Positions 1 to 64,000 of a stretch of 64,000 bases of DNA are shown here, piece after piece. The notes under the pieces are model-generated. The model worked only from the letters and a program-made list of their open reading frames with translations, ran no database searches and was not told the origin of the DNA. Numbering within the stretch: position 1 is the stretch's first letter; the number at the start of each line of letters is the position of its first letter. This DNA comes from Actinomycetota bacterium (GTDB lineage Bacteria > Actinomycetota > Actinomycetes > Streptosporangiales > Streptosporangiaceae): contig DAHVAR010000073.1 in assembly GCA_027314515.1 (NCBI GenBank), positions 1 to 64,000 on the forward strand. The letters are read 5' to 3'. The position numbers and the translations under genes are program-made.

Positions 1-774
1 GGCCAGGTAGCCGATCGCCAGCACCAGGATCGCCAGCATCGCGAGCACGTTAGACCGCAGCCCGTCCAGGCGCGCCGAGTAGTCGATCCGGATCATCTCG
101 ATCGCTGCCGCCGCAGCCGCCCACAGCGCCGCGTACAGCGCGAACGCGCGGCCGCCGGACAGCAAGTACCGGTGGATCAGGTAACTGACCCCGGCCGCGA
201 TCAGCAGGTCAAGCGCCGACTCGTAGAGAAACAGCGGCTGGAAGGTGGCGCTCGCCTGGTATCCGGCGACCCGGTGCTGCGGGCCGATCGCCACTGCCCA
301 GGGCAGCCCGGAAGGCTGGCCGTACAACGTCTGGCTGAACCAGTTGCCCCAGACCGAGATCGCCTGGGCGACCGCCAGCGCCGGAGCCGCGGCGAGGGCG
401 ACCGGGCCGATATCCAGCCCGGTCCAGCGGCAGTATGCCCACGCCGCGAGTGCGCCCGCGGCCACGGCGCCCGCTATGCCCATCCCGCCTTCCCACACGC
501 GCAGCGAGTCTGTCCAGTCCCGGCCAGGACCGAAGTAGTGATGGAAGTCGGAGAGCACGCTGAAGACGCGTGCCCCGACCAGGCCTGCCGGGACGGCGAT
601 AGTGGCCAGGTCCAGGATGGTTCCGGGCCTGCCACCAGCCTTCCGGTACCGTCGGCCGGTGAGCCAGAGCGCGACCGCCACGCCGGCCACCATGCACAGC
701 GCGTAGCCGCGCACTGGCAGCGGGCCCAGGTGCCAGACAGCGCTCGACGGACTCGGCAGGTAAGCCAGCGGCAT
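1..774 (-). CDS. lgt: Prolipoprotein diacylglyceryl transferase, partial
   Basis: This is the N-terminal 258 codons of Lgt, the membrane enzyme that moves diacylglycerol from phosphatidylglycerol to the lipobox cysteine of prolipoproteins. The frame opens at an ATG at 774 (MPLAYLPSPS) and stays open to the window edge, so the C-terminus is missing. Several hydrophobic segments are visible. The family features include the early region VRGYALCMVAGVAVAL, the signature GARVFSVLSDFHHY, the segment WEGGMGIAGAVAAG, the conserved WGNWFSQTLYG near residue 150 and PLFLYES near residue 190. It lies downstream of gltD on the same strand, separated by 76 bp. Actinobacterial genomes often place lgt near the trp genes, which fits this setting. 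lspA, which acts next in lipoprotein maturation, is about 34 kb away in this window. Confidence 0.95.
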   Translation of the reverse strand, partial: MPLAYLPSPSSAVWHLGPLPVRGYALCMVAGVAVALWLTGRRYRKAGGRPGTILDLATIAVPAGLVGARVFSVLSDFHHYFGPGRDWTDSLRVWEGGMGIAGAVAAGALAAWAYCRWTGLDIGPVALAAAPALAVAQAISVWGNWFSQTLYGQPSGLPWAVAIGPQHRVAGYQASATFQPLFLYESALDLLIAAGVSYLIHRYLLSGGRAFALYAALWAAAAAAIEMIRIDYSARLDGLRSNVLAMLAILVLAIGYLA

Positions 775-850
775 GCTTGGACGTTACCCGGAGCATCCGC
801 CGCGGCGGCACGGCATGCCGACTTATCGGCGGATCGCGGATGAGCAGCGG

Positions 851-2437
<1,587 letters not shown>

Positions 2438-2447
2438 CGCCGACCCC

Positions 2448-7142
<4,695 letters not shown>

Positions 7143-7302
7143 CCAGCGTGCTCCCGTCGTCTCGCCCCGCCGCTATAGCCAGCAGAGCCGCCATAGCTAA
7201 CGGCATGGTCATGGGGATCGGGACGACAATGGCCCTGTCTCGCGGGACAACACTGGCCCAGCCGCGGCGGATGGCAGATGGCACAGCCGCACGCTTGCCA
7301 GC

Positions 7303-7308
7303 AGTATA
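7303..7308 (-). promoter_or_regulatory. Possible -10 element of a gltB promoter
   Basis: On the minus strand the hexamer TATACT occurs about 160 nt upstream of the gltB start, after the trpA-end hairpins. A convincing -35 hexamer at the right distance is not obvious, so this is only a candidate. Confidence 0.3.
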
Positions 7309-7361
7309 ACGAAGCGGGCGGGCCGGGATCAGGAGCAGGGCCTGGGCACTTTTGCCCGATA

Positions 7362-7386
7362 CAGCACGATCATCGGCATCGTGCTG
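7362..7386. terminator. 9-bp inverted repeat downstream of trpA
   Basis: The arms CAGCACGAT and ATCGTGCTG are perfectly complementary and are separated by a 7-nt loop (7371-7377). It lies 20 nt beyond the larger 28-bp hairpin. It could be a second terminator or a protein-binding site; there is no T-run. Confidence 0.45.
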
Positions 7387-7405
7387 ATTGCGGCAGGCCA
7401 GGTCT

Positions 7406-7463
7406 CCATGATCGATGTTGGTTTTCTGTTGCCAGGGCAACAGAAAACCAACATCGATCATGG
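7406..7463. terminator. Perfect 28-bp inverted repeat after trpA
   Basis: The left arm at 7406-7433 and the right arm at 7436-7463 are perfect reverse complements with only two bases (AG) between them. The structure starts 13 bp after the trpA stop codon. The stem is AT-richer than the surrounding genome and contains runs of T on one strand and A on the other. It is most easily read as a strong factor-independent terminator or a cruciform/REP-like element. A 56-base near-perfect palindrome is longer than ordinary terminators. Confidence 0.75.
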
Positions 7464-7475
7464 GCGAGCCGGGCG

Positions 7476-8279
7476 CTAGCGGCCGGCCCGGACGCCGCTG
7501 GCCAGTTCGCTGGCCAGCTCGCGGACGCCGGCCAGGCCGGCCGTCGGGCTGTCGGCTGCCAGGAGCCGCTGGACGAGTGCCGAGCCGACGATTACCCCGT
7601 CGGCGAACGCGGCCACCGCGGCCGCCTGCTTGCCGTCCCGGACGCCGAGCCCGACGGCGACCGGCAGGCTGGTATGCGCCCGCACCCGGCGCACCAGGCC
7701 CTCGGCCTCGCTGCCCACTGACTCCCTGGCCCCGGTGGTTCCCATCAGCGATGCGGCGTACACGAATCCGCGGCAGGCCGAGGTGATCAGCCCGATCCGC
7801 TCGTCCGACGAACTCGGCGCCACCAGGAAGACCGGGTCCAGGTCGTAGGAGGCGGCTGCGGCCAGCCACGGCCCGGCTTCCTCCGGCGTCAGGTCCGGCG
7901 TGATCAGGCCGCTGCCGCCAGCGTCTGCCAGCTCGCGGGCGAACGTGCCGACACCGTGCTGCTCGACCGGGTTCCAGTAGGTCATGATCAGGGTCGGTAT
8001 CCCGGCCCCGGCTACGGCTCGCACCGTATCCAGCACGTCAGCGACGTGCGTTCCGCCGGTCAGCGCCCGGTGTACCGCTTCCTGGATCACCGGGCCGTCC
8101 ATCAGCGGGTCGGAGTACGGCAGCCCGATCTCGATGATGTCCGCGCCGGCCTCAGCGATCGCGATCGCCGCTTCGATCGCCCCGTCGACCGACGGAAGGC
8201 CGGCCGGCAGGTAGCCGATCAGCGCTGCTCGCTGCTCCGCTGCCGCCTTCTCGAACGCGGCGCTGACGGCGCTCACCAT
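7476..8279 (-). CDS. trpA: Tryptophan synthase alpha chain
   Basis: This 267-residue enzyme cleaves indole-3-glycerol phosphate to indole and glyceraldehyde 3-phosphate in the last step of tryptophan synthesis and passes indole to TrpB. The sequence shows the TIM-barrel landmarks [15 protein letters not shown], the catalytic-glutamate region [18 protein letters not shown], the loop with MTYWNPV and DLTPEEA, and the phosphate-binding [13 protein letters not shown] and GLGVRDGKQ. The open frame extends further upstream, but the ATG at 8279 ([13 protein letters not shown]) gives the family length and overlaps the trpB stop by 7 bp, which suggests translational coupling. The gene ends just before the 28-bp hairpin. 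Confidence 0.96.
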
Positions 8280-9574
8280 GCCGCGCCCGCAGTGCCGCCG
8301 CCGGTCCCCGCAGTGCCGCCGCCGGTTGACGGGCTGTCGGTGAGCGACGGGAGGTCCTGAGCCGGGGAGCCGTTGCCCAGGTGGCCGAACCACCGGCCAG
8401 CGATGTCGACGTCCTTGTCGCCCCGGCCGGACAGGTTGACCAGCAGCACGCCGCCCGGGCCGAGTTCCCGCCCGAGCTGCAGCGCGCCGGCCAGCGCGTG
8501 CGACGACTCGATCGCCGGGATGATGCCCTCGGTGCGGCAGAGCACCGAGAACGCATGCATCGCCTCGCTGTCAGAGACCGGCCGGTAGCTTGCCCGGCCG
8601 GTCTCCTTGAGCCAGGCGTGCTCCGGGCCGACACCCGGATAGTCCAGCCCGGCCGAGATCGAGTGGGTTTGCAGCGTCTGGCCGTCGGCATCCTGCAGGA
8701 TGTAAGTGCGCATGCCGTGCAGGACGCCGGCCGAGCCGAACGTCAGCGTGGCCGCGTTCCGCCCGGTTTCCCGACCGTCCCCGCCCGCCTCGCAGCCGAG
8801 CAACGCGACGTCCGCGTCCGGAATGAACGCGTGGAAGATGCCGATCGCGTTCGAGCCGCCGCCGACGCAGGCGACCACGGCATCGGGCAGCCGGCCGGCC
8901 GCCTGCATGATCTGCTCGCGCGCCTCGACGCCGATGACCCGCTGGAAGTCCCGCACCATCATCGGGAACGGATGCGGCCCGCCGACCGAGCCGATGCAGT
9001 AATGCGTGTACTCGACGGTGGACACCCAGTTCCTGAACGCCTCGTTCATCGCGTCCTTGAGCGTCCGGCTGCCGGTCGTCACCGGGACGACCTCAGCGCC
9101 GAGCATCTTCATCCTGGCCACGTTCAGCGCCTGCCGGCGGGTGTCTTCCTCACCCATGTAGACGACGCAGTCCAGGCCGAGCAATGCGGCGGCTGTCGCG
9201 GTCGCCACGCCGTGCTGGCCGGCCCCGGTCTCGGCGATGACCCGCCGCTTGCCCAGCCGCTTTGTCAGCAACGCCTGCCCGAGCACGTTGTTTATCTTGT
9301 GCGAGCCAGTGTGAGCCATGTCCTCTCGCTTGAGGAAGACCCGGCAGCCACCGGCCTGCGCCGCGAATCTCGGCACCTCGGTGAGCAGCGTTGGCCGACC
9401 CGCGTACCCGGTCAGCAGCGCCGCCAGCTCCGCCTGGAAAGCCGGGTCAGCCCTCGCCTCGGCGTAGGCGGCGGTCAGCTCCGCCAGCGCGGACATCAGC
9501 GCTTCCGGAGCCAGCCTGCCGCCATAACTACCGAAGTAGCCGGCCGCGTCCGGCACAGCCGCGCCGGCGGTCAT
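8273..9574 (-). CDS. trpB: Tryptophan synthase beta chain
   Basis: This 433-residue PLP enzyme condenses indole with serine to give tryptophan. The PLP lysine lies in the conserved [13 protein letters not shown], preceded by FLKREDMAH; the phosphate-binding GGGSNAIG and the C-terminal [10 protein letters not shown] and LSGRGDKDV are also clear. The ATG at 9574 ([12 protein letters not shown]) is chosen because it overlaps the trpC stop as ATGA and fits the family N-terminus ([14 protein letters not shown]). After the normal C-terminus the protein has a Gly/Thr/Ala-rich tail of about 25 residues encoded partly by a 21-bp tandem duplication at 8286-8327. The last codons overlap the trpA start. 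Confidence 0.97.
8286..8327. repeat. 21-bp tandem duplication at the trpB 3' end
   Basis: Two nearly identical 21-bp units lie at 8286-8306 and 8307-8327, encoding a repeated TGGGTAG heptad in the last residues of TrpB. The unit length preserves the frame. Confidence 0.85.
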
Positions 9575-10467
9575 GACGGCCCTCCGCCCTGGCCGGGAGC
9601 ATCGCTCCCGGTACCGCCGGACCCGCCGCACCCGCCGGACCCGCCGGACCCGCCGGACCCGCCGCGATCACCGCGCAGCGCCGGGTGCGAGCCGGCCGTG
9701 ACCAGGTCGGCGACTGCCGAGCGCGGGTCCTTGCCGGTGACGAGGCTCTCCCCGACCAGCACCGCGTCCGCCCCGGCAGCCGCATACGCCAGCAGGTCGT
9801 GCGGTCCGCGCACGCCAGATTCGGCGATCTTGATGACGCCCTCCGGGATGTGCGGTGCCAGCTGAGCGAACACGCTCCGGTCGACCTCGAGTGTGGCCAG
9901 GTTCCTGGCGTTGACGCCGAGGACCCTGGCGCCGGCCGCCATGGCCCGCTCGAGCTCACCCAGCGTGTGCACCTCGACCAGCGGCACCAGGCCGATGGAC
10001 TGGGCCCGCTCGACCAGGGAGACCAGCGCGTTCTGCTCGAGCGCGGCGACGATGAGCAGCACAAGGTCGGCGCCGTAAGCCCTGGCCTCCCAGAGTTGGT
10101 ACGAGCTGACGATGAAGTCTTTCCGCAGCACCGGCACCGCAATGGCGTCCCGCACTGCCGCCAGGTCATCCAGGCTGCCGCCGAAGCGCCGCTTCTCGGT
10201 CAGCACGCTGATGATCCGCGCCCCGCCGGCCTCATAGTCGGCTGCCAGGGCCGCGGGGTCGGCAATGGCCGCCAGCGCGCCCTTCGACGGGCTCGCCCGC
10301 TTCACTTCGGCGATGACCGCGACCGCACTGCCAGCGAACGCCGTCATCACGTCCTTCGGTGACGGGGCCTTTGCAGCCAGCGCCTTCAGGCGTTCCAGCG
10401 GCATCTCCCGCTGGCGAGCCGCCAGGTCCGCGCGCACTCCGTCGAGGATGTCGTCAAGCACGCTCAC
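9571..10467 (-). CDS. trpC: Indole-3-glycerol phosphate synthase
   Basis: This 298-residue TIM-barrel enzyme closes the ring of carboxyphenylaminodeoxyribulose phosphate to indole-3-glycerol phosphate. Visible motifs include [57 protein letters not shown] (here [14 protein letters not shown]), IAESGVRG and [12 protein letters not shown] start at 10467 ([11 protein letters not shown]) matches the family N-terminus; the longer open frame upstream lacks similarity. A GAGGGGG stretch about 16 nt upstream is only a weak ribosome-binding candidate. The C-terminus carries a non-conserved Gly-Gly-Ser repeat tail encoded by 9-bp repeats at 9614-9665. The stop overlaps the trpB ATG. Confidence 0.96.
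9614..9665. repeat. 9-bp repeats encoding a Gly-Gly-Ser tail on TrpC
   Basis: About five copies of a 9-bp unit related to CCGGACCCG make the final Gly/Ser-rich residues of TrpC. One unit differs and encodes GGC. Similar CCGGACCCG strings occur in the gltD repeat block. Confidence 0.85.
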
Positions 10468-10559
10468 GCGGTTCTGCCGCCCCCTCGGGTGGGATGCCTT
10501 GCCTGAAAATCGTAGCGAGAGCGCCGCAGCCGGATCGCTCGGCCCCTGACGGACTCCAC

Positions 10560-11309
10560 TCAGGCGAGCCCGGACGTGGCTGAGGTCGGGTCCTCGCCGC
10601 GGCTTAGCGACTCCCAGATACCCGCCGAGTCGGCCGGCTGCGCGGCGGCGCTGGCGGCTGGCGGGCCGCCTTCCGGCCGCCCGGTCGGCGCGTCGTACCG
10701 GCTGGACATCACCGCCATCCGCCTGGCACGGGCGGCCACCAGGAGTCCCGCGGCCACCATCGCGATCGCCCCGACGACGACAGTCGCTTGCCACCCGGTT
10801 GCCTCGAGCGCTACGTGCGGCGCGGCCCCGGCGACGTTCGGCGCGACCGCGGGCGCGCTGCCCGCTCCGGCCATCACCGACCCTGCCGCGGCGGTCTCCG
10901 GGCTGACGTTCGAGCTAGCCGCCGACACCGCTCCGGCCCGGGTCAGCGTGAACGCCGATGCGGCCAGCACCAGGCCGATGGCCGCGAGCAGCACGCCGAA
11001 CAGCCGCCGTGCCAGCCGGCCACTGGCAAGTATCGCCGCGAGGGTGGCAAGGCCGGCCACCACCAGCGCGTCGAGGTACGGAACCAGGGCCGCCCCGGTC
11101 ACCGTCACGGTGCTCGCCGGGAGGGGCCTGGGCGGGATCGTGCGGACTTGCGCCCAAGCCTGCCTGGTCGCCAGGAAGATCAGCCCGGCACCGGCGGCGC
11201 CGAGCAGCAGCACAAGCCAGAGCTCCTGCCTCGGCGAGCGCGCCCGCAGCCCGGCCAGCCGCAATCCGGCCAGCCGACCGCCGGGGACCCGGTCAAGACT
11301 GCTGGTCAT
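10560..11309 (-). CDS. Trp-operon-associated membrane protein
   Basis: This 249-residue protein matches the actinobacterial Trp biosynthesis-associated membrane protein family, which sits between trpE and trpC in many species and whose function is not known. It has a basic N-terminus, a first membrane segment ([19 protein letters not shown]), an extracytoplasmic stretch with the typical TRQAWAQV, two central membrane helices ([15 protein letters not shown] and [17 protein letters not shown]), a fourth helix ([17 protein letters not shown]), and the characteristic cytoplasmic tail SRYDAP...[12 protein letters not shown]. It lies 92 bp upstream of trpC on the same strand. trpE, its usual upstream neighbour, is absent: the next gene upstream is divergent. 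Confidence 0.85.
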
Positions 11310-11440
11310 CCGCCGTCTGCCCCGCCTTTCCCGTGCCTGTCCGCTGCGCCCGGCTCTCTGCTGGCTGGGCTCTCAGGACAGGCTAGCCGCACCGACCCGA
11401 GCGCCAGCCAGCGGGCAGACCGCCAGGTGCCACCGCTCAC

Positions 11441-11488
11441 AGTCAGCTGATCTACGATCAGCTGACTATCACGTGATCTACGATCAGC
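11441..11488. promoter_or_regulatory. Duplicated palindromic site upstream of the trp genes
   Basis: A perfect palindrome has 12-bp arms (11441-11452 and 11456-11467) around the triplet TAC. A second, shorter version (TGATC-TAC-GATCA at 11474-11486) follows, so the 15-bp sequence TGATCTACGATCAGC is repeated with a 26-bp offset (11448-11462, 11474-11488). A further palindrome ATCACGTGAT (11468-11477) lies between them. The site is in the divergent gap between the Trp-operon membrane protein and the TIGR03085 gene, so it could be an operator for either. Confidence 0.6.
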
Positions 11489-11585
11489 AGTTATCACGCA
11501 CGCCGACCACGCCGGCCTCGTTATCCTGGCCGGTGCCGCCCACCATCGCGGTGGTCAGCCAGGCTGGCTGATATGAGGAGCACCC

Positions 11586-12260
11586 GTGAGCCATGCTCAG
11601 GATGAGCGCCACGCGATCTGCGACCTGCTGGCCGAACTCGGGCCGGACCAGCCGACTCTGTGCGCCGGCTGGCAAACGGCCGATCTGGCCGCCCACCTGG
11701 TCCTGCGAGAACGCCGCCCGGATGCCGGCGCCGGGATAATGGGCGGCCCGCTAGCCGGATACACCCGGCGGGTGCAGGCGCGGCTGGCCGAGCGAACCCC
11801 GTTTCCCCGGTTGGTCCAGCTCATCCGGACCGGCCCGCCACGTTACTCGGTCTTCGCCGTGCCCGGTGCGGACGAGCGCATGAACCTGGTGGAGTACTTC
11901 GTTCACCACGAGGACGTGCGGCGGGCTCAGCCGGGCTCACAGCCGCGGCCGATCAGCCCGGAGCTTGCCGACGCGCTGTGGGCGAGGCTCCCGCTGGCCA
12001 GGTTCCTGCTGCGGCGGGCGCCGGTAGGTGTTGAGCTGGTGCGAACCGACGCGGGGAGCCGGTCCTCGGACGCGCCATCCCAGAGCGGGAACGGCCGGGT
12101 GCGGATCACGGTGAAGGCACGCACACCGCTGGTAACGGTCTCCGGCGAGCCCGCCGAGCTGACGCTGTGGGTCATGGGCCGGACCAGCGCAGCCCAGGTT
12201 CGCCTCGACGGCAGCGACAGCGACGTGGCCGCGCTGCAGGCGGCTTCCTGGCACACCTGA
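11586..12260 (+). CDS. TIGR03085-type, DinB/maleylpyruvate-isomerase-like protein
   Basis: This 224-residue protein belongs to the actinobacterial TIGR03085 group related to mycothiol-dependent maleylpyruvate isomerases and DinB-like metal proteins. The N-terminal helix has the typical ERHAICDLLAELGPDQPTL, followed by CAGWQTADLAAHLVLRERRP, and the middle contains the family segment ERMNLVEYFVHHEDVRRAQ with the paired histidines expected for metal binding. A C-terminal domain of about 70 residues (RVRITVKARTPLVTVSGEPAEL, here spanning residues 172-195) resembles the sterol-carrier-like tail of this group. The substrate is unknown. The start codon is GTG at 11586, closely preceded by a GGAG sequence. 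The gene is transcribed divergently from the trp genes. Confidence 0.8.
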   Translation: MSHAQDERHAICDLLAELGPDQPTLCAGWQTADLAAHLVLRERRPDAGAGIMGGPLAGYTRRVQARLAERTPFPRLVQLIRTGPPRYSVFAVPGADERMNLVEYFVHHEDVRRAQPGSQPRPISPELADALWARLPLARFLLRRAPVGVELVRTDAGSRSSDAPSQSGNGRVRITVKARTPLVTVSGEPAELTLWVMGRTSAAQVRLDGSDSDVAALQAASWHT

Positions 12261-12263
12261 TAG

Positions 12264-12302
12264 CGCCCGGCGAGGTCTTAATCGCCCGGCTGAGGTCTTA
12301 AT
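12264..12302. repeat. 19/20-bp tandem duplication between convergent genes
   Basis: Units at 12264-12282 and 12283-12302 are identical except for one inserted base, with four bases of a third copy. The duplication is in the 61-bp gap between the TIGR03085 gene and the GNAT gene and is not a multiple of three. Confidence 0.8.
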
Positions 12303-12321
12303 CGCCGTGGCCGCAGCCAGG

Positions 12322-12837
12322 TCAGGCGTCGTTGATGAGCTGATACAAGATGAAGTCCTGCCAGCGGCCGGCGATCTTCAGGTACTGCGGCGCCATCCCG
12401 ATGCGGGCGAAGCCATTGCGCTCGAGCACACGCTGCGAGGCAAAGTTGTGCGGCAGCGTCTCGCCCTGGATCCGGTGCAGCCCGAGCTCACCGAAGGCCA
12501 CACCGACGATCTCGCGCAAGGCCGCGGTCGCCACGCCGCGGCCGCCGGCTGACTCGCTCACCCAGTAGCCGACGCTGCAGGACAGGAACGGGCCGCGAAC
12601 GATGCCGTTGAGCGTGATGCGACCGACGACGGCACCCGCGTCGACGATTACGTACGGCAGGTTCCGGCCCTGCTCGTACTGCGCCAGCGCGTCCCCGATC
12701 GCCGCGCGCTGGCCGGCTTCGGTGAAGTACCCATCGCCGCGGACCGGCTCGAAGGGTGCCAGGAAGTCCCGGTTGACGCGTTGCAGCTCGGCCAGCACGC
12801 CCGCGTCGGCTGGCGTGATCAGTCGGCAAGCGATCAT
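12322..12837 (-). CDS. GNAT-family N-acetyltransferase (RimJ/RimL-like)
   Basis: This 171-residue protein has the RimJ/RimL-type acetyltransferase layout. It shows an N-terminal RLITPADAGVLAEL strand-helix, a central GRITLNGIVRGPFLSCSVGYWV segment, the acetyl-CoA binding ESAGGRGVATAALREIV (pattern GxGxA replaced by GGRGVA) and the C-terminal RIQGETLPHNFASQRVLERNGF with the typical N-x-A-S-x-R-V-L-E-K/R-x-G-F signature. Such enzymes acetylate protein N-termini, small molecules or antibiotics; the substrate cannot be read from sequence. It is convergent with the TIGR03085 gene. Confidence 0.88.
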   Translation of the reverse strand: MIACRLITPADAGVLAELQRVNRDFLAPFEPVRGDGYFTEAGQRAAIGDALAQYEQGRNLPYVIVDAGAVVGRITLNGIVRGPFLSCSVGYWVSESAGGRGVATAALREIVGVAFGELGLHRIQGETLPHNFASQRVLERNGFARIGMAPQYLKIAGRWQDFILYQLINDA

Positions 12838-12867
12838 GCGGTCATAATGCCAGGGCGGACACCCGGG

Positions 12868-13536
12868 TCACCGGGTGGCCGCTGACAGCGCCTCGCGGAT
12901 CGCTGCCTCGCCAGCCGGGGTGCCGGCCTCGTCGCCGAACGAGCCGTACGGTGTCCCGTACACCGGCGTTCCCGGCTCCTGCCGCCAGCTGTCGCTCAGG
13001 TCGCCGGCGTCGACCGCGCCATAGCCGATCGAGTCGAGGAAGCGGGCCGCCTCGGCGCTGGCGGCTGGGTCGTCCCCGGCGATCGGCAGATACGACCGGT
13101 CGGCAGCGCCGGCCGGGCGGGCGAGCGAGCCCAGGTGCTTGTAGAAGATGTTGTTGAAGGCCTTGACCAGGGCAGCCCCGGCTAGCTGGTGCTGCAGCAG
13201 CTCGCTGCTTGTCTCGATGCCGTCGTCCAGCGCCGCGATGTGCCCGTCCCGCTCCGGATAGTAGTTGCAGGTGTCGAGCACCACCTTTCCGGCCAGCGGT
13301 CCGGCGGGAACGCTGAGATAGGCCCGGAGCGGGATCGACACGACGGCGATGTCGCCTGCAGCCGCCGCGTCCTCGGCCGTTCCTGCCCGTGCGAGCGGGC
13401 CCAGGTCAGCGACCAGGTCCGCGAGCGTGGCTGGTCCGCGCGAGTTGCTCAGCACCACCTGATGGCCCGCGGCCACGCTCAGTCGCGCCACGGTACTGCC
13501 GATATAGCCACTGCCGATAAAACCTATGATCGTCAC
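12868..13536 (-). CDS. F420/NADP-oxidoreductase-like Rossmann protein
   Basis: This 222-residue protein begins with a dinucleotide-binding motif GFIGSGYIGSTVARLSVAAG, followed by VVLSNSRGPATLADL, which suits NADP(H) binding. The central part VVLDTCNYYPERDG and the downstream VKAFNNIFYKHLG are characteristic of the NADPH-dependent F420 reductase-like / prokaryotic ketol-type NADP oxidoreductase family. Its partner substrate is unknown; reduction of coenzyme F420 by NADPH is one possibility. It lies 30 bp upstream of the GNAT gene's start side on the same strand, so the two could be co-transcribed. Confidence 0.8.
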   Translation of the reverse strand: MTIIGFIGSGYIGSTVARLSVAAGHQVVLSNSRGPATLADLVADLGPLARAGTAEDAAAAGDIAVVSIPLRAYLSVPAGPLAGKVVLDTCNYYPERDGHIAALDDGIETSSELLQHQLAGAALVKAFNNIFYKHLGSLARPAGAADRSYLPIAGDDPAASAEAARFLDSIGYGAVDAGDLSDSWRQEPGTPVYGTPYGSFGDEAGTPAGEAAIREALSAATR

Positions 13537-13586
13537 GGAACGGGGTAACCAGAGCCGGCCACCGAAGATTCCGCCCGGTTACCTGG

Positions 13587-14279
13587 CTACCGAACGGCTT
13601 TTCGGCCGACGCCGATGAGCTGGACGAGGTCGCCGATCGAGTCCAGGAGGTGCGGCGCGCCCGCGGCGGCAAGCGACTCCCTGCTGCCTGTGCCGGTGGT
13701 GACCGCCGCGACCAGGCCGGCCCCGGCCCGCAGCCCGGACTCGACGTCACTTGCGGTATCGCCGACGACCGCCAGCTCGGTCACCGCCCCGCCGCCGAGC
13801 CGGAGCAGCGCGGTCAGCGGCAGGTCCGGCCATGGCCTGCCGCGGCCCGCGTCGGCTGGCGACAGCGCCAGGTCGATGAGCGGCCGCCAGCCCAGCGCGT
13901 CGATCACGGCGTCCCTGGTAGTCGGCGCGAACCCGGTGGCCAGGCAGACCTTGATGCCAGCCGCGCGCAGGGCGGTAATGGTCTCGAGCGCGCCGGGCAG
14001 CGGGGTGACCAGGCCCTTGCGCACGGCTTCGGCGTAGCTCTGCTCGAAGACGCGATTACCCTGCCGGGCACGGTCGTCGCTGCCCAGCAGCCGCCGGAAC
14101 ACCTCGATCTTCGACTGGCCCATGGTGTCCCGGACGAACGCGATGGCCTCGTCGTATCCAGGCGCGCCAGGGACCAGGCCGAACTCGGCAGCGGCGGCCG
14201 CGAAAGCCGCCATGACGCTGCCATCGTCGGCCACCGTAGTGCCGGCCATGTCGAGGCAGGCGACCGTGATCTCAGGCAT
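13587..14279 (-). CDS. Phosphonatase-like HAD hydrolase
   Basis: This 230-residue HAD-superfamily protein has motif I as VACLDMAGTTVADDG (nucleophile Asp followed by M-A-G-T-T), motif II as CLATGFAPTTRD, the lysine-replacing loop region GRGRPWPDLPL and motif IV as VVGDTASDVESGLRAG. The combination DMAGTTV plus GRPxPD is typical of the phosphonoacetaldehyde hydrolase-like (PhnX-like) subfamily. It probably dephosphorylates or cleaves a small phosphorylated or phosphonate metabolite; no phosphonate pathway gene is next to it. It may be co-transcribed with the F420-reductase-like gene 50 bp downstream. Confidence 0.85.
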   Translation of the reverse strand: MPEITVACLDMAGTTVADDGSVMAAFAAAAAEFGLVPGAPGYDEAIAFVRDTMGQSKIEVFRRLLGSDDRARQGNRVFEQSYAEAVRKGLVTPLPGALETITALRAAGIKVCLATGFAPTTRDAVIDALGWRPLIDLALSPADAGRGRPWPDLPLTALLRLGGGAVTELAVVGDTASDVESGLRAGAGLVAAVTTGTGSRESLAAAGAPHLLDSIGDLVQLIGVGRKAVR

Positions 14280-14872
14280 CGCTCTCTCCGACCGTGGTTA
14301 CTCCGCCTGGCTGCTGTCTGGCGGGGTGCTGTCTGGCGGGGTACTGTACGGCTGCCACTCTAGGCCCGTAATTCGCACATGGGATGCGGTGGGATCGGCG
14401 CTCCACACTCGGTGTCCGCGACGCGGGGCGATGTTGAGCAGGTCGAGCAGGCGTAGTTGCAGGGTGTGGGGCTGGGGTAGTTCGGGGATTCCGTCGCTGG
14501 TGCCGACGCGCAGGCGCAGGGTGGCCAGGGCGGTGAAGATCAGGCTGGCGGTGGGCTTGGCCGGGCGCCGTCCGCGCTGGGCCGGCGTCAGCCATTTTCG
14601 CCAAGTACCACGATCATGCCAGACGCCGTCGCGGTGATGAAGCAGCATTCCGGTCCTGCCTGTCCTGGGCGATCCTCGCCTTCCGGTGACCGACGGCAAG
14701 CGGCGATCAGGGGACCGTGCCCGGTGACGGAAACCTGCGCCGAGCTATATGACTCGCCGGATGCGGTCTTTCGACTCTTGCCGCGGCGGGGCCCGGACTT
14801 CAGCGTCATAGGCAGGCTGACATGTACCGAATTCGGCGGTGCAGCCCGGTCGCACGGACCAAGGAGAACCCG
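14280..14872. other. 593-bp gap with a possible broken reading frame
   Basis: No intact gene is supported between the HAD hydrolase and the NlpC/P60 lipoprotein. On the minus strand, roughly 14298-14620 translates to a protein-like stretch (WRKWLTPAQRGRRPAKPTA, then LIFTALATLRLRVGT and LQLRLLDLLNIAPRRG) that reads like the C-terminus of a larger protein, possibly a mobile-element gene. I cannot name the family, and no start or inverted-repeat ends are visible. A 15-bp tandem duplication lies at 14312-14341. Confidence 0.4.
14312..14341. repeat. 15-bp perfect tandem duplication
   Basis: The unit TGCTGTCTGGCGGGG occurs twice without mismatch at 14312-14326 and 14327-14341, with a partial third copy. 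It lies between the HAD hydrolase start and the NlpC/P60 gene, outside a confident gene. Confidence 0.85.
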
Positions 14873-16066
14873 ATGCTCAGCATCCTGAGCGCCCAAGCAC
14901 GGCTGGCACCATCGGCCTCGGTTGGCTTGCCCCGGCTTTCCCGGACCTCGCTGAGTACGCTTGCCGTCGCGGTCGGCTCGGCTGCCGTTCTGGCCGCATG
15001 CGGTTCTGTCGCCGGGCCGCCAAGCCCGGCCTCGTCAGCTTCGGTGCCAGGCACAACGGCCACCAGCGGCTCGACTACCGTCGGTCCCGTCGCTGGCGGC
15101 AGCCCGACGGCAGCCGGCAACCCAGGGGCCGGCGCGGGCGCGCCTGCGCCCTGCGCGTCCGGCACGTGCTGGGTGGATGTGAGCGTCGCCACTGCGTGGG
15201 TGGAGCCGTGGTATTCGAGGACGGTCGACGGTCCTGCGCTGGGCAACCCTGCAGACCCCGGTGCCTGGCTCGCCAGCATGACCGTGACGCAGAAGCAGTG
15301 GCTGGTTGGCAAGCTGGAAACCCAGGCCCTCTACGGTGACCAGGTGATCGTGACCGGGCACTGGCAGAACTGGAGCCACGTCGTCATTCCCGGCCAGCCG
15401 ACCAACCGCGATTCCGGGGGTTATCCCGGCTGGATACCGACCAGTCAGCTCACCGGCACGGCACCGGCGTCCGCAAGTACCGCTGCCGTCGTCCGGTCAG
15501 CCACGGCATGGCTGTGGACGGGCTGGAACGCGACGACAGGTGTCACCGGCGGCAAGCTCATGCTGGCCTCGTACGACACCAGCCTGCCCGTGGTGCATGC
15601 CACCGCCGCCTATGTGGAGGTGGAGCTCATCGGCGGCCGCGACGTCGCGGTGCGCCGCAGCGACATCGTTCTGCACCCGGCCGGAAGTGACTGGGACGTC
15701 ACGTCGGCAATGGTGGTCGCCGAGGCTCGCAAGTTCCTCGGCCTGCCGTACTTGTGGGGTGGCACGTCCGGGTTCGGATTCGACTGCTCGGGGTTCACCT
15801 ATTCGGTGTTCCGGGCTTACGGAGTCACCCTGTCCCGCGACGCCGACCAGCAGGCGGTACACGGCACGCCGGTCGCCCGCAGCGCGTTGCAACCCGGCGA
15901 CCTGGTGTTTTTCCGCGACAGCAGCACCGGTCCCATCGGCCACGTGGGAATGTACCTCGGCGGCGGGAACATGATCGACGCGCCGCACACCGGCGCCGCG
16001 ACCCGCATCGAGCCAGTGTCCTCGTTCCCCTACTACGCCGGGGCCCGGCGGTACCTGTCCAGCTGA
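14873..16066 (+). CDS. Secreted NlpC/P60 (C40) peptidase lipoprotein
   Basis: This 397-residue protein is probably a cell-wall endopeptidase cutting peptide stems of peptidoglycan. The ATG at 14873 is chosen over an upstream in-frame ATG (14822) because AAGGAG lies 6 nt before it. A signal peptide ends in the lipobox LAAC with Cys43 as the lipidation site. A Ser/Thr/Ala/Gly-rich linker follows, then an SH3-like region (about residues 90-255: VDVSVATAWVEPW, GYPGWIPTSQLTG). The C-terminal NlpC/P60 domain has the catalytic Cys305 in FDCSGFTYSVF, His357 in IGHVGMYLG and His372 in APHTG. The layout resembles YkfC-like gamma-D-glutamyl-L-diamino-acid endopeptidases. A hairpin follows the stop. Confidence 0.9.
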   Translation: MLSILSAQARLAPSASVGLPRLSRTSLSTLAVAVGSAAVLAACGSVAGPPSPASSASVPGTTATSGSTTVGPVAGGSPTAAGNPGAGAGAPAPCASGTCWVDVSVATAWVEPWYSRTVDGPALGNPADPGAWLASMTVTQKQWLVGKLETQALYGDQVIVTGHWQNWSHVVIPGQPTNRDSGGYPGWIPTSQLTGTAPASASTAAVVRSATAWLWTGWNATTGVTGGKLMLASYDTSLPVVHATAAYVEVELIGGRDVAVRRSDIVLHPAGSDWDVTSAMVVAEARKFLGLPYLWGGTSGFGFDCSGFTYSVFRAYGVTLSRDADQQAVHGTPVARSALQPGDLVFFRDSSTGPIGHVGMYLGGGNMIDAPHTGAATRIEPVSSFPYYAGARRYLSS

Positions 16067-16100
16067 CACACCGGCACCGCAGCCGCAACAGACCGGTGTG
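16067..16100 (+). terminator. Hairpin after the NlpC/P60 gene
   Basis: Arms CACACCGG (16067-16074) and CCGGTGTG (16093-16100) pair perfectly across an 18-nt loop directly after the stop codon. The loop is long and there is no T-run, so this is a moderate candidate. Confidence 0.45.
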
Positions 16101-16574
16101 ACGATCGGATGCGGTCCGTGCTCTGGGCAAGGAGTCGCGCGCCAGGCCGGGTCCCGATCGTGGCGCAGGACATTGAGGCGTACCCGAACTCCGGCCGCGC
16201 GTGCCCGAACGGCCACCCAGGGGTCGGCGAGCGGCAAATCCTGTCGTGCTCGTTGTCAAAGACAGGCCCGCCGGCCCGCGATGCCGGCAGCCCATCAGCG
16301 GCTTCTCCGGGCCGCCTGCGGCAACAGGTCACTCCTTGAAGTCGACGCACCGCCAGCCGGCCAGTTCGCCGACGCGGACCTTCGTCTCCGCGTTCAGGCC
16401 GAGCGCATCTGCGCCGGGCGCGGTGCCGTGAGCTCGCACACCGGCCGGTCGATGACAACACCGGTGACCCTTGGCATACCTACAACGATCTCGGCATGAA
16501 GGGCCGGCGGTCCTCCGTTTAGCCTGTTCTCATGGCTGAAGGCGGTGCCGTGCTGTGCGGCTTCAGGCTGTCGT
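16101..16574. other. Gap with possible eroded coding sequence
   Basis: No intact gene is supported in this stretch between the NlpC/P60 gene and the deacetylase. On the minus strand around 16335-16500 two frames give protein-like pieces (VGMPRVTGVVIDRPVCELT, and further on ETKVRVGELAGWRCVDFKE ending in a stop), separated by a frame change. This may be the tail of a degraded gene. I do not recognise the family. Confidence 0.3.
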
Positions 16575-17483
16575 CTAGCCGGTCAGCGCGGCGAGCGTGA
16601 CGAACGAATAGCCTCGCGCCCGCAGCTCGGTGATGACCTGCGGAAGCGCATCGGCGTCGAACGTGGTGTGGTCGTCAGGATTAGATCCGACGTGCATGAG
16701 CACGATCTCTCCCGGCCGCAATCCGGCCAGGACTCTGGCCGCCACGACGGCGGCCGTGATGTGCCCGGCTGTTCCCTCCCAGCCCAGCGTGTCCACGGTC
16801 CAGCGCACCGGCACGTAGCCTGCCTGGTTGACGATCGCGATGGTGCGCGCGTCGGCGGCGCCGTAGGGGAAGCGGAACAGCCGCGCGGGGTTCTTACCCG
16901 TGACCGCGATGATCTGCCGTGCCGCGCCGGTGATCTGCTCGCGCACCGCCGCGTCGGTGAGCTGGGTCAGGTACGGATGGGAGATCGTATGGTTGCCGAT
17001 TCGCTCGCCAGCTGCGGCAATGGACCTGGCCGCGGCCGGGAAGTCGCGCACGAAGTTGCCGGTGAGGAAGAACGTCGCCGGGACGCCGTATCGCTGCAGC
17101 GTGGCCAGGATCGAGCTGACCGCGTCGGCGTTCGCTCCGGCATCGAAGGTCAGCGCGACTACGTGCCTGCTCGTCGGGATGTAGGTCCAGTCGGTCCCGG
17201 CGAGGCTGCCGGTCACCGGCGGTAGTCCCGATGCCGCCGGGCTCGGGCTCGCCGACCCCTTACTTGGGCTGCTTCTATGTGGAGCCGGACTCGTTCTATC
17301 TGGAGCCGGACTCGGACTCGACGAGGCCGGAGTGGCAGAACCGGCTGTCGGCGCCGCCGTGGCCGGCCCGGTGTGCACCGGGGATCTAGACGGCGTAGAG
17401 CCTGCCGTTGGCGTGCCGCCGCCGCATGCCGCCACCACCGCCAGCACGCAGACTGCGGCGGCAGCCCGTGCAATCCATCGCAT
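16575..17483 (-). CDS. Polysaccharide deacetylase (NodB-like) lipoprotein
   Basis: This 302-residue secreted protein probably removes acetyl groups from peptidoglycan or another surface polysaccharide. The ATG at 17483 gives a short signal peptide with a lipobox (VVAAC, Cys20); the open frame continues upstream without similarity. A Ser/Pro/Thr-rich linker (residues 24-88) leads to a NodB domain. Motif 1 is ALTFDAGANAD with Asp114, motif 2 is NHTISHP with metal-binding His165 and His169, motif 3 is RFPYGAAD, and the late motif is IVLMHVGSNPDDH. The second aspartate of the classic TFDDG is alanine here, a variant seen in part of the family. The gene is on the minus strand, facing the NlpC/P60 gene. 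Confidence 0.9.
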   Translation of the reverse strand: MRWIARAAAAVCVLAVVAACGGGTPTAGSTPSRSPVHTGPATAAPTAGSATPASSSPSPAPDRTSPAPHRSSPSKGSASPSPAASGLPPVTGSLAGTDWTYIPTSRHVVALTFDAGANADAVSSILATLQRYGVPATFFLTGNFVRDFPAAARSIAAAGERIGNHTISHPYLTQLTDAAVREQITGAARQIIAVTGKNPARLFRFPYGAADARTIAIVNQAGYVPVRWTVDTLGWEGTAGHITAAVVAARVLAGLRPGEIVLMHVGSNPDDHTTFDADALPQVITELRARGYSFVTLAALTG

Positions 17484-17628
17484 ATGTACAGGATCGCCGG
17501 AGCCCTCGGCTTGACAGCAGGCCGGTAGTCCGCAATCCGACGGCAATGGTCCCCGGATTGCCCGCCTGCGGACGGGCTGCTGGCCTTGGCGGCAACCTGT
17601 GCCTGCGGCCGAGTCGGGCGGCGGGCCT

Positions 17629-17801
17629 GGGCGGCTGATGACACGGCCGGTGCTGGCCGAGGGCAGCCTGGTTCGCGACCTGTACGGGGAACCGGTCGTG
17701 CAAGAACGACACCGGCACCGGTACGAGGTCAACAACTACTACCGGACAGAGCTGGAGAAGGCGGCCTGGTCTGCTCTGGTCTTTCGCCCGACGGCCGGCT
17801 G
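17629..17801 (+). pseudogene. pyrG (CTP synthase) C-terminal fragment
   Basis: The plus strand encodes the unmistakable C-terminal glutaminase segment of CTP synthase: [15 protein letters not shown], then [14 protein letters not shown] and TELEKA in one frame, and [13 protein letters not shown] in the next frame. A single missing base around 17761-17766 explains the frame change. The start of the gene, the synthetase domain and most of the amidotransferase domain are absent, and after GRL only doubtful remnants continue to about 17850. It lies between two minus-strand lipoprotein genes with no related gene nearby. It is therefore a decayed fragment, not an expressed enzyme; a functional pyrG must be elsewhere. 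Confidence 0.85.
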
Positions 17802-17876
17802 CACGTGCCTGGCAGGCAGCAAGCCACAGCTCGCGGGCCGGACCTCCGCATGACCGCTGTACCTGTGTCCGGTTGT

Positions 17877-19003
17877 TCAGCTGGTGAGGCTGCCAAGGCT
17901 CACCAGGACGGTGGACTCGGTGCCGTTGCGTGACAGGCGTGCCTGGACCCGGTCGGGTTTGTACGCGGCCAGCACCGACTGCAGCGCGGCGACCGAGGTG
18001 ATTGGCTGGCCGGCCAGGTCGGTGATGACGTCGCCCGCCATGATGCCGGCCTTGGCTGCTGGGCCGGTCGCGGCCACGCTGATGACCCCGATTCCAGCGG
18101 GCTGTCCGCTGGCATCGGCGACGGTCTGCGCGGTGACGCCCAGCGACGCCCGCCCGGAGTTAGTGACTTTGCCGGCAGTGATCAGCTGCCTTGCGATGCT
18201 GGTGATGGTATCGCTGGGGATCGCGAAGCCGATCCCGGCCGCTGCGCCGCCGAGCTGCGGGTCTGCCGCGGCGAGAGTCGGGATGCCGATCACCTGCCCG
18301 GCCAGGTTGACCAGCGCGCCGCCGCTGTTGCCGGGGTTGATCGCGGCGCTGGTCTGGATGGCGCTAATGAGAACTGCGGAACTGCCCTGGCCCTCGGCAA
18401 CGGTGCGCCCGGTCGCCGAGACGATGCCCTCGGTCACCGTGCCGGTCAGGCCGAGCGGGCTGCCCATGGCCAGCACAATCTCACCAACCCGCACCGACGC
18501 CGACCGGCAGAACGACGCGGGGTGCAGCGCGCTGCTCCCCGCTTGCACCTTGATCACCGCCAGGTCGTCGGGGGCGAACACGCCGATGACCCTGGCGGCC
18601 AGCGGGCTGCCGCCGCTGGCTAGGCCTACCTCCAGCGTCGTGGCCGTGCCGACCACGTGGGCGTTGGTGACAATGTCGCCCTCGGTGTCGTAGACCACCC
18701 CGGACCCCGATCCCTGGCTCGTGGAGATCTGCACGACCGAGGGGAGCACCCGGCTCACCACCTGCTCGTACTGCTGCTCCAGCGAGGAGGCGGCCTCGGA
18801 CGAGGTCACCGGAGGGGCAGAGCTTGCGGCCGGAGCGAACCCGCTTCCGCCGGTGCTGCTGCAGGCTACCGCGCTCAGGGCCAGCAGGATGATCCCGGCA
18901 CCGCCGAGCCGTCGGCCAGCTGTAAGCCTCCACGGCCTGGCACGTGGCGCCTGCTGTGCTTACTCATCCACGGCTCATCGCCGCCGGTTAGGTCGACGCG
19001 CAT
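17877..19003 (-). pseudogene. HtrA-like serine protease with N-terminal frameshift
   Basis: The frame from a GTG at 18809 encodes a complete S1C protease plus PDZ domain (310 residues). Counted from that codon, His51 is in TNAHVV, Asp82 in PDDLAVIKV and Ser162 in INPGNSGGALV, with a PDZ domain near residues 215-305. Upstream in the same frame there is a lipoprotein-like signal (GAGIILLALSAVAC) but no usable start codon before a TAA at 18960-18962. The best start, ATG at 19003 with AGGAGG at 19010-19015, is in another frame and reads MRVDLTGGDEPW then MSKHSRRHVPGR. A one-base deletion between about 18873 and 18959 would join them. Either the gene is a recent pseudogene, the base call is wrong, or the protease starts at 18809 and stays cytoplasmic. 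Confidence 0.75.
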
Positions 19004-19129
19004 TCCGGTCCTCCTGCACGCTAATGACACCGCTATGGGTATCGCGACTGCCAGAGTTCCGGGCAGGGCCATTGGGCCCGGCGCACGGCCGCAAGAAGCC
19101 TGGACATGGGAAAATGGCTTCATCCCCAA

Positions 19130-19689
19130 TCCTGTAGACCTCGACACCCTGCGGACCTCGCCCTCCCCAAGCTTGCGGCGAACGTGCTGTCGAGAAGGCG
19201 AGCCGCAGCGGGCCGGCGGCGAACGCGATCGACGTCAGCAGCACCAGGCCCTCGGGCACCATTGCCGACACCCCGCCGCCGACCCGCGCACGGCGTCGGC
19301 CAGTGGCCGGTGCTGCGGAAGAACTCGCTGCCGACCAGCAGCAGCCCTGCCGGGATCATCACCCAGGCCACCATCCGCAGGATCACGCTGGTGCCCTGCT
19401 GCAGTTCGGACCGGATCAGACTGAACCGCCGTGCCTGTGCCTGCAACCGGCTGGCGTACGACAGCCCGCCCACGGCGGCTACCCGTGCCCGGCCGCTGCC
19501 TGCGACGACAAAGCTGCCGGACAGCACCGTTTCCCAGGCCGTTTCGGCACCGGGTCAGCCTCTCCGGTGAGCGCCGCGCAGCACCCGGGCCCAGGGCCAT
19601 ATGGTGCGGTCCGGTCCCGGCGGTGGCGTGTTCACCTGCCCGGCCAGCACCCGCTCACGCACCTCCGCAGAGCTGAGTCCCCTGGTCAT
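19130..19689 (-). pseudogene. P-type cation ATPase remnant (CtpE-like)
   Basis: The minus strand holds disconnected pieces of a P-type ATPase. An intact-looking N-terminus starts at ATG 19689 (MTRGLSSAEVRERVLAGQVN, then TPPPGPDRTIW) and ends at a stop soon after. After a deletion of the first membrane helices and part of the actuator domain comes VLSGSFVVAGSGRARVAAVG, then SYASRLQAQARRFSLIRSEL and the third helix. Two further frame changes are needed to read LADAVRGSAAG and then SAMVPEGLVLLTSIAFAAG, the fourth helix. The DKTG phosphorylation site and everything after it are missing. The arrangement resembles the actinobacterial CtpE group. It cannot make a working pump. Confidence 0.8.
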
Positions 19690-19697
19690 GACGGTGC

Positions 19698-20027
19698 TCA
19701 CGTCGGTGTCACGCCGGACAGGCTGAGCGCGATCACCCCGGCGAGGATCAGCGCGATCGAGACCAGCTTGATCGCAGACACCGACTCCCCCAGTGCCCAC
19801 ATTCCGACCACGGCCGTGCCCGCGGCGCCAAGCCCGGTCCACACCGCGTACGCCGACCCCACCTCCAGCTTCTTCAGCGCCACGGTCAGCAGCCCGAAAC
19901 TGATCAGCGCACAGGCGGCGAAGCCCACCGTTGGCCACAGCCGACTGATCCCGTGGCTTTGCTTCAGCAGCACCGCGAAGCCGGTCTCGAACACTCCCGC
20001 CACGATCACCAGCAGCCACGCCACCAC
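19698..20027 (-). CDS. Small multidrug resistance (SMR) family exporter
   Basis: This 109-residue protein has four membrane helices. The first helix carries the essential glutamate in VIVAGVFETGFAVLLKQSHG. The segments KLEVGSAYAVWTGLGAAGT and LGESVSAIKLVSIALILAGV are typical of the family. The K-x-S-H-G sequence after helix 1 and the overall match are closer to the SugE/Gdx (guanidinium exporter) type than to EmrE, but this is inference. A GTG start at 20027 is chosen: AAGGGGG lies about 6 nt upstream and the length is normal. It is the only member here, although many SMR proteins come in pairs, and it is one of the few intact genes in this eroded strip. Confidence 0.85.
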   Translation of the reverse strand: MVAWLLVIVAGVFETGFAVLLKQSHGISRLWPTVGFAACALISFGLLTVALKKLEVGSAYAVWTGLGAAGTAVVGMWALGESVSAIKLVSIALILAGVIALSLSGVTPT

Positions 20028-20298
20028 CGTCACCCCCCTTGCGGCAGCGGCGAGCCCGGTCGCCAGCCGGAACTGCCAGCGAGCGCAGACGCCCGTGCCG
20101 AAGTCAGCCCTGCGGATCCGCCGCGATTCATCGCTCTGGTCACCTTTCTGCGAGTCCGAGCGCGGCCTCTGGCTGCCGGTCCGGGCGATCCGGCAGATTC
20201 GCGACCAACCCTGCCGGAGGCCGCCCGGCAAGATGCGCAGCGACTCCGGAAATCCCGGAGTCGCTGCGAGGTAGAAACCGAAAGCCAGGACCGGCGGG

Positions 20299-20523
20299 CT
20301 AGACGCCTGCGGGCGCTGCGTCGACGCGTGACGCAGGCGTGGTGCTGGCGCCGCTGGGCAGCAGCATAGCCGGGACCTGGACGCCGGGCCGCGCTAGGGC
20401 GGCGGCCTGCTCGCGGGCCAGGAAGGAGCCGAGTTCCTCGATCGTGGACATCAGCGGGGCCGGGAACACCACGGTGGTGTTCTTGTCCACGCCGATCTCG
20501 ACCAGGCTCTGCAGGTTCCGCAG
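20299..20523 (-). pseudogene. SPFH/band-7 (slipin-like) C-terminal fragment
   Basis: The minus strand encodes the end of an SPFH/band-7 membrane-scaffold protein: LRNLQSLVEIGVDKNTTVVF, then PAPLMSTIEELGSFLAREQA and a short Ala/Pro tail. The membrane anchor and the main SPFH domain are absent, and the fragment is joined directly to a truncated oxidoreductase upstream (20524-20938). The junction suggests a deletion that fused two neighbouring genes and inactivated both. Confidence 0.7.
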
Positions 20524-20938
20524 TCAAGGAGTCCCGCGGTCTCGTCCGGCATCAGCCGCGCACCCGTGGCCACGACGAGTGTCCCGGCTGGCTGGAGAAG
20601 GTATTCACCTTCTACAGCTTGCGCGAAGCTGCTGTCACGTCATAGCCGATCGAGGTGCCATCAGCCAGCAGCACGGTGTCGTTCTGGAGGTCGACGTGGT
20701 CGATCGCGCTGCAGTGAAACTCGATCCCGGCTCGCAATTGATGTTGCCTGGACCGGACCAGCGCTTCGGGTTTTGCCAGCCCGAACGGCACGAACAGCAG
20801 GCCAGGCTGATACACGTGCTTGTCATCGGCGTCGACCACCACGATCTCGGCCGCGCCGCGAGACAGCTGACGGCGCAACCGGTTCGCCAGCAAGGTCCCC
20901 CCAGTGCCGCCGCCGAGCACGACAATCCGCTTTCGCAC
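20524..20938 (-). pseudogene. Sulfide:quinone-reductase-like N-terminal fragment
   Basis: The minus strand starts with MRKRIVVLGGGTGGTLLANR, an FAD-binding Rossmann motif, and continues with VVVDADDKHVYQPGLLFVPF and GIEFHCSAIDHVDLQNDTVL, which is characteristic of sulfide:quinone oxidoreductase-type flavoproteins. After SIGYDV the frame is interrupted by about 50 extra bases containing two small hairpins. The expected continuation (TLVVATGARLMPDETAGLL) then follows in another frame. The rest of the enzyme, including its C-terminal quinone-binding half, is missing. It is non-functional as it stands. Confidence 0.75.
20596..20631. repeat. Two adjacent short hairpins inside the broken oxidoreductase
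   Basis: One stem has arms AGAAGGT and ACCTTCT (20596-20602, 20607-20613); the next has arms CAGCTT and AAGCTG (20615-20620, 20626-20631). They make up most of the extra sequence that separates SIGYDV from VVATGARL in the broken gene. They may mark a small inserted element. Confidence 0.5.
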
Positions 20939-21139
20939 AAGCTCCGTGTCGGTCTAAACCAGCCGCGTCTCTTAGAGCCGATGGTCCCGGCCGGCGGGGC
21001 TATCTGGCCTGCCACGCAGGCTGTCGCACGGTGTGACCTGGCGGGGCGGGAACGCCCAGCGTCACGGGATGCCGGTTATCTGCAGGCCGGTATCGGCCGG
21101 GAATGAAGCGACGGTCTTGCTCGTTAACGCAACCAAGAT

Positions 21140-21155
21140 ATACCCCATGGGGTAT
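21140..21155 (+). promoter_or_regulatory. CsoR/CstR-like 16-bp palindromic operator
   Basis: The sequence ATACCCCATGGGGTAT is a perfect 16-bp palindrome 15 bp upstream of the DUF2892 start codon. Operators of CsoR-family repressors, including the persulfide-sensing CstR, typically have this form (AT-flanked runs of C and G around the centre). The neighbouring sulfide:quinone-reductase fragment and DUF2892 gene favour a sulfur-stress regulator. No csoR-family gene is in the window. Confidence 0.65.
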
Positions 21156-21169
21156 TTTGGAGGTGCGTC

Positions 21170-21373
21170 ATGAGAATCGTCAGGATGATGAACTCGACCG
21201 CGGGGCGGAGCGCCCGTGCCCTTGCAGGCGCGGGGCTGATCGCCGCGGGCGCGGTGGTCGGCGGCGGCACCGGGCTATTCCTCGCGCTTGTGGGACTCGT
21301 GCCGCTGGCCGCGGGAGCGGCGGGCACGTGCCTGGCCGCGCCGCTGCTGCACGCGCCGCTGCGCGCCCGCTAA
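21170..21373 (+). CDS. DUF2892 (YgaP-like) small membrane protein
   Basis: This 67-residue protein begins with MRIVRMMNSTAGRSARALAG and consists mostly of two hydrophobic segments (about residues 19-34 and 38-57), ending in PLLHAPLRAR. This matches the DUF2892 / YgaP transmembrane domain family, which often accompanies rhodaneses, sulfide:quinone reductases and persulfide regulators. The GGAGG ribosome-binding site at 21159-21163 is 6 nt before the ATG, and a palindromic operator lies just upstream. It appears intact, unlike its neighbours. Its biochemical role is unknown. Confidence 0.8.
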   Translation: MRIVRMMNSTAGRSARALAGAGLIAAGAVVGGGTGLFLALVGLVPLAAGAAGTCLAAPLLHAPLRAR

Positions 21374-21469
21374 GGGCACCGGCGCTGACCAACACCCCAG
21401 CACACGAGAACCGGGCCCAGGCCGCGCCGTCTTGACGGCCTGGGTCCCGGTCCGGCCACCAGATCCCGG

Positions 21470-21874
21470 CCTGGTCCAGCGTCCTTGCCTCCATCGCCCA
21501 CCCCGACGACGCGACGTTCGGGCTCGGCGGGATCATCGCCAAAGTGACCGGCGGCGGCGCTGCAGTGCACATCCTGTGCTTCACCCACGGCGAGGCTTCC
21601 ACGCTGAACGAGACCGAGCAGATTTGCATGCCACCAGTGAGGCGGAGCTGCGGCAAGCCAGCACCGAGCCCGGGACAGCCAGCGTGACCCTCCTCGGCTA
21701 CCCCGACCGCCAGCTGCCCAACCAGCTCGACCCGTGCATTCGCGCCGCACCGCGCTCCTGCACGCCAGCCAGATTTCACCCACCGCCGCCTTGTGGCGGC
21801 GGCTCCAGCTGCTCGGCGACTGTGAACACCTGCGCTGGCTCCGCCATCCCGCGCAGCCGAGCGCCCGGCGGTAA
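21470..21874 (+). pseudogene. PIG-L (LmbE-like) deacetylase remnant
   Basis: The plus strand carries three frame-separated pieces of a PIG-L family zinc deacetylase. The first has the metal-binding IAHPDDATFGLGGIIA and the downstream CFTHGEASTLNETE. A frame change leads to EAELRQASTEPGTASVTLLG and YPDRQLPNQ. After an internal deletion that removes the later metal ligand region, the typical C-terminus appears (HASQISPTAALWRRLQLLG, EHLRWLRHP) and ends at the TAA at 21872-21874. No start codon precedes the first piece. In actinobacteria this family includes mycothiol-pathway and resistance enzymes; which one this was cannot be decided. Confidence 0.8.
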
Positions 21875-21980
21875 GAAGCAACCGGGTAGAACGACCCGGC
21901 ACAGCAAGATCAAAGGGCTCTTTGCGCACCGCCGGAGGGCACGCAAGCCGACTCACCTGGCCTCATCTGCGAATTACGGT

Positions 21981-22226
21981 CTAGGTGACGAACGTCCCCT
22001 TTGCCGGGAGGGTCACCACCAGGCCGCGCTGGCGTAGCTCCTCAACGGCACGGCGCGCAGTTCCGACGGCAACCTGGTAATCGGCCGCAAGATCACGTTC
22101 AGCGGGCAGCCTGGCACCCGCCTGCAACTCCCCCGCCTCGATCCGGGCCGCGATGTGATTAGCCACGCCGACGTAGACGTAAACCGGCCCGAGCGCATTG
22201 GCATCGAACCGGGGCACCTTCCCCAT
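21981..22226 (-). CDS. Small GntR-type winged-helix regulator
   Basis: This 81-residue protein is essentially one GntR winged helix-turn-helix domain. It reads PVYVYVGVANHIAARIEAGE, then LQAGARLPAERDLAADYQVA with the recognition helix VGTARRAVEELRQRGL and the wing VTLPAKGTFVT. There is no effector-binding domain; such short GntR proteins are common in actinobacteria. The ATG at 22226 is chosen over a GTG at 22235 because AGGG lies 8 nt upstream of it. It is divergent from the 22382-22813 gene, so it might control that gene or itself. Confidence 0.75.
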   Translation of the reverse strand: MGKVPRFDANALGPVYVYVGVANHIAARIEAGELQAGARLPAERDLAADYQVAVGTARRAVEELRQRGLVVTLPAKGTFVT

Positions 22227-22295
22227 GAAGATCACCCTAGAACGCTTGTGAACTGCGGAAAGAGTCAGGACGCGGTCTGCTGCTTCAGAGCGCTC

Positions 22296-22301
22296 TATAG
22301 T
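22296..22301 (+). promoter_or_regulatory. Possible -10 element for the 22382 gene
   Basis: The hexamer TATAGT lies 80 bp upstream of the GTG start at 22382 in the gap between two divergent genes. The -35 region is not clear. An in-frame ATG at 22307 would be almost leaderless if this promoter is used, which is an alternative start. Confidence 0.35.
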
Positions 22302-22381
22302 GCGTTATGCTGAGCGCAGGCAGCCTGGTCTCCCCCGCGGCACGAAGTCGTCCGCCGGCCAGGCAGATAGTGGAGGCGGTA

Positions 22382-22813
22382 GTGGACAGAAGCGACGCAT
22401 CCGCGCTCGCCGATCTGCAAATGCACTGGGACGAGGCCTACACGATCGGCCTCGATGGTGACATCTGGTCGGCCAGGTTCCACGGCTCAGCGGACGAGCT
22501 CCGCGCCCACACCAGCACCGAGTTGCGTGAGCTGATCCGTGCCGACTACATGTACCGGCAGCGGGCGCGCCGCGCTTCCCGCGGCAGGGCCTACGACGAG
22601 AATCTCGACGCCCTTGACGACCCCGACGCCTTCGACGACGACCCCGACGACGACGCTTACGAGGCTCACTTCGACAGCACCGGGATCGGGGCCGCCCGCA
22701 CGGAGACGGCCGCCAGCAGCGCTGACCCGCCCCGGCGCCAGTCCGGGACGAGCCTGCCCGCCTCGCCCCCCGTCAGTTTCGCGGACATCAGCGGCGAGCG
22801 GATGTCGACCTGA
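22382..22813 (+). CDS. Hypothetical acidic protein
   Basis: This 143-residue soluble protein has no recognised catalytic motif. The N-terminal 60 residues (LADLQMHWDEAYTIGLDGDI, WSARFHGSADELRAHTSTEL, RELIRADYMYR) resemble a small actinobacterial family often found next to regulators, with unknown function. The middle is strongly acidic (an Asp-rich stretch around residues 75-95) and the C-terminus is low complexity. The GTG at 22382 is preceded by GGAGG with a 5-nt spacer; the frame is open back to 22307. It is divergent from the small GntR gene, suggesting a regulatory link, but this is inference. Confidence 0.6.
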   Translation: MDRSDASALADLQMHWDEAYTIGLDGDIWSARFHGSADELRAHTSTELRELIRADYMYRQRARRASRGRAYDENLDALDDPDAFDDDPDDDAYEAHFDSTGIGAARTETAASSADPPRRQSGTSLPASPPVSFADISGERMST

Positions 22814-22930
22814 CGGCAGTGCCTGCTAGCCAGCGGATAGCCGACGGCCGGCCGCTGGCTCTGCCCTAGGCTGTGGCAGAGAACCCGTCCGGCCCGGCAA
22901 GCCGCCGGCCGGAAGCCACCGGAGGCGAGC

Positions 22931-23683
22931 ATGGCTCATGTGCTTGGCATCGATATTGGCGGCACCGGAATCAAAGCTGCCCCAGCTGATACCACGCGCG
23001 GCGAGCTGATCGCCGAACGGCAGAAGATCGACACTCCGCAGCCCGCTACCCCAGAAGCCGTCACCGAGGTAGCCCGGAAGCTGGTAGCCGACTTCTCCTG
23101 GACCGGCTCGGTCGGCATCACGTTTCCCGGAGTCGTGGTGGGCGGCATCATCCAGACAGCGGCGAACCTGGATCACAGTTGGATCGGCACAGACGCCGTC
23201 AAGGCTTTCGGTGCCGCGACCAGGCTGTCCGTCTCCGTTATCAACGACGCCGACGCCGCGGGCATCGCGGAGATGGCCTTCGGTGCCGGCCACGGTGTTC
23301 GCGGCACTGTGCTGCTGCTCACGCTAGGTACCGGAATCGGCAGCGCGCTGTTCATCGACGGCACGCTGGTGCCCAACACCGAGTTCGGCCACATCCAGAT
23401 CCGCGGCAAAGACGCTGAGAGGAGAGCTTCCGAGCATGCCCGCGAAGAACACGATCTCAGCTGGGGAGTGTGGGCGGGCCGGGTCGATGAGTATCTCGCT
23501 CACATGGAGGCTCTGCTGTCGCCCGACCTGATCATCATCGGCGGTGGCATAAGCAAGAAGTCCGATAAGTTCCTGCCGCGGCTGACCGGGCTGCGCGCGA
23601 AGATCGTGCCTGCAGCGATGCTGAACGACGCCGGCATCGTCGGTGCCGCCATGGCGGTGGGACGCGGCGGCCGGCCCGACTAG
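22931..23683 (+). CDS. ppgK: Polyphosphate glucokinase
   Basis: This 250-residue ROK-family kinase phosphorylates glucose with polyphosphate (and usually ATP). The phosphate-binding motif is [13 protein letters not shown], the catalytic-aspartate region is [16 protein letters not shown], the adenosine motif is [12 protein letters not shown], and the family-specific [13 protein letters not shown] and [11 protein letters not shown] are present. Length and motifs match actinobacterial PpgK. The ATG at 22931 follows a GGAGG-type site. The end overlaps the convergent membrane-protein gene by 4 bp. Confidence 0.95.
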
Positions 23684-24459
23684 CCGGAGCCAGAGTAGCC
23701 GGAGCCGGGCGGGCCCGCCTGGCTCGAGCCGCCAGGCCGACCAGGGTCCGGCCACCGCACAGGGTGACCGCCATCACCACCCTGACCGGCATCAGTCTCA
23801 CCCCAGTCCGGCGGTGCCGGAGGGTAAGGCCCTGTCATGAACGAGTCCATACCCGGCATCGTCACCGGCCCGGACGGCTCTTGACGCCGGCTCCTCATCA
23901 CGGCGACTAGCTCTATGCCGCCCGCCATCGCAGCTGCGGCAAGCGGCCAGAAGGCCAGCGCGCCGGGTGAGCCGAGTGAGATGGGCGCGTACAGATAGGT
24001 TCCGGGTCTGCTCGTCGCGAGCAGGTGATTAAATCCGGGTCCGCCCGATGCCTGGTGTCCGAGCCATTCAGCAGCATAGGCCGCCGCGATCGAGCCGAGG
24101 ATCACGCCGGCCATCGGCAGCGGGCCATAACGCCGGATCGCGAAGAGGTAAGCCAGCAGGCCCAGGAGCGCGCCGCCGGCCAGGGCGATGAAGCAGTACC
24201 AGCCATCGGCCGCGATGAAGGAACTTGTCTCTGGGTTGGTGGCATACGCGGTCGGCGGGTTCAGGGTGTACATCTGGTACTGCACTCGCGGCGCCACGGC
24301 CGCCCAGACCAGCCCGGCGGCTACGCCGGCCACCGCGCTTCCGGCGACAACCAGGACGGCCGCGAGCAACGCGCGGCCCCATTGCGGACTGAACCGCGTG
24401 TCGACGGCGCGACGCGAGGCCGGCCCGGCCGGCGGCGGACGCATGCTGTGCTCGGTCAT
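23680..24459 (-). CDS. Predicted four-helix membrane protein
   Basis: This 259-residue protein has hydrophobic segments at about residues 29-55, 87-108, 114-132 and 165-185, flanked by a basic N-terminus and a long Pro/Gly-rich cytoplasmic tail. The extracytoplasmic part between helices 1 and 2 contains VQYQMYTLNPPTAYATNPET and FIAADGWY. The arrangement resembles actinobacterial DUF2567-like membrane proteins, but I am not certain of the family. No enzymatic motif is visible. The start at 24459 gives MTEHSMRPP. Confidence 0.65.
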   Translation of the reverse strand: MTEHSMRPPPAGPASRRAVDTRFSPQWGRALLAAVLVVAGSAVAGVAAGLVWAAVAPRVQYQMYTLNPPTAYATNPETSSFIAADGWYCFIALAGGALLGLLAYLFAIRRYGPLPMAGVILGSIAAAYAAEWLGHQASGGPGFNHLLATSRPGTYLYAPISLGSPGALAFWPLAAAAMAGGIELVAVMRSRRQEPSGPVTMPGMDSFMTGPYPPAPPDWGETDAGQGGDGGHPVRWPDPGRPGGSSQAGPPGSGYSGSG

Positions 24460-24647
24460 AGCTTCCTAGCAGGGTACGGGACGAAACCGCGAAGCCGGAC
24501 ACCGGTGGCGCCGATTTCGTGATCTTCGCTGGTTCCGCCGAATAGCGGAACTGGGTTTGGCGGGAACGTGGCGGCACCCTGATCCGGGGCTCTGGTACCT
24601 TGGCAACGCGATAGGACTCAACTCTGCGTCACCACATGAGGACACCG

Positions 24648-25628
24648 ATGATTGAGGTCACGGACCTTAGCAAGCGCTTCGGGGACAAGGTGGCCGTCGA
24701 TCACCTGTCCTTCACGGTTCAGCCGGGCAGGGTGACGGGCTTCCTCGGTCCCAACGGCGCAGGGAAATCCACGACGATGCGACTAATCCTGGGCCTGGAC
24801 CATCCGAGCGGAGGCTCGGCCACCATCAACGGCAGGAAGTACGCCGAGCTGGCCAGCCCGTTGCGGACGGTGGGAGCTCTCCTCGAGGCCAAATCAGTAC
24901 ATAGCGGTCGCAGCGCACGGAACCACCTCCTGTTCCTTGCGCAGACCCAGGGCCTCCCGCCCAGCCGGGCCGACGAGATGCTCGACATGGTGGGCCTGCG
25001 CGATGTCGCGAGGAAGCGAGCCGGCGGCTTCTCCCTGGGCATGGGCCAGCGCCTCGGCGTCGCCGCTGCGCTTCTTGGCGACCCGCAGGTCCTGCTCCTG
25101 GACGAGCCGGTCAACGGCCTCGACCCGGAGGGCGTGCTGTGGATCAGGAACCTGATGAAGTATCTGGCCAGCCAGGGCAAGACGGTCCTGGTATCAAGTC
25201 ACCTGATGAACGAGATGGCGGTGACCGCTGATCACCTGGTCGTCATCGGGCGCGGCAAGCTGATCGTCTCCGCCGCCACGGAAGATGTCATCGCCCGCGG
25301 CTCTGGCCAGACCGTCCGCGTCCGCACGCCAGAGCCAGGCCGGCTGACGGACCTGATCGTCACCGAGGGCGGCAAGGCCATCCCGGCAGAGAACGGTAAC
25401 GGCGGTGCGGCAGCACCTGACGGCCAGGCCCCCGTCCTCACCGTCACCGGCCTTGCCGCACCACGTATCGGCGAACTCGCGGCATCAGCGTCGATCGTGC
25501 TGCACGAGCTCACGCCTCAGCTCGCGACGCTCGAGGACGCCTTCCTCGAGCTCACCTCCGAGAGTCTTGAGTTCGGACATGCAAGTGCCCAGCCGGCTGG
25601 CCAGTCCATCGAGGAGAACGTCCGATGA
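24648..25628 (+). CDS. ABC transporter ATP-binding protein
   Basis: This is the ATPase of a two-gene exporter of the drug/bacitracin type. The Walker A motif is GFLGPNGAGKSTTMRLILGL, the signature is FSLGMGQRLGVAAALLG, Walker B is VLLLDEPVNGLD, and the H-loop is VLVSSHLMNEM. The C-terminal 100 residues form the extra domain common in DrrA/BcrA-like proteins. The ATG at 24648 (MIEVTDLSKRFG) is preferred over 24636 because an AGG sits 6 nt upstream and family members start there. The stop overlaps the permease ATG as ATGA. The exported substrate is unknown. Confidence 0.92.
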   Translation: MIEVTDLSKRFGDKVAVDHLSFTVQPGRVTGFLGPNGAGKSTTMRLILGLDHPSGGSATINGRKYAELASPLRTVGALLEAKSVHSGRSARNHLLFLAQTQGLPPSRADEMLDMVGLRDVARKRAGGFSLGMGQRLGVAAALLGDPQVLLLDEPVNGLDPEGVLWIRNLMKYLASQGKTVLVSSHLMNEMAVTADHLVVIGRGKLIVSAATEDVIARGSGQTVRVRTPEPGRLTDLIVTEGGKAIPAENGNGGAAAPDGQAPVLTVTGLAAPRIGELAASASIVLHELTPQLATLEDAFLELTSESLEFGHASAQPAGQSIEENVR

Positions 25629-26479
25629 GCATGACCACCGCCTCCGGCCAGCTCGACTCCGCTGCTACCCAAGCCAGTCAGCCCGGTGGTGCGGCCGGAT
25701 TCGGCCGTCTGATGGCCGCCGAGTGGACCAAGCTCCGGTCCGTCCGGTCTACCGTCTGGACGCTGCTGCTCTTCGTGATTATCACCATCGGCCTGACCGC
25801 CCTGCTGAGCTGGCTGACGGTGTCGAACTGGACCGGTCCTCGGGCCGCGCCCCGAGATGCCAGGGTGGCGGCTGACCCGATCGGCTTCATCTTCGGGGCC
25901 GGAATCGGGCTGGGCCAGCTCACCATCTGCGTCCTCGGGGTGCTGCTGATCACGACCGAGTACTCAACCGGCGTTATCCGCGCCTCGCTGCTCGCGGTCC
26001 CGAAGCGGTACCCCATGCTTGCCGCCAAGCTCGTCGTGTTCGGTCTGCTCATGCTGGTGCTCGCCGAGCTTGTCGCATTCGGCTCGTTTTTCGCCGGCTC
26101 AGCCATCCTGCACAGCCGGGTGGCGGTGTCGCTGAGCGGTCCGGGCGTGCTGCGGGCAACCCTCGGCGCCGGCTTCTACCTGACGGTTCTGGGCATCCTG
26201 GCGGTTGCGGTCGGGGCAATAGTCCGGCATACGGCAGCCGGCATCAGCATCGTCATCGGCATAGTGCTCGTGCTGCCCATTCTCGCCGGGCTGCTGCCCA
26301 GCAGCTGGGGCGCGCACATCAACGCCTACCTGCCGCAGCAGGCCGGGTCGCTGATCTACGCTGTGCACCAGAGCAGCGGTCAGCTGCTCACGGCCTGGGA
26401 AGGCTTCGGCGTCTTCTGCATCTGGACAGTGCTGCTGCTCGCGGTCGCGGCTTACCTGCTCAACCGCCGGGATGCCTGA
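25625..26479 (+). CDS. ABC transporter permease (ABC-2-like)
   Basis: This 284-residue membrane protein partners the ATPase immediately upstream. After a short cytoplasmic part containing LMAAEWTKLRSVRSTVWTLL, six hydrophobic segments can be counted, including the pair around IGLGQLTICVLGVLLITTEY and the helices LVVFGLLMLVLAELVAFG and AAGISIVIGIVLVLPILAG. The segment TTEYSTGVIRASLLAVPKR is typical of this permease group. It overlaps the ATPase gene by 4 bp, so the two are translationally coupled. Confidence 0.9.
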   Translation: MSMTTASGQLDSAATQASQPGGAAGFGRLMAAEWTKLRSVRSTVWTLLLFVIITIGLTALLSWLTVSNWTGPRAAPRDARVAADPIGFIFGAGIGLGQLTICVLGVLLITTEYSTGVIRASLLAVPKRYPMLAAKLVVFGLLMLVLAELVAFGSFFAGSAILHSRVAVSLSGPGVLRATLGAGFYLTVLGILAVAVGAIVRHTAAGISIVIGIVLVLPILAGLLPSSWGAHINAYLPQQAGSLIYAVHQSSGQLLTAWEGFGVFCIWTVLLLAVAAYLLNRRDA

Positions 26480-26526
26480 CCGGATCGTGGCCGCGGGCGG
26501 CTGGAAAAGCCCCGCCGGGGAGCAAG

Positions 26527-27903
26527 TCAGCTCGCCGCGACGGCCAGGGCCTCGCTGATCGAAACAACCCGCTGGTAGGCGCGGCTCACATCGGCCCGGT
26601 CGCCGGGCTCGTCCACGCTGCCCGCGCTGAGTCGCTCGATCATGCCTGCCTGGTCGAGCAGCACCTGCCGGTCCTGTGGCCTCGTCGTGCGCTCCATGAT
26701 CCTTGCCAGCGCATCAAGCTGCCTGATAAGCACCGCTGGCATGCCGCGGCCAGCCTGCCGGACCTTCTCGAAGGCGCGCTGCACGAGCCGCTCCCAGGTG
26801 ACCTCGGCGGCGATGACCCGCACCGCTCCGCTGGAGTCCCGGTAAACCCTCGTGGGCTGCCACCTGCCGGTAACCTTGCACAGGCTGTCGCCGATCCAGT
26901 CAATGCAGGTCAGCGCCGTGAACGTGTCATTCACCGCGGTGGACAGCGCCCGGATGCAGATCTCGACCAGCTGGTCAACCCCGAACGACACGTCCTGGGC
27001 GAGCGTGCGGTACGGCCCGGTGACATGCGCCAGGGATAGCTCTTCCGCGACCCGGCCGGCCGCCTCAGGCGGCCAGACAGTGGCGTACACGGTCCCCTGG
27101 GTGATGAAGTGGCCCGGTCGGTAGCGCACGTGAACGACCGCGTCGACCTTTGTGGCGATCGCGATGAGCGTCTCATGCTGGATGTACTGCAGGTAGCCGC
27201 TGCGGGGCGCCTCGACCACCCCGCCCTCCCCGTCCATTCCGGCGATCAGCAGCGCGGCCATCTCGGCGTCGGCGCCCACCGGCGGATCCCCGGCCTGGAG
27301 CTCGATGGCCTTTTGCAGGTCACCGGCGATCCCGGCAATCACCTGGGGCAACTGGATCTGGACGGCGATGTGATGCAGGAAGTAGATCAGCACGGCCAGG
27401 TCGGCCAGCATCAGCGCCAGGGTCACAGTGACGCTGATGTGCGGCACGAAGCTCCCGTGACTGCCCTGGCCGACAGAGCCCAGCGTCAGCACCGCGTAGA
27501 CGAACGTAGCCACGTAGGTGCCAAGGGTGAGCTGGGTGCCGCGGTCGCGGATGAAATTGCGCAGCATGCGCGGCCCGAATTGAGTAGAGGTCAGCGTCAG
27601 CGCGACGATCACGATCGAGAACACGACGCCGATGACCGTGATGACGGCGGCCGCGATCGCGGTCAGCACAGTCCGGGCGACATCCGGGGAGCCGCTGATG
27701 GCCCAGCCGGGAACCTTGAAAGCGCCGTCGTAGGCGGCCCGGTCGAGTGCGTAGGTGCCGATGAACAAGATCACCGCAGCGACGACTTCGACAGCGGGTA
27801 CCAGCCAGAGATTGGTCCGCAGAACCTCGCGGCGCCACTGCGACCCACGCAGCAGCCTGCGAAGCGCTGACGCCCGGCCTGAGCGCCAACCGTACCGATC
27901 CAT
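26527..27903 (-). CDS. DUF2254 membrane protein
   Basis: This 458-residue protein belongs to the DUF2254 family of predicted membrane proteins. Its N-terminal 180 residues contain four hydrophobic segments (LWLVPAVEVVAAVILFIGTY, TVLTAIAAAVITVIGVVFSI, QLTLGTYVATFVYAVLTLG and the following TLALMLADLAVLIYFLHHIA). The conserved VALTLTSTQFGPRMLRNFIRD follows the second helix. The soluble C-terminal part has GYLQYIQHETLIAIATK, a conserved CIRALSTAVNDTFTALTCIDW and a regulatory-looking tail. The ATG at 27903 has GGAGG about 7 nt upstream. Its function is not established. Confidence 0.85.
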   Translation of the reverse strand: MDRYGWRSGRASALRRLLRGSQWRREVLRTNLWLVPAVEVVAAVILFIGTYALDRAAYDGAFKVPGWAISGSPDVARTVLTAIAAAVITVIGVVFSIVIVALTLTSTQFGPRMLRNFIRDRGTQLTLGTYVATFVYAVLTLGSVGQGSHGSFVPHISVTVTLALMLADLAVLIYFLHHIAVQIQLPQVIAGIAGDLQKAIELQAGDPPVGADAEMAALLIAGMDGEGGVVEAPRSGYLQYIQHETLIAIATKVDAVVHVRYRPGHFITQGTVYATVWPPEAAGRVAEELSLAHVTGPYRTLAQDVSFGVDQLVEICIRALSTAVNDTFTALTCIDWIGDSLCKVTGRWQPTRVYRDSSGAVRVIAAEVTWERLVQRAFEKVRQAGRGMPAVLIRQLDALARIMERTTRPQDRQVLLDQAGMIERLSAGSVDEPGDRADVSRAYQRVVSISEALAVAAS

Positions 27904-28024
27904 GGCGAGCCTCCATGGGAGTAACCTGAACTGCCGACCAGGCTTCCCGGCTCACCTCAGGCCACGATAGCAGCGGGACCGGCCGGGCAGGCCCGGCGGG
28001 ACCGGCGTCCAGTCCGTCCCGGTA

Positions 28025-31000
28025 TCAGCCGACGCAGCCGGCACCGAGCAGTTGCTTCAGGTCAGCCAGCAGGGATGGCGACGGCTTGACCCGGAGCTTG
28101 TCGTCGAGTCTCAGCACCTTGATCCGTTCCCCGGTGAGCAGCCGCAAATGCACTTCAGTCGGCCCGGGGTGAGTCCGCAGCACTTCTTTCAGCCGCTCGA
28201 CGACCGGAGGGACGCACCGCCCTTCCAGCATCGACACGACAAAAGGGCCGGCCTGGCCCGATGTCATGTCCGGCATGCTGACGTCCATCGCGACCAGCTT
28301 CGGCACTTCCTCGCGCCGGTCGAGGCGGCCCTTCACCACGACCACCGCATCGTCGATGACCTGGCTCATGCACTGGGCGTAGGTAGCCGGGAAGAACAGA
28401 ACCTCGATGGCGCCGTCCAGGTCCTCCAGGGTCGCCGCGGCCCAGGTGCTCCCCTGCCGGGTCACCTTGCGCTGCACGCCGGACAGGATGCCGCCGACCG
28501 TCACGACCTGGCCGTCGCGGTCGGCGCGCGAACCGCGCCCGGGCTCTTCTTCCTCGGCCGAGCTGACGAGCTGAGCCAGCGAGCAGTCGGTCACTGCCGC
28601 GAGGACGTGCTCTACCCCGAGCAGCGGATGATCGGACACGTACAGGCCGAGCATCTCCCGCTCGAAGGCCAGCAGCGTCGGCTTCTCCCACTCGCCGTCG
28701 GGCACCGGCACGTCGAACGTCACGTCGTCATGGCTGTCATCGCCGAACAGCGAGTCCTGCCCGATGGCCTCATTGCGCTTGACGTCGATGATCGCATCGA
28801 CCGCTTGCTCATGGATCAGCATCAGGCCGCGCCGGGGGTGCCCGAAGGAGTCGAAGGCACCAGCCTTGACCAGCGACTCGATCACGCGCTTGTTGCAGAC
28901 GTTGACCGGCACCTTGCGCAGGAAGTCCGAGAAGCTCGTGAAGGCTCCCTTGGCAGTGCGCGCGGCGACAATCGAGTCCACCACTCCGGTGCCGACGTTC
29001 CGCACGGCCGCCATGCCGAACCTGATGTCGTCCCCGACCGGGGTAAAGATCGCGTTGGACGCGTTCACATCCGGCGGCAGGACCTTGATGCCCATCCGGC
29101 GGCATTCGCTCAGGTACAGGGCTGACTTATCCTTGTCACCCGCCACCGAGGTCAGCAGGCCCGCCATGTACTCGGCCGGGTAGTTGGCCTTGAGATAGGC
29201 GGTCCAGTAGGCAACCAGCGCATACCCTGCCGCGTGCGCCTTGTTGAACGCATAACCGGAGAACGGGACCATGACGTCCCAGATGGTCTTGATCGCGCCG
29301 TCGGAGTAGCCGTTCGCCGTCATGCCGGCCGCGAACGGCTCGTACTCCTTGTCGAGAATCTCCTTCTTTTTCTTGCCCATGGCGCGCCGCAGCAGATCGG
29401 CTTTGCCGGGCGAGTAGCTGGCCAGCTTCTGCGCCGCGAACATCACGTCCTCCTGGTAGACCAGCAGGCCGTAGCTCTCACCGAGGATGTCGTCCAGCGC
29501 CTCGGCCAGTTCGGGATGGATCGGGGTCACCGGGGCGCGGCCGGTCTTCCGGTCGGCGTAGACCGGGGCGCTCGCCATCGGGCCCGGCCGGTACAGCGCG
29601 TTCACCGCGGAGATGTCGCCGAACTTGTCCGCGCGCATCGCCCGCAGCAAGGCGCGCATGGGGCCGCCCTCCATCTGGAAGACGCCGAGCGTATCGCCGC
29701 GCGCGAAGAGCTCGTAGGTCTTCTTGTCGTCCAGCGGCAGCCGGTCGAGATCGATGTCGATGCCGCGGTTGGCCTTGATCCCGGCGACCGCGTCCTCCAG
29801 GATGGTGAGGTTCCGCAGGCCGAGGAAGTCCATCTTGAGCAGGCCGATGTCCTCGCAGGCCGGGTAGTCGAACTGGGTGATGATCGCCCCGTCGGCCTCG
29901 CGCCGCCAGACCGGGATGTGCTCCATCAGCGGCTCGGAACTCATGATCACCCCGGCCGCGTGCACGCCGGGCTGGCGGATCAGCCCCTCCAGCCCGCGGG
30001 CGGTGTCGATGACCTGGCGCACCTCCGGCTCTGCCTCGTACAGAGCCCGCAATTCGGCTGCCTCGCCGTGGCGCGGGTGGTCGGTGTCGAAGATCGCCGA
30101 CAGCGCGATGTCCTTGCCGAGCACCGCGGGCGGGAACGCCTTGGTAATCCGGTCGCCGAGCGCGTACGGGAAGCCGAGCACCCTGGCAGAGTCCTTGACC
30201 GCGGCCTTCCCCTTGATCGTGCCGTAGGTGATGATCTGCGCTACCCGGTCATCCCCGTACTTCTCGGTCACGTACCTGATGACGTCAGCGCGCCGGCGCT
30301 CGTCGAAGTCGACGTCGATATCCGGCATCGAGACGCGCTCGGGGTTGAGGAAGCGCTCGAAGACCAGCCCGTGCCGGATCGGGTCGAGGTCGGTGATGCC
30401 GAGCGCGTAGGACACTATCGAGCCGCCGGCCGAGCCGCGGCACGGTCCCACCCGGATCCCGTTGCGCTTTGCCCACATGATGAAATCCGCGACCACCAGG
30501 AAGTACGAGCAGAACCCCATCGTCTCGATGACGCCCATCTCGTACTCGGCCTGCTGGCGTCGCTGGTCGTCATAGCCGGCCGGGAACCGCCAGTCCATGC
30601 CCCGCCAGACTTCCTTGCGCATCCAGCTGGCTTCGGTCTCGCCGTCAGGCAGCGGGAATACCGGCATCAGGTTGCTCTTGCTGAAGCTCGCCTCGGTGCG
30701 CTCGGCGATCAGCAGCGTGTTGTCGCAGCCGGCCTGCCAGTCCTCGTCGCCGCGCAGCGCCCGCATCTCCTGCGGGCTCTTGAGGTAATAGCCCTGCCCT
30801 TCGAGCCGGAACCGGTTCGGGTCAGCCATGTTGGTTCCGGTCTGCACGCACAACAGCACCTCGTGGGCGGCGGCGTCGGCCTGGCTGGTGTAGTGCGAGT
30901 CGTTGGTGACCAGGTACGGCAGTTTCAGCTCGGCGGCGATCCGGCGCAGCCCGTCGGCATAGCGCTGCTCCACCGCGAGCCCGTGATCCATCAGCTCGAC

Positions 31001-31585
31001 GAAGTAGTTGTCCGGGCCGAAGATGTCCCGGAACTCGGCAGCCGCATCGAGCGCCTGCTGATACTGGCCGAGCCGGAGTCTCGTCGGGACCTCGCCGCCG
31101 GCGCAGCCAGTCGTCGCGATGATGCCCTTGGCGTACCTGGACAGCAGCTCACGGTCCATGCGCGGCTTACGGAAATAGCCTTCAAGCGAGGCTAGCGACG
31201 ACAGCCGGAACAGGTTGTGCATGCCCTCGGTCGTCTCGGCGAGCAGCGTCATGTGCGTGTAGGCGCCTGCCCCGGACACGTCGTCGTCCTTCTGCGCCGG
31301 GGCCCCCCACCGGACCGGCTGCTTGTGCCCCCGGTGCTCCGGCGCGATGTACGCCTCGGTACCGACGATCGGCTTGATCCCGGCGGATCGCGCTTTCGAC
31401 CAGAAGTCGTAGGCACCGTAGACGTTGCCGTGGTCAGTGAGCGCGATCGCGGGCATGCCGGTGCGCTCGCACTCGGCGAACATCTCCGTCAGCCGCGCGG
31501 CGCCGTCGAGCATCGAGTACTCACTGTGAACGTGCAGGTGCACGAATGAGCGCCCGGACCGCTTGCCCGCCTGGCCTGCTGCCAT
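28025..31585 (-). CDS. dnaE: DNA polymerase III alpha subunit
   Basis: This 1186-residue protein is the replicative polymerase catalytic subunit. The N-terminal PHP domain has FVHLHVHSEYSMLDG and ALTDHGNVYG. The polymerase domain has the catalytic aspartates in MPDIDVDFDERRR, the region GPCRGSAGGSIVSYALGITD and the fingers segment FNKAHAAGYALVAYWTAYLK. The C-terminal OB fold includes VTVGGILSGVQRKVTRQG and LEDLDGAIEVLFFPATY. Length and motifs fit the DnaE1 type rather than the error-prone DnaE2. No intein or frameshift is seen. It is transcribed alone on the minus strand. Confidence 0.97.
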   Translation of the reverse strand: MAAGQAGKRSGRSFVHLHVHSEYSMLDGAARLTEMFAECERTGMPAIALTDHGNVYGAYDFWSKARSAGIKPIVGTEAYIAPEHRGHKQPVRWGAPAQKDDDVSGAGAYTHMTLLAETTEGMHNLFRLSSLASLEGYFRKPRMDRELLSRYAKGIIATTGCAGGEVPTRLRLGQYQQALDAAAEFRDIFGPDNYFVELMDHGLAVEQRYADGLRRIAAELKLPYLVTNDSHYTSQADAAAHEVLLCVQTGTNMADPNRFRLEGQGYYLKSPQEMRALRGDEDWQAGCDNTLLIAERTEASFSKSNLMPVFPLPDGETEASWMRKEVWRGMDWRFPAGYDDQRRQQAEYEMGVIETMGFCSYFLVVADFIMWAKRNGIRVGPCRGSAGGSIVSYALGITDLDPIRHGLVFERFLNPERVSMPDIDVDFDERRRADVIRYVTEKYGDDRVAQIITYGTIKGKAAVKDSARVLGFPYALGDRITKAFPPAVLGKDIALSAIFDTDHPRHGEAAELRALYEAEPEVRQVIDTARGLEGLIRQPGVHAAGVIMSSEPLMEHIPVWRREADGAIITQFDYPACEDIGLLKMDFLGLRNLTILEDAVAGIKANRGIDIDLDRLPLDDKKTYELFARGDTLGVFQMEGGPMRALLRAMRADKFGDISAVNALYRPGPMASAPVYADRKTGRAPVTPIHPELAEALDDILGESYGLLVYQEDVMFAAQKLASYSPGKADLLRRAMGKKKKEILDKEYEPFAAGMTANGYSDGAIKTIWDVMVPFSGYAFNKAHAAGYALVAYWTAYLKANYPAEYMAGLLTSVAGDKDKSALYLSECRRMGIKVLPPDVNASNAIFTPVGDDIRFGMAAVRNVGTGVVDSIVAARTAKGAFTSFSDFLRKVPVNVCNKRVIESLVKAGAFDSFGHPRRGLMLIHEQAVDAIIDVKRNEAIGQDSLFGDDSHDDVTFDVPVPDGEWEKPTLLAFEREMLGLYVSDHPLLGVEHVLAAVTDCSLAQLVSSAEEEEPGRGSRADRDGQVVTVGGILSGVQRKVTRQGSTWAAATLEDLDGAIEVLFFPATYAQCMSQVIDDAVVVVKGRLDRREEVPKLVAMDVSMPDMTSGQAGPFVVSMLEGRCVPPVVERLKEVLRTHPGPTEVHLRLLTGERIKVLRLDDKLRVKPSPSLLADLKQLLGAGCVG

Positions 31586-32002
31586 GAAGCACCGCCTCCT
31601 TCAGGCATGCTGCCACGAGCCGTGCGTCGAGGCGGCAATCCTGGCCGACCGCAGGGCAGGGGGCACATCGGTTGGTGTCAGACGACCCTACCTCCGGCCG
31701 CCGACAGCCCGCCCCTGCGACACGCCCCCGCCCACGCCCCTGGCCCCGGCACCGGGCCGGACCGGCCGCCGGAGCCGACCAGGAGCCGGCCCGGAGCCGG
31801 CCCGGAGCCGGCCGGAAGCCGGGCAACGGCAGTCGGCCATTTCTCAGTTCACCGAGCGCTCACGAGCAATTGGCTCACCGGCATTGGCAGCATCATCAGG
31901 TGCTTTATCTGGGCACTTAGCATCATCCGCGCGCGGCCTGTCAGTGCGGGATTCCGCAGTTGGCAAGGGACAGGCCGGACCTGCGACCGAGAGGAAGCAC
32001 GG
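31586..32002. other. dnaE-phosphoesterase divergent intergenic region
   Basis: This 417-bp gap separates the divergent dnaE and phosphoesterase genes. No gene is supported; the open frame that covers it is the upstream extension of the phosphoesterase frame. It contains three copies of the 11-bp unit GGAGCCGGCCC at 31782-31813 and is otherwise GC-rich without a clear promoter. Confidence 0.6.
31782..31813. repeat. 11-bp intergenic tandem repeat
   Basis: Three consecutive copies of GGAGCCGGCCC (the last lacking one base) lie in the dnaE-phosphoesterase gap. The period is not a multiple of three, unlike most repeats found inside genes of this window. Confidence 0.85.
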
Positions 32003-33853
32003 ATGAGGCGATCAGTGAAGGCCTACGCGGTAACAGCCGCGGCTGGCCTGCTCGCGGCCATGGCGTTCGGGATGACCGGCGCCGCCGCGAGCGGTGCCGC
32101 CGGCGCCAGCCACCGCGGCGGCGGCTTCGGCGGCACCGCGACCCCGATCAGGCATCTCGTGGTGATCTTCGACGAGAACGTGTCGTTCGATCACTACTTC
32201 GGCACCTACCCCTACACGGCCAATCCGCCCGGCGAGCCGGCCTTCCACCCGAGGCCCGGCACGCCGGAGGTCAACGGGCTGTACAACAGCATCACGAAGG
32301 CCGGCCCGGTCGGCCCGCTGCTAACCGACAACCCGAACGGCGCGAGCGCCAACCCGGTACTGCTCGGCCGGGACGACCCGATGACTTGTGACCAGAACCA
32401 CGGGTACGCTGCCGAGCAAGCCGCCGCTGACCATGGCGCCGAGGACGCCTACCCGGCGAACACCGGAAACAACCTCACCGTGGACCAGTGCCTGAGCGGG
32501 TTCAGCTACAACGGCGTGCCCGAAGTAGCGCCGCCCGGCACCGGACCAGACGCAGCCGCCATGAGCTACTACGACGGCAATTCGGTGACCGGGTTGTGGA
32601 ACTACGCCCAGCATTTCGCGATGAGCGACAACGCCTACGGCACGACTTACGGGCCGTCGACACCGGGAGCGCTGAACGTATCCTCCGCCCAGACCTACGG
32701 TGCGACCTGCGGGCCGTCGTATGCCACCATCAACGACTCCCCCTGCACGGCTCCGTCCGGCCTGAACACCTCTAATCCGGCCCTGTCCGACATCACCGCC
32801 GGACCGGCGCAGCCGGCCGGGCCGGGGACCGACTTCAGCGACACCGACCCGACCTATGACATCTGCTCCTACCTGCCGAACGCGGACGGCGGCGACGGCC
32901 GGTCGCCGGCCCAGACGCTGACCATGGGCGGCCCCAACATCGGCACCGCACTAGACTCGGCGCGCGTCACCTGGGGCTGGTTCGAAGGCGGCTTCGACAA
33001 CGGCTACGTGCCGGGAACGGGCATGACCAAGCCGACCACCGCCCAAATCTGCTCGGAGAGCCATCGGAACGTGGGCGGCAACTCGGTGACCGACTACTTC
33101 CCGCACCACGAGCCGTTCCAGTTCTATGCCGCCACGGCTAACCCGATGCACCTGCCGCCGACGTCCGTGGCCATGGTGGGGCACCAGGACCAGGCCAATC
33201 ACCAGTACGACATCGCGGACTTCTGGGCCGCCGCTGACACCGGCCACCTGCCGGCAGTGTCCTACCTCAAGGCTCCTGGCTACCAGGACGGGCACGCCGG
33301 CTACTCCGACCCGCTAGACGAGCAGACCTGGCTTACCGACACCATCAACCAGCTTGAGTCGCTGCCCACCTGGAAGTCCACCGCAGTCCTCATCACCTGG
33401 GACGACTCCGATGGCTGGTACGACCACGTGCTGGGCCCGGTGCTGACCCAGTCGCAGACGTCGCTGGACTCGCTAACCGGCACCGGGCTGTGCGGCAGCC
33501 AGCTTTCGCAGGTTCCCGTCAACTCCGCGGGCCAGCCCGAGCAGGGCAAGTGCGGCGTCGGCCCGCGGTTGCCGTTCCTGGTGATCTCGCCCTGGGCGAA
33601 GTCGAACTACGTATCCAGCACGGTGATCGACCAGAGTTCCATCGTCAAGTTCATCGAATACAACTGGCACCTGCCGGCCCTGGGCAACGGGGCCGCCGAC
33701 GCCGCGGCCGGCTCGATAGCGGACATGTTCAACTTCCGCTCCGGACCGGTTAACCCGCGGCTGTTCCTCAACCCGGGCACGGGCGAGCCCATTAGTCAGG
33801 GTGCCTGGGTCGCGCGTTACCGGCCCACGTCGGAGGTCTACACGGTCAAGTGA
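32003..33853 (+). CDS. Secreted phosphoesterase (phospholipase C / acid phosphatase-like)
   Basis: This 616-residue exported protein belongs to the phosphoesterase family of phospholipases C and acid phosphatases. The ATG at 32003 follows GAGGAAG (31991-31997) and gives a Sec-type signal peptide of about 35 residues. The mature part begins with RHLVVIFDENVSFDHYFGTY, the family's catalytic N-terminal motif. Later metal-site motifs include AMSDNAYGTTYGPSTPGALN, HQYDIADFW and VLITWDDSDGWYDHV, then GVGPRLPFLVISPWAKSNYV near the C-terminus. It likely hydrolyses phosphate esters outside the cell. The second residue pair of ENxSFDH is V rather than the more common R. Confidence 0.9.
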   Translation: MRRSVKAYAVTAAAGLLAAMAFGMTGAAASGAAGASHRGGGFGGTATPIRHLVVIFDENVSFDHYFGTYPYTANPPGEPAFHPRPGTPEVNGLYNSITKAGPVGPLLTDNPNGASANPVLLGRDDPMTCDQNHGYAAEQAAADHGAEDAYPANTGNNLTVDQCLSGFSYNGVPEVAPPGTGPDAAAMSYYDGNSVTGLWNYAQHFAMSDNAYGTTYGPSTPGALNVSSAQTYGATCGPSYATINDSPCTAPSGLNTSNPALSDITAGPAQPAGPGTDFSDTDPTYDICSYLPNADGGDGRSPAQTLTMGGPNIGTALDSARVTWGWFEGGFDNGYVPGTGMTKPTTAQICSESHRNVGGNSVTDYFPHHEPFQFYAATANPMHLPPTSVAMVGHQDQANHQYDIADFWAAADTGHLPAVSYLKAPGYQDGHAGYSDPLDEQTWLTDTINQLESLPTWKSTAVLITWDDSDGWYDHVLGPVLTQSQTSLDSLTGTGLCGSQLSQVPVNSAGQPEQGKCGVGPRLPFLVISPWAKSNYVSSTVIDQSSIVKFIEYNWHLPALGNGAADAAAGSIADMFNFRSGPVNPRLFLNPGTGEPISQGAWVARYRPTSEVYTVK

Positions 33854-33893
33854 CACCCGGCGGCCAGCGGCGCTGACGGCAATGCCAGCAGGA

Positions 33894-33924
33894 CTGCGGG
33901 CCGGGGCTACGCCTCGGCCCGCAG
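33894..33924. terminator. Hairpin between convergent phosphoesterase and rluD genes
   Basis: The arms CTGCGGGCCG (33894-33903) and CGGCCCGCAG (33915-33924) are perfectly complementary with an 11-nt loop. The structure overlaps the rluD stop codon and lies 40 bp after the phosphoesterase stop, so it could terminate transcription from both sides. There is no T-run. Confidence 0.5.
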
Positions 33925-34887
33925 CCTGTCGACGGCCGCCGCCAGGTCGGCCGGGTACGGGCTGGTGAACTCCACTTGCCGCCCATCGGCGGGGTGAGCG
34001 AACCCCAGCCGGACGGCGTGCAGCCACTGCCGGGTCAGGCCCAGGCGCGCTGCCAGGACGGGATCCGCTCCATACAGCCGGTCGCCCGCGCACGGGTGCC
34101 GTACCGCAGCCATATGCACCCGGATCTGGTGCGTCCGGCCGGTCTCCAGCCGGACCTCGAGCAGGCTGGCGGCCCTGAATGCCTCCAGCGTGTCGTAATG
34201 CGTGACCGCTGGCCGGCCGTCAGATACCACCGCGAACCTGCCGTCTCCGGACGGATGCCGCCCGATCGGCGCATCGATCGTGCCGCGGAGCGGATCCGGG
34301 TGCCCTTGCACCAGCGCGTGATAGCGCTTGTCCACCACGCGATCCCGGAAGGCCTGCTTCAGCACGCTGTAGGCGTGCTCGCTCTTGGCCACCACCATCA
34401 CGCCGGTCGTGCCTGCGTCCAGCCTGTGCACGATCCCCTGCCGCTCGGCCGCGCCGCTGGTAGCGACGGTGTAACCGGCCGCCAGCAGCCCCTGGACGAC
34501 AGTCGGGCCGGTCCAGCCTGGCGTCGGGTGCGCCGCGACGCCAACTGGCTTGTCCACCACCACGATGTCCGCGTCGTCGAAGAGCACCGTCATGCCCGGC
34601 ACTGGCTCGGGCGTCGCCTGGACCGCCGCTGGCGGCGGCAGCGTCACCTCAAGCCATTCCCCGGCTGGCACCCGGTCCGACTTGGCTGCAGGCTGGCCGC
34701 TGACCAGGACCGCGCCGTTCCCGATGAGGTCGGCGGCCTGCGCCCTGGACAAGCCGAACATCCTGGCGAGCGCCGCGTCGAGGCGCTCTCCGTCGAGCCC
34801 GTCCGGCACTGGCACCCGGCGAGCGACAGGCTGTGTCATCCGGTTGACCTGAACCGGATGGCCCGGAGCGGCATCACCTGGTCTCAC
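33907..34887 (-). CDS. rluD: Large-subunit rRNA pseudouridine synthase
   Basis: This 326-residue RluA-family enzyme is expected to convert uridines of 23S rRNA helix 69 to pseudouridine. An N-terminal S4 RNA-binding domain ([33 protein letters not shown]) is followed by the catalytic domain with the motif [20 protein letters not shown], where the aspartate is the nucleophile, and [15 protein letters not shown]. It follows lspA and overlaps it by 14 bp, a common actinobacterial pairing. The exact uridine target is inferred from family membership. Confidence 0.9.
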
Positions 34888-35449
34888 GCTGACCGTCGAG
34901 CCGGACGCCCCGGATCGACAGCCAGACCGCGAGAATGCCGCCGCAGACGATGGCGGAGTCCGCCAGGTTGAACACTGGCCAGTGGGGAACCTGAATCCAG
35001 TCCACCACCCAGCCGCGGAACACGCCCGGATAGCGGAAGATGCGGTCGACCAGGTTGCCGGTCGCGCCGCCCAGCAGCAAGCCGAGCGTCACCGCCCACG
35101 GCGCGCTCCTGATGCGCCTGGAGGACCGCAGAATCACCACGATCACGGTGATCGCGATCAGGGAGAACAGGATCGTCAGCGACGGGGCGAAGCTGAAGGC
35201 CGCGCCCGGGTTGCGGTCTACCCGCAAGTGCAGGAAGCCGCCCAGTAGCCGGATCGGCGCCCGCCCGGTGAGCGTCGCGACAACGATGATCTTGGTCGTC
35301 AGGTCGAGCCCGAGCACGGCGACCGCAACCGCCAGCAGCAGTCCGATCCGCCGACGGCGCTGCCCGCCCTCCGGCCCGGCGCTATCCGGCTTGTGATCCT
35401 GCTGACCGGTCGCCGGCCCGGTCAGCGGCGTTCCTCGCGCTGCTTGCAT
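34874..35449 (-). CDS. lspA: Lipoprotein signal peptidase (signal peptidase II)
   Basis: This 191-residue membrane aspartyl protease removes signal peptides from lipidated prolipoproteins after Lgt has acted. Four hydrophobic helices are seen after a charged N-terminal stretch. The conserved motif [11 protein letters not shown] is present, and the two catalytic aspartates lie in [12 protein letters not shown] and [12 protein letters not shown]. The ATG at 35449 (MQAARGTP) is used; another in-frame ATG at 35458 is possible. Either overlaps the end of the traR/dksA gene, suggesting coupling. rluD follows with a 14-bp overlap. Confidence 0.93.
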
Positions 35450-35841
35450 GTCACGCATAGCGTAGCCCGTGGGAAGGCCTGGAGTCTGGCCTTGCCGACC
35501 GCCTCCCCGCAGGACTCGCAAGTGCCGTAGGTACCCGCCTCGATCCTGGCGATGGCACGCTCGTTCTGGGCCAGCAGCTCGCGGGCATTGTGGGTCAGCG
35601 CCAGCTCATGCTCGCGCTCGAAGGTCTTCGCGCCCACGTCGGCCTGGTCCTCGCCGGCATCGCCGACGGCATCGCCGAGCCTGCTGGCGATGTCGGTCTC
35701 GGCCCGGTCGATATCGGCCCGCAGCGCCGCGGCCTCTGCGGCTAGCTGATCCCGCAACTGCGTGACCTCGGCCTGGGTCCAGGGCTTTTCCCCGTGCCGC
35801 ACAGGAAGGGCGGCAGCGCCTGAATGCGCGGTAGCGGTCAT
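35422..35841 (-). CDS. TraR/DksA-type zinc-finger protein
   Basis: This 139-residue protein has a long coiled-coil helix pair (about residues 20-90, LRDQLAAEAAALRADIDRAE and ALTHNARELLAQNERAIARI) and a C-terminal four-cysteine zinc finger (GTCESCGEAVGKARLQAFPR, then CVTC). This is the DksA/TraR fold that binds the RNA polymerase secondary channel. Such genes commonly lie beside lspA in actinobacteria. Its effect on transcription is inferred from the family only. Confidence 0.88.
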   Translation of the reverse strand: MTATAHSGAAALPVRHGEKPWTQAEVTQLRDQLAAEAAALRADIDRAETDIASRLGDAVGDAGEDQADVGAKTFEREHELALTHNARELLAQNERAIARIEAGTYGTCESCGEAVGKARLQAFPRATLCVTCKQREERR

Positions 35842-35851
35842 AATCCGCCTC

Positions 35852-35881
35852 CCTCAGTGCAGCTGGCCTCAGTGCAGCTGG
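35852..35881. repeat. 15-bp perfect tandem duplication
   Basis: The unit CCTCAGTGCAGCTGG is repeated exactly at 35852-35866 and 35867-35881, upstream of the traR/dksA start and of the ileS leader. Confidence 0.85.
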
Positions 35882-35901
35882 CTTTCGCTCCTCAATGCAA
35901 A

Positions 35902-36035
35902 CAGTCACCGGAGGATAAGTGGTGACTGGCGCAATCCGCAAACGTACCCGCTGCCGGCGGGGAGCCAACCGGGCAATCCCGGCCGGTCTAGCGGCCTCAC
36001 CGGGTAGCACCGCCCGGCCCGGAGCGGCCGGGCGG
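35902..36035 (+). promoter_or_regulatory. T-box-like leader of ileS
   Basis: The leader looks like an actinobacterial ileS T-box with an ultrashort Stem I. Stem I has perfect 8-bp arms (35902-35909, 35921-35928) and an 11-nt loop GGAGGATAAGT that would hold the specifier. A Stem III-like hairpin CCGGG-CAAT-CCCGG follows (35969-35982). The T-box-like sequence GGGTAGCACCGC is at 36002-36013. CCGGG (36000-36004) can pair with CCCGG (36013-36017) as an anti-sequestor, or a 10-bp hairpin (36010-36019 with 36026-36035) can form instead. Against the known consensus, UGGN reads UAGC and the expected AUC specifier reads AUA, so it may be altered or degraded. Confidence 0.55.
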
Positions 36036-36056
36036 GCCGCTTTCGAGTAGCCTTGT

Positions 36057-39000
36057 ATGGCCATGCCGCGCCCGTTTTCCGCGCTGCCAACCCGCGCTGA
36101 CCTGCCCGCTTTCGAGCACGAGGTGCTGCGCCGCTGGCGCGAGACCAACGTGTTCGAGCGCTCACTTGACCAGACGGCGGGCGGGCCGCGGTGGAATTTC
36201 TATGAGGGTCCGCCTACAGCGAACGGCATGCCAGGCGTTCATCACATCGGCGCCAGGGTGCTGAAGGACGCTTTGCCCCGGTTCAAGACCATGCAGGGAT
36301 TTCACGTCCCCCGGAGGGCTGGCTGGGACTGTCACGGCCTGCCTGTTGAGGTCGCGGTCGAGAAAGAGCTCGGGCTGACCTCAAAGCGCGATATCGAGTC
36401 ATATGGGATCACGGCTTTCAACGCGCGCTGCCGCGAGTCCGTCTTGCGACATGTAGCGGCGTTTGCCGAATTCACTCAGCGCATGGGCTATTGGATTGAC
36501 TTGTCGCAGGCCTACCGCACCATGGATGCCAGCTACATCGAGTCGGTGTGGTGGTCGCTCCGGCAGATCTACGACAAGGGCCTGCTCGTCCGGGACTTCC
36601 GCATCAGCCCGTACTGCCCGCGCTGCGGGACTCCGTTGTCGGACCACGAGATGGGCCAGCCGGACGTCTACCGGACGGTGGCCGACCCGTCGGTGATCGT
36701 GCGGTTCCCGCTTCGGACGCTGCCGCCCGCGGCCCCGCCCGAGCTGGCAGGTGCTGACCTGCTGGTCTGGACGACCACGCCGTGGACGCTTGTCTCGAAT
36801 GCCGCGGTAGCCGTCCATCCAGAGGAAACCTATGCACTTGCCCGCAAGTCCGGCGTCGGAGATCTCGTGGTGGTCGCCGGCGCGCTGTTCGCACGAGTAC
36901 TCGGCGAGGGCTGGCACATCACCAAGCGGCTTACCGGGTCACAGCTGGCAGGCGCGACCTACGAGCCGCCGTTCCGGCTGGTCGGCGTGCCGGCTGAGCA
37001 CCAAGAGGCTGTGCACCGGGTGGTCACCGGGACATTCGTCACCACGGAGGACGGCACCGGACTGGTGCACCTGGCGCCGGCTTTCGGCGCTGACGACCTG
37101 GCAACGAGCCGGGAGCACGGGCTGCCCGTAGTGAACCCGGTCATGCCTGATGGCCGCTTCAGCGAGGACGTTCCGCTGGTGGGCGGACTGTTCTTCAAGG
37201 CCGCCGACGACCGGCTGATCGAGAACCTGTCCGAGCGGGGCCTGCTGTTCAGCTCCCACCTGCACGAGCACAGCTACCCGCACTGCTGGCGCTGCGGCAC
37301 TCCGCTGCTGTACTACGCGCTGCCGTCGTGGTTCATCCGGACGACGGCGATCAGGGACCAGCTGCTGGCTGTGAACGAGGCGACGAACTGGCAGCCGCCG
37401 ACTATCAAGAACGGCCGGTACGGGGACTGGCTGCGCAACAACGTCGACTGGGCGCTGTCCCGGACGCGCTACTGGGGCACGCCGCTGCCGATCTGGCAGT
37501 GCGCCGAAGATCACCTCATCTGCGTCGGCTCGCTTACTGAGCTCTCGGAGCTGGCAGGCGCCGATGTCACCGGAATGGACCCGCACCGGCCGTTCGTCGA
37601 CGACGTCACGATCAGCTGCCCAGACTGCGGCACGACGGCCCGCCGGGTACCCGAGGTGATCGACGTCTGGTATGACTCTGGCGCGATGCCGTTCGCCCAG
37701 TTCGGCGCTCCGCTGCGCAACGAGGCCGAGTTCACGAGCTCCTTCCCGGCTCAGTTCGTCTGCGAGGGCATCGACCAGACCAGGGGCTGGTTCTATGCCC
37801 TGATGACGATCGGCACGCTGATGTTCGGGCGGCCGGCCTACCAGAACGCGGTCTGCCTCGGCCTGCTCGTGGACGACCGCGGCCGCAAGATGAGCAAGCA
37901 CCTCGGCAACGTGCTTGAGCCCATGCAGTTCATGGAAGCCCACGGCGCTGACGCCGTGCGCTGGTTCTTCGCCGCGTCCGGCTCGCCGTGGGCAACGAGG
38001 AAGGTCAGCGCGGACACCCTTGCCGAGATAGCCCGGAAGGTTCTGCTGACCTACTGGAACACAGTGTCGTTCCTGGTGCTGTACGCCAGCGCCGACGCCG
38101 GGCCAGATCACACCGCCATGCCCGGTCCGGTGCCGCCGCCAGCAGATCGTCCCGCGCTCGACCGGTGGCTGCTCAGCGAGCTGAATCTGGTAGTCAGGGA
38201 GGTGACCGCGGCGCTGGAGGCGTTCGACCCGGCCACGGCCGGCCGGCGCATCGCCGGCTTCATCGACGACTTGTCGCACTGGTATGTGCGCCGGTCGAGG
38301 CGCAGGTTCTGGGACGGCCCGGTGACTGCGGACGGCGCGGCCGCCTTCGCCACGCTGTCCCGGGCGCTGGAGACCCTTACCAGGCTGATGGCGCCGATCA
38401 CGCCGTTCCTCACCGACTACGTCTGGGATGTGCTACGCGACGAGGGCTGGCCCGACTCGGTGCACCTGGCCACCTGGCCAGTCGCCGACGACACGCTGAT
38501 CGATGCCGGCCTGCAGGCACAGATGGCACTCGCCAGGCAGCTCGTGGATCTCGGCCGCTCGGCGCGAGCCGCTGCGCTGGTCAAAGTCAGGCAGCCGCTG
38601 CGGCGTGCCGTCATCGCTGCGCCAGGGTTCGCTGGACTGCCCGCCGAACTGCGCGCCCTGGTGGCTGATGAGCTGAACGTTCATGCGCTCGAGCCGATTG
38701 ACAGCTCAGGCGCCGAGCTCGTCGGCTACTCGGCAAAGGCGAACTTCCGCGCCATCGGGAAGCGGTTCGGCCGGGCCACGCAATCGGTAGCCGCCGCGAT
38801 CGCCGCCGCTGACGCTGCCGAGCTGGCGGGCGAGCTCGAGTCCGACGGCACCGCGGAGCTGGAAGTGAACGGAGTGCCGGTCACCATAGGCCAAGACGAC
38901 GTCATCATCACCCAGACGCCGCTGGCGGGATGGGCGGTGGCAGCCGATGCTGGGCAGACCGTGGCACTGGACGTCACGATCACGCCTGACCTGCGCCGCG

Positions 39001-39371
39001 AGGGTATAGCCCGCGAGGTCATCCGGCTGGTACAGGACGCCCGCAAGAATGACGGGCTCGACATCGCCGACCGTATCTCCCTCCGCTGGAGCACGGCCGA
39101 CACCGAGGTGGCCGAAGCCATCGCCGAGCACCAGGCGATGATCAGCGCCGAGGTACTGGCGGTGGATTCCGGAGCGCAGCCAACCGGGGCATTTGCTAGC
39201 CCAGGTGCCGCCGACACTGGTCCCGGCAGTCCCGGTACCTTTCACGGCGCCGACGACGCTGGCAGCTTGCCCGGACCGGCCGGCAGACTGGAACAAGCTG
39301 GCACGAGCCCGGCCGCTTACCGGCATGACCTCACCGAGCTTGGCTTGACGTTCTGGATCCAGCGGCGCTGA
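36057..39371 (+). CDS. ileS: Isoleucyl-tRNA synthetase
   Basis: This 1104-residue class I synthetase charges tRNA-Ile. The N-terminal motif is NFYEGPPTANGMPGVHHIGA, in which the HIGH-like site reads HHIGA. The editing domain includes DLLVWTTTPWTLVSNAAVAV and GTGLVHLAPAFGADD; the second signature is DDRGRKMSKHLGNVL, followed by the anticodon-binding domain with WYVRRSRRRFWDGP. Cysteine pairs CPRCG, CWRCG and CPDCG are seen. The C-terminal region has a Gly/Pro-rich low-complexity stretch of about 35 residues before HDLTELGLTFWIQRR. The start is ATG 36057, with a second ATG at 36063. It is on the plus strand between minus-strand neighbours. Confidence 0.96.
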   Translation: MAMPRPFSALPTRADLPAFEHEVLRRWRETNVFERSLDQTAGGPRWNFYEGPPTANGMPGVHHIGARVLKDALPRFKTMQGFHVPRRAGWDCHGLPVEVAVEKELGLTSKRDIESYGITAFNARCRESVLRHVAAFAEFTQRMGYWIDLSQAYRTMDASYIESVWWSLRQIYDKGLLVRDFRISPYCPRCGTPLSDHEMGQPDVYRTVADPSVIVRFPLRTLPPAAPPELAGADLLVWTTTPWTLVSNAAVAVHPEETYALARKSGVGDLVVVAGALFARVLGEGWHITKRLTGSQLAGATYEPPFRLVGVPAEHQEAVHRVVTGTFVTTEDGTGLVHLAPAFGADDLATSREHGLPVVNPVMPDGRFSEDVPLVGGLFFKAADDRLIENLSERGLLFSSHLHEHSYPHCWRCGTPLLYYALPSWFIRTTAIRDQLLAVNEATNWQPPTIKNGRYGDWLRNNVDWALSRTRYWGTPLPIWQCAEDHLICVGSLTELSELAGADVTGMDPHRPFVDDVTISCPDCGTTARRVPEVIDVWYDSGAMPFAQFGAPLRNEAEFTSSFPAQFVCEGIDQTRGWFYALMTIGTLMFGRPAYQNAVCLGLLVDDRGRKMSKHLGNVLEPMQFMEAHGADAVRWFFAASGSPWATRKVSADTLAEIARKVLLTYWNTVSFLVLYASADAGPDHTAMPGPVPPPADRPALDRWLLSELNLVVREVTAALEAFDPATAGRRIAGFIDDLSHWYVRRSRRRFWDGPVTADGAAAFATLSRALETLTRLMAPITPFLTDYVWDVLRDEGWPDSVHLATWPVADDTLIDAGLQAQMALARQLVDLGRSARAAALVKVRQPLRRAVIAAPGFAGLPAELRALVADELNVHALEPIDSSGAELVGYSAKANFRAIGKRFGRATQSVAAAIAAADAAELAGELESDGTAELEVNGVPVTIGQDDVIITQTPLAGWAVAADAGQTVALDVTITPDLRREGIAREVIRLVQDARKNDGLDIADRISLRWSTADTEVAEAIAEHQAMISAEVLAVDSGAQPTGAFASPGAADTGPGSPGTFHGADDAGSLPGPAGRLEQAGTSPAAYRHDLTELGLTFWIQRR

Positions 39372-39380
39372 GCGCGCAGA

Positions 39381-41027
39381 TCACGGACGGGCAGCAGCCT
39401 TGTCCGGCCGGCACGCCCGGCACGGGACGCAGCCAGACTCCTCGGCTGCCGCCTGGCTCATGGTCTGCAGGTCTTCGGTCCCAAGGAACCTGATCAAGAT
39501 GCAGTCGGCCTCGTGATACCGGGCGATGCCGGGGACCACCGAGACCTGCCCGGCGTCCGTCGCGGAGCCGCCGTCAGCCGCACCGCTCGACCGGGCTGTG
39601 CCGTCGGCGCTGACGCTAGCCCCGGCTGTATTAACCGCGCCTGCCGCCGGCCGGACGCTGGCGGCAGGCGCGGCGGCGGCAGTGGCAGCGGCGGCGGCGG
39701 TGGTGGCGGCGGCAGCGGTGGTGGCGGCGGCAGCGGTGGTGGTGGTGGTGGTGGTGGTGGCGGCGGCGGCAGCGGTGGTGGCGGCAGTAGCGGTGGCAGC
39801 GGCGGCGGCCTGGGCCGGCACAGAACTGCGGGACACCGCTGAAGCCGGAGCGACCCGCGCTACCTGTGGGCTGTCAGCCCCGGTTGCGACAGCCGGCCGG
39901 GTTACCTCGGCAGGGCCGGGCGCGGCCGGAGAAGAGCTGGCCGGACCCGCCGCAGTCTTGGCGGCTGCGGCAGCCTCGGCCTCTTTCTGCAGGCGGGTGC
40001 GGCCCGAGTTGGCCAGGCTGACAGGCGCCGGCCCGGTCAGCGGGTCCGCCGATGTCACCGGGCCGGCCGGCCGGCGGACGGCCGGCGACGGCCCGCCCAG
40101 CGGGTCGGCCGAGGGCCTGCGCGGCTCGTGCTGACGCGGTTGCTGGTCAGCCAGCCCGCTGGCCGACGAAATAGCGGCATCCGCTGACCGTGGAGCTGAC
40201 TCCCGGCCTGACGGTCCGGCCGGCACTGACAATCCGGCCGGCACTGACGATCCGGCCGGCACTGACGATCCGGCGGGCACTACGGACGGAGCGGACCGAA
40301 CGGCCGTTGCCCTGTCGGGGCCGGCCTGCCGGGATACCTCGGCTGCGGAGTTGAGCCGCCGCGCTAGCCGGGTCGGGTCGTCGGCGGGGCTCTCCGTCGC
40401 GGCTGCGGTCGGGGCCTGGCCTGCGTTCCCGTGCTCCGCGGCCACCGGGCGCTCAGCCATCTCAGGACCCCGGCCGGGTGCGGCATGGTCCGCGGTCAGC
40501 GGGCTGCCGGCTACGCCAGAAGGCGGTCGTTCCGTCCGCGGCGAAGGTGGCTCGACGCCAGCCGCGCGAGCGCCGGCCGGGCGGGCATCAGCGGGCCCGC
40601 GGCCAGCGCGCTCGGCGGGGACCTGGCCCCCGACGAGCGTGCGGTCTGCGGCCGGATCCAGGCGGCCGGCCGGCTCCCGGTCGTGCCATGCCCGCGGCCC
40701 CGGCGGTGCCGACTGGTGCCCCGTGCCTGATTGGCGGGCCAGCCAGTCAGCATCGGTCATATCGGCCCCGCTGCGTGCCAAGCGCTCACCAGCAGCACGC
40801 TCAGCCGCGACGTGCTCACCATCTTCATGGCCAGATCTAGCCGTCGCGACCGCCGGACCGAACACCTGGTCCCGCCACACGGCCACGGCGGCGATCAGCA
40901 TCAGCAACGCCAGCGCAGCCAGTGCGATCGAGACGTAGACCAGAGTCAGATCGCCGGACACTGCCCCCGCGATCAGCAAGCCGATCGCCACAGCGACGAC
41001 GGACACGATTGCGCCGAACCGGATCAC
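39381..41027 (-). CDS. Membrane protein with Ala/Thr repeats and C-terminal Cys motif
   Basis: This 548-residue protein has two N-terminal membrane helices (about residues 4-24 and 28-50: FGAIVSVVAVAIGLLIAGAV, LVYVSIALAALALLMLIAAV), then a very long low-complexity Ala/Pro/Ser/Thr region. The tail is conserved-looking: VSVVPGIARYHEADCILIRF, LGTEDLQTMSQAAAEESGC and VPCRACRPD. That tail resembles the short Ada-like metal-binding module found at the end of other actinobacterial membrane proteins, with three cysteines available. Function is unknown; it follows divIVA, suggesting an envelope or division role. The GTG at 41027 is the likely start. Triplet and 18-bp repeats are inside. Confidence 0.75.
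   Translation of the reverse strand: MIRFGAIVSVVAVAIGLLIAGAVSGDLTLVYVSIALAALALLMLIAAVAVWRDQVFGPAVATARSGHEDGEHVAAERAAGERLARSGADMTDADWLARQSGTGHQSAPPGPRAWHDREPAGRLDPAADRTLVGGQVPAERAGRGPADARPAGARAAGVEPPSPRTERPPSGVAGSPLTADHAAPGRGPEMAERPVAAEHGNAGQAPTAAATESPADDPTRLARRLNSAAEVSRQAGPDRATAVRSAPSVVPAGSSVPAGSSVPAGLSVPAGPSGRESAPRSADAAISSASGLADQQPRQHEPRRPSADPLGGPSPAVRRPAGPVTSADPLTGPAPVSLANSGRTRLQKEAEAAAAAKTAAGPASSSPAAPGPAEVTRPAVATGADSPQVARVAPASAVSRSSVPAQAAAAATATAATTAAAAATTTTTTTTAAAATTAAAATTAAAAATAAAAPAASVRPAAGAVNTAGASVSADGTARSSGAADGGSATDAGQVSVVPGIARYHEADCILIRFLGTEDLQTMSQAAAEESGCVPCRACRPDKAAARP
39672..39806. repeat. GGC/GGT triplet tract encoding poly-Ala/Thr
   Basis: About 135 bp consist almost only of GGC and GGT triplets with a few AGC/AGT/GTA interruptions on the plus strand. 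On the minus strand they encode runs of alanine and threonine, including eight threonines in a row. Being triplet-based, length change keeps the reading frame. Confidence 0.9.
40216..40287. repeat. 18-bp tandem repeat in the membrane-protein gene
   Basis: Three near-perfect copies of an 18-bp unit and a degenerate fourth encode SVPAGS-type hexads in the low-complexity region of the 548-residue membrane protein. Confidence 0.85.
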
Positions 41028-41070
41028 CTGCGGGCTCCGTTAGTCGTCAAGCGCAGTCAGCCTGGTCGCG

Positions 41071-41904
41071 CTACCGGCGGTCGTGCGGGCCCGCGTCTGA
41101 CGGGTGGAAGCCGCCATTGTGCGCCACTGGCTCCGGGATCGCCTGGTAGCCGCTGTTCGGGTTGCCATTGCGCATGTCCAGGCGACCCATTCCGACGCCG
41201 ACCGGCGACTGCTGGGGACCGGCGCCTACGGCCGGGAACACGCCGCTGTCGGCAGCGCCGGCCTCAAGGTCGCGTAGCTGGCCCTCCAGGTACGCCTTCA
41301 GCCGGCTGCGGTACTCGCGCTCGAACGCGCGCAGGTCATCCACGCGCCGCTCAAGCTCTTCGCGGGACTGGACGAGCGAGCCCATCGCCTGACGGTGGCG
41401 CTCCTGCGCATCGCGCTCGAGGCTCTCGGCCCTGGCGCGAGCATCACTGGTCACCTGCTCGGCCTGGCGGCGCGCCTTGGTCAGGATGTCATCGGCCTCG
41501 CGGCGGGCGCGGCCGAGCGTCTCGTCGGCTTCGCGCCGGGCGTCGGCGATGGCCTGGTCGGCTGTCTGCTGTGCAAGCGCGAGAACCCGGGCGGCCGTAT
41601 CCATGTTGTCCTCGGCAGGCCGCCGCGGAGCCAGCATGACCGGCTCGGGCCGCGGCTCAGGCTCATGCCGGACCGGCTCGGGCATGATTTCCGGGAGCTC
41701 GGCCTGCGCGGTCAGCGAAACTGGCGGCTTGCCGCGCAGCACTTCAGCCAGCTTGGCCCTGAGCTCCTCGTTCTCCTGAATGAGTTCGTCAAGCGCTGCT
41801 TCTACTTCGTCGAGGAAAGCGTCGACTTCCTCTTCGTCGTAGCCCGGCCTGAGCCTGGTCGTGCTGAACTGCTTGTTCCGCACATCCGCGGGCGTCAGTG
41901 GCAT
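41071..41904 (-). CDS. divIVA: DivIVA / Wag31 polar growth protein
   Basis: This 277-residue coiled-coil protein is the actinobacterial DivIVA (Wag31) that marks cell poles and directs wall growth. The N-terminal membrane-binding DivIVA domain reads MPLTPADVRNKQFSTTRLRP then GYDEEEVDAFLDEVEAALD. A Pro/Glu linker follows, then a long coiled coil (about residues 100-215, with repeats such as ADARREADETLGRARREADD). The C-terminus is Gly/Pro-rich. The gene follows yggT by 50 bp in the usual sepF-yggT-divIVA order. Confidence 0.95.
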   Translation of the reverse strand: MPLTPADVRNKQFSTTRLRPGYDEEEVDAFLDEVEAALDELIQENEELRAKLAEVLRGKPPVSLTAQAELPEIMPEPVRHEPEPRPEPVMLAPRRPAEDNMDTAARVLALAQQTADQAIADARREADETLGRARREADDILTKARRQAEQVTSDARARAESLERDAQERHRQAMGSLVQSREELERRVDDLRAFEREYRSRLKAYLEGQLRDLEAGAADSGVFPAVGAGPQQSPVGVGMGRLDMRNGNPNSGYQAIPEPVAHNGGFHPSDAGPHDRR

Positions 41905-41954
41905 CTCTTCTCCCTGGAGCTTTGTCCCTTTGGACGCTACCTGATGACCTTATG

Positions 41955-42239
41955 TCACCGTGCGACTTGCCAGAGCACGTAGACCACCAGGAACAGCAGC
42001 ATGAAGCTGAGGTCAAGAGCCACACTACCGAGGCGGACCGAGGGAATGTAGCGCCTTAGAAATCTCAGTGGCGGATCTGTGGCGGAGTAAACACCCTCAG
42101 CTATCACAAGAAGGACACCTGACGGGCTCCACGATCTGGCGTAGACCTGTATCCAGCTGATAACCAGCCGCACGATGAGCAAGACAAGGTAGACCGACAG
42201 CAGGTAGAAACAGACATCCCTCAAAATGTTCACACGCAC
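41955..42239 (-). CDS. YggT-family membrane protein
   Basis: This 94-residue protein has two main hydrophobic segments (VCFYLLSVYLVLLIVRLVIS and LDLSFMLLFLVVYVLWQVA) around the conserved SATDPPLRFLRRYIPSVRLG motif of the YggT family. Members next to sepF are linked to septum or envelope organisation. It lies between sepF and divIVA, as is common in Gram-positive bacteria. A GTG start at 42239 (RVNILRDVCFY) fits. Confidence 0.9.
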   Translation of the reverse strand: MRVNILRDVCFYLLSVYLVLLIVRLVISWIQVYARSWSPSGVLLVIAEGVYSATDPPLRFLRRYIPSVRLGSVALDLSFMLLFLVVYVLWQVAR

Positions 42240-42293
42240 TGCCTATCAGGTCACAAAGGTCCGGAGGCCTGCCTGGCTTGGCAGCGCCGCTGG

Positions 42294-42785
42294 TCAGCTC
42301 TGGTTGAAGAAGCCCCGCTCCGCGATCCGGGCTTTGTCCTCGGCTGCCACCTCAACATTAGCCGGGGACAGCAGGAACACCTTGTTCGTCACTCGCTCGA
42401 TGCTCCCGCGCAATCCGAAGATCAAGCCCGCAGAGAAGTCCACCAGCCGCTTCGCGTCGCTGTCGACCATCTCAGTCAGGTTCATGATCACCGGGGTGCC
42501 CTCACGGAAGTGCTCTCCGATCGTACGAGCCTCATTGTACGTGCGCGGATGCAAGGTCGTGATCCGCGCCAGATCGGTGGTCTGCACCTGCCCGGTGAGT
42601 CTCCGGTCGGCGACCCGGCTCCCGGCGGCGTCCGGCAGCGCAGCCTCGTGCCGGTCGTCGTCCTGCACTAGCTCGGTGCCGTACTCGTCGTACTCGCCGT
42701 AGTCGTCCTGGTACTGGTCTTCGAAGCGGTGGTCATCCTCTACCAGGCCGAGATAGACCGCCATCTTGCGCATAGCGCTGGCCAT
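42294..42785 (-). CDS. sepF: Cell division protein SepF
   Basis: This 163-residue protein anchors FtsZ to the membrane. It starts with the amphipathic helix [18 protein letters not shown], continues with an acidic disordered linker rich in Asp, Glu and Tyr, and ends in the SepF core with [40 protein letters not shown] and [15 protein letters not shown]. The ATG at 42785 is chosen because GGAGG lies a few bases upstream; the open frame adds seven residues. It follows yggS with a gap of about 77 bp. Confidence 0.95.
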
Positions 42786-42862
42786 CTGCTGTCCTCCGTC
42801 GTGCACGCCGAGCGGCCCGGCCTGGTGCGGGTCTTACTGGCCAGGGTCCCACGCGACGGACA

Positions 42863-43606
42863 TTACCTGACGAAGGCTCGCCGGTCACCGAGCAACGCCG
42901 TACCGATTCGCACGTGTGTCGCGCCTTCAGCGATTGCCTCGCGCAGGTCACCGCTCATGCCCGCGGAGATCACCTGTGCGCGGGGGTAGTCGGCCCGTAC
43001 CGTTTCGGCGATCTCCTTCAGGCGCGCGTAGGCCGGCCGGGCCGACTGCCCGAGTGGCGCGACCGCCATCACCCCCGCGAGTTCGAGCCCCTCGGTGGCC
43101 GCGATCTGCGCGGCCAGCTCTGGCACCTGACCCGGCGCGACACCGCCGCGGCCAGCCGCTGGACCCGATCCAGCCGCGTCTGCGGGGTCCAGGCTGACCT
43201 GAACCAGGCAGCGGAGCACCCGGCCGGCCTCGCTGGCCCGTCGGCCGAGCGCGGTCACCAGCCTGCCCCTGTCGACCGAGTGCACCATGTGCGCATACCT
43301 GGCGACGCTGGCCGCCTTGTTGACCTGCAACTGGCCGACGAAGTGCCAGCGCAGTCCGAGTCCGGCGGCATCGCACACGGCGACCTTCGGCACCGCTTCC
43401 TGGTCCTTGTTCTCGCCGACGTCGATCACGCCAAGACCAGCCAGCGCCATGATGTCGGAGACGGGGAAGGTCTTGGTGACTGCGATCAGAGTGACCTCGG
43501 CCGGATCTCGCCCGGCGGCGGCGCACGCGCCGGCAATGCTGGCCCGCACGGCCGCCAGGCTGGCTGCGAGCTCAGCTAGCCGCTCCTGGTCAGCCGGACT
43601 GTTCAT
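42863..43606 (-). CDS. YggS-family PLP-binding protein
   Basis: This 247-residue protein is a PLP homeostasis protein of the YggS/PROSC family. The PLP lysine lies in LIAVTKTFPVSDI, and other family signatures are GENKDQEAVPK, RWHFVGQLQVNKA, VHSVDRGRLV and SAGMSGDLREAIAEGATHVRIG. It binds PLP without a known reaction. Its position between pgeF and sepF is conserved in actinobacteria. Confidence 0.93.
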   Translation of the reverse strand: MNSPADQERLAELAASLAAVRASIAGACAAAGRDPAEVTLIAVTKTFPVSDIMALAGLGVIDVGENKDQEAVPKVAVCDAAGLGLRWHFVGQLQVNKAASVARYAHMVHSVDRGRLVTALGRRASEAGRVLRCLVQVSLDPADAAGSGPAAGRGGVAPGQVPELAAQIAATEGLELAGVMAVAPLGQSARPAYARLKEIAETVRADYPRAQVISAGMSGDLREAIAEGATHVRIGTALLGDRRAFVR

Positions 43607-43648
43607 CAGGTCCGGCCATCAGCGCACCCGTTCGCCGCCAGGCCGCGG

Positions 43649-44434
43649 TCATGGCGCGTTGCCAGCATCGCTGGTTCCGGCTGGCGCTAGCCAGATCAGG
43701 CCGGCGAACCGGCCGGTCGTGCCGTCCCGCCGGTAGGAGTACAGGTCGCCGCACTCTTTCGTGCACCGCGGCACCGACCGGATCCAGCCGACTCCGGCTG
43801 CGGCCAGCTGAGCCCGCACGCCCGCGGCGATGTCAAGGCCGGCGGTCCCGTCTGTCGTCTGGCAGCGTGCCTCCGGCACGGCGGCGCTGACTCGTGCCTG
43901 CAGGTCGGCCTGCACCTCGTAGCAGCCACCGCAGATCGACGGGCCGGTCAGTGCGCGCATCAGGGCCGGGCTTGCGCCAGCCGCCGTCATCGCCGTGATC
44001 AGAGCCGGCACCACGCCCGCAACCAGGCCCTCGCGGCCGGCATGCGCAACCCCGACGAGCCGGGAAGCAGGATCGGCAACCAGCACCGGCAGGCAGTCGG
44101 CGGCCAGCACGCACAGCGGCCGGCCGGGCACATCGGTGAACATGGCGTCAACCGGCCCCGGCGGCTCGGTCATCCCGGCACCGAGATAGCAGACGCCCGC
44201 CCCGTGGACCTGGTGCATCCAGGCCAGGTCCCGCGCGGCGACCTCGCACGCAGCGGCCAGCGCGGCCCGGTTCGCAGCGACCGCGGCGGGGTCGTCCCCT
44301 ACCCTCAGCCCAAGGTTGAGCGAGTCGAAGGGAGGGCTGCTCACCCCGCCGCTACGGTCGGAAAACGCCGCGAGTATCCCGTCGCCTAGCTCCTGCCAGG
44401 CCAGCCTTGGCGGGTCGGCCGTGACCCGCCTCAC
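43649..44434 (-). CDS. pgeF: Purine nucleoside phosphorylase / laccase-domain protein (PgeF/YfiH)
   Basis: This 261-residue protein has the YfiH (laccase-domain) fold. The key segments are [20 protein letters not shown], the first histidine in [10 protein letters not shown], the cysteine in [13 protein letters not shown], and the second histidine in [14 protein letters not shown]. The expected SICGGCYEV and the C-terminal SYRRDG are also seen. Family members are reported as purine nucleoside phosphorylases and, in E. coli, as editing enzymes of muropeptide mis-synthesis; which applies here is not known. The GTG start overlaps the ftsZ stop (GTGA). Confidence 0.9.
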
Positions 44435-46011
44435 TTCAGGAAATCGGGTACGTCGAGCTCGTCATCTTCCTCGAAGACCACCGACTTGCGCCGGGTGCTG
44501 CCCGGATCCGGTCGGCCAGCCGCACCCGGCCGCGCCCCGGCGGGCTGCCCGTCTCGTGTGGCGTACCCAGCCGGGTCCTCCGGGCTGCCGATCCGCGGTG
44601 CCGGTATGCCGTCGACCATGCCGTCGCCGGGCGCGCCCCGGCCGGCCGGGCTGTCCGCCGACGCGCTGTCGCCGCGCGCGCTGTCGCCCGGCGGGCCGCC
44701 GGGACCACTCCCGTTCGCTGCCGCGATGGCCGGCTCGCCGACGGAGTCGCCAGCCTGGCCAGGCTGTGCCGGGCCGGAGCCTGCCGGGCCGGACCCTGCC
44801 GGGCCGGAGCCTGCCGGGCCGGACGGGCTGCCCGCCAGGCCGGGGCCGACCGCAGCCGCTCCCCCCGGCCGGGCATCGCCGAGCTGGAACGGCCGCCAGG
44901 CCGGTCCCCCGGCCGGGCCTGCGGGCTCCGCGCCGGAACCGGACTGGCCCGCCTGCGCAGCGGACGGCAGCGCAGCAGACGGCAGCGCAGCAGACGGCAG
45001 CCCGGCGCCAGCGCCGCCCTGCGCCGTGCCGTAGCTGGCAGTACGCGGCCGCGACCGGCCGGGCTGCGGTTCGTCGAAACCGGCCGCGATGACCGTCACC
45101 CGAACCTCGTCGCCGAGCGCGTCGTCGATGACCGCGCCGAAGATGATGTTGGCGTCGGGCGCGGCCGAGTTCGCCACCAGTTGCGCGGCTTCGTTGATCT
45201 CGAACAGGCCCAGGTCCGAGCCGCCCTGAATGGACAGCAGCACGCCGTGCGCGCCGTCGATGCTCGCCTCCAGCAGCGGGCTGGAGATCGCCATCTCGGC
45301 AGCCGCGACCGCCCGGTCGTCGCCGCGGGCCGTGCCGATCCCCATCAGCGCCGAGCCCGCTCCGGACATGACCGATCTCACGTCGGCGAAATCCAGGTTG
45401 ATCAGGCCCGGCGTGGTGATCAGGTCGGTGATTCCCTGGACACCGGACAGCAGCACCTGGTCGGCGGCCTTGAACGCGTCCAGCACGCTGACATGGCGGT
45501 CGGAGATCGACAGCAGACGGTCATTGGGGATCACGATGAGCGTATCGACCTCGCTGCGCAGCCGCTCGATCCCGGTGTCGGCCTGCGCAGCGCGCCGCTT
45601 GCCCTCGAAGCCGAACGGGCGGGTCACGACGCCGATCGTCAGCGCCCCGAGCGACCGGGCGACGTCCGCGACCACCGGCGCCCCGCCGGTACCCGTCCCG
45701 CCGCCTTCGCCGGCGGTGACGAACACCATGTCCGCGCCCTTGAGAACTTCCTCGATTTCGTCGCGGTGATCTTGTGCAGCCTTGGCGCCGATATCGGGGT
45801 TGGCTCCCGCGCCCAGGCCCCTGGTCAGCTCTCGCCCGACATCGAGCTTGACGTCGGCGTCGCTCATCAGCAGCGCCTGGGCGTCAGTGTTGATCGCGAT
45901 GAACTCGACTCCCCTGAGCCCTTCCTCGATCATCCGGTTCACGGCGTTGACGCCGCCCCCGCCGATACCGACGACCTTGATTACCGCCAGGTAGTTCTGC
46001 GGTGCTGCCAC
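44431..46011 (-). CDS. ftsZ: Cell division GTPase FtsZ with repeat-expanded linker
   Basis: This 526-residue tubulin-like GTPase forms the division ring. The GTG at 46011 (translated [20 protein letters not shown]) matches the actinobacterial N-terminus. The nucleotide motif [14 protein letters not shown] and the T7-loop region [20 protein letters not shown] are intact. The globular domain ends near residue 315 ([15 protein letters not shown]). A linker of about 195 residues follows, rich in Gly, Pro, Ala and Ser and containing two blocks of 15-bp DNA repeats. The conserved C-terminal peptide [11 protein letters not shown], which binds SepF and other partners, is kept. Typical Streptomyces FtsZ is about 400 residues, so the linker is greatly enlarged. 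Confidence 0.96.
44768..44824. repeat. 15-bp tandem repeat in the FtsZ linker (block 1)
   Basis: About 3.7 copies of a 15-bp unit related to GCCGGGCCGGAGCCT encode GSGPA pentads on the minus strand. The copies differ only by a G/C exchange. Confidence 0.9.
44955..44999. repeat. 15-bp tandem repeat in the FtsZ linker (block 2)
   Basis: Three copies of a unit related to GCGCAGCAGACGGCA encode LPSAA pentads on the minus strand, two of them identical. Confidence 0.9.
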
Positions 46012-46100
46012 GAGGAGCAAACCTTTCCGCTCGTCTTACCTCCGGGGGGAGAACTTCCGCAGTCCCCCCGCGCCGCCCCCGGCACGATTCCGGCTCATGC

Positions 46101-46131
46101 AACTCTCACCCTCAACTTGAGATTTAGAGTT
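46101..46131. promoter_or_regulatory. 31-bp symmetrical interrupted palindrome upstream of ftsZ
   Basis: On the plus strand the outer arms AACTCT (46101-46106) and AGAGTT (46126-46131) and the inner arms CTCAA (46111-46115) and TTGAG (46117-46121) are arranged with equal 4-base spacers around a central C. A TTGACA (minus strand, 46133-46138) abuts it. It lies about 90-120 nt upstream of the ftsZ start in the 269-bp gap after ftsQ, as expected for an operator or promoter region of ftsZ. Confidence 0.6.
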
Positions 46132-46155
46132 ATGTCAAGCTGCCGATTGATAGGG

Positions 46156-46185
46156 ACAGTAGGGTTGCACGCATCCCCAGGTCAA
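46156..46185 (-). promoter_or_regulatory. Candidate ftsZ promoter
   Basis: On the minus strand TTGACC (46180-46185) and TACTGT (46156-46161) are spaced by 18 bp, a good match to a housekeeping promoter. It is about 145 nt upstream of the ftsZ start and just upstream of the interrupted palindrome, so transcription would run through that site. Confidence 0.55.
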
Positions 46186-46243
46186 CCACTGGTAGCTCTC
46201 CCGGCGCGGCGTGTCGCCCCGGCCGCACCGCAAAGCGTGCCAT

Positions 46244-46279
46244 GCCAGCCGGGCGGGCCAGCCGGGCGGGCCAGCCGCC
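46244..46279. repeat. 13-bp intergenic tandem repeat after ftsQ
   Basis: Two perfect copies of GCCAGCCGGGCGG and most of a third lie immediately downstream of the ftsQ stop. The period is not a multiple of three. Confidence 0.85.
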
Positions 46280-46280
46280 T

Positions 46281-47072
46281 TCATCCGGCCGTCACCGCCG
46301 TGCCCGGATCACTGATGTCGTAGTAGCGCGCGTGCGTGCGCAGCAGCATCGCTAGTTCGGCCAGCTTCTGGGCCGGTAGCGCGGCACTGCCCCACAGCAC
46401 AGTGATCCCCCCGGTCAGGTGCAGCGTGACGGTACTGGCCGAGGCCGCGGACACCGAGGCGATCCGCGTGCGCAAGCCGCGCGGAAGCTGCCGGAGCACC
46501 GCGGCCGCAGCGGCGACGGCCGGGTTGCCGCGCAGCACGGCTGGCGGGGCGGTCAGCAATGGCATCGACGCGGGCTTGCGGGACACCCACTGGAAAGCCA
46601 CCCCGTGGGAGTCGACCAGCTGATAACGGCCCGCGGCGGCGACCGCGAACACCGGCGTGCGCTCCCGCACGGTGATGACGATGGTGTCCGGCCAGGACCG
46701 GCGCACCGTGGCGGACAGCACCGGCGCGAGTTCCTCGACCCGCCGGGCGGCCGCTCCGGTGTTGACCGTGGCGAGCGGCGCACCCGCGGCAATCCGTGCC
46801 ACCCGGCGTACCTGCGCCGCTGTCACCAGCCGATTCCCGGTCACCTCGACGTGCCGCACCACAAGCAGGCTGGAACCGAGAAGCGCCCAGCAGGCTCCGG
46901 CCAGAATCGTCAGCACCAGCGCGCCGACGAAGACCCTGCGCCACGGATCGCCATGCCGACTGCTCACCGTCCCCCGGTCTGCCGGGGCGGGCCGGGAGCG
47001 GCTGGCTGGAAAATCCGCGTTCCCGCCGTCTGGGTCCGTGAGGGCCGGACGCAGCTGGCGGGGGCTCACCAC
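46281..47072 (-). CDS. ftsQ: Cell division protein FtsQ
   Basis: This 263-residue bitopic protein links divisome components. A 45-residue cytoplasmic part precedes one membrane helix (RRVFVGALVLTILAGACWAL), followed by the POTRA domain (VVRHVEVTGNRLVTAAQVRR, APLATVNTGAAARRVEELAP) and the beta domain with TIVITVRERTPVFAVAAAGR and YQLVDSHGVAFQWV. The start at 47072 overlaps the end of murC by 7 bp. Sequence conservation is low, as usual for the family, but position and domain layout agree. Confidence 0.9.
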   Translation of the reverse strand: MVSPRQLRPALTDPDGGNADFPASRSRPAPADRGTVSSRHGDPWRRVFVGALVLTILAGACWALLGSSLLVVRHVEVTGNRLVTAAQVRRVARIAAGAPLATVNTGAAARRVEELAPVLSATVRRSWPDTIVITVRERTPVFAVAAAGRYQLVDSHGVAFQWVSRKPASMPLLTAPPAVLRGNPAVAAAAAVLRQLPRGLRTRIASVSAASASTVTLHLTGGITVLWGSAALPAQKLAELAMLLRTHARYYDISDPGTAVTAG

Positions 47073-48553
47073 CCGCCTGCCCGGTCCCGAAGGGCCGAGA
47101 GGATCGCCGGCCCGAGTTGCGTGACGTCCCCGGCACCCATAGTCAGCACCAGGTCTCCCGGCTTGGCCAGGCTCGCTATCGCGGCCGGCACGCCCGCCCG
47201 GTCGGGCATGAAGGTCGCGCGCCCGCCGGGCACCGCGTCGCTGATCAGCTTGCCGGTGACACCCGGCTCTGGGTCCTCCCTGGCCGCGTACACATCCAGG
47301 ACCAGGACCTCGTCCGCCTGGCCGAGAGCCGCGCCGAAGCCGTCGGCGAACAGCCGCGTCCGGCTGAACAGGTGGGGCTGGAAGATCGCGATGACCCGGC
47401 CGCCCAGGTTGCCCGCCGCGATATCCCGCGCAGCCGCCAGGTCGGCGGCCAGCTCGGTCGGATGATGGGCATAGCTGTCGATCACCTGCACACCGTCGGC
47501 CTCGCCGGTCAGCTCCATCCGCCGCCGGGCTCCCCGGTAGCCCGCCAGCCCGGCGACGGCGTCGCCGACGGCCAGGCCAAGCTGAACCGCCGTCCCGAAC
47601 GCAGCCGCGGCGTTCAGCGCGTTATGCCGGCCGGGCACCGCGATCTCAAGCCGGACCTGGCCAGCACCGACGAGCGCGGATTCAGCTAGCCCGGATTCAG
47701 CCAGCCTAGTCTCGGCCAGTACCGTGCCCGGGCCGCCGACGATGGTGAGCGCCGTGCGCATTCCGCTGGACTGGATCTGCGTGATCCGGTACGCGGCATC
47801 GGCGGCGGTCCCGTAGGTCAGCGCGGTCACGCCGGGCGGCGCCATGGCAGTCAGCGCCCGCGCGCCGGGGTCGTCGGCGCAGGCCAGCAGCAGGCCGCCG
47901 GGCCGGATCCGGCCCGCGAACGTCGCGAAGGCCGCCTCGATCGCCGCCAGCGTGCCGTAGTTGTCGAGGTGATCGGCCTCGACCGAGGTGACCACTGCCG
48001 CGTCGGGGGCGAACATCAGGAACGAGCCATCGCTCTCGTCCGCTTCCACCACGAAGGCCGGCCCGGTGCCCTGGGCCGCGCCGACGCCGCTCTCGGCCAG
48101 GATGCCGCCGATCACGTAGGACGGATCGGCGCCCGCGTGCAGCAGAACCGTGGTGATCATCGAGGTCGTGGTGGTCTTGCCGTGCGTGCCGGCCACCGCG
48201 ATGCCCTGGCAACCCAGCATCACGCTGGCCAGCGCCGCAGCCCGGTGCAGTACCCGCAGCCCGCGGCGCTGGGCCTCGAGCAGCTCTGGGTTATCTGGCC
48301 GGATGGCCGTCGATACCACCAGCGTGTCGGCGTCACCGAGGTTCTCAGCCGCGTGCCCGACCCGCACTCTCGCCCCGGCGGCTGCCAGCTCGCCGAGCAG
48401 CGCCGAGTCCGCTGAGTCACTGCCGGATACGGCTATGCCGCGGGCCAGCATGATCCTCGCGATGCCCGACATGCCCGCGCCGCCGATGGCCGCGAAGTGC
48501 ACCTTGCCGAGCTTGCCGACCGGCACCGGGTCGACCGGGGTGACCAGGCCCAT
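47066..48553 (-). CDS. murC: UDP-N-acetylmuramate-L-alanine ligase
   Basis: This 495-residue ligase adds L-alanine to UDP-MurNAc with ATP. The N-terminal UDP-binding part has VHFAAIGGAGMSGIARIMLA, the P-loop is IAVAGTHGKTTTTSMITTVL, and the central part has VVEADESDGSFLMFAPDAAV and TSVEADHLDNYGTL; the C-terminal domain has RRRMELTGEADGVQVIDSYA and HHPTELAADL. A 15-bp in-frame duplication at 47683-47712 gives a small LAESG/LAESA repeat. It starts 2 bp after the murG stop and overlaps ftsQ. Confidence 0.96.
   Translation of the reverse strand: MGLVTPVDPVPVGKLGKVHFAAIGGAGMSGIARIMLARGIAVSGSDSADSALLGELAAAGARVRVGHAAENLGDADTLVVSTAIRPDNPELLEAQRRGLRVLHRAAALASVMLGCQGIAVAGTHGKTTTTSMITTVLLHAGADPSYVIGGILAESGVGAAQGTGPAFVVEADESDGSFLMFAPDAAVVTSVEADHLDNYGTLAAIEAAFATFAGRIRPGGLLLACADDPGARALTAMAPPGVTALTYGTAADAAYRITQIQSSGMRTALTIVGGPGTVLAETRLAESGLAESALVGAGQVRLEIAVPGRHNALNAAAAFGTAVQLGLAVGDAVAGLAGYRGARRRMELTGEADGVQVIDSYAHHPTELAADLAAARDIAAGNLGGRVIAIFQPHLFSRTRLFADGFGAALGQADEVLVLDVYAAREDPEPGVTGKLISDAVPGGRATFMPDRAGVPAAIASLAKPGDLVLTMGAGDVTQLGPAILSALRDRAGGW
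47683..47712. repeat. 15-bp imperfect duplication in murC
   Basis: Two similar 15-bp units (GATTCAGCTAGCCCG and a diverged copy) encode consecutive LAES-type residues on the minus strand in a surface loop of MurC. Confidence 0.65.
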
Positions 48554-48555
48554 GG

Positions 48556-49662
48556 CTACCTTTTCCGCCGTCGGCCGGGCCGCCGCCGTCCGACTTGCAG
48601 TACCAGTGCGGCCAGATCAGCGTCGGCGTCCCGGTTGCCGCTAGCGGCCGCGGCCCGGGCCATCACCGCCATCCGCGCGCGGTCGTGCAGGATCGGCAGC
48701 AAGGACTGAACGATCCACTCGGCGGACAGGTCCGCGTCCGCGACGAGGAGCCCGCCGCCCGCCTGCGCGATCGGCCCGGCGTTCAGCCGCTGCTCGCCGT
48801 TGCCGTGCGGCAGCGGCACGTACACCGCCGGGAGCCCGACGGCGGTCAGCTCAGCGCAGGTCATCGCCCCGGCCCGGCACAGCGCGAAGTCGGCCGCGGC
48901 ATATCCCAGGTCCATCCGGTCCAGGTACGGCAGCACCACGTACGGTGCCGGGCCGGGCGGGACGTCCACATCCCCGGCCCTCGGCCCGACCACGTGCAGC
49001 ACCTGCACGCCGGACGCGCGCAGCGTGGCCGCCGCCCCGAGCACGGCGCGGTTCAGCGACGCCGCGCCCTGCGAGCCACCGGTGACGAACAGCACCGGCA
49101 GGTCCGGCTCAAGGCCGAAGTGGGCCCGCGCCTTGCCGGCCAGCGCCAGCCGGTCCAGGCCGGCGATCTCCTGGCGGATCGGGATGCCGGTATAGCGTGC
49201 GTGCGGCAGCCTGGTGCCCTGCTGGCCGGCGCACACGTAGCTGGTCAGCCGTGCGCCGATCCGGTTGGCCAGGCCCGGCCTGTAGTTCGCCTCGTGCACC
49301 ACGATCGGCACCCTGCGACGGCGCGCGGCCAGGTAGCCGGGCGTTGCCACGTAACCGCCGAAGCCGACGAGCACGTCCGCCCCGGTCTGCTCCAGGACGC
49401 TGGCCGCGGCGCCGACAGCGCGCAGCATCCGGGCCGGCACCGAGAGCAGGGCAGGCGTCAGCCTGCGGGGCAGCGGCACGGGCGGGATCAGCGCCAGGTC
49501 ATAGCCGCTCATCGGCACCAGCCTGGTCTCCAGGCCGCGCTCGGTACCCAGGCAGGTGATCTCAGTATCCGGGTCAGCCCGGCGCAGCGCGTCCGCGAGC
49601 GCGAGTGCGGGCAGGATGTGCCCGCCAGTCCCGCCTCCCGCGATGACGACGCTTACTCCCAT
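48556..49662 (-). CDS. murG: UDP-GlcNAc:lipid I N-acetylglucosaminyltransferase
   Basis: This 368-residue glycosyltransferase makes lipid II from lipid I at the inner face of the membrane. The N-terminal motif VVIAGGGTGGHILPALALAD and the later VGFGGYVATPGYLAARRRRV, VHEANYRPGLANR, VTGGSQGAASLNRAV and the nucleotide-binding CRAGAMTCAELTAVGLPAVY match MurG. The usual EQN of the acceptor motif reads EAN here. It follows ftsW by 7 bp and precedes murC by 2 bp. Confidence 0.95.
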   Translation of the reverse strand: MGVSVVIAGGGTGGHILPALALADALRRADPDTEITCLGTERGLETRLVPMSGYDLALIPPVPLPRRLTPALLSVPARMLRAVGAAASVLEQTGADVLVGFGGYVATPGYLAARRRRVPIVVHEANYRPGLANRIGARLTSYVCAGQQGTRLPHARYTGIPIRQEIAGLDRLALAGKARAHFGLEPDLPVLFVTGGSQGAASLNRAVLGAAATLRASGVQVLHVVGPRAGDVDVPPGPAPYVVLPYLDRMDLGYAAADFALCRAGAMTCAELTAVGLPAVYVPLPHGNGEQRLNAGPIAQAGGGLLVADADLSAEWIVQSLLPILHDRARMAVMARAAAASGNRDADADLAALVLQVGRRRPGRRRKR

Positions 49663-49669
49663 TGCTGCC

Positions 49670-51193
49670 TCAGTTCCGGCCGGCCGTGCCTGTCGACCGG
49701 GCTACCTTACTTGCGCCCGCCCCAACTCGCCCTCGATCCAGTCCAGCCCGCCCCGATCCCGCCCGGCCCGCCGCCCACCGCGGCCGGTTACCGAGTCCGA
49801 GCCAGCGTGCCAGCCGGCGCGGCATGCTCGGGCCGGCTGCGGCCAGCGCTTGCGCGGCTTTGGGCTCAGACCGGGCGAACGCCATCAGCATGCCGAGTGC
49901 GACCATTGTCACGATCAGCGACGACACCCCGGCCGAGATCAGCGGCAGCGGCACGCCGGTAATCGGCAGCAGGCCCAGAACGGCCCCCATGTTCACCAGG
50001 GCCTGCGCGACGATCCACACGGTGATCGCGCCTGCCGCCAGCCGGGAGAAGGTATCCGGCACCCGGCGGGCGATCCGGAACCCGGCGAACGCGATGCCGC
50101 CGTACAGCAGGATGACGCAGATCGCGCCGACCAGGCCGAGTTCCTCGCCGAGGATGGAAAAGATGAAGTCGGCATAGGCCAGCGGCACCCATCCCCACTT
50201 AGCCGTGCTGGCGCCGAGGCCGACGCCGAACAAGCCGCCTGAGCCGAGCGCGTCCTTGCCCTGCGTCAGCTGGTAGCAGCTCAGGCAGTTGCGGGAAGTC
50301 TGAGCTGACAGGAATGCGGCGATGCGCTGCAGTTCGTTCGGATGCACAGCGATCAGCATCAGAACCGCGAAGGCCAGCAGCGCGACCAGGCCGAACATCA
50401 GCTTGCCGGGTGCCCCGATCACCCAGAGCAAGGCCAGGAAGATAACGCTCAGCAGGAACGTGGTGCCGAGGTCGTTGCCCAGCATGACCAGCATGCACAC
50501 AACCGCCACGCCCGGCAGCAGCGGGACCAGCAGGTGCCGCCAGTCGGTCAGCTGACCCAGCTTCTCCTTCCGCGCGAGCAGGTCGGCTCCCCACAGCACC
50601 AGGGCTAGCTTGGCGAACTCCGACGGCTGCACCGCGTTGCCGGCCACATCCAGCCAGCGCTTGACGCCATCGATCTGCTGGCCGACGAGCAGCACCAGCA
50701 CCAGGCCGAGTACCGCCGCCAGCAGCAGCGGGTAGGCGAACGCCCGGAAGACCCGCGGCGGCGCCTTGCTGGCCAGCCACATCAGCGCCAGGCCGGCCAG
50801 CGCGCCGAGCAGTTGCTTGATGAACATGGCGTACGGCGGTGCGCCGATTTCCAGGTCATAGGCCGTGGACGTGGACAGCACCATCAGCAGGCCGATGGCG
50901 AGCAGCAGCAGCGTGCAGCCGAGTACCAGGTAGTAGGACGCCAGCGGCCGGTCCAGCAGCGTGGTGAGCCGGAACGCGCCGCCGGGCATGCCGGCCGCGC
51001 GCTGGCGGCCGCCACCAGGCGCGCCGCCACCAGGCGCGCCGCCACCAGGCGCGCCGCCGCGGGGCGTACGTGAGCCGGCCGGGCGTATCCGGGCCGGCTC
51101 AGCCGACTCGCCGCCGAATCCGCCCTCGTCCAGCCTGGTGCCCGCCGAGGACCTGGTGCCCGCCGACGCCGCGTTAGCTGACCATGGGCTCAC
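49670..51193 (-). CDS. ftsW: Peptidoglycan glycosyltransferase FtsW
   Basis: This 507-residue SEDS-family polymerase makes septal glycan strands together with FtsI. The GTG at 51193 overlaps the murD stop as GTGA and is chosen on that ground. A cytoplasmic N-terminal extension of about 80 residues contains GGAPG repeats (51011-51055). About ten membrane helices follow. The family signatures KRWLDVAGNAVQPSEFAKLA and LGNDLGTTFL are present. In the large loop, NCLSCYQLTQGKDALGSGGL and TAKWGWVPLAYADFIFSIL are seen, then GEELGLVGA and PLPLISAGVSSLIVTMVALG. The C-terminal tail is Arg/Gly-rich. Confidence 0.95.
   Translation of the reverse strand: MSPWSANAASAGTRSSAGTRLDEGGFGGESAEPARIRPAGSRTPRGGAPGGGAPGGGAPGGGRQRAAGMPGGAFRLTTLLDRPLASYYLVLGCTLLLLAIGLLMVLSTSTAYDLEIGAPPYAMFIKQLLGALAGLALMWLASKAPPRVFRAFAYPLLLAAVLGLVLVLLVGQQIDGVKRWLDVAGNAVQPSEFAKLALVLWGADLLARKEKLGQLTDWRHLLVPLLPGVAVVCMLVMLGNDLGTTFLLSVIFLALLWVIGAPGKLMFGLVALLAFAVLMLIAVHPNELQRIAAFLSAQTSRNCLSCYQLTQGKDALGSGGLFGVGLGASTAKWGWVPLAYADFIFSILGEELGLVGAICVILLYGGIAFAGFRIARRVPDTFSRLAAGAITVWIVAQALVNMGAVLGLLPITGVPLPLISAGVSSLIVTMVALGMLMAFARSEPKAAQALAAAGPSMPRRLARWLGLGNRPRWAAGRAGSGRAGLDRGRVGAGASKVARSTGTAGRN
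51011..51055. repeat. Three perfect 15-bp repeats at the FtsW N-terminus
   Basis: The unit GCCACCAGGCGCGCC occurs three times without mismatch, encoding GGAPG pentads on the minus strand in the cytoplasmic extension of FtsW. Confidence 0.95.
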
Positions 51194-52656
51194 CGCGACG
51201 CTGCCAGTTTGCGCGCCGCGGCAGCGAACGCATCGCCGCGAGCCGGGTAATCGCGGAACATGTCCCACGACTGCGCGGCGGGGGCCAGCAGCACGGTGTC
51301 GCCGCGCCGCGCGGCGGCCGCCGCCTGGGCTACTGCCTGCTCCATGACTCCAGTGTCGGTGCCGGTCAGCTCGGTGACGGGGACATTCGGGGCGTGTCGC
51401 GCCAGTGCGCGGGCGAATCTGGCCCGGTCCGTGCCGATCAGGACAGCGGCCCGCAGCCGCGGGCCGGCCGCCGCGACGATGCCGTTCAGGTCGTCGTCGC
51501 TGCCGCGGAACAACCCGCCGGCTACCCAGACGACGGACGGGAACGACGCCAGCGACGCGGCCGCAGCCGCCGGGTTGCTCGCCTTGGAGTCGTCCACGAA
51601 CGCCACGCCGTCGATCTCGGTCACCAGCGTGATCCGGTGTGGCTCGGGCACGAACCTCGCCAGCCCGGCGGTAATGGAGCCTGCCTGGTCGCCGTAGGCG
51701 CGGGCTAGCGTGGCGGCCGCGAGCGCGTCCGCCACGTTGTGCGGCGCGGCCGGGTGCACCGCGCTGACCGGTGCGAGCCGGGCCGGCTCGAGATCGCCGG
51801 GCGCCCCGGGACCGAAGGCACAGTCGACCAGCCAGTCGTCTGCGACGCCGAGCTCGCCGGCGCCCGGCCGCCCGAGCCTGAAGCCGACGAGCCTGGCCGC
51901 CCGGCTGGCCGCGGCCGACGCCATTGCCAGGGTGGCCGGGTCCTGCGCGTTGTAGATCGCGATCGTGCCCGGCGCGTAGATCTTCGCCTTGGCGGCGGCG
52001 TAGGACTCGATGTCGTCATGCCAGTCGAGGTGGTGCGCAGCCAGGTTCAGCACCGCGGCAGCCAGCGGCCTGATGGTCGCGCTCCAGTGCAGCTGGAAGC
52101 TCGACAACTCCACCGCGACGACCGGGTACGGCTCCGGGTCAGTCACTACGTCGAGAATCGGGGTGCCGACGTTCCCGGCGGCGACGCTGCGATGGCCAGC
52201 GGCCGCGAGCATGGCGGCAAGCATCCTGACCGTGGTCGTCTTGCCGTTGGTACCGGTGATGGCCAGCCACTCCTGCCGCCCGCCGCCGGGCAGCAACGGC
52301 CGCAGTCGCCAGGCAAGCTCGACGTCGCCGATTACCTCGACGCCAGCGGCCGCCGCCGTCGCCAGCAGCGGCGTATCCGGCCGCAACCCCGGCGAGGTGA
52401 CGACCAGCGCTGTGCCCGGCGGCACGCTGGCGCCCGCGCCCAGCTGCTCCGGCCCTAGACGGACGGCTACTCCCCTCGCGGCCAGCGCGTCCGCGATGTC
52501 GCGGCGCTCTGCGTCGTCCCGTGAGTCGACCGCGGTCACCGAAGCGCCGTGGCTGACCAACAGCGAGCTCACCGACTGCCCGGTGATGCCGAGACCGGCG
52601 ACAACGACCGGACGGCCCGGCAGGTCCGCTAGCCCGACCACATCGCTGCCGGTCAT
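51190..52656 (-). CDS. murD: UDP-N-acetylmuramoylalanine-D-glutamate ligase
   Basis: This 488-residue ligase adds D-glutamate to UDP-MurNAc-L-Ala. The N-terminal Rossmann part has VVVAGLGITGQSVSSLLVSH, the P-loop is WLAITGTNGKTTTVRMLAAM, and later segments are VAVELSSFQLHWSATIRPLA, NLAAHHLDWHDDIESYAAAK and the C-terminal EPHRITLVTEIDGVAFVDDS with KASNPAAAAASLASF. It follows mraY by 4 bp and its stop overlaps the ftsW GTG. Confidence 0.96.
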   Translation of the reverse strand: MTGSDVVGLADLPGRPVVVAGLGITGQSVSSLLVSHGASVTAVDSRDDAERRDIADALAARGVAVRLGPEQLGAGASVPPGTALVVTSPGLRPDTPLLATAAAAGVEVIGDVELAWRLRPLLPGGGRQEWLAITGTNGKTTTVRMLAAMLAAAGHRSVAAGNVGTPILDVVTDPEPYPVVAVELSSFQLHWSATIRPLAAAVLNLAAHHLDWHDDIESYAAAKAKIYAPGTIAIYNAQDPATLAMASAAASRAARLVGFRLGRPGAGELGVADDWLVDCAFGPGAPGDLEPARLAPVSAVHPAAPHNVADALAAATLARAYGDQAGSITAGLARFVPEPHRITLVTEIDGVAFVDDSKASNPAAAAASLASFPSVVWVAGGLFRGSDDDLNGIVAAAGPRLRAAVLIGTDRARFARALARHAPNVPVTELTGTDTGVMEQAVAQAAAAARRGDTVLLAPAAQSWDMFRDYPARGDAFAAAARKLAASR

Positions 52657-52660
52657 CGGT

Positions 52661-53734
52661 CTAGCTCGCCAGCCACTCGGCGTAGAAGATGCCGAGTGCG
52701 AGCGCGACGCACAGGCCGGAGATCAGCCAGAACCTGATCACGATAGTGGTCTCGGCCCAGCCCGCCATCTCGAAGTGATTGTGCAGCGGGGCGATCTTGA
52801 ACACCCGGTATCCGCGCCCGCTCTTGAACTTGGTGACCTTGAACACGCCCACCTGGATGATCACCGACATCGTGATGATGACGAACAGTCCGCCGGCGAT
52901 CAGCAGCAGGAGCTGGGTCTTCGTGCAGACCGCGAGGCCAGCCAGCACCCCGCCGAGCGCGAGCGAGCCGGTGTCGCCCATGATGATCTTGGCGGGCGGC
53001 GCGTTCCACCACAGGAAGCCGAAGCACGCTCCCAGCACGGCCGCAGCAACCACCGCGAGATCCAGCGGGTCCCTGATCTGGTAGCACTGCCTCGACAGGA
53101 ACGTGGTGCAGTCGTTGCGTTCCTGCCAGATGCCGATCAGCACGTAGGCCGCCAGCACCAGGACGGTGGCCCCGGTCGCCAGCCCGTCCAGGCCGTCGGT
53201 GAGGTTCACCGCGTTCGAGAACCCGGAGATCAGGATCACGGCCCAGATCACGAACGGCAGCACGCCAATGGCCGGGCCGAAGTCGCGCAGGAACGACAGG
53301 TGCGCATCGGCCGGGGTGAGGTCATAGCCGTCCGGATGCTGCAAGACTTCGAGGGCGAACACCGCGCCCACCACGACCTGGCCGGCCAGCTTCGCGCCGC
53401 TGCGCAGCCCGACGCTGGTCTGCCGGAAGATCTTGAGGAAGTCATCGACGAAGCCGACCAGGCCGAGGCCGGCCATCAGGAACAGGATGAGCATCCCCGA
53501 CGCGCTCATCGGGTCATGAGTGGCCAGGTGGCCTACTACATAGCCGATCAGCGAGGCCAGCACCATCACCACGCCGCCCATCGTCGGCGTGCCGCGCTTG
53601 GTCTCGTGCGATTTCAGGCCCTCGACGCGGATCGGCTGGCCGTAGCCGTGGCGCCGCAGCACCCGGATGACCAGGGGCGTGCCGAACAGCGCCAGCAGCA
53701 GCGACACGGCGCCGGATACCAGGATGGTCTTCAA
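52661..53734 (-). CDS. mraY: Phospho-N-acetylmuramoyl-pentapeptide transferase
   Basis: This 357-residue membrane enzyme makes lipid I from UDP-MurNAc-pentapeptide and undecaprenyl phosphate. Ten membrane segments can be traced. The conserved acidic motif VGFVDDFLKIFRQTSVGLRS, the second motif NAVNLTDGLDGLATGATVLV, FGFLWWNAPPAKIIMGDTGS, and the histidine-rich PLHNHFEMAGWAETTIVIRF are all present. Its start overlaps the murF stop by 4 bp. Confidence 0.97.
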   Translation of the reverse strand: MKTILVSGAVSLLLALFGTPLVIRVLRRHGYGQPIRVEGLKSHETKRGTPTMGGVVMVLASLIGYVVGHLATHDPMSASGMLILFLMAGLGLVGFVDDFLKIFRQTSVGLRSGAKLAGQVVVGAVFALEVLQHPDGYDLTPADAHLSFLRDFGPAIGVLPFVIWAVILISGFSNAVNLTDGLDGLATGATVLVLAAYVLIGIWQERNDCTTFLSRQCYQIRDPLDLAVVAAAVLGACFGFLWWNAPPAKIIMGDTGSLALGGVLAGLAVCTKTQLLLLIAGGLFVIITMSVIIQVGVFKVTKFKSGRGYRVFKIAPLHNHFEMAGWAETTIVIRFWLISGLCVALALGIFYAEWLAS

Positions 53735-55146
53735 CGGCGCGGCCCTTCCTGCTCATCGGGCAGTGGCCGCTCACCGGTGAGCGCCAGCGCCACCCGCTCC
53801 AGGCCGATGCTGTGCGATGCCTTGACCAGCACCACGTCACCCGCCCGCAGCCGGTCCCTGACGGCGCGCACGGCGGCCGCGGCGTCGGGTACCGCCAGCA
53901 GCTCGCCCTGCCAGGCAGGCACGGCCTTCGCGCCAGCCAGCATCGGGGCCGCTTCCTCCCCCACCACGATGAGCCCGGCAAGCCCGGCCCGCGCGGCAGC
54001 CGCGCCGACCTCCTCGTGCAGCCGGTCTGCTTCGTCGCCTAGCTCGGTCATGTGGCCGAGCACGGCGAAACCGCGGCGCCCGGTGGCCATGGTGGCCAGC
54101 GCGGCGATAGCGGCCCGGACCGTGTCCGGGTTGGCGTTGTAGGCGTCGTTGACGATCGTGACGCCGTCGCCGAGCTGCGTTACCTCCATCCGCCACCGGC
54201 TTCTGGCTACCGCTGCCGTCAGCCCGGCGGCGATGTCGGCTACCGGCATGCCGAGCTGACCCGCCAGGGTAGCGGCCGCCAGCGCGTTGGACACGTGGTG
54301 CTCGCCGTGCAGCTGGAGGCGCACCGGCGCGGAGCCGTCCGGGGCTTCCAGGGTGAAGTGCGCGCGGCCGAGACTGTCGGCGCCGACACCGGTTGCCCGC
54401 ACGTCGGCGGCCGGCGATCTCCCGAAGGTGACCACCCTGGCCCTGGTCCGTGCCGCCATCGCGGCGACCCGGTGGTCATCGGCGTTCAGCACGGCCACGC
54501 CGTCGGCCGGCAGCGCGGCAGGCAGCTCGCCCTTTGCCGCAGCGATCCGGTCCAGGCCGCCGAACTCGCCGACATGCGCGTGGCCGACGCACAGCACCGC
54601 GCCCAGCCGGGGTGGTGCGATGTGGCAGAGCTCGGTGATGTGGCCAGGACCGCGCGCGGCAAGCTCGGAGATCAGGTACCGGGTCTGCGCCGTGATCTTC
54701 AGCACAGTCAGCGGGTGGCCGATCTCGTTGTTGAACGAATCCCGCGGCGCAACGGTGGGGCCGAGCATCTCGATCAGCTGGGCAGCCAGGTCCTTGGTCG
54801 TGGTCTTGCCGGCGGAACCGGTGATGCCGATCACGATCAGCCCGGTCGCGCGGTCGATAACCGCCCTGGCTAGCTTGCCTAGTGCTGCCGGTACGTCCGG
54901 CACGATCAGCGCCGGCCCCCCGACCGGGCGGGTGGCAAGGACGGCGACCGCCCCAGCCGCCAGCGCCGCCCTGCCAAACTCGTGGCCGTCCATGCGAGTT
55001 CCGGGCAGCGCGGCGAAGAGGCTGCCGGGCCCGGCCTCGCGCGAGTCGATCACTACCGGCCCGGTCACCATGGCACCCGGATCTGGCACATCCGCGAGCC
55101 TCGCGCCGGTGGCCGCAGCGGCCTGCGCGATCGGCAGCGGGATCAC
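53731..55146 (-). CDS. murF: UDP-MurNAc-tripeptide-D-Ala-D-Ala ligase
   Basis: This 471-residue ligase adds D-Ala-D-Ala to the UDP-MurNAc tripeptide. It has an N-terminal domain with VVIDSREAGPGSLFAALPG and GTRMDGHEFGRAAL, the P-loop VIGITGSAGKTTTKDLAAQL, the segment SFNNEIGHPLTVLKITAQTR, the later GEHHVSNALAAATLAGQLGM and the DAYNANPDTVRAAIAAL signature. It overlaps murE at its start and mraY at its end, each by 4 bp. Confidence 0.96.
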   Translation of the reverse strand: MIPLPIAQAAAATGARLADVPDPGAMVTGPVVIDSREAGPGSLFAALPGTRMDGHEFGRAALAAGAVAVLATRPVGGPALIVPDVPAALGKLARAVIDRATGLIVIGITGSAGKTTTKDLAAQLIEMLGPTVAPRDSFNNEIGHPLTVLKITAQTRYLISELAARGPGHITELCHIAPPRLGAVLCVGHAHVGEFGGLDRIAAAKGELPAALPADGVAVLNADDHRVAAMAARTRARVVTFGRSPAADVRATGVGADSLGRAHFTLEAPDGSAPVRLQLHGEHHVSNALAAATLAGQLGMPVADIAAGLTAAVARSRWRMEVTQLGDGVTIVNDAYNANPDTVRAAIAALATMATGRRGFAVLGHMTELGDEADRLHEEVGAAAARAGLAGLIVVGEEAAPMLAGAKAVPAWQGELLAVPDAAAAVRAVRDRLRAGDVVLVKASHSIGLERVALALTGERPLPDEQEGPRR

Positions 55147-56831
55147 GCATCCTCCGGGAAACGGGGAGCGGGCCAGACGGCGCCGGCCGCGGTGGCGTGC
55201 GGATCCGGCCAGCCGCCGGCCAGGGTCGCGTCCCCGCGCCCCTCCGCCATCTGCGTGACCTCCGTCAGCTGGCTGGCCCCGGCTGCCGCCTCGCTCGCCT
55301 GCCGATGCAGGATGGCCTCCCTGGCGATCTCACGGTCGTCGAACGGGATAACTGCGCCCGCTACGTACTGGCCCTGTTCGTGTCCCTTGCCCGCAATCAG
55401 CACTACGTCGCCCTTGGCGGCGCCTGAGATCGCCAGCCCGATCGCGGCGGCGCGATCGGGCTGCACTACTACCTGAGCGCGCTCACGCTGCGGGACCTCG
55501 ATCGCCCCGGCTAGCATCTCGGCGAGGATGGTCAGCGGATCCTCCGAGCGCGGGTTGTCGCTGGTCAGGATAGCCACGTCGGCGAGCCTGGCCGCCGCGG
55601 CGCCCATCAGGCGGCGCTTGCCGCGATCCCGGTCACCGCCGCAGCCCAGCACGATCACCAGGCTTCCCTGGGTGACCGCGCGCATCGCCGTCAGCAGCGC
55701 CTCCACGGCACCCGGCTTGTGAGCATAGTCGACGAGCACGCTGAAGTCCTGGCCGTGGTCCACCCGCTCGAGCCGCCCGGGCGGGCCAGGGCAGGCGGCG
55801 ACCCCTGCCACCGCGTCCGCAAGCCCGGCCCCGGCCTCGACCAGGGCTACGATCGCGGCGAGCGCGTTCGCCACGTTGAATTCGCCGGGCAGCGCCACGG
55901 CCGCGTCGGCCTCTACGCCACCCGGCCCGATGACCCGGAAGGTCGATCCGTCTGCCCCGGACCGCACGTCTACCGCCCGCCAGTCAGCGGCGCGCCGGCC
56001 TTCGGCCGAGAACGTGGTGACCGGGATCGATGCCACCGCGGCGAGTTCACGACCGTGGACGTCGTCGATGTTCACCACGCCGGTCCTGGCGTATTTGGGG
56101 GTAAACAGCTCCGCCTTGGCCGCGAAATAGTCGTCCATCCCCGCGTGGAAGTCCAGGTGGTCCTGAGACAGGTTGGTGAAGACGGCCACGTCGTAGTGCG
56201 TGCCCGCCACCCGGCGCAGGGCCAGTGCGTGGCTGGAGACCTCCATCGCCACCGCGTTGATGCCCCGCTCGACCATCGCCGCCAGCAGCGCCTGAAGGTC
56301 CGTGGCCTCCGGGGTGGTCAGCGCGCTAGCCCGCGCCGCGTCTCCGATCCGGGTCTGCACGCCGCCGATCAGGCCGGTCCGGTAGCCCGCCGCCCGCAGC
56401 CCCGATTCCAGCAGGTAGCTCGTCGTGCTCTTGCCCGCCGTACCGGTCACTCCGGCCAGCAGCAGCCGGTCCGACGGGTGCCCGTAGATCCAGGCAGCAA
56501 CCTCGCCCAGCCTGGCTCGGGGCTCAGCGACCACGAAGACGGGCAGGCCGGAAGCGATCGCCGCCGCGCGGCCGTCCGGGTCAGTGAGGACGGCGACGGC
56601 TCCGGCGGCGGCCGCCGCGGCGCAGAACTCGGCACCGTGCACGGAGCTGCCCGGCAGCGCCGCATAGAGGTCGCCTGGCCGGACGGCCCTGGAGTCATGG
56701 GTGACCCCGGTGAGGACCCCCGCGCTGCCCGGATCGTCCGGGAGCGGGCCTGCCTGACGCAGGCCAAGCAGCGCCGCGAGCCCGGCTAGCCGGAGGGCGG
56801 GCACGCGATCGGGGCGAAAGGCCGCTGGCAC
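55143..56831 (-). CDS. murE: UDP-MurNAc-tripeptide synthetase
   Basis: This 562-residue ligase adds the third amino acid to the muropeptide. The N-terminal domain has TGVTHDSRAVRPGDLYAALP and GSSVHGAEF, the P-loop reads LAGVTGTAGKSTTSYLLESG (more often GTNGKTTT), and the central part has VAMEVSSHALALRRVAGTHY and FTNLSQDHLDFHAGMDDYF. The C-terminal SDNPRSEDPLTILAEML contains DNPR, the signature for meso-diaminopimelate, so the stem peptide is predicted to contain meso-DAP. The C-terminal 35 residues are a non-conserved tail. A GTG start at 56831 lies 19 bp after the ftsI stop. Confidence 0.96.
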   Translation of the reverse strand: MPAAFRPDRVPALRLAGLAALLGLRQAGPLPDDPGSAGVLTGVTHDSRAVRPGDLYAALPGSSVHGAEFCAAAAAAGAVAVLTDPDGRAAAIASGLPVFVVAEPRARLGEVAAWIYGHPSDRLLLAGVTGTAGKSTTSYLLESGLRAAGYRTGLIGGVQTRIGDAARASALTTPEATDLQALLAAMVERGINAVAMEVSSHALALRRVAGTHYDVAVFTNLSQDHLDFHAGMDDYFAAKAELFTPKYARTGVVNIDDVHGRELAAVASIPVTTFSAEGRRAADWRAVDVRSGADGSTFRVIGPGGVEADAAVALPGEFNVANALAAIVALVEAGAGLADAVAGVAACPGPPGRLERVDHGQDFSVLVDYAHKPGAVEALLTAMRAVTQGSLVIVLGCGGDRDRGKRRLMGAAAARLADVAILTSDNPRSEDPLTILAEMLAGAIEVPQRERAQVVVQPDRAAAIGLAISGAAKGDVVLIAGKGHEQGQYVAGAVIPFDDREIAREAILHRQASEAAAGASQLTEVTQMAEGRGDATLAGGWPDPHATAAGAVWPAPRFPEDA

Positions 56832-56850
56832 GGGCAGAGGTTACCTCCCC

Positions 56851-58929
56851 TCACGGTGCCGTGAGCCGGATATAGGGCGTCCTTGCGTAGTCTGGCGCGA
56901 TCTTCAATGTCTGTAGCGCGAACTTGGCTACATCGAAGAAGGCCGGCCCGGCGACCTGGTCACCGTAGTAACTGCCCTGCGGGTCCTGGATGTTCACGGC
57001 GACGACCAGTTGCGGGTTGTCGGCCGGGAGGATGCCGATGTAGCTGGAACCGTACTGGCACAGGCAGGAACCCGAGCCGGGGCCGGAAATCTGCGCGGTT
57101 CCGGTCTTCGCCGCCACCGTGTAGCCCCTGATGAGCCCCCAGGGCGAGCCCACCGAGGCGTCCACCCCAGGTACCTGCTGCAGCATGACCATCAGCTGGC
57201 CGGCCGTCTTCGCGCTGATTACCCGCCTGCTCGGCGGCTTGCGGTCCGGGATGAAGCGCCCGCTCGCGGTCGTCGTGCCGGCCACGATCGTCGGCTGGAC
57301 GCGGACGCCGCCGTTGGCGATCGTGGCGTAGACGCTTGCCATCTGCACCGCGGTCACGCCCACGCCCTGGCCGAATGAGTACTCATACCGGTTGTCCCCG
57401 TAGTAGCCGGGCGAGCCCGGTGCCGGGAGCAGGCCGGCGCTCTCCCCTGGCAGCCCCAGCCCGCTGACCGAGCCGAGCCCGAACGCCCGCATCATGCGGT
57501 ATTGCTGCTCGGGCGTGATGTGCTGCGCGACCTGCACCATGCCGACGTTGCTCGAATTCGCGAGGATGCCGGCGATCGTCAGCCTGACCGTCGGGTGGTA
57601 CTCGGCATCATGGAAGGTGTACACGTGGTTCATGGTGATCGAGTAAGGGATGGTGTATGCGCTCAGCGGCGTCTGGCCGCCCTCCTCCAGCGCGGCCGCG
57701 AGGGTGACCGGCTTGAGCGTGCTGCCCGGCGCGAACACATTGGCGACGCCGATGTCCGCGGTCTGATTCAGGTTCGTCACATCCGCCGGGTTGTAGGTCG
57801 GCCACTGCGCCATCGCGAGAATCGCTCCCGTCTTGGGCTGCATCACCACGATGGAGCAGCTCGCGGCATGGGTCTGCCGCACTCGCTGGGCGCAGACCTG
57901 CTCGGCTTTCCACTGAATGTCGGCCTGGATGGTGAGCCGGAGACCCTTGGCCGGCACGCCAGGAGACAGCTGAACCTCGGTCAGCGGGATCGGCTCCTGG
58001 TTGACGCCGACCTCGACCTCCTCGCTGCCGTCACGGCCGGCCAGCATCGCGTTGTACTCCTGCTCCAGGCCGGCCTCGCCGACCAGGCCGCCGTTGCCGG
58101 ACGGGGACGGATTAGTGAAGCCGACGATGCTGGCCGCGAGGTCACCGCCCGGATAGACGGTGCTGTAGGCCGGCACCATGCCGATGCCCGGCAGCCCGAG
58201 TTTCCGCACCTCGTCGGCCGCGAACACCGGGACACCGGTAGCGAGCACCTGGTATAGCGGCGACGACGGATGGTTCAGCATCTGCAGGACCGTCGCGGCG
58301 GAGAGCTTGAGCGGGCCGGCCAGCTCGGCCGCCGCCTTCGGGCGCGACGCCACCGGGATCTCCCCAGGGTCAGCGAAGACGCGATAGGTCTGGACCGTCA
58401 GCGCCAGCACCGTCCCGTCGCTGCTGGTGATATTGCCGCGAACGACCGGGAAGCTGATAGACGCGAGCTGCTGATGCTGCGAGGCCATCCGGTACTGCGC
58501 CGAGTCGAACCCTTCGATCTGGACGAGCCGGGCGGCAAACAGCGACAGCGCGACAGCGATGCACAGCAGGCCGATCCGCAGCCGGCGGTGGGGGCTGGCC
58601 CGGCGGAGGGGGCTGGCCCGGCGTACGGCCGCACGCGGCGGAACCGCGTGCCCCGGCTGGTCTGCCGAACTGCGCGGCGGCGGGCCGTCGCTGGCCGGGC
58701 CGGGACGAGTTCCTTCCGCAGCGGGACGGTAAGGGTATGCGTGGCCACGCCCGGGGCTGCCGGAGCTCTGGGCACCGATCCCCGGCCGCGGCCCGCTCGC
58801 CGGCCTGACTGGCTCGCCCGGCCGGGCCGGCCGCCGCGCGGCTGCGGGACCGCGTGAACCGCCGGGAACCGGCTTGCCGCGGCGCTGACGCGGACCAGAA
58901 CCGCCGTCGCGCCCCCCCGCCCCGGTCAC
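56851..58929 (-). CDS. ftsI: Septal penicillin-binding protein FtsI (PBP3)
   Basis: This 692-residue transpeptidase cross-links septal peptidoglycan with FtsW. A disordered cytoplasmic N-terminus of about 115 residues, rich in Pro, Arg and Gly, precedes one membrane helix (LRIGLLCIAVALSLFAARLV). The dimerisation domain has RGNITSSDGTVLALT. The catalytic domain has Ser403 in the STLK motif, the SxN motif at 459-461 (NSSN) and the KTG motif at 608-610. An 18-bp duplication at 58587-58622 repeats RRASPHR-like residues before the helix. The ATG overlaps the ftsL stop as ATGA. Confidence 0.96.
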   Translation of the reverse strand: MTGAGGRDGGSGPRQRRGKPVPGGSRGPAAARRPARPGEPVRPASGPRPGIGAQSSGSPGRGHAYPYRPAAEGTRPGPASDGPPPRSSADQPGHAVPPRAAVRRASPLRRASPHRRLRIGLLCIAVALSLFAARLVQIEGFDSAQYRMASQHQQLASISFPVVRGNITSSDGTVLALTVQTYRVFADPGEIPVASRPKAAAELAGPLKLSAATVLQMLNHPSSPLYQVLATGVPVFAADEVRKLGLPGIGMVPAYSTVYPGGDLAASIVGFTNPSPSGNGGLVGEAGLEQEYNAMLAGRDGSEEVEVGVNQEPIPLTEVQLSPGVPAKGLRLTIQADIQWKAEQVCAQRVRQTHAASCSIVVMQPKTGAILAMAQWPTYNPADVTNLNQTADIGVANVFAPGSTLKPVTLAAALEEGGQTPLSAYTIPYSITMNHVYTFHDAEYHPTVRLTIAGILANSSNVGMVQVAQHITPEQQYRMMRAFGLGSVSGLGLPGESAGLLPAPGSPGYYGDNRYEYSFGQGVGVTAVQMASVYATIANGGVRVQPTIVAGTTTASGRFIPDRKPPSRRVISAKTAGQLMVMLQQVPGVDASVGSPWGLIRGYTVAAKTGTAQISGPGSGSCLCQYGSSYIGILPADNPQLVVAVNIQDPQGSYYGDQVAGPAFFDVAKFALQTLKIAPDYARTPYIRLTAP

Positions 58930-59891
58930 CGGCCCGACCCGGACTTAGCCGCGGGGTTCGCGCCGGCGGCAGCCCGCTTCGGCTGCGTGACCAGGCCGGC
59001 CCGCGCGGCGTGCCGGGCCGGTGTCGGCGGTGCTGCCGGATGGCGGCGGGCGGCCCGGCGGGCGGCGGACGTGCTGCCCGCTGACGGCGTGGCAGCGGCG
59101 TACCGCACTTGCCCGCCAGCCTTGTCCGGAAGCTGGTAGTACCTGCCGGTGCGCAGGTCGAGGATGTTGCCTCCGGCTTGCGGCCGCATGCCGAGCTGGT
59201 AAGCCCGCTCCTCGACCCGCTGCGGCGACTGCTCCTGCGCGACCTGCCCGAGCAGCGTCTGCTCTTGCAGGGACAGATTCGCGTTCTCGGTCTGCAGCTG
59301 GCTGATGCGGAGACCGGTCGCGCCCAGTGTGGTGTAGACCACGAGCAGGCAAACGAGCCCGCCGCCGAGCAGCGCCAGCACGAGCAAGACGAACGTTATC
59401 CGGGGCACGCGCAGGCCGGCCGCCGCTGTCCCGGCAGCGGGTGCCCGGTCCTGCCTGGCCGCCGGGAATCGGACGGCCGCCGCCCCGGGCCCCGGCGGAC
59501 GCAGGCCGGCGTTCGCGGCCGCCCGCCCGGTACGGAGCGACTGCCGTCCGGTACGGAGCGCCTGCCGTCCGGTGCCGGCCTGACTGCCAGTGCCGCGAAC
59601 GGCGCCACGCGAACCGGGACCGGGGTTACCGACGGCACGGTCACCGGGAGCACGGCCGGCCACGTCACCGAGAGCACGGCCGGCCACGTCACCGGGAGCA
59701 CGGCCGTTCAGGTCACCGGTAACGCCAGGCAGCCGGCCGGCCACGGTGGCCGGGCAGGGCCGCGGCGGGCGCCCCGAGCCACGGCGCAGCCCGTCACCGG
59801 CAGCACCGGCCCGGCCGCGGCGCGCCTGCGGCTGGCCCGCCCGCGCGGCTGGCGGGCGCAGCCGGCTAGGTACCTGAGATGTGGTATCCAT
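58926..59891 (-). CDS. ftsL: FtsL-like divisome protein with long repeat-rich N-terminus
   Basis: This 321-residue protein occupies the ftsL position between rsmH and ftsI. One membrane helix (ITFVLLVLALLGGGLVCLLV, about residues 172-192) is followed by a short coiled coil (RISQLQTENANLSLQEQTLL), and ERAYQLGMRPQAG, which fits FtsL/septum-formation-initiator proteins. The roughly 170 residues before the helix are Arg/Gly/Pro/Ala-rich and built partly from 8- and 7-residue repeats (59640-59719 and 59527-59568), so the protein is much longer than usual. The tail after residue 250 is Ala/Arg-rich. The name relies on position and layout because sequence conservation is low. Confidence 0.85.
   Translation of the reverse strand: MDTTSQVPSRLRPPAARAGQPQARRGRAGAAGDGLRRGSGRPPRPCPATVAGRLPGVTGDLNGRAPGDVAGRALGDVAGRAPGDRAVGNPGPGSRGAVRGTGSQAGTGRQALRTGRQSLRTGRAAANAGLRPPGPGAAAVRFPAARQDRAPAAGTAAAGLRVPRITFVLLVLALLGGGLVCLLVVYTTLGATGLRISQLQTENANLSLQEQTLLGQVAQEQSPQRVEERAYQLGMRPQAGGNILDLRTGRYYQLPDKAGGQVRYAAATPSAGSTSAARRAARRHPAAPPTPARHAARAGLVTQPKRAAAGANPAAKSGSGR
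59527..59568. repeat. 21-bp tandem duplication in ftsL
   Basis: Two copies of a 21-bp unit (59527-59547, 59548-59568) and a partial third encode RTGRQ-type heptads on the minus strand. Confidence 0.85.
59640..59719. repeat. 24-bp tandem repeat in ftsL
   Basis: Three copies of a 24-bp unit (59640-59663, 59664-59687, 59688-59711) and eight bases of a fourth encode GRAPGDVA-type octads on the minus strand. The units differ at only a few bases. Confidence 0.9.
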
Positions 59892-59966
59892 CCGGTTACT
59901 TCATCCCTCCCCGGCCGTCCGGGCGTCCCGCCCGGAACCGGACCGCATCCTGTCCGCGGATCGGCC

Positions 59967-60926
59967 TCATGCCGCTGCCCTGATCCGCTCGGCCGCCCGC
60001 AGCCTGGCCGGCGCGGCCCGCGGATTCGCCGCGACCTCTTCCGCGGTCGGGCGCTCGGCCCCCCTGGTGAGCAGCCGGAACTGCGGGCGGCCGGATTCCA
60101 GCGAGACCGGCAGCCCGCGCGGCGTGGTATCGGCTGCCCTGCGGGCCAGTTCCTGCTTCACTGCCCGGTCTTCCAGCGAGTGGTACGCGAGCGTGACTAT
60201 CCGGCCGCCGACCGCCACCGCCTCCATGGCCTCCGGCAGCGCCCGCCGCAGCGCGCCGAGCTCGTCGTTGACCTCGATGCGAAGTGCCTGGAACGTGCGC
60301 TTCGCGGGGTTGCCGCCGGTCCGCCGGGCGGGCGCGGGTATCGAGTCCCTGACTATCTCGGCAAGCCTGGCCGTGCTCGTCAGCGGTTCTCGCGCCCGTG
60401 CGGCTACGACCGCGTCGGCGATGCGCCGGGCGAACCGCTCCTCGCCGTAGTCGCGCAGCACCCGCGCCAGGCGGTCGGCCGGGTAAGTGTTCAGCACATC
60501 GGCTGCGGTCAGCTGGCCCGCCTGGTTCATCCGCATATCCAGCGGGGCATCCTGCGCGTACGCAAACCCCCGGCTCGGGTTGTCCAGCTGCGGTGACGAG
60601 ACGCCGAGATCGAACAGGATGCCCTGCACCGCCCGATGCCCAGCGCCCGCCAGGACCTGCGGAAGCTCGTCGTAGACCGCCTGGACTAGCGTCACCCGGT
60701 CGCGATAGCTCGTCAGGATCTCCCGCGATTCCTCGATCGCGGCAGCGTCGGCATCGATGCCGATCAGGCTGAGCCCTGGATGCGCGGCCAGCAGTGCCCG
60801 CGCATGCCCGGCGCGGCCAAGAGTGGCGTCTACCAGCACGGAGCCGGGTTGCCGCAGAGCAGGCGCCAGCAGTTCGAGAACCCGTCCGCGCATGACCGGC
60901 ACGTGCGCCGCCGCAGCCGTACCCAT
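59967..60926 (-). CDS. rsmH: 16S rRNA (cytosine-1402-N4) methyltransferase
   Basis: This 319-residue SAM-dependent enzyme (MraW) methylates C1402 in the ribosomal P site. The ATG at 60926 ([12 protein letters not shown]) is chosen because GAGGGGG lies about 7 nt upstream; the open frame extends further without similarity. Motifs include [58 protein letters not shown] and the C-terminal [17 protein letters not shown] with [20 protein letters not shown]. It is the second gene of the dcw cluster and follows mraZ by about 195 bp. Confidence 0.96.
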
Positions 60927-61121
60927 CGTGCCCCCTCGCTGCCGCTCCATCGCCGCGCGCTGCGGCGATCCCGCCTGCCCTGGCCGCCGCGATGCCCGGC
61001 CGGGTCCCCATCCGCGCCGCTGTACTGACGGGTCCGTTTCCGCCTGACGCCGGGGAAGTGACGTCAGCCGGGCCGTAGGCCCTCCAGCACGGGCGGAGAC
61101 CTCGCCGGGCATCCAGCGCCG

Positions 61122-61553
61122 TTACAGCACTCCTGGCAGAACCTCCTCCGATGCGTCAGCGAACGCGTCCTCCTGCTGCTCCAGGTAGCTCGCCCACGAG
61201 GCGGCATCCCAGATCTCCAGCCGCGTGTTAGCGCCGATCACCGCGCAGTCGCGGTGCAGCCCGGCGTACTCCCGCAGGCTCGGCGGAATGGTGATCCGGC
61301 CCTGCCTGTCGAGCTCCTCGTCCGACGCGCTGGCGAAGAACACCCGGCTGTAGTCCCTGACCGCCTTGGCTGTCACCGGAGCCGTGCGCAGCGCCTCGGT
61401 GATCCGCCCGAACTCAGTCACCGGGAACACGTACAGACAGCGTTCCTGTCCCTTGGTCAGGACCAGCCCGGTTGACAGCTCGTCGCGGTACTTGGCAGGC
61501 AGGATCAGCCGGCCCTTCTCGTCGAGACGAGGCGTGTGGGTGCCGAGAAACAC
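61122..61553 (-). CDS. mraZ: Transcriptional regulator MraZ
   Basis: This 143-residue protein contains two AbrB-like SpoVT domains and is the DNA-binding regulator of the dcw cluster. The first domain reads [20 protein letters not shown] and [20 protein letters not shown], the second has [20 protein letters not shown]. The GTG at 61553 is used, preceded by GGGGAGG; the longer start at 61562 is less likely. Four GTGG boxes lie 50-90 nt upstream and overlap a promoter, implying autoregulation as known for MraZ elsewhere. Confidence 0.95.
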
Positions 61554-61601
61554 CGGCCTCACCTCCCCGGGCCATCCATTTCACGCCTGCTGGACGCCAT
61601 T

Positions 61602-61641
61602 CCAGCCCCACGGAACACCACTGTACTCCACTCTTCCCCAC
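61602..61641 (-). promoter_or_regulatory. MraZ box: four 10-bp-phased GTGG repeats
   Basis: On the minus strand GTGG begins at 61641, 61631, 61621 and 61611, exactly every 10 bp: GTGGGGAAGA, GTGGAGTACA, GTGGTGTTCC, GTGGGGCTGG. MraZ is known to bind direct repeats of this kind (G/T-rich boxes one helical turn apart) upstream of mraZ. The repeats lie between and over the -35 and -10 elements. Confidence 0.9.
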
Positions 61642-61647
61642 CGTCAA
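61620..61647 (-). promoter_or_regulatory. mraZ promoter
   Basis: On the minus strand TTGACG (61642-61647) and TACAGT (61620-61625) are separated by 16 bp. The transcription start would lie around 61613, giving a leader of about 60 nt. The promoter is covered by MraZ boxes, so binding should block RNA polymerase. Confidence 0.65.
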
Positions 61648-61973
61648 TCCTGACAGCGCCGCGAGCCCGCTACCTTCCGCATGAATCACCTGGTCAAAGT
61701 GGTGGAGCGAAGTGGCGATAGCATCGCCGCGCGGTCCGGCCACGATCGGCGTCAGGCAGGCCTCGGCTGGGTGCGACCTGGCCGGAACGGGGAATAGTCA
61801 CCTGAGCGTTACGGCCCCGATATGGGGCGGGCATCGCCTGCGACCCATACAAGGACGTACTGTCTGATCGCACAGATGATTCCGCCGCGCCAGCGCTGCG
61901 GTGGAGCGTTAGTGCTGAAGTGGCCGGTGAGCTAGTGAGAGCAGCTAATAGCGAAAAGCCGCCAGGAGGGCGC

Positions 61974-62942
61974 GTGGTCACACAGACCGACCAGCAGGCT
62001 GGGCGATCGCTGGATGAACTCGTGGGCATTGCCAAGCAGGTCAGCAGTGCCGTGCAGACAGTCATCTCCGGCAAGGCAGGCGCGGTCCGCCTCGCCCTGA
62101 CGGTGCTGCTGGCCGAAGGCCACATCCTCATCGAGGATGTGCCAGGGGTTGGCAAAACCCAGCTTGCGAAAGCGCTTGCCAGGTCGATCGACTGCTCGGT
62201 GCGAAGGGTTCAGTTCACCCCGGATCTGCTGCCGAGCGATATTACCGGCGTGAACGCCTACAACCAGGAACTGCGTGAGTTCGAGTTCAAGCCCGGCCCA
62301 ATCTTCGCCAATATCGTGCTCGGCGACGAGATCAACCGCGCCTCGCCGAAAACGCAGTCCGCATTGCTGGAGTCGATGGAGGAACGCCAGGTCACCGTCG
62401 ATGGCAGCACCTACCAGCTCGAGCCGCCGTTCATGGTGATCGCGACCCAGAACCCGGTGGAGATGGAGGGCACCTATCCGCTGCCTGAGGCGCAGCGTGA
62501 CCGGTTCATGAGCAGGATCTCGATCGGCTACCCGGACCGGGTGTCCGAACTTGCCATGCTCGACTCACATGGCGGCGGCTCGCCGCTGGACGAACTCACC
62601 CCGGTAGCGCATGTCAGTGACATCCGGGCGCTGGTCGCCGCCGTGCGCGAGGTACATGTGTCGGTGTCGATCCGCCAGTACATCATCGACCTGGTCAACG
62701 CCACCAGGACGGCCGCAGAACTGCGGCTTGGCGCGTCACCGCGCGCGGCACTGCATCTCCTGCGGGCTAGCCGGGCACATGCCGCGCTCGACGGGCGAGA
62801 CTTCGTCATCCCCGATGATGTCCAGGCGCTCGCGATCCCGGTGCTCGCGCACCGCCTGCTGCCGAGCGCCGAGGCGATGGTCGGGCGGGAACTGCCCGAC
62901 CAGGTCTTGTCAAGCATCATTCAGCGGCTGCCGAGCCGTTAA
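61974..62942 (+). CDS. MoxR-family AAA ATPase
   Basis: This 322-residue ATPase has Walker A in LIEDVPGVGKTQLAKALARS, Walker B in IVLGDEINRASPKTQSALLE, the sensor region FMVIATQNPVEMEGTYPLPE and the conserved AQRDRFMSRISIGYP, as in MoxR proteins. These act as chaperone-like ATPases that often work with VWA or DUF58 proteins. The GTG at 61974 is chosen because AGGAGG ends 4 nt before it; the open frame begins at 61920. The DUF58 gene follows 43 bp downstream, which fits this pairing. Confidence 0.92.
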   Translation: MVTQTDQQAGRSLDELVGIAKQVSSAVQTVISGKAGAVRLALTVLLAEGHILIEDVPGVGKTQLAKALARSIDCSVRRVQFTPDLLPSDITGVNAYNQELREFEFKPGPIFANIVLGDEINRASPKTQSALLESMEERQVTVDGSTYQLEPPFMVIATQNPVEMEGTYPLPEAQRDRFMSRISIGYPDRVSELAMLDSHGGGSPLDELTPVAHVSDIRALVAAVREVHVSVSIRQYIIDLVNATRTAAELRLGASPRAALHLLRASRAHAALDGRDFVIPDDVQALAIPVLAHRLLPSAEAMVGRELPDQVLSSIIQRLPSR

Positions 62943-62985
62943 GCGGCGTAGACTCGCGCGCAAGAGCAGCCGGAAGGACGGGAAC

Positions 62986-64000
62986 ATGCGGACCTCGCTG
63001 CTCGCCGGGCTGACCACCCGGGGGACGTCGTTCCTTGCCGCCGGGGCCGCTTCTGCCGTGGCTGGCTACGCGCTCGGCGAGCGCGGCCTTTTCTGCGTCG
63101 GCATCGCGCTGCTCGCCCTGCCGCTGCTCGCTGCCATGGCAGCCCGCCGGAGCCAGTACCGGCTGGCCACCAGCCGGATCATCAGCCCGCCTCGGGTCCC
63201 GGCAGGGCACACGGCCACCGTGACGCTGCGGCTGGAGAATGTATCGCGGGTCCCGACAGGGCTGCTGATGACCGAGGACAGCGTGCCGTACGCTCTCGGC
63301 ACCCGGCCCAGGTACGTGCTGGACAAGATCGAGCGCGGCGGCACCCGCGAGCTGACCTACCCGCTGCGGTCGGACCTGCGGGGCAAGTTCGAGATCGGCC
63401 CGCTGCAGTTGCGGGTCGCCGACGCGTTCGGACTGGTCGAAGTCGCCCGCTCACTGTCCGGGCGCACGACGTTCGTCGTGACGCCGCGGGTGGTCCCGCT
63501 TGCCAGGACGGTGATCAGCCGGTCGTGGGCTGGCGAAGGTGACGGGCGAGCCCGGCTGACCTCCACAGCCGGGGAAGACGACGTGATCCCGCGCGCTTAC
63601 CGGACCGGGGACGAGTTCCGCCGCGTGCACTGGCGATCGACGGCCCGGCATGGCGAGCTCATGGTGCGCCGGGAAGAGCAGCGCTGGCGGAACAAGGCGA
63701 CCGTCTTCCTGGACGGCCGCTCGCTCGCGCACGAGGGCACTGGCGCCGCGTCCTCGTTCGAGATGGCCGTCAGCGCCGCGGCGTCCGTCGGCGTGCACAT
63801 CGCGCAGGAGGGCCTGACCGGGCAATTCATCTCCGATGCCGAGGTAATCCGCAGCACGCAGTTCTTCGAGGACCGGCTGCTCGACTCGCTCGCCGTCATC
63901 AGGCCCTCGGGCAAGCGCAACCTGACCCAGTCACTCAAGGAGCTCAGGGTCTCCGGAGCAGGCGTGATCATCGCGGTGATGGGCCGGCTCACGGTCGACG
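62986..64000 (+). CDS. DUF58-domain protein, partial
   Basis: This gene runs off the right edge of the window; 338 codons are visible. Two N-terminal hydrophobic segments (TTRGTSFLAAGAASAVAGYA and LFCVGIALLALPLLAAMAA) are followed by a region resembling an immunoglobulin-like fold (TATVTLRLENVSRVPTGLLM), and by the DUF58 signature DDVIPRAYRTGDEFRRVHWR with STARHGELMVRREEQ. The ATG at 62986 has GGAAGG at 62972-62977. DUF58 proteins commonly follow moxR and precede transglutaminase-type genes, which may lie just outside the window. Confidence 0.92.
   Translation, partial: MRTSLLAGLTTRGTSFLAAGAASAVAGYALGERGLFCVGIALLALPLLAAMAARRSQYRLATSRIISPPRVPAGHTATVTLRLENVSRVPTGLLMTEDSVPYALGTRPRYVLDKIERGGTRELTYPLRSDLRGKFEIGPLQLRVADAFGLVEVARSLSGRTTFVVTPRVVPLARTVISRSWAGEGDGRARLTSTAGEDDVIPRAYRTGDEFRRVHWRSTARHGELMVRREEQRWRNKATVFLDGRSLAHEGTGAASSFEMAVSAAASVGVHIAQEGLTGQFISDAEVIRSTQFFEDRLLDSLAVIRPSGKRNLTQSLKELRVSGAGVIIAVMGRLTVD

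Follow-up and report, generated by a model that had tools for sequence, protein, structure and literature searches.

A cluster of broken genes in an actinobacterial genome is part of a 7.6-kb insertion bounded by IS1634-family ends

A group of broken genes lies among housekeeping genes in the 64,000-nucleotide stretch of actinobacterial DNA analyzed here (the window), and it raises the question of whether these genes decayed where they stand or came from elsewhere. The initial annotation treated positions 17629-21874 as a unit of genes, probably decayed recently, between intact neighbors. We found that this interval is too small and is part of a 7,615-bp insertion (14365-21979), not a decayed piece of the host's own chromosome. 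The locus is a case of ordinary genome evolution, though its boundaries are unusually clear.

The boundaries are set by the closest sibling genome, G006, which lacks the 7,615-bp insertion, its contig passing from window position 14364 directly to 21980. By BLAST, contig C153 of G006 aligns with window positions 11343-14364 (91.8%) and 21980-31755 (94.9%). These two blocks overlap by 6 bp, TCTAGG, which stands on both sides of the insertion and is present as a single copy at the empty site, a target duplication within the 5-6 bp of the IS1634 family. We take the TAG inside the right copy to be the stop codon of the adjacent GntR-type frame on the minus strand. Both flanks are found on contigs in six of the eight congeners (G001, G002, G003, G004, G006, and G008), and the stretches examined in those six gave no match inside 14365-21979 at E 1e-8, the comparison retaining only matches within window positions 5000-36000 at that threshold. 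About 1.3 kb of other sequence separates the two flanks in G001 and G003. Decay in place of an ancestral gene cluster would account for the frame changes and deletions in several of the genes, and a comparison with relatives had been suggested as a way to find the intact cluster. The relatives instead show a single TCTAGG at an empty site in G006, no insertion in any of the six congeners whose two flanks share a contig, and other sequence between the flanks in G001 and G003, all of which make in-place decay extremely unlikely.

The quality of the sequence itself also had to be considered, as the assembly is a draft in 280 contigs, its contamination estimated at 3.55%. The flank comparison with G006 contains 33 indels in 18,963 aligned columns, some of which fall within frames between 8.3 and 10.9 kb and past 31.7 kb, and four flanking frames are gapped (7479-8570, 8276-9667, 9574-10914, and 10563-11372). 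These indels would fit poor local sequence. Ten flanking frames, however, are gap-free against G006 (11577-14297 and 21984-31600), which argues against it; the test printed frames with at least 55% of differences at the third codon position, and overlapping antisense frames were excluded from the ten. Within the insertion, broken frames alternate with open ones of 398, 302, and 111 codons, and the junctions fall exactly on the inverted repeats and the target duplication. We therefore consider an assembly chimera or poor local sequence very unlikely. The artefact that the initial annotation had raised as an alternative thus finds no support, and its picture of intact genes on both sides holds in that most of the flanking genes look intact.

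The insertion ends in near-identical inverted repeats, CCCGTAATTCGCACATG and CCGTAATTCGCAGATG, the right one lying at 21964-21979 as an exact pattern match to the reverse complement of CCGTAATTCGCAGATG. The left 200 bp or so resemble the 3' end of an actinobacterial IS1634-family element, including the C-terminus of the transposase. Against L118, an element of Candidatus Mycobacterium methanotrophicum, the left remnant has 72% nucleotide identity over 222 columns and 62% amino acid identity over 69 columns; its peptide is 53% and 55% identical to proteins of G056 and G050, which score 248 and 232 bits, respectively, against the IS1634 model NF033559 (cut-off 100). The remnant itself, with about 60 C-terminal residues left, matched no Pfam or NCBIfam model, and its peptide had no match at E 0.01 in 72,556 plasmid records. 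At the right end, 34 bp are 85% identical to the 5' terminus of the IS in Candidatus M. methanotrophicum, a short stretch of homology, and the rest of the transposase is missing from the insertion. The terminal inverted repeats thus match those of a family member. An intact 1.73-kb element in G050 has inverted ends that match and is flanked on each side by GCTAGC. IS701, IS5, and IS1380 were considered for the CTAG target and dropped, since the relatives of the left remnant exceed the NF033559 cut-off.

Repeat structure alone would prove little here, as the GC-rich window holds 604 pairs of inverted 16-mers with at most one mismatch, and 6-bp direct flanks also occur at four inverted-pair places besides the element. 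In the 5.86-Mb genome, a mismatch-free copy of the end pattern CCGTAATTCGCA[A/C/G]ATG stands at these two positions and nowhere else. With up to three mismatches, the pattern was found in five of 60 genomes, the host included, and those outside the host had one site each, with no further pair of ends among the 60. The host genome has eight IS1634-type matches elsewhere. These ends were absent around the four whose surroundings were scanned, and no helper bearing them was seen in those stretches.

Table 1. Features of the insertion and its borders, in window coordinates.
Feature	Position	Strand	Basis
Left target duplication TCTAGG	14359..14364	.	Sequence and 6-bp BLAST block overlap in G006
Left terminal inverted repeat CCCGTAATTCGCACATG	14365..14381	+	Match to the IS ends of G050 and Candidatus Mycobacterium methanotrophicum
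3'-terminal IS1634-family remnant (~60 residues of transposase C-terminus)	14365..14567	-	Nucleotide and amino acid similarity
NlpC/P60 lipoprotein gene, open, cargo	14873..16066	+	PF00877 E 2.6e-26
Polysaccharide deacetylase lipoprotein gene, open, cargo	16575..17483	-	PF01522 E 3.5e-34
pyrG (CTP synthase) internal fragment, one frame change	17648..17801	+	blastx, nucleotide identity
HtrA/DegP-like protease, body open, no in-frame start for signal peptide	17877..18959	-	TIGR02037 E 1.3e-69
P-type ATPase fragment, pieces from three reading frames	19197..19577	-	PF00122 E 1.5e-6; blastx
SMR-type small multidrug exporter, open, cargo	19698..20033	-	PF00893 E 1.3e-22
SPFH/band-7 C-terminal fragment (name from the initial annotation)	20329..20523	-	blastx
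Sulfide:quinone-reductase-like flavoprotein (SQR) N-terminal fragment	20529..20938	-	NF049943 E 3.8e-31; blastx
YgaP-like (DUF2892) membrane protein gene, open	21170..21373	+	PF11127 E 7.4e-7
PIG-L deacetylase remnant, internal deletion and frame changes	21442..21853	+	PF02585 E 4.8e-10; blastx
5'-terminal IS remnant, about 34 bp, ending in right inverted repeat	21946..21979	-	IS 5'-end match
Right target duplication TCTAGG	21980..21985	.	Empty-site comparison

Between these ends lie four open frames, an HtrA gene without a start, and five truncated genes, four of which also have frame changes (Table 1). The SMR and DUF2892 genes, previously taken to be the only ones that look functional, are indeed both open, but the 7.6-kb unit also has open NlpC/P60 and polysaccharide deacetylase genes. 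At the nucleotide level, the NlpC/P60 gene is 72% identical to G052, from another genus of the family, the SMR gene is 76% identical to G041, and the deacetylase is 76% identical to G356 and G360 among the matches listed. The protease had been described as frameshifted; no ATG, GTG, or TTG is in frame with its lipoprotein signal, but its 310-residue body (17877-18809, minus strand) is open. It scores 235 bits against TIGR02037, under the cut-off of 416. Its closest relative is in another genus, with 83% nucleotide identity to G356 (genus g89) and 69-72% for the congener matches seen, among the matches listed. Of five proteins tested with PADLOC, only HtrA matched, to two RT-protease models via its protease part; we read this as a shared protease domain and set a defense role aside.

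The truncated genes were delimited by blastx against relatives, with antisense alignments ignored, because tblastx of the insertion was too noisy in such GC-rich DNA. The pyrG, P-type ATPase, SPFH, SQR, and PIG-L fragments all lie where the initial annotation had placed them. The pyrG fragment spans residues 455-516 of a 581-residue frame, aligned at 17620-17801, and is 91-92% identical in nucleotides to the host clade (the host's own pyrG on G000:C270 and that of G006); at two sites it lacks the base common to host and sibling. Its closest relatives are thus not in g89, which indicates that the cargo came from more than one source. The P-type ATPase fragment covers residues 84-211 of a contig-truncated 707-residue frame and is closest to genus g89 (83% nucleotide identity to G362:C539). 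Upstream of 19577, a resemblance to an N-terminal ATPase piece was seen by eye only and is not claimed. The SPFH fragment, which matched no Pfam or NCBIfam model, is 91% identical over 126 bp to G083, its top DNA match elsewhere in the host genome having only E 0.003. It is abutted by the SQR fragment, which covers residues from about 22 to 122 at 20887-20529 with one frame change, is extended to 20938 by a second homologue, and scores 108 bits against NF049943, under the cut-off of 525. The PIG-L remnant retains residues 74-171 and then 259-295 of a 309-residue frame, aligned at 21442-21844. Part of the decay does look recent, as first proposed: codon-position constraint remains detectable in HtrA, and the ATPase pieces retain 67-95% amino acid identity to one relative. 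The initial annotation had overlooked the target duplication and the inverted repeats at the ends, as well as what is left of the transposase and the fact that much of the cargo has foreign affinity.

Taken with the empty site, the fact that both ends are homologous to intact elements of the IS1634 family makes it probable that the insertion is a degenerate IS1634-bounded composite or mobile-cassette transposon that arrived after the split from the sibling. A 7.6-kb relic with two IS1634-family ends would have entered TCTAGG at the stop codon of the GntR-type gene after the split from G006, carrying actinobacterial genes patched together from more than one lineage. Of its transposase, only about the last 60 residues remain, so the element could move only with transposase supplied in trans, perhaps by a related element. 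With little selection on most of its genes, the cargo would now be decaying.

The same evidence bears on two other histories. An element older than the split could have been excised precisely from G006, and the two sites at which the pyrG fragment retains a base lost by both host and sibling would suit such an age. Such elements rarely excise precisely to leave a single copy of TCTAGG, though, and the other congeners likewise lack the element, so we consider this history unlikely and insertion after the split the probable course. Alternatively, a plain IS1634-family element may have come first, with later DNA landing in or replacing its interior piecemeal as debris gathered at a neutral site. 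The target duplication proves only that the two ends entered together, the fragments differ in affinity (the host clade for pyrG, another genus for HtrA and ATPase), and the matches listed contain no second copy of the whole unit. Against this, the filling would have taken many separate events in the time since the split, with the sibling flanks still 92-95% identical, and the two pyrG sites hint at a separation before the two species split. Piecemeal filling is a possible but doubtful explanation.

Under the favored reading of a degenerate IS1634-bounded transposon, the cargo would have come in as a single unit between these ends. Neither the pattern scan of the host genome nor, among the matches listed, the search of 345 genomes of the order gave a second copy of the 7.6-kb unit, so movement as one unit is an inference. 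The order search scored one or two candidates per genome, and its best match outside the host covers 936 of 7,615 query bases, among the matches listed. At 1e-40, 243 of the 345 genomes matched, the rows listed being HtrA or deacetylase only and not scored as carriers.

IS1634-bounded composites are already known; one is Tn6097, a Paracoccus composite transposon bounded by two copies of the IS1634-family element ISPfe2 (PMC3281130). As here, its cargo lies between IS1634-family ends and its insertion produces 6-bp direct repeats. Tn6097, however, was captured by transposition with two identical complete IS copies, whereas the element here lacks the two complete or near-complete flanking copies of a composite transposon and has IS stretches of about 200 bp and 34 bp at its two ends. 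The 6-bp TCTAGG fits the duplications published for IS1634, 5-6 bp (PMC2266710), and the value of 6 bp in a table entry for ISPfe2 (PMC3281130), and is unlike the AT-rich and sometimes far longer tracts also reported for IS1634 (PMC2266710). The IS231/MIC231 mobile insertion cassettes, named in both sources, are similar in that passenger DNA lies between the position of the transposase and an IS end, and in retaining the ends without the transposase gene; here, too, IS ends enclose passenger genes, with the transposase reduced to a C-terminal remnant. MIC231 belongs to another IS family, however, and in our element most passengers are broken and mobility is putative. The IS1634-type element of Candidatus Mycobacterium methanotrophicum (NZ_CP097320.1, L115/L118) shares both termini, its 3' end resembling the window's left 200 bp and its 5' end the right end, and the CTAG-centered target, but is about 1.75 kb long and has no cargo.

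A bolder possibility is a bacterial counterpart of the Pack-MULEs of plants, a non-autonomous IS1634-ended element that repeatedly captured fragments of unrelated genes (pyrG, ATPase, SQR, SPFH, and PIG-L) from several genomes and carried them as a patchwork, so that these would be captured pieces and not decayed whole genes. We consider this joint claim quite unlikely. No IS1634 element built from gene fragments appeared by title or abstract among the matches listed, in a search with subscription journals and ISfinder outside its scope.

The locus illustrates that broken genes found in a cluster can be imported rather than locally decayed, and that comparison with one close sibling can settle the question. 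It adds an actinobacterial, CTAG-centered case to the IS1634-bounded mosaic elements and offers a snapshot of decay, with broken genes next to others still under constraint. Should more IS1634-ended elements with gene fragments turn up, the capture of fragments by bacterial transposons could be tested.

The broken genes first recognized at 17629-21874 belong to a larger insertion, spanning window positions 14365-21979, whose limits are given by a junction in the closest sibling, G006. A search for the flanks in the genus (nine genomes, counting that of the window) located both on a single G006 contig, as pairwise blocks matching window 11343-14364 at 91.8% identity and 21980-31755 at 94.9%. 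These blocks share a six-base overlap, TCTAGG, with zero sequence between them, and the same six bases border the insertion at left and right in the window. The initial annotation was correct about the fragments but drew the unit too small. It had also proposed comparing close relatives to find an intact cluster, and the sibling site proved to be empty. In a comparison of one contig stretch from each of eight congeners, with those of G005 and G007 not spanning the locus, both flanks are present in six (G001, G002, G003, G004, G006, and G008), and pairwise comparison found no match to the insertion interior in any of these six stretches. G001 and G003 carry about 1.3 kb of different sequence at the locus, in G003 with an oxidoreductase-like frame, judged by eye. 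In G008 (L035, contig G008:C292), the flank anchors are separated by about 8.7 kb that is unmatched to the window insertion, suggesting that the locus may be tolerant of different insertions.

Blastx against relatives and family-model searches placed all the named fragments where they had been reported and confirmed that they are broken (see the table). The PIG-L remnant joins residues 74-171 directly to 259-295 (blastx against relatives). HtrA retains an open body of 310 codons, and no ATG, GTG, or TTG was found in its lipoprotein-signal frame. The label "SPFH" is that of the initial annotation; Pfam and NCBIfam profile searches gave no family-model match for this stretch, whose DNA is 89-91% identical to five genomes.

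Broken genes within the insertion, in window coordinates
Feature	Position	Content	Basis
pyrG fragment	17620-17801	residues 455-516	blastx vs relatives
P-type ATPase stretch	19577-19197	pieces from three reading frames	blastx
SQR and SPFH	20938-20329	SQR residues about 22-122 and, a few bases on, the C-terminal SPFH part	blastx

When the HtrA body of the window is compared with that of G356, from another genus of the order, differences number 37, 22, and 96 by codon position over 310 codons, resembling those among other copies, for example G356 and G361 (33, 24, and 106 over 337 codons); HtrA was therefore under constraint until recently. Poor sequence as the source of the frame breaks is disfavored by the good state of the frames adjoining the insertion, ten of which, from both sides (11577-14297 and 21984-31600), are free of gaps against G006. 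Over 18,963 columns aligned to G006 the flanks show 33 indels, many of them clustered, and frames at 7479-11372 have gaps of 1 to 22 residues. A 78-bp stretch at 31756-31833, inside the 31607-33853 frame, has no G006 counterpart, and three 1-bp alignment gaps lie just ahead of it.

At its left end the insertion reads CCCGTAATTCGCACATG, and at its right end the complement of CCGTAATTCGCAGATG. A scan of the 5.86-Mb host genome for CCGTAATTCGCAVATG gave these two ends as the sole perfect matches; with up to two mismatches there are five occurrences, against two for a reversed control. The window holds 604 inverted 16-mer pairs with at most one mismatch, and six of these rows also have 6-bp direct flanks, namely the element, a single palindrome listed twice, and three further pairs. 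The case therefore depends on the ends agreeing with the sibling junction and with a known IS, and not solely on repeats. A third inverted end (complement of CCCGTATTTCGCACATG) adjoins TCTAGA at L043:310-335, near a contig end (G000:C265), and just inside it lies what by eye resembles the C-terminus of an IS3-type orfB; this site probably marks a further element of this type, also broken, within the host genome.

Besides the host, two of 60 searched genomes, G050 and G056, match the left-end peptide, with proteins scoring 232 and 248 bits, respectively, against NF033559 (NCBIfam, IS1634 transposase; cut-off 100 bits). In G050 the element measures about 1.73 kb, its inverted ends are of the type seen here, and GCTAGC borders it at either side. 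A pattern scan of public genomes gave five stretches, one of them in Candidatus Mycobacterium methanotrophicum. There an element about 1.75 kb long matches the leftmost 207 bases, counted with the duplication, through its 3' end at 72%, and the right end through its 5' end at 85% over 34 bp. The same genome has a second inverted-end pair about 0.5 kb apart with part of a transposase frame (L117:6913-7429, NZ_CP097320.1), which looks like an internal-deletion derivative of this IS. According to PMC2266710, IS1634 duplications are 5-6 bp and AT-rich, with two members producing much longer ones, and ISPfe2 is tabulated with 6 bp in PMC3281130. TCTAGG agrees in length but not in AT-richness. Further transposases of IS1634 type are encoded by the host, including one whose open frame runs to 566 codons, but no candidate helper bearing the ends of the insertion was seen at the four scanned of eight such places.

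Across 345 genomes of the order, the closest among the matches listed for HtrA, at 81-83% nucleotide identity, fall in four genomes that belong to one other genus, and those for the deacetylase in two of those four (76%); HtrA matches seen in congeners are at 69-72%. The two genes are adjacent but divergent in G356 and G360, whereas in the window they share a strand, with the pyrG piece in between. For the ATPase piece, identity is 83% to G362, which belongs to the genus of HtrA's nearest matches, and other cargo resembles another genus (NlpC/P60, 72%), G041 (SMR, 76%), and G083 (SPFH piece, 91%). The rest of the host genome gave no strong DNA match to SQR or to SPFH (best E 0.003). In G356, a frame adjoining HtrA (L108:13726-15168) resembles by eye a broken P-type ATPase, and the HtrA neighborhood may be unstable in the donor-like genus as well. 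A palindrome, ATACCCCATGGGGTAT, lies at window 21140-21155, just upstream of the YgaP-like gene, and may resemble the operators bound by CsoR/CstR-type sensors of persulfide or copper. Identity of the pyrG piece is 92% to host and G006 pyrG alike and 76-82% to seven further congeners. In two positions it retains the base of all twelve other genomes compared, where host and sibling share another; elsewhere it agrees once or twice with host or sibling, or stands alone. Over 154 bp, this pattern is suggestive only.

Most likely, the insertion is a non-autonomous IS1634-ended element with cargo genes gathered in other actinobacteria, which would have entered a GntR-type gene at its stop codon and would be decaying at present. 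The stop is kept, as the TAG within TCTAGG. We give the larger share of our confidence to arrival of the cargo as a unit, and a smaller share to its collection after the ends had inserted. IS1634-bounded composites are already known, Tn6097 being described in PMC3281130 as a functional one. The window element is not classed with Tn6097, since it is without complete IS copies. It would function as a composite in degenerate form or as a mobile insertion cassette. The bolder reading, repeated capture of gene fragments, is a minority possibility.
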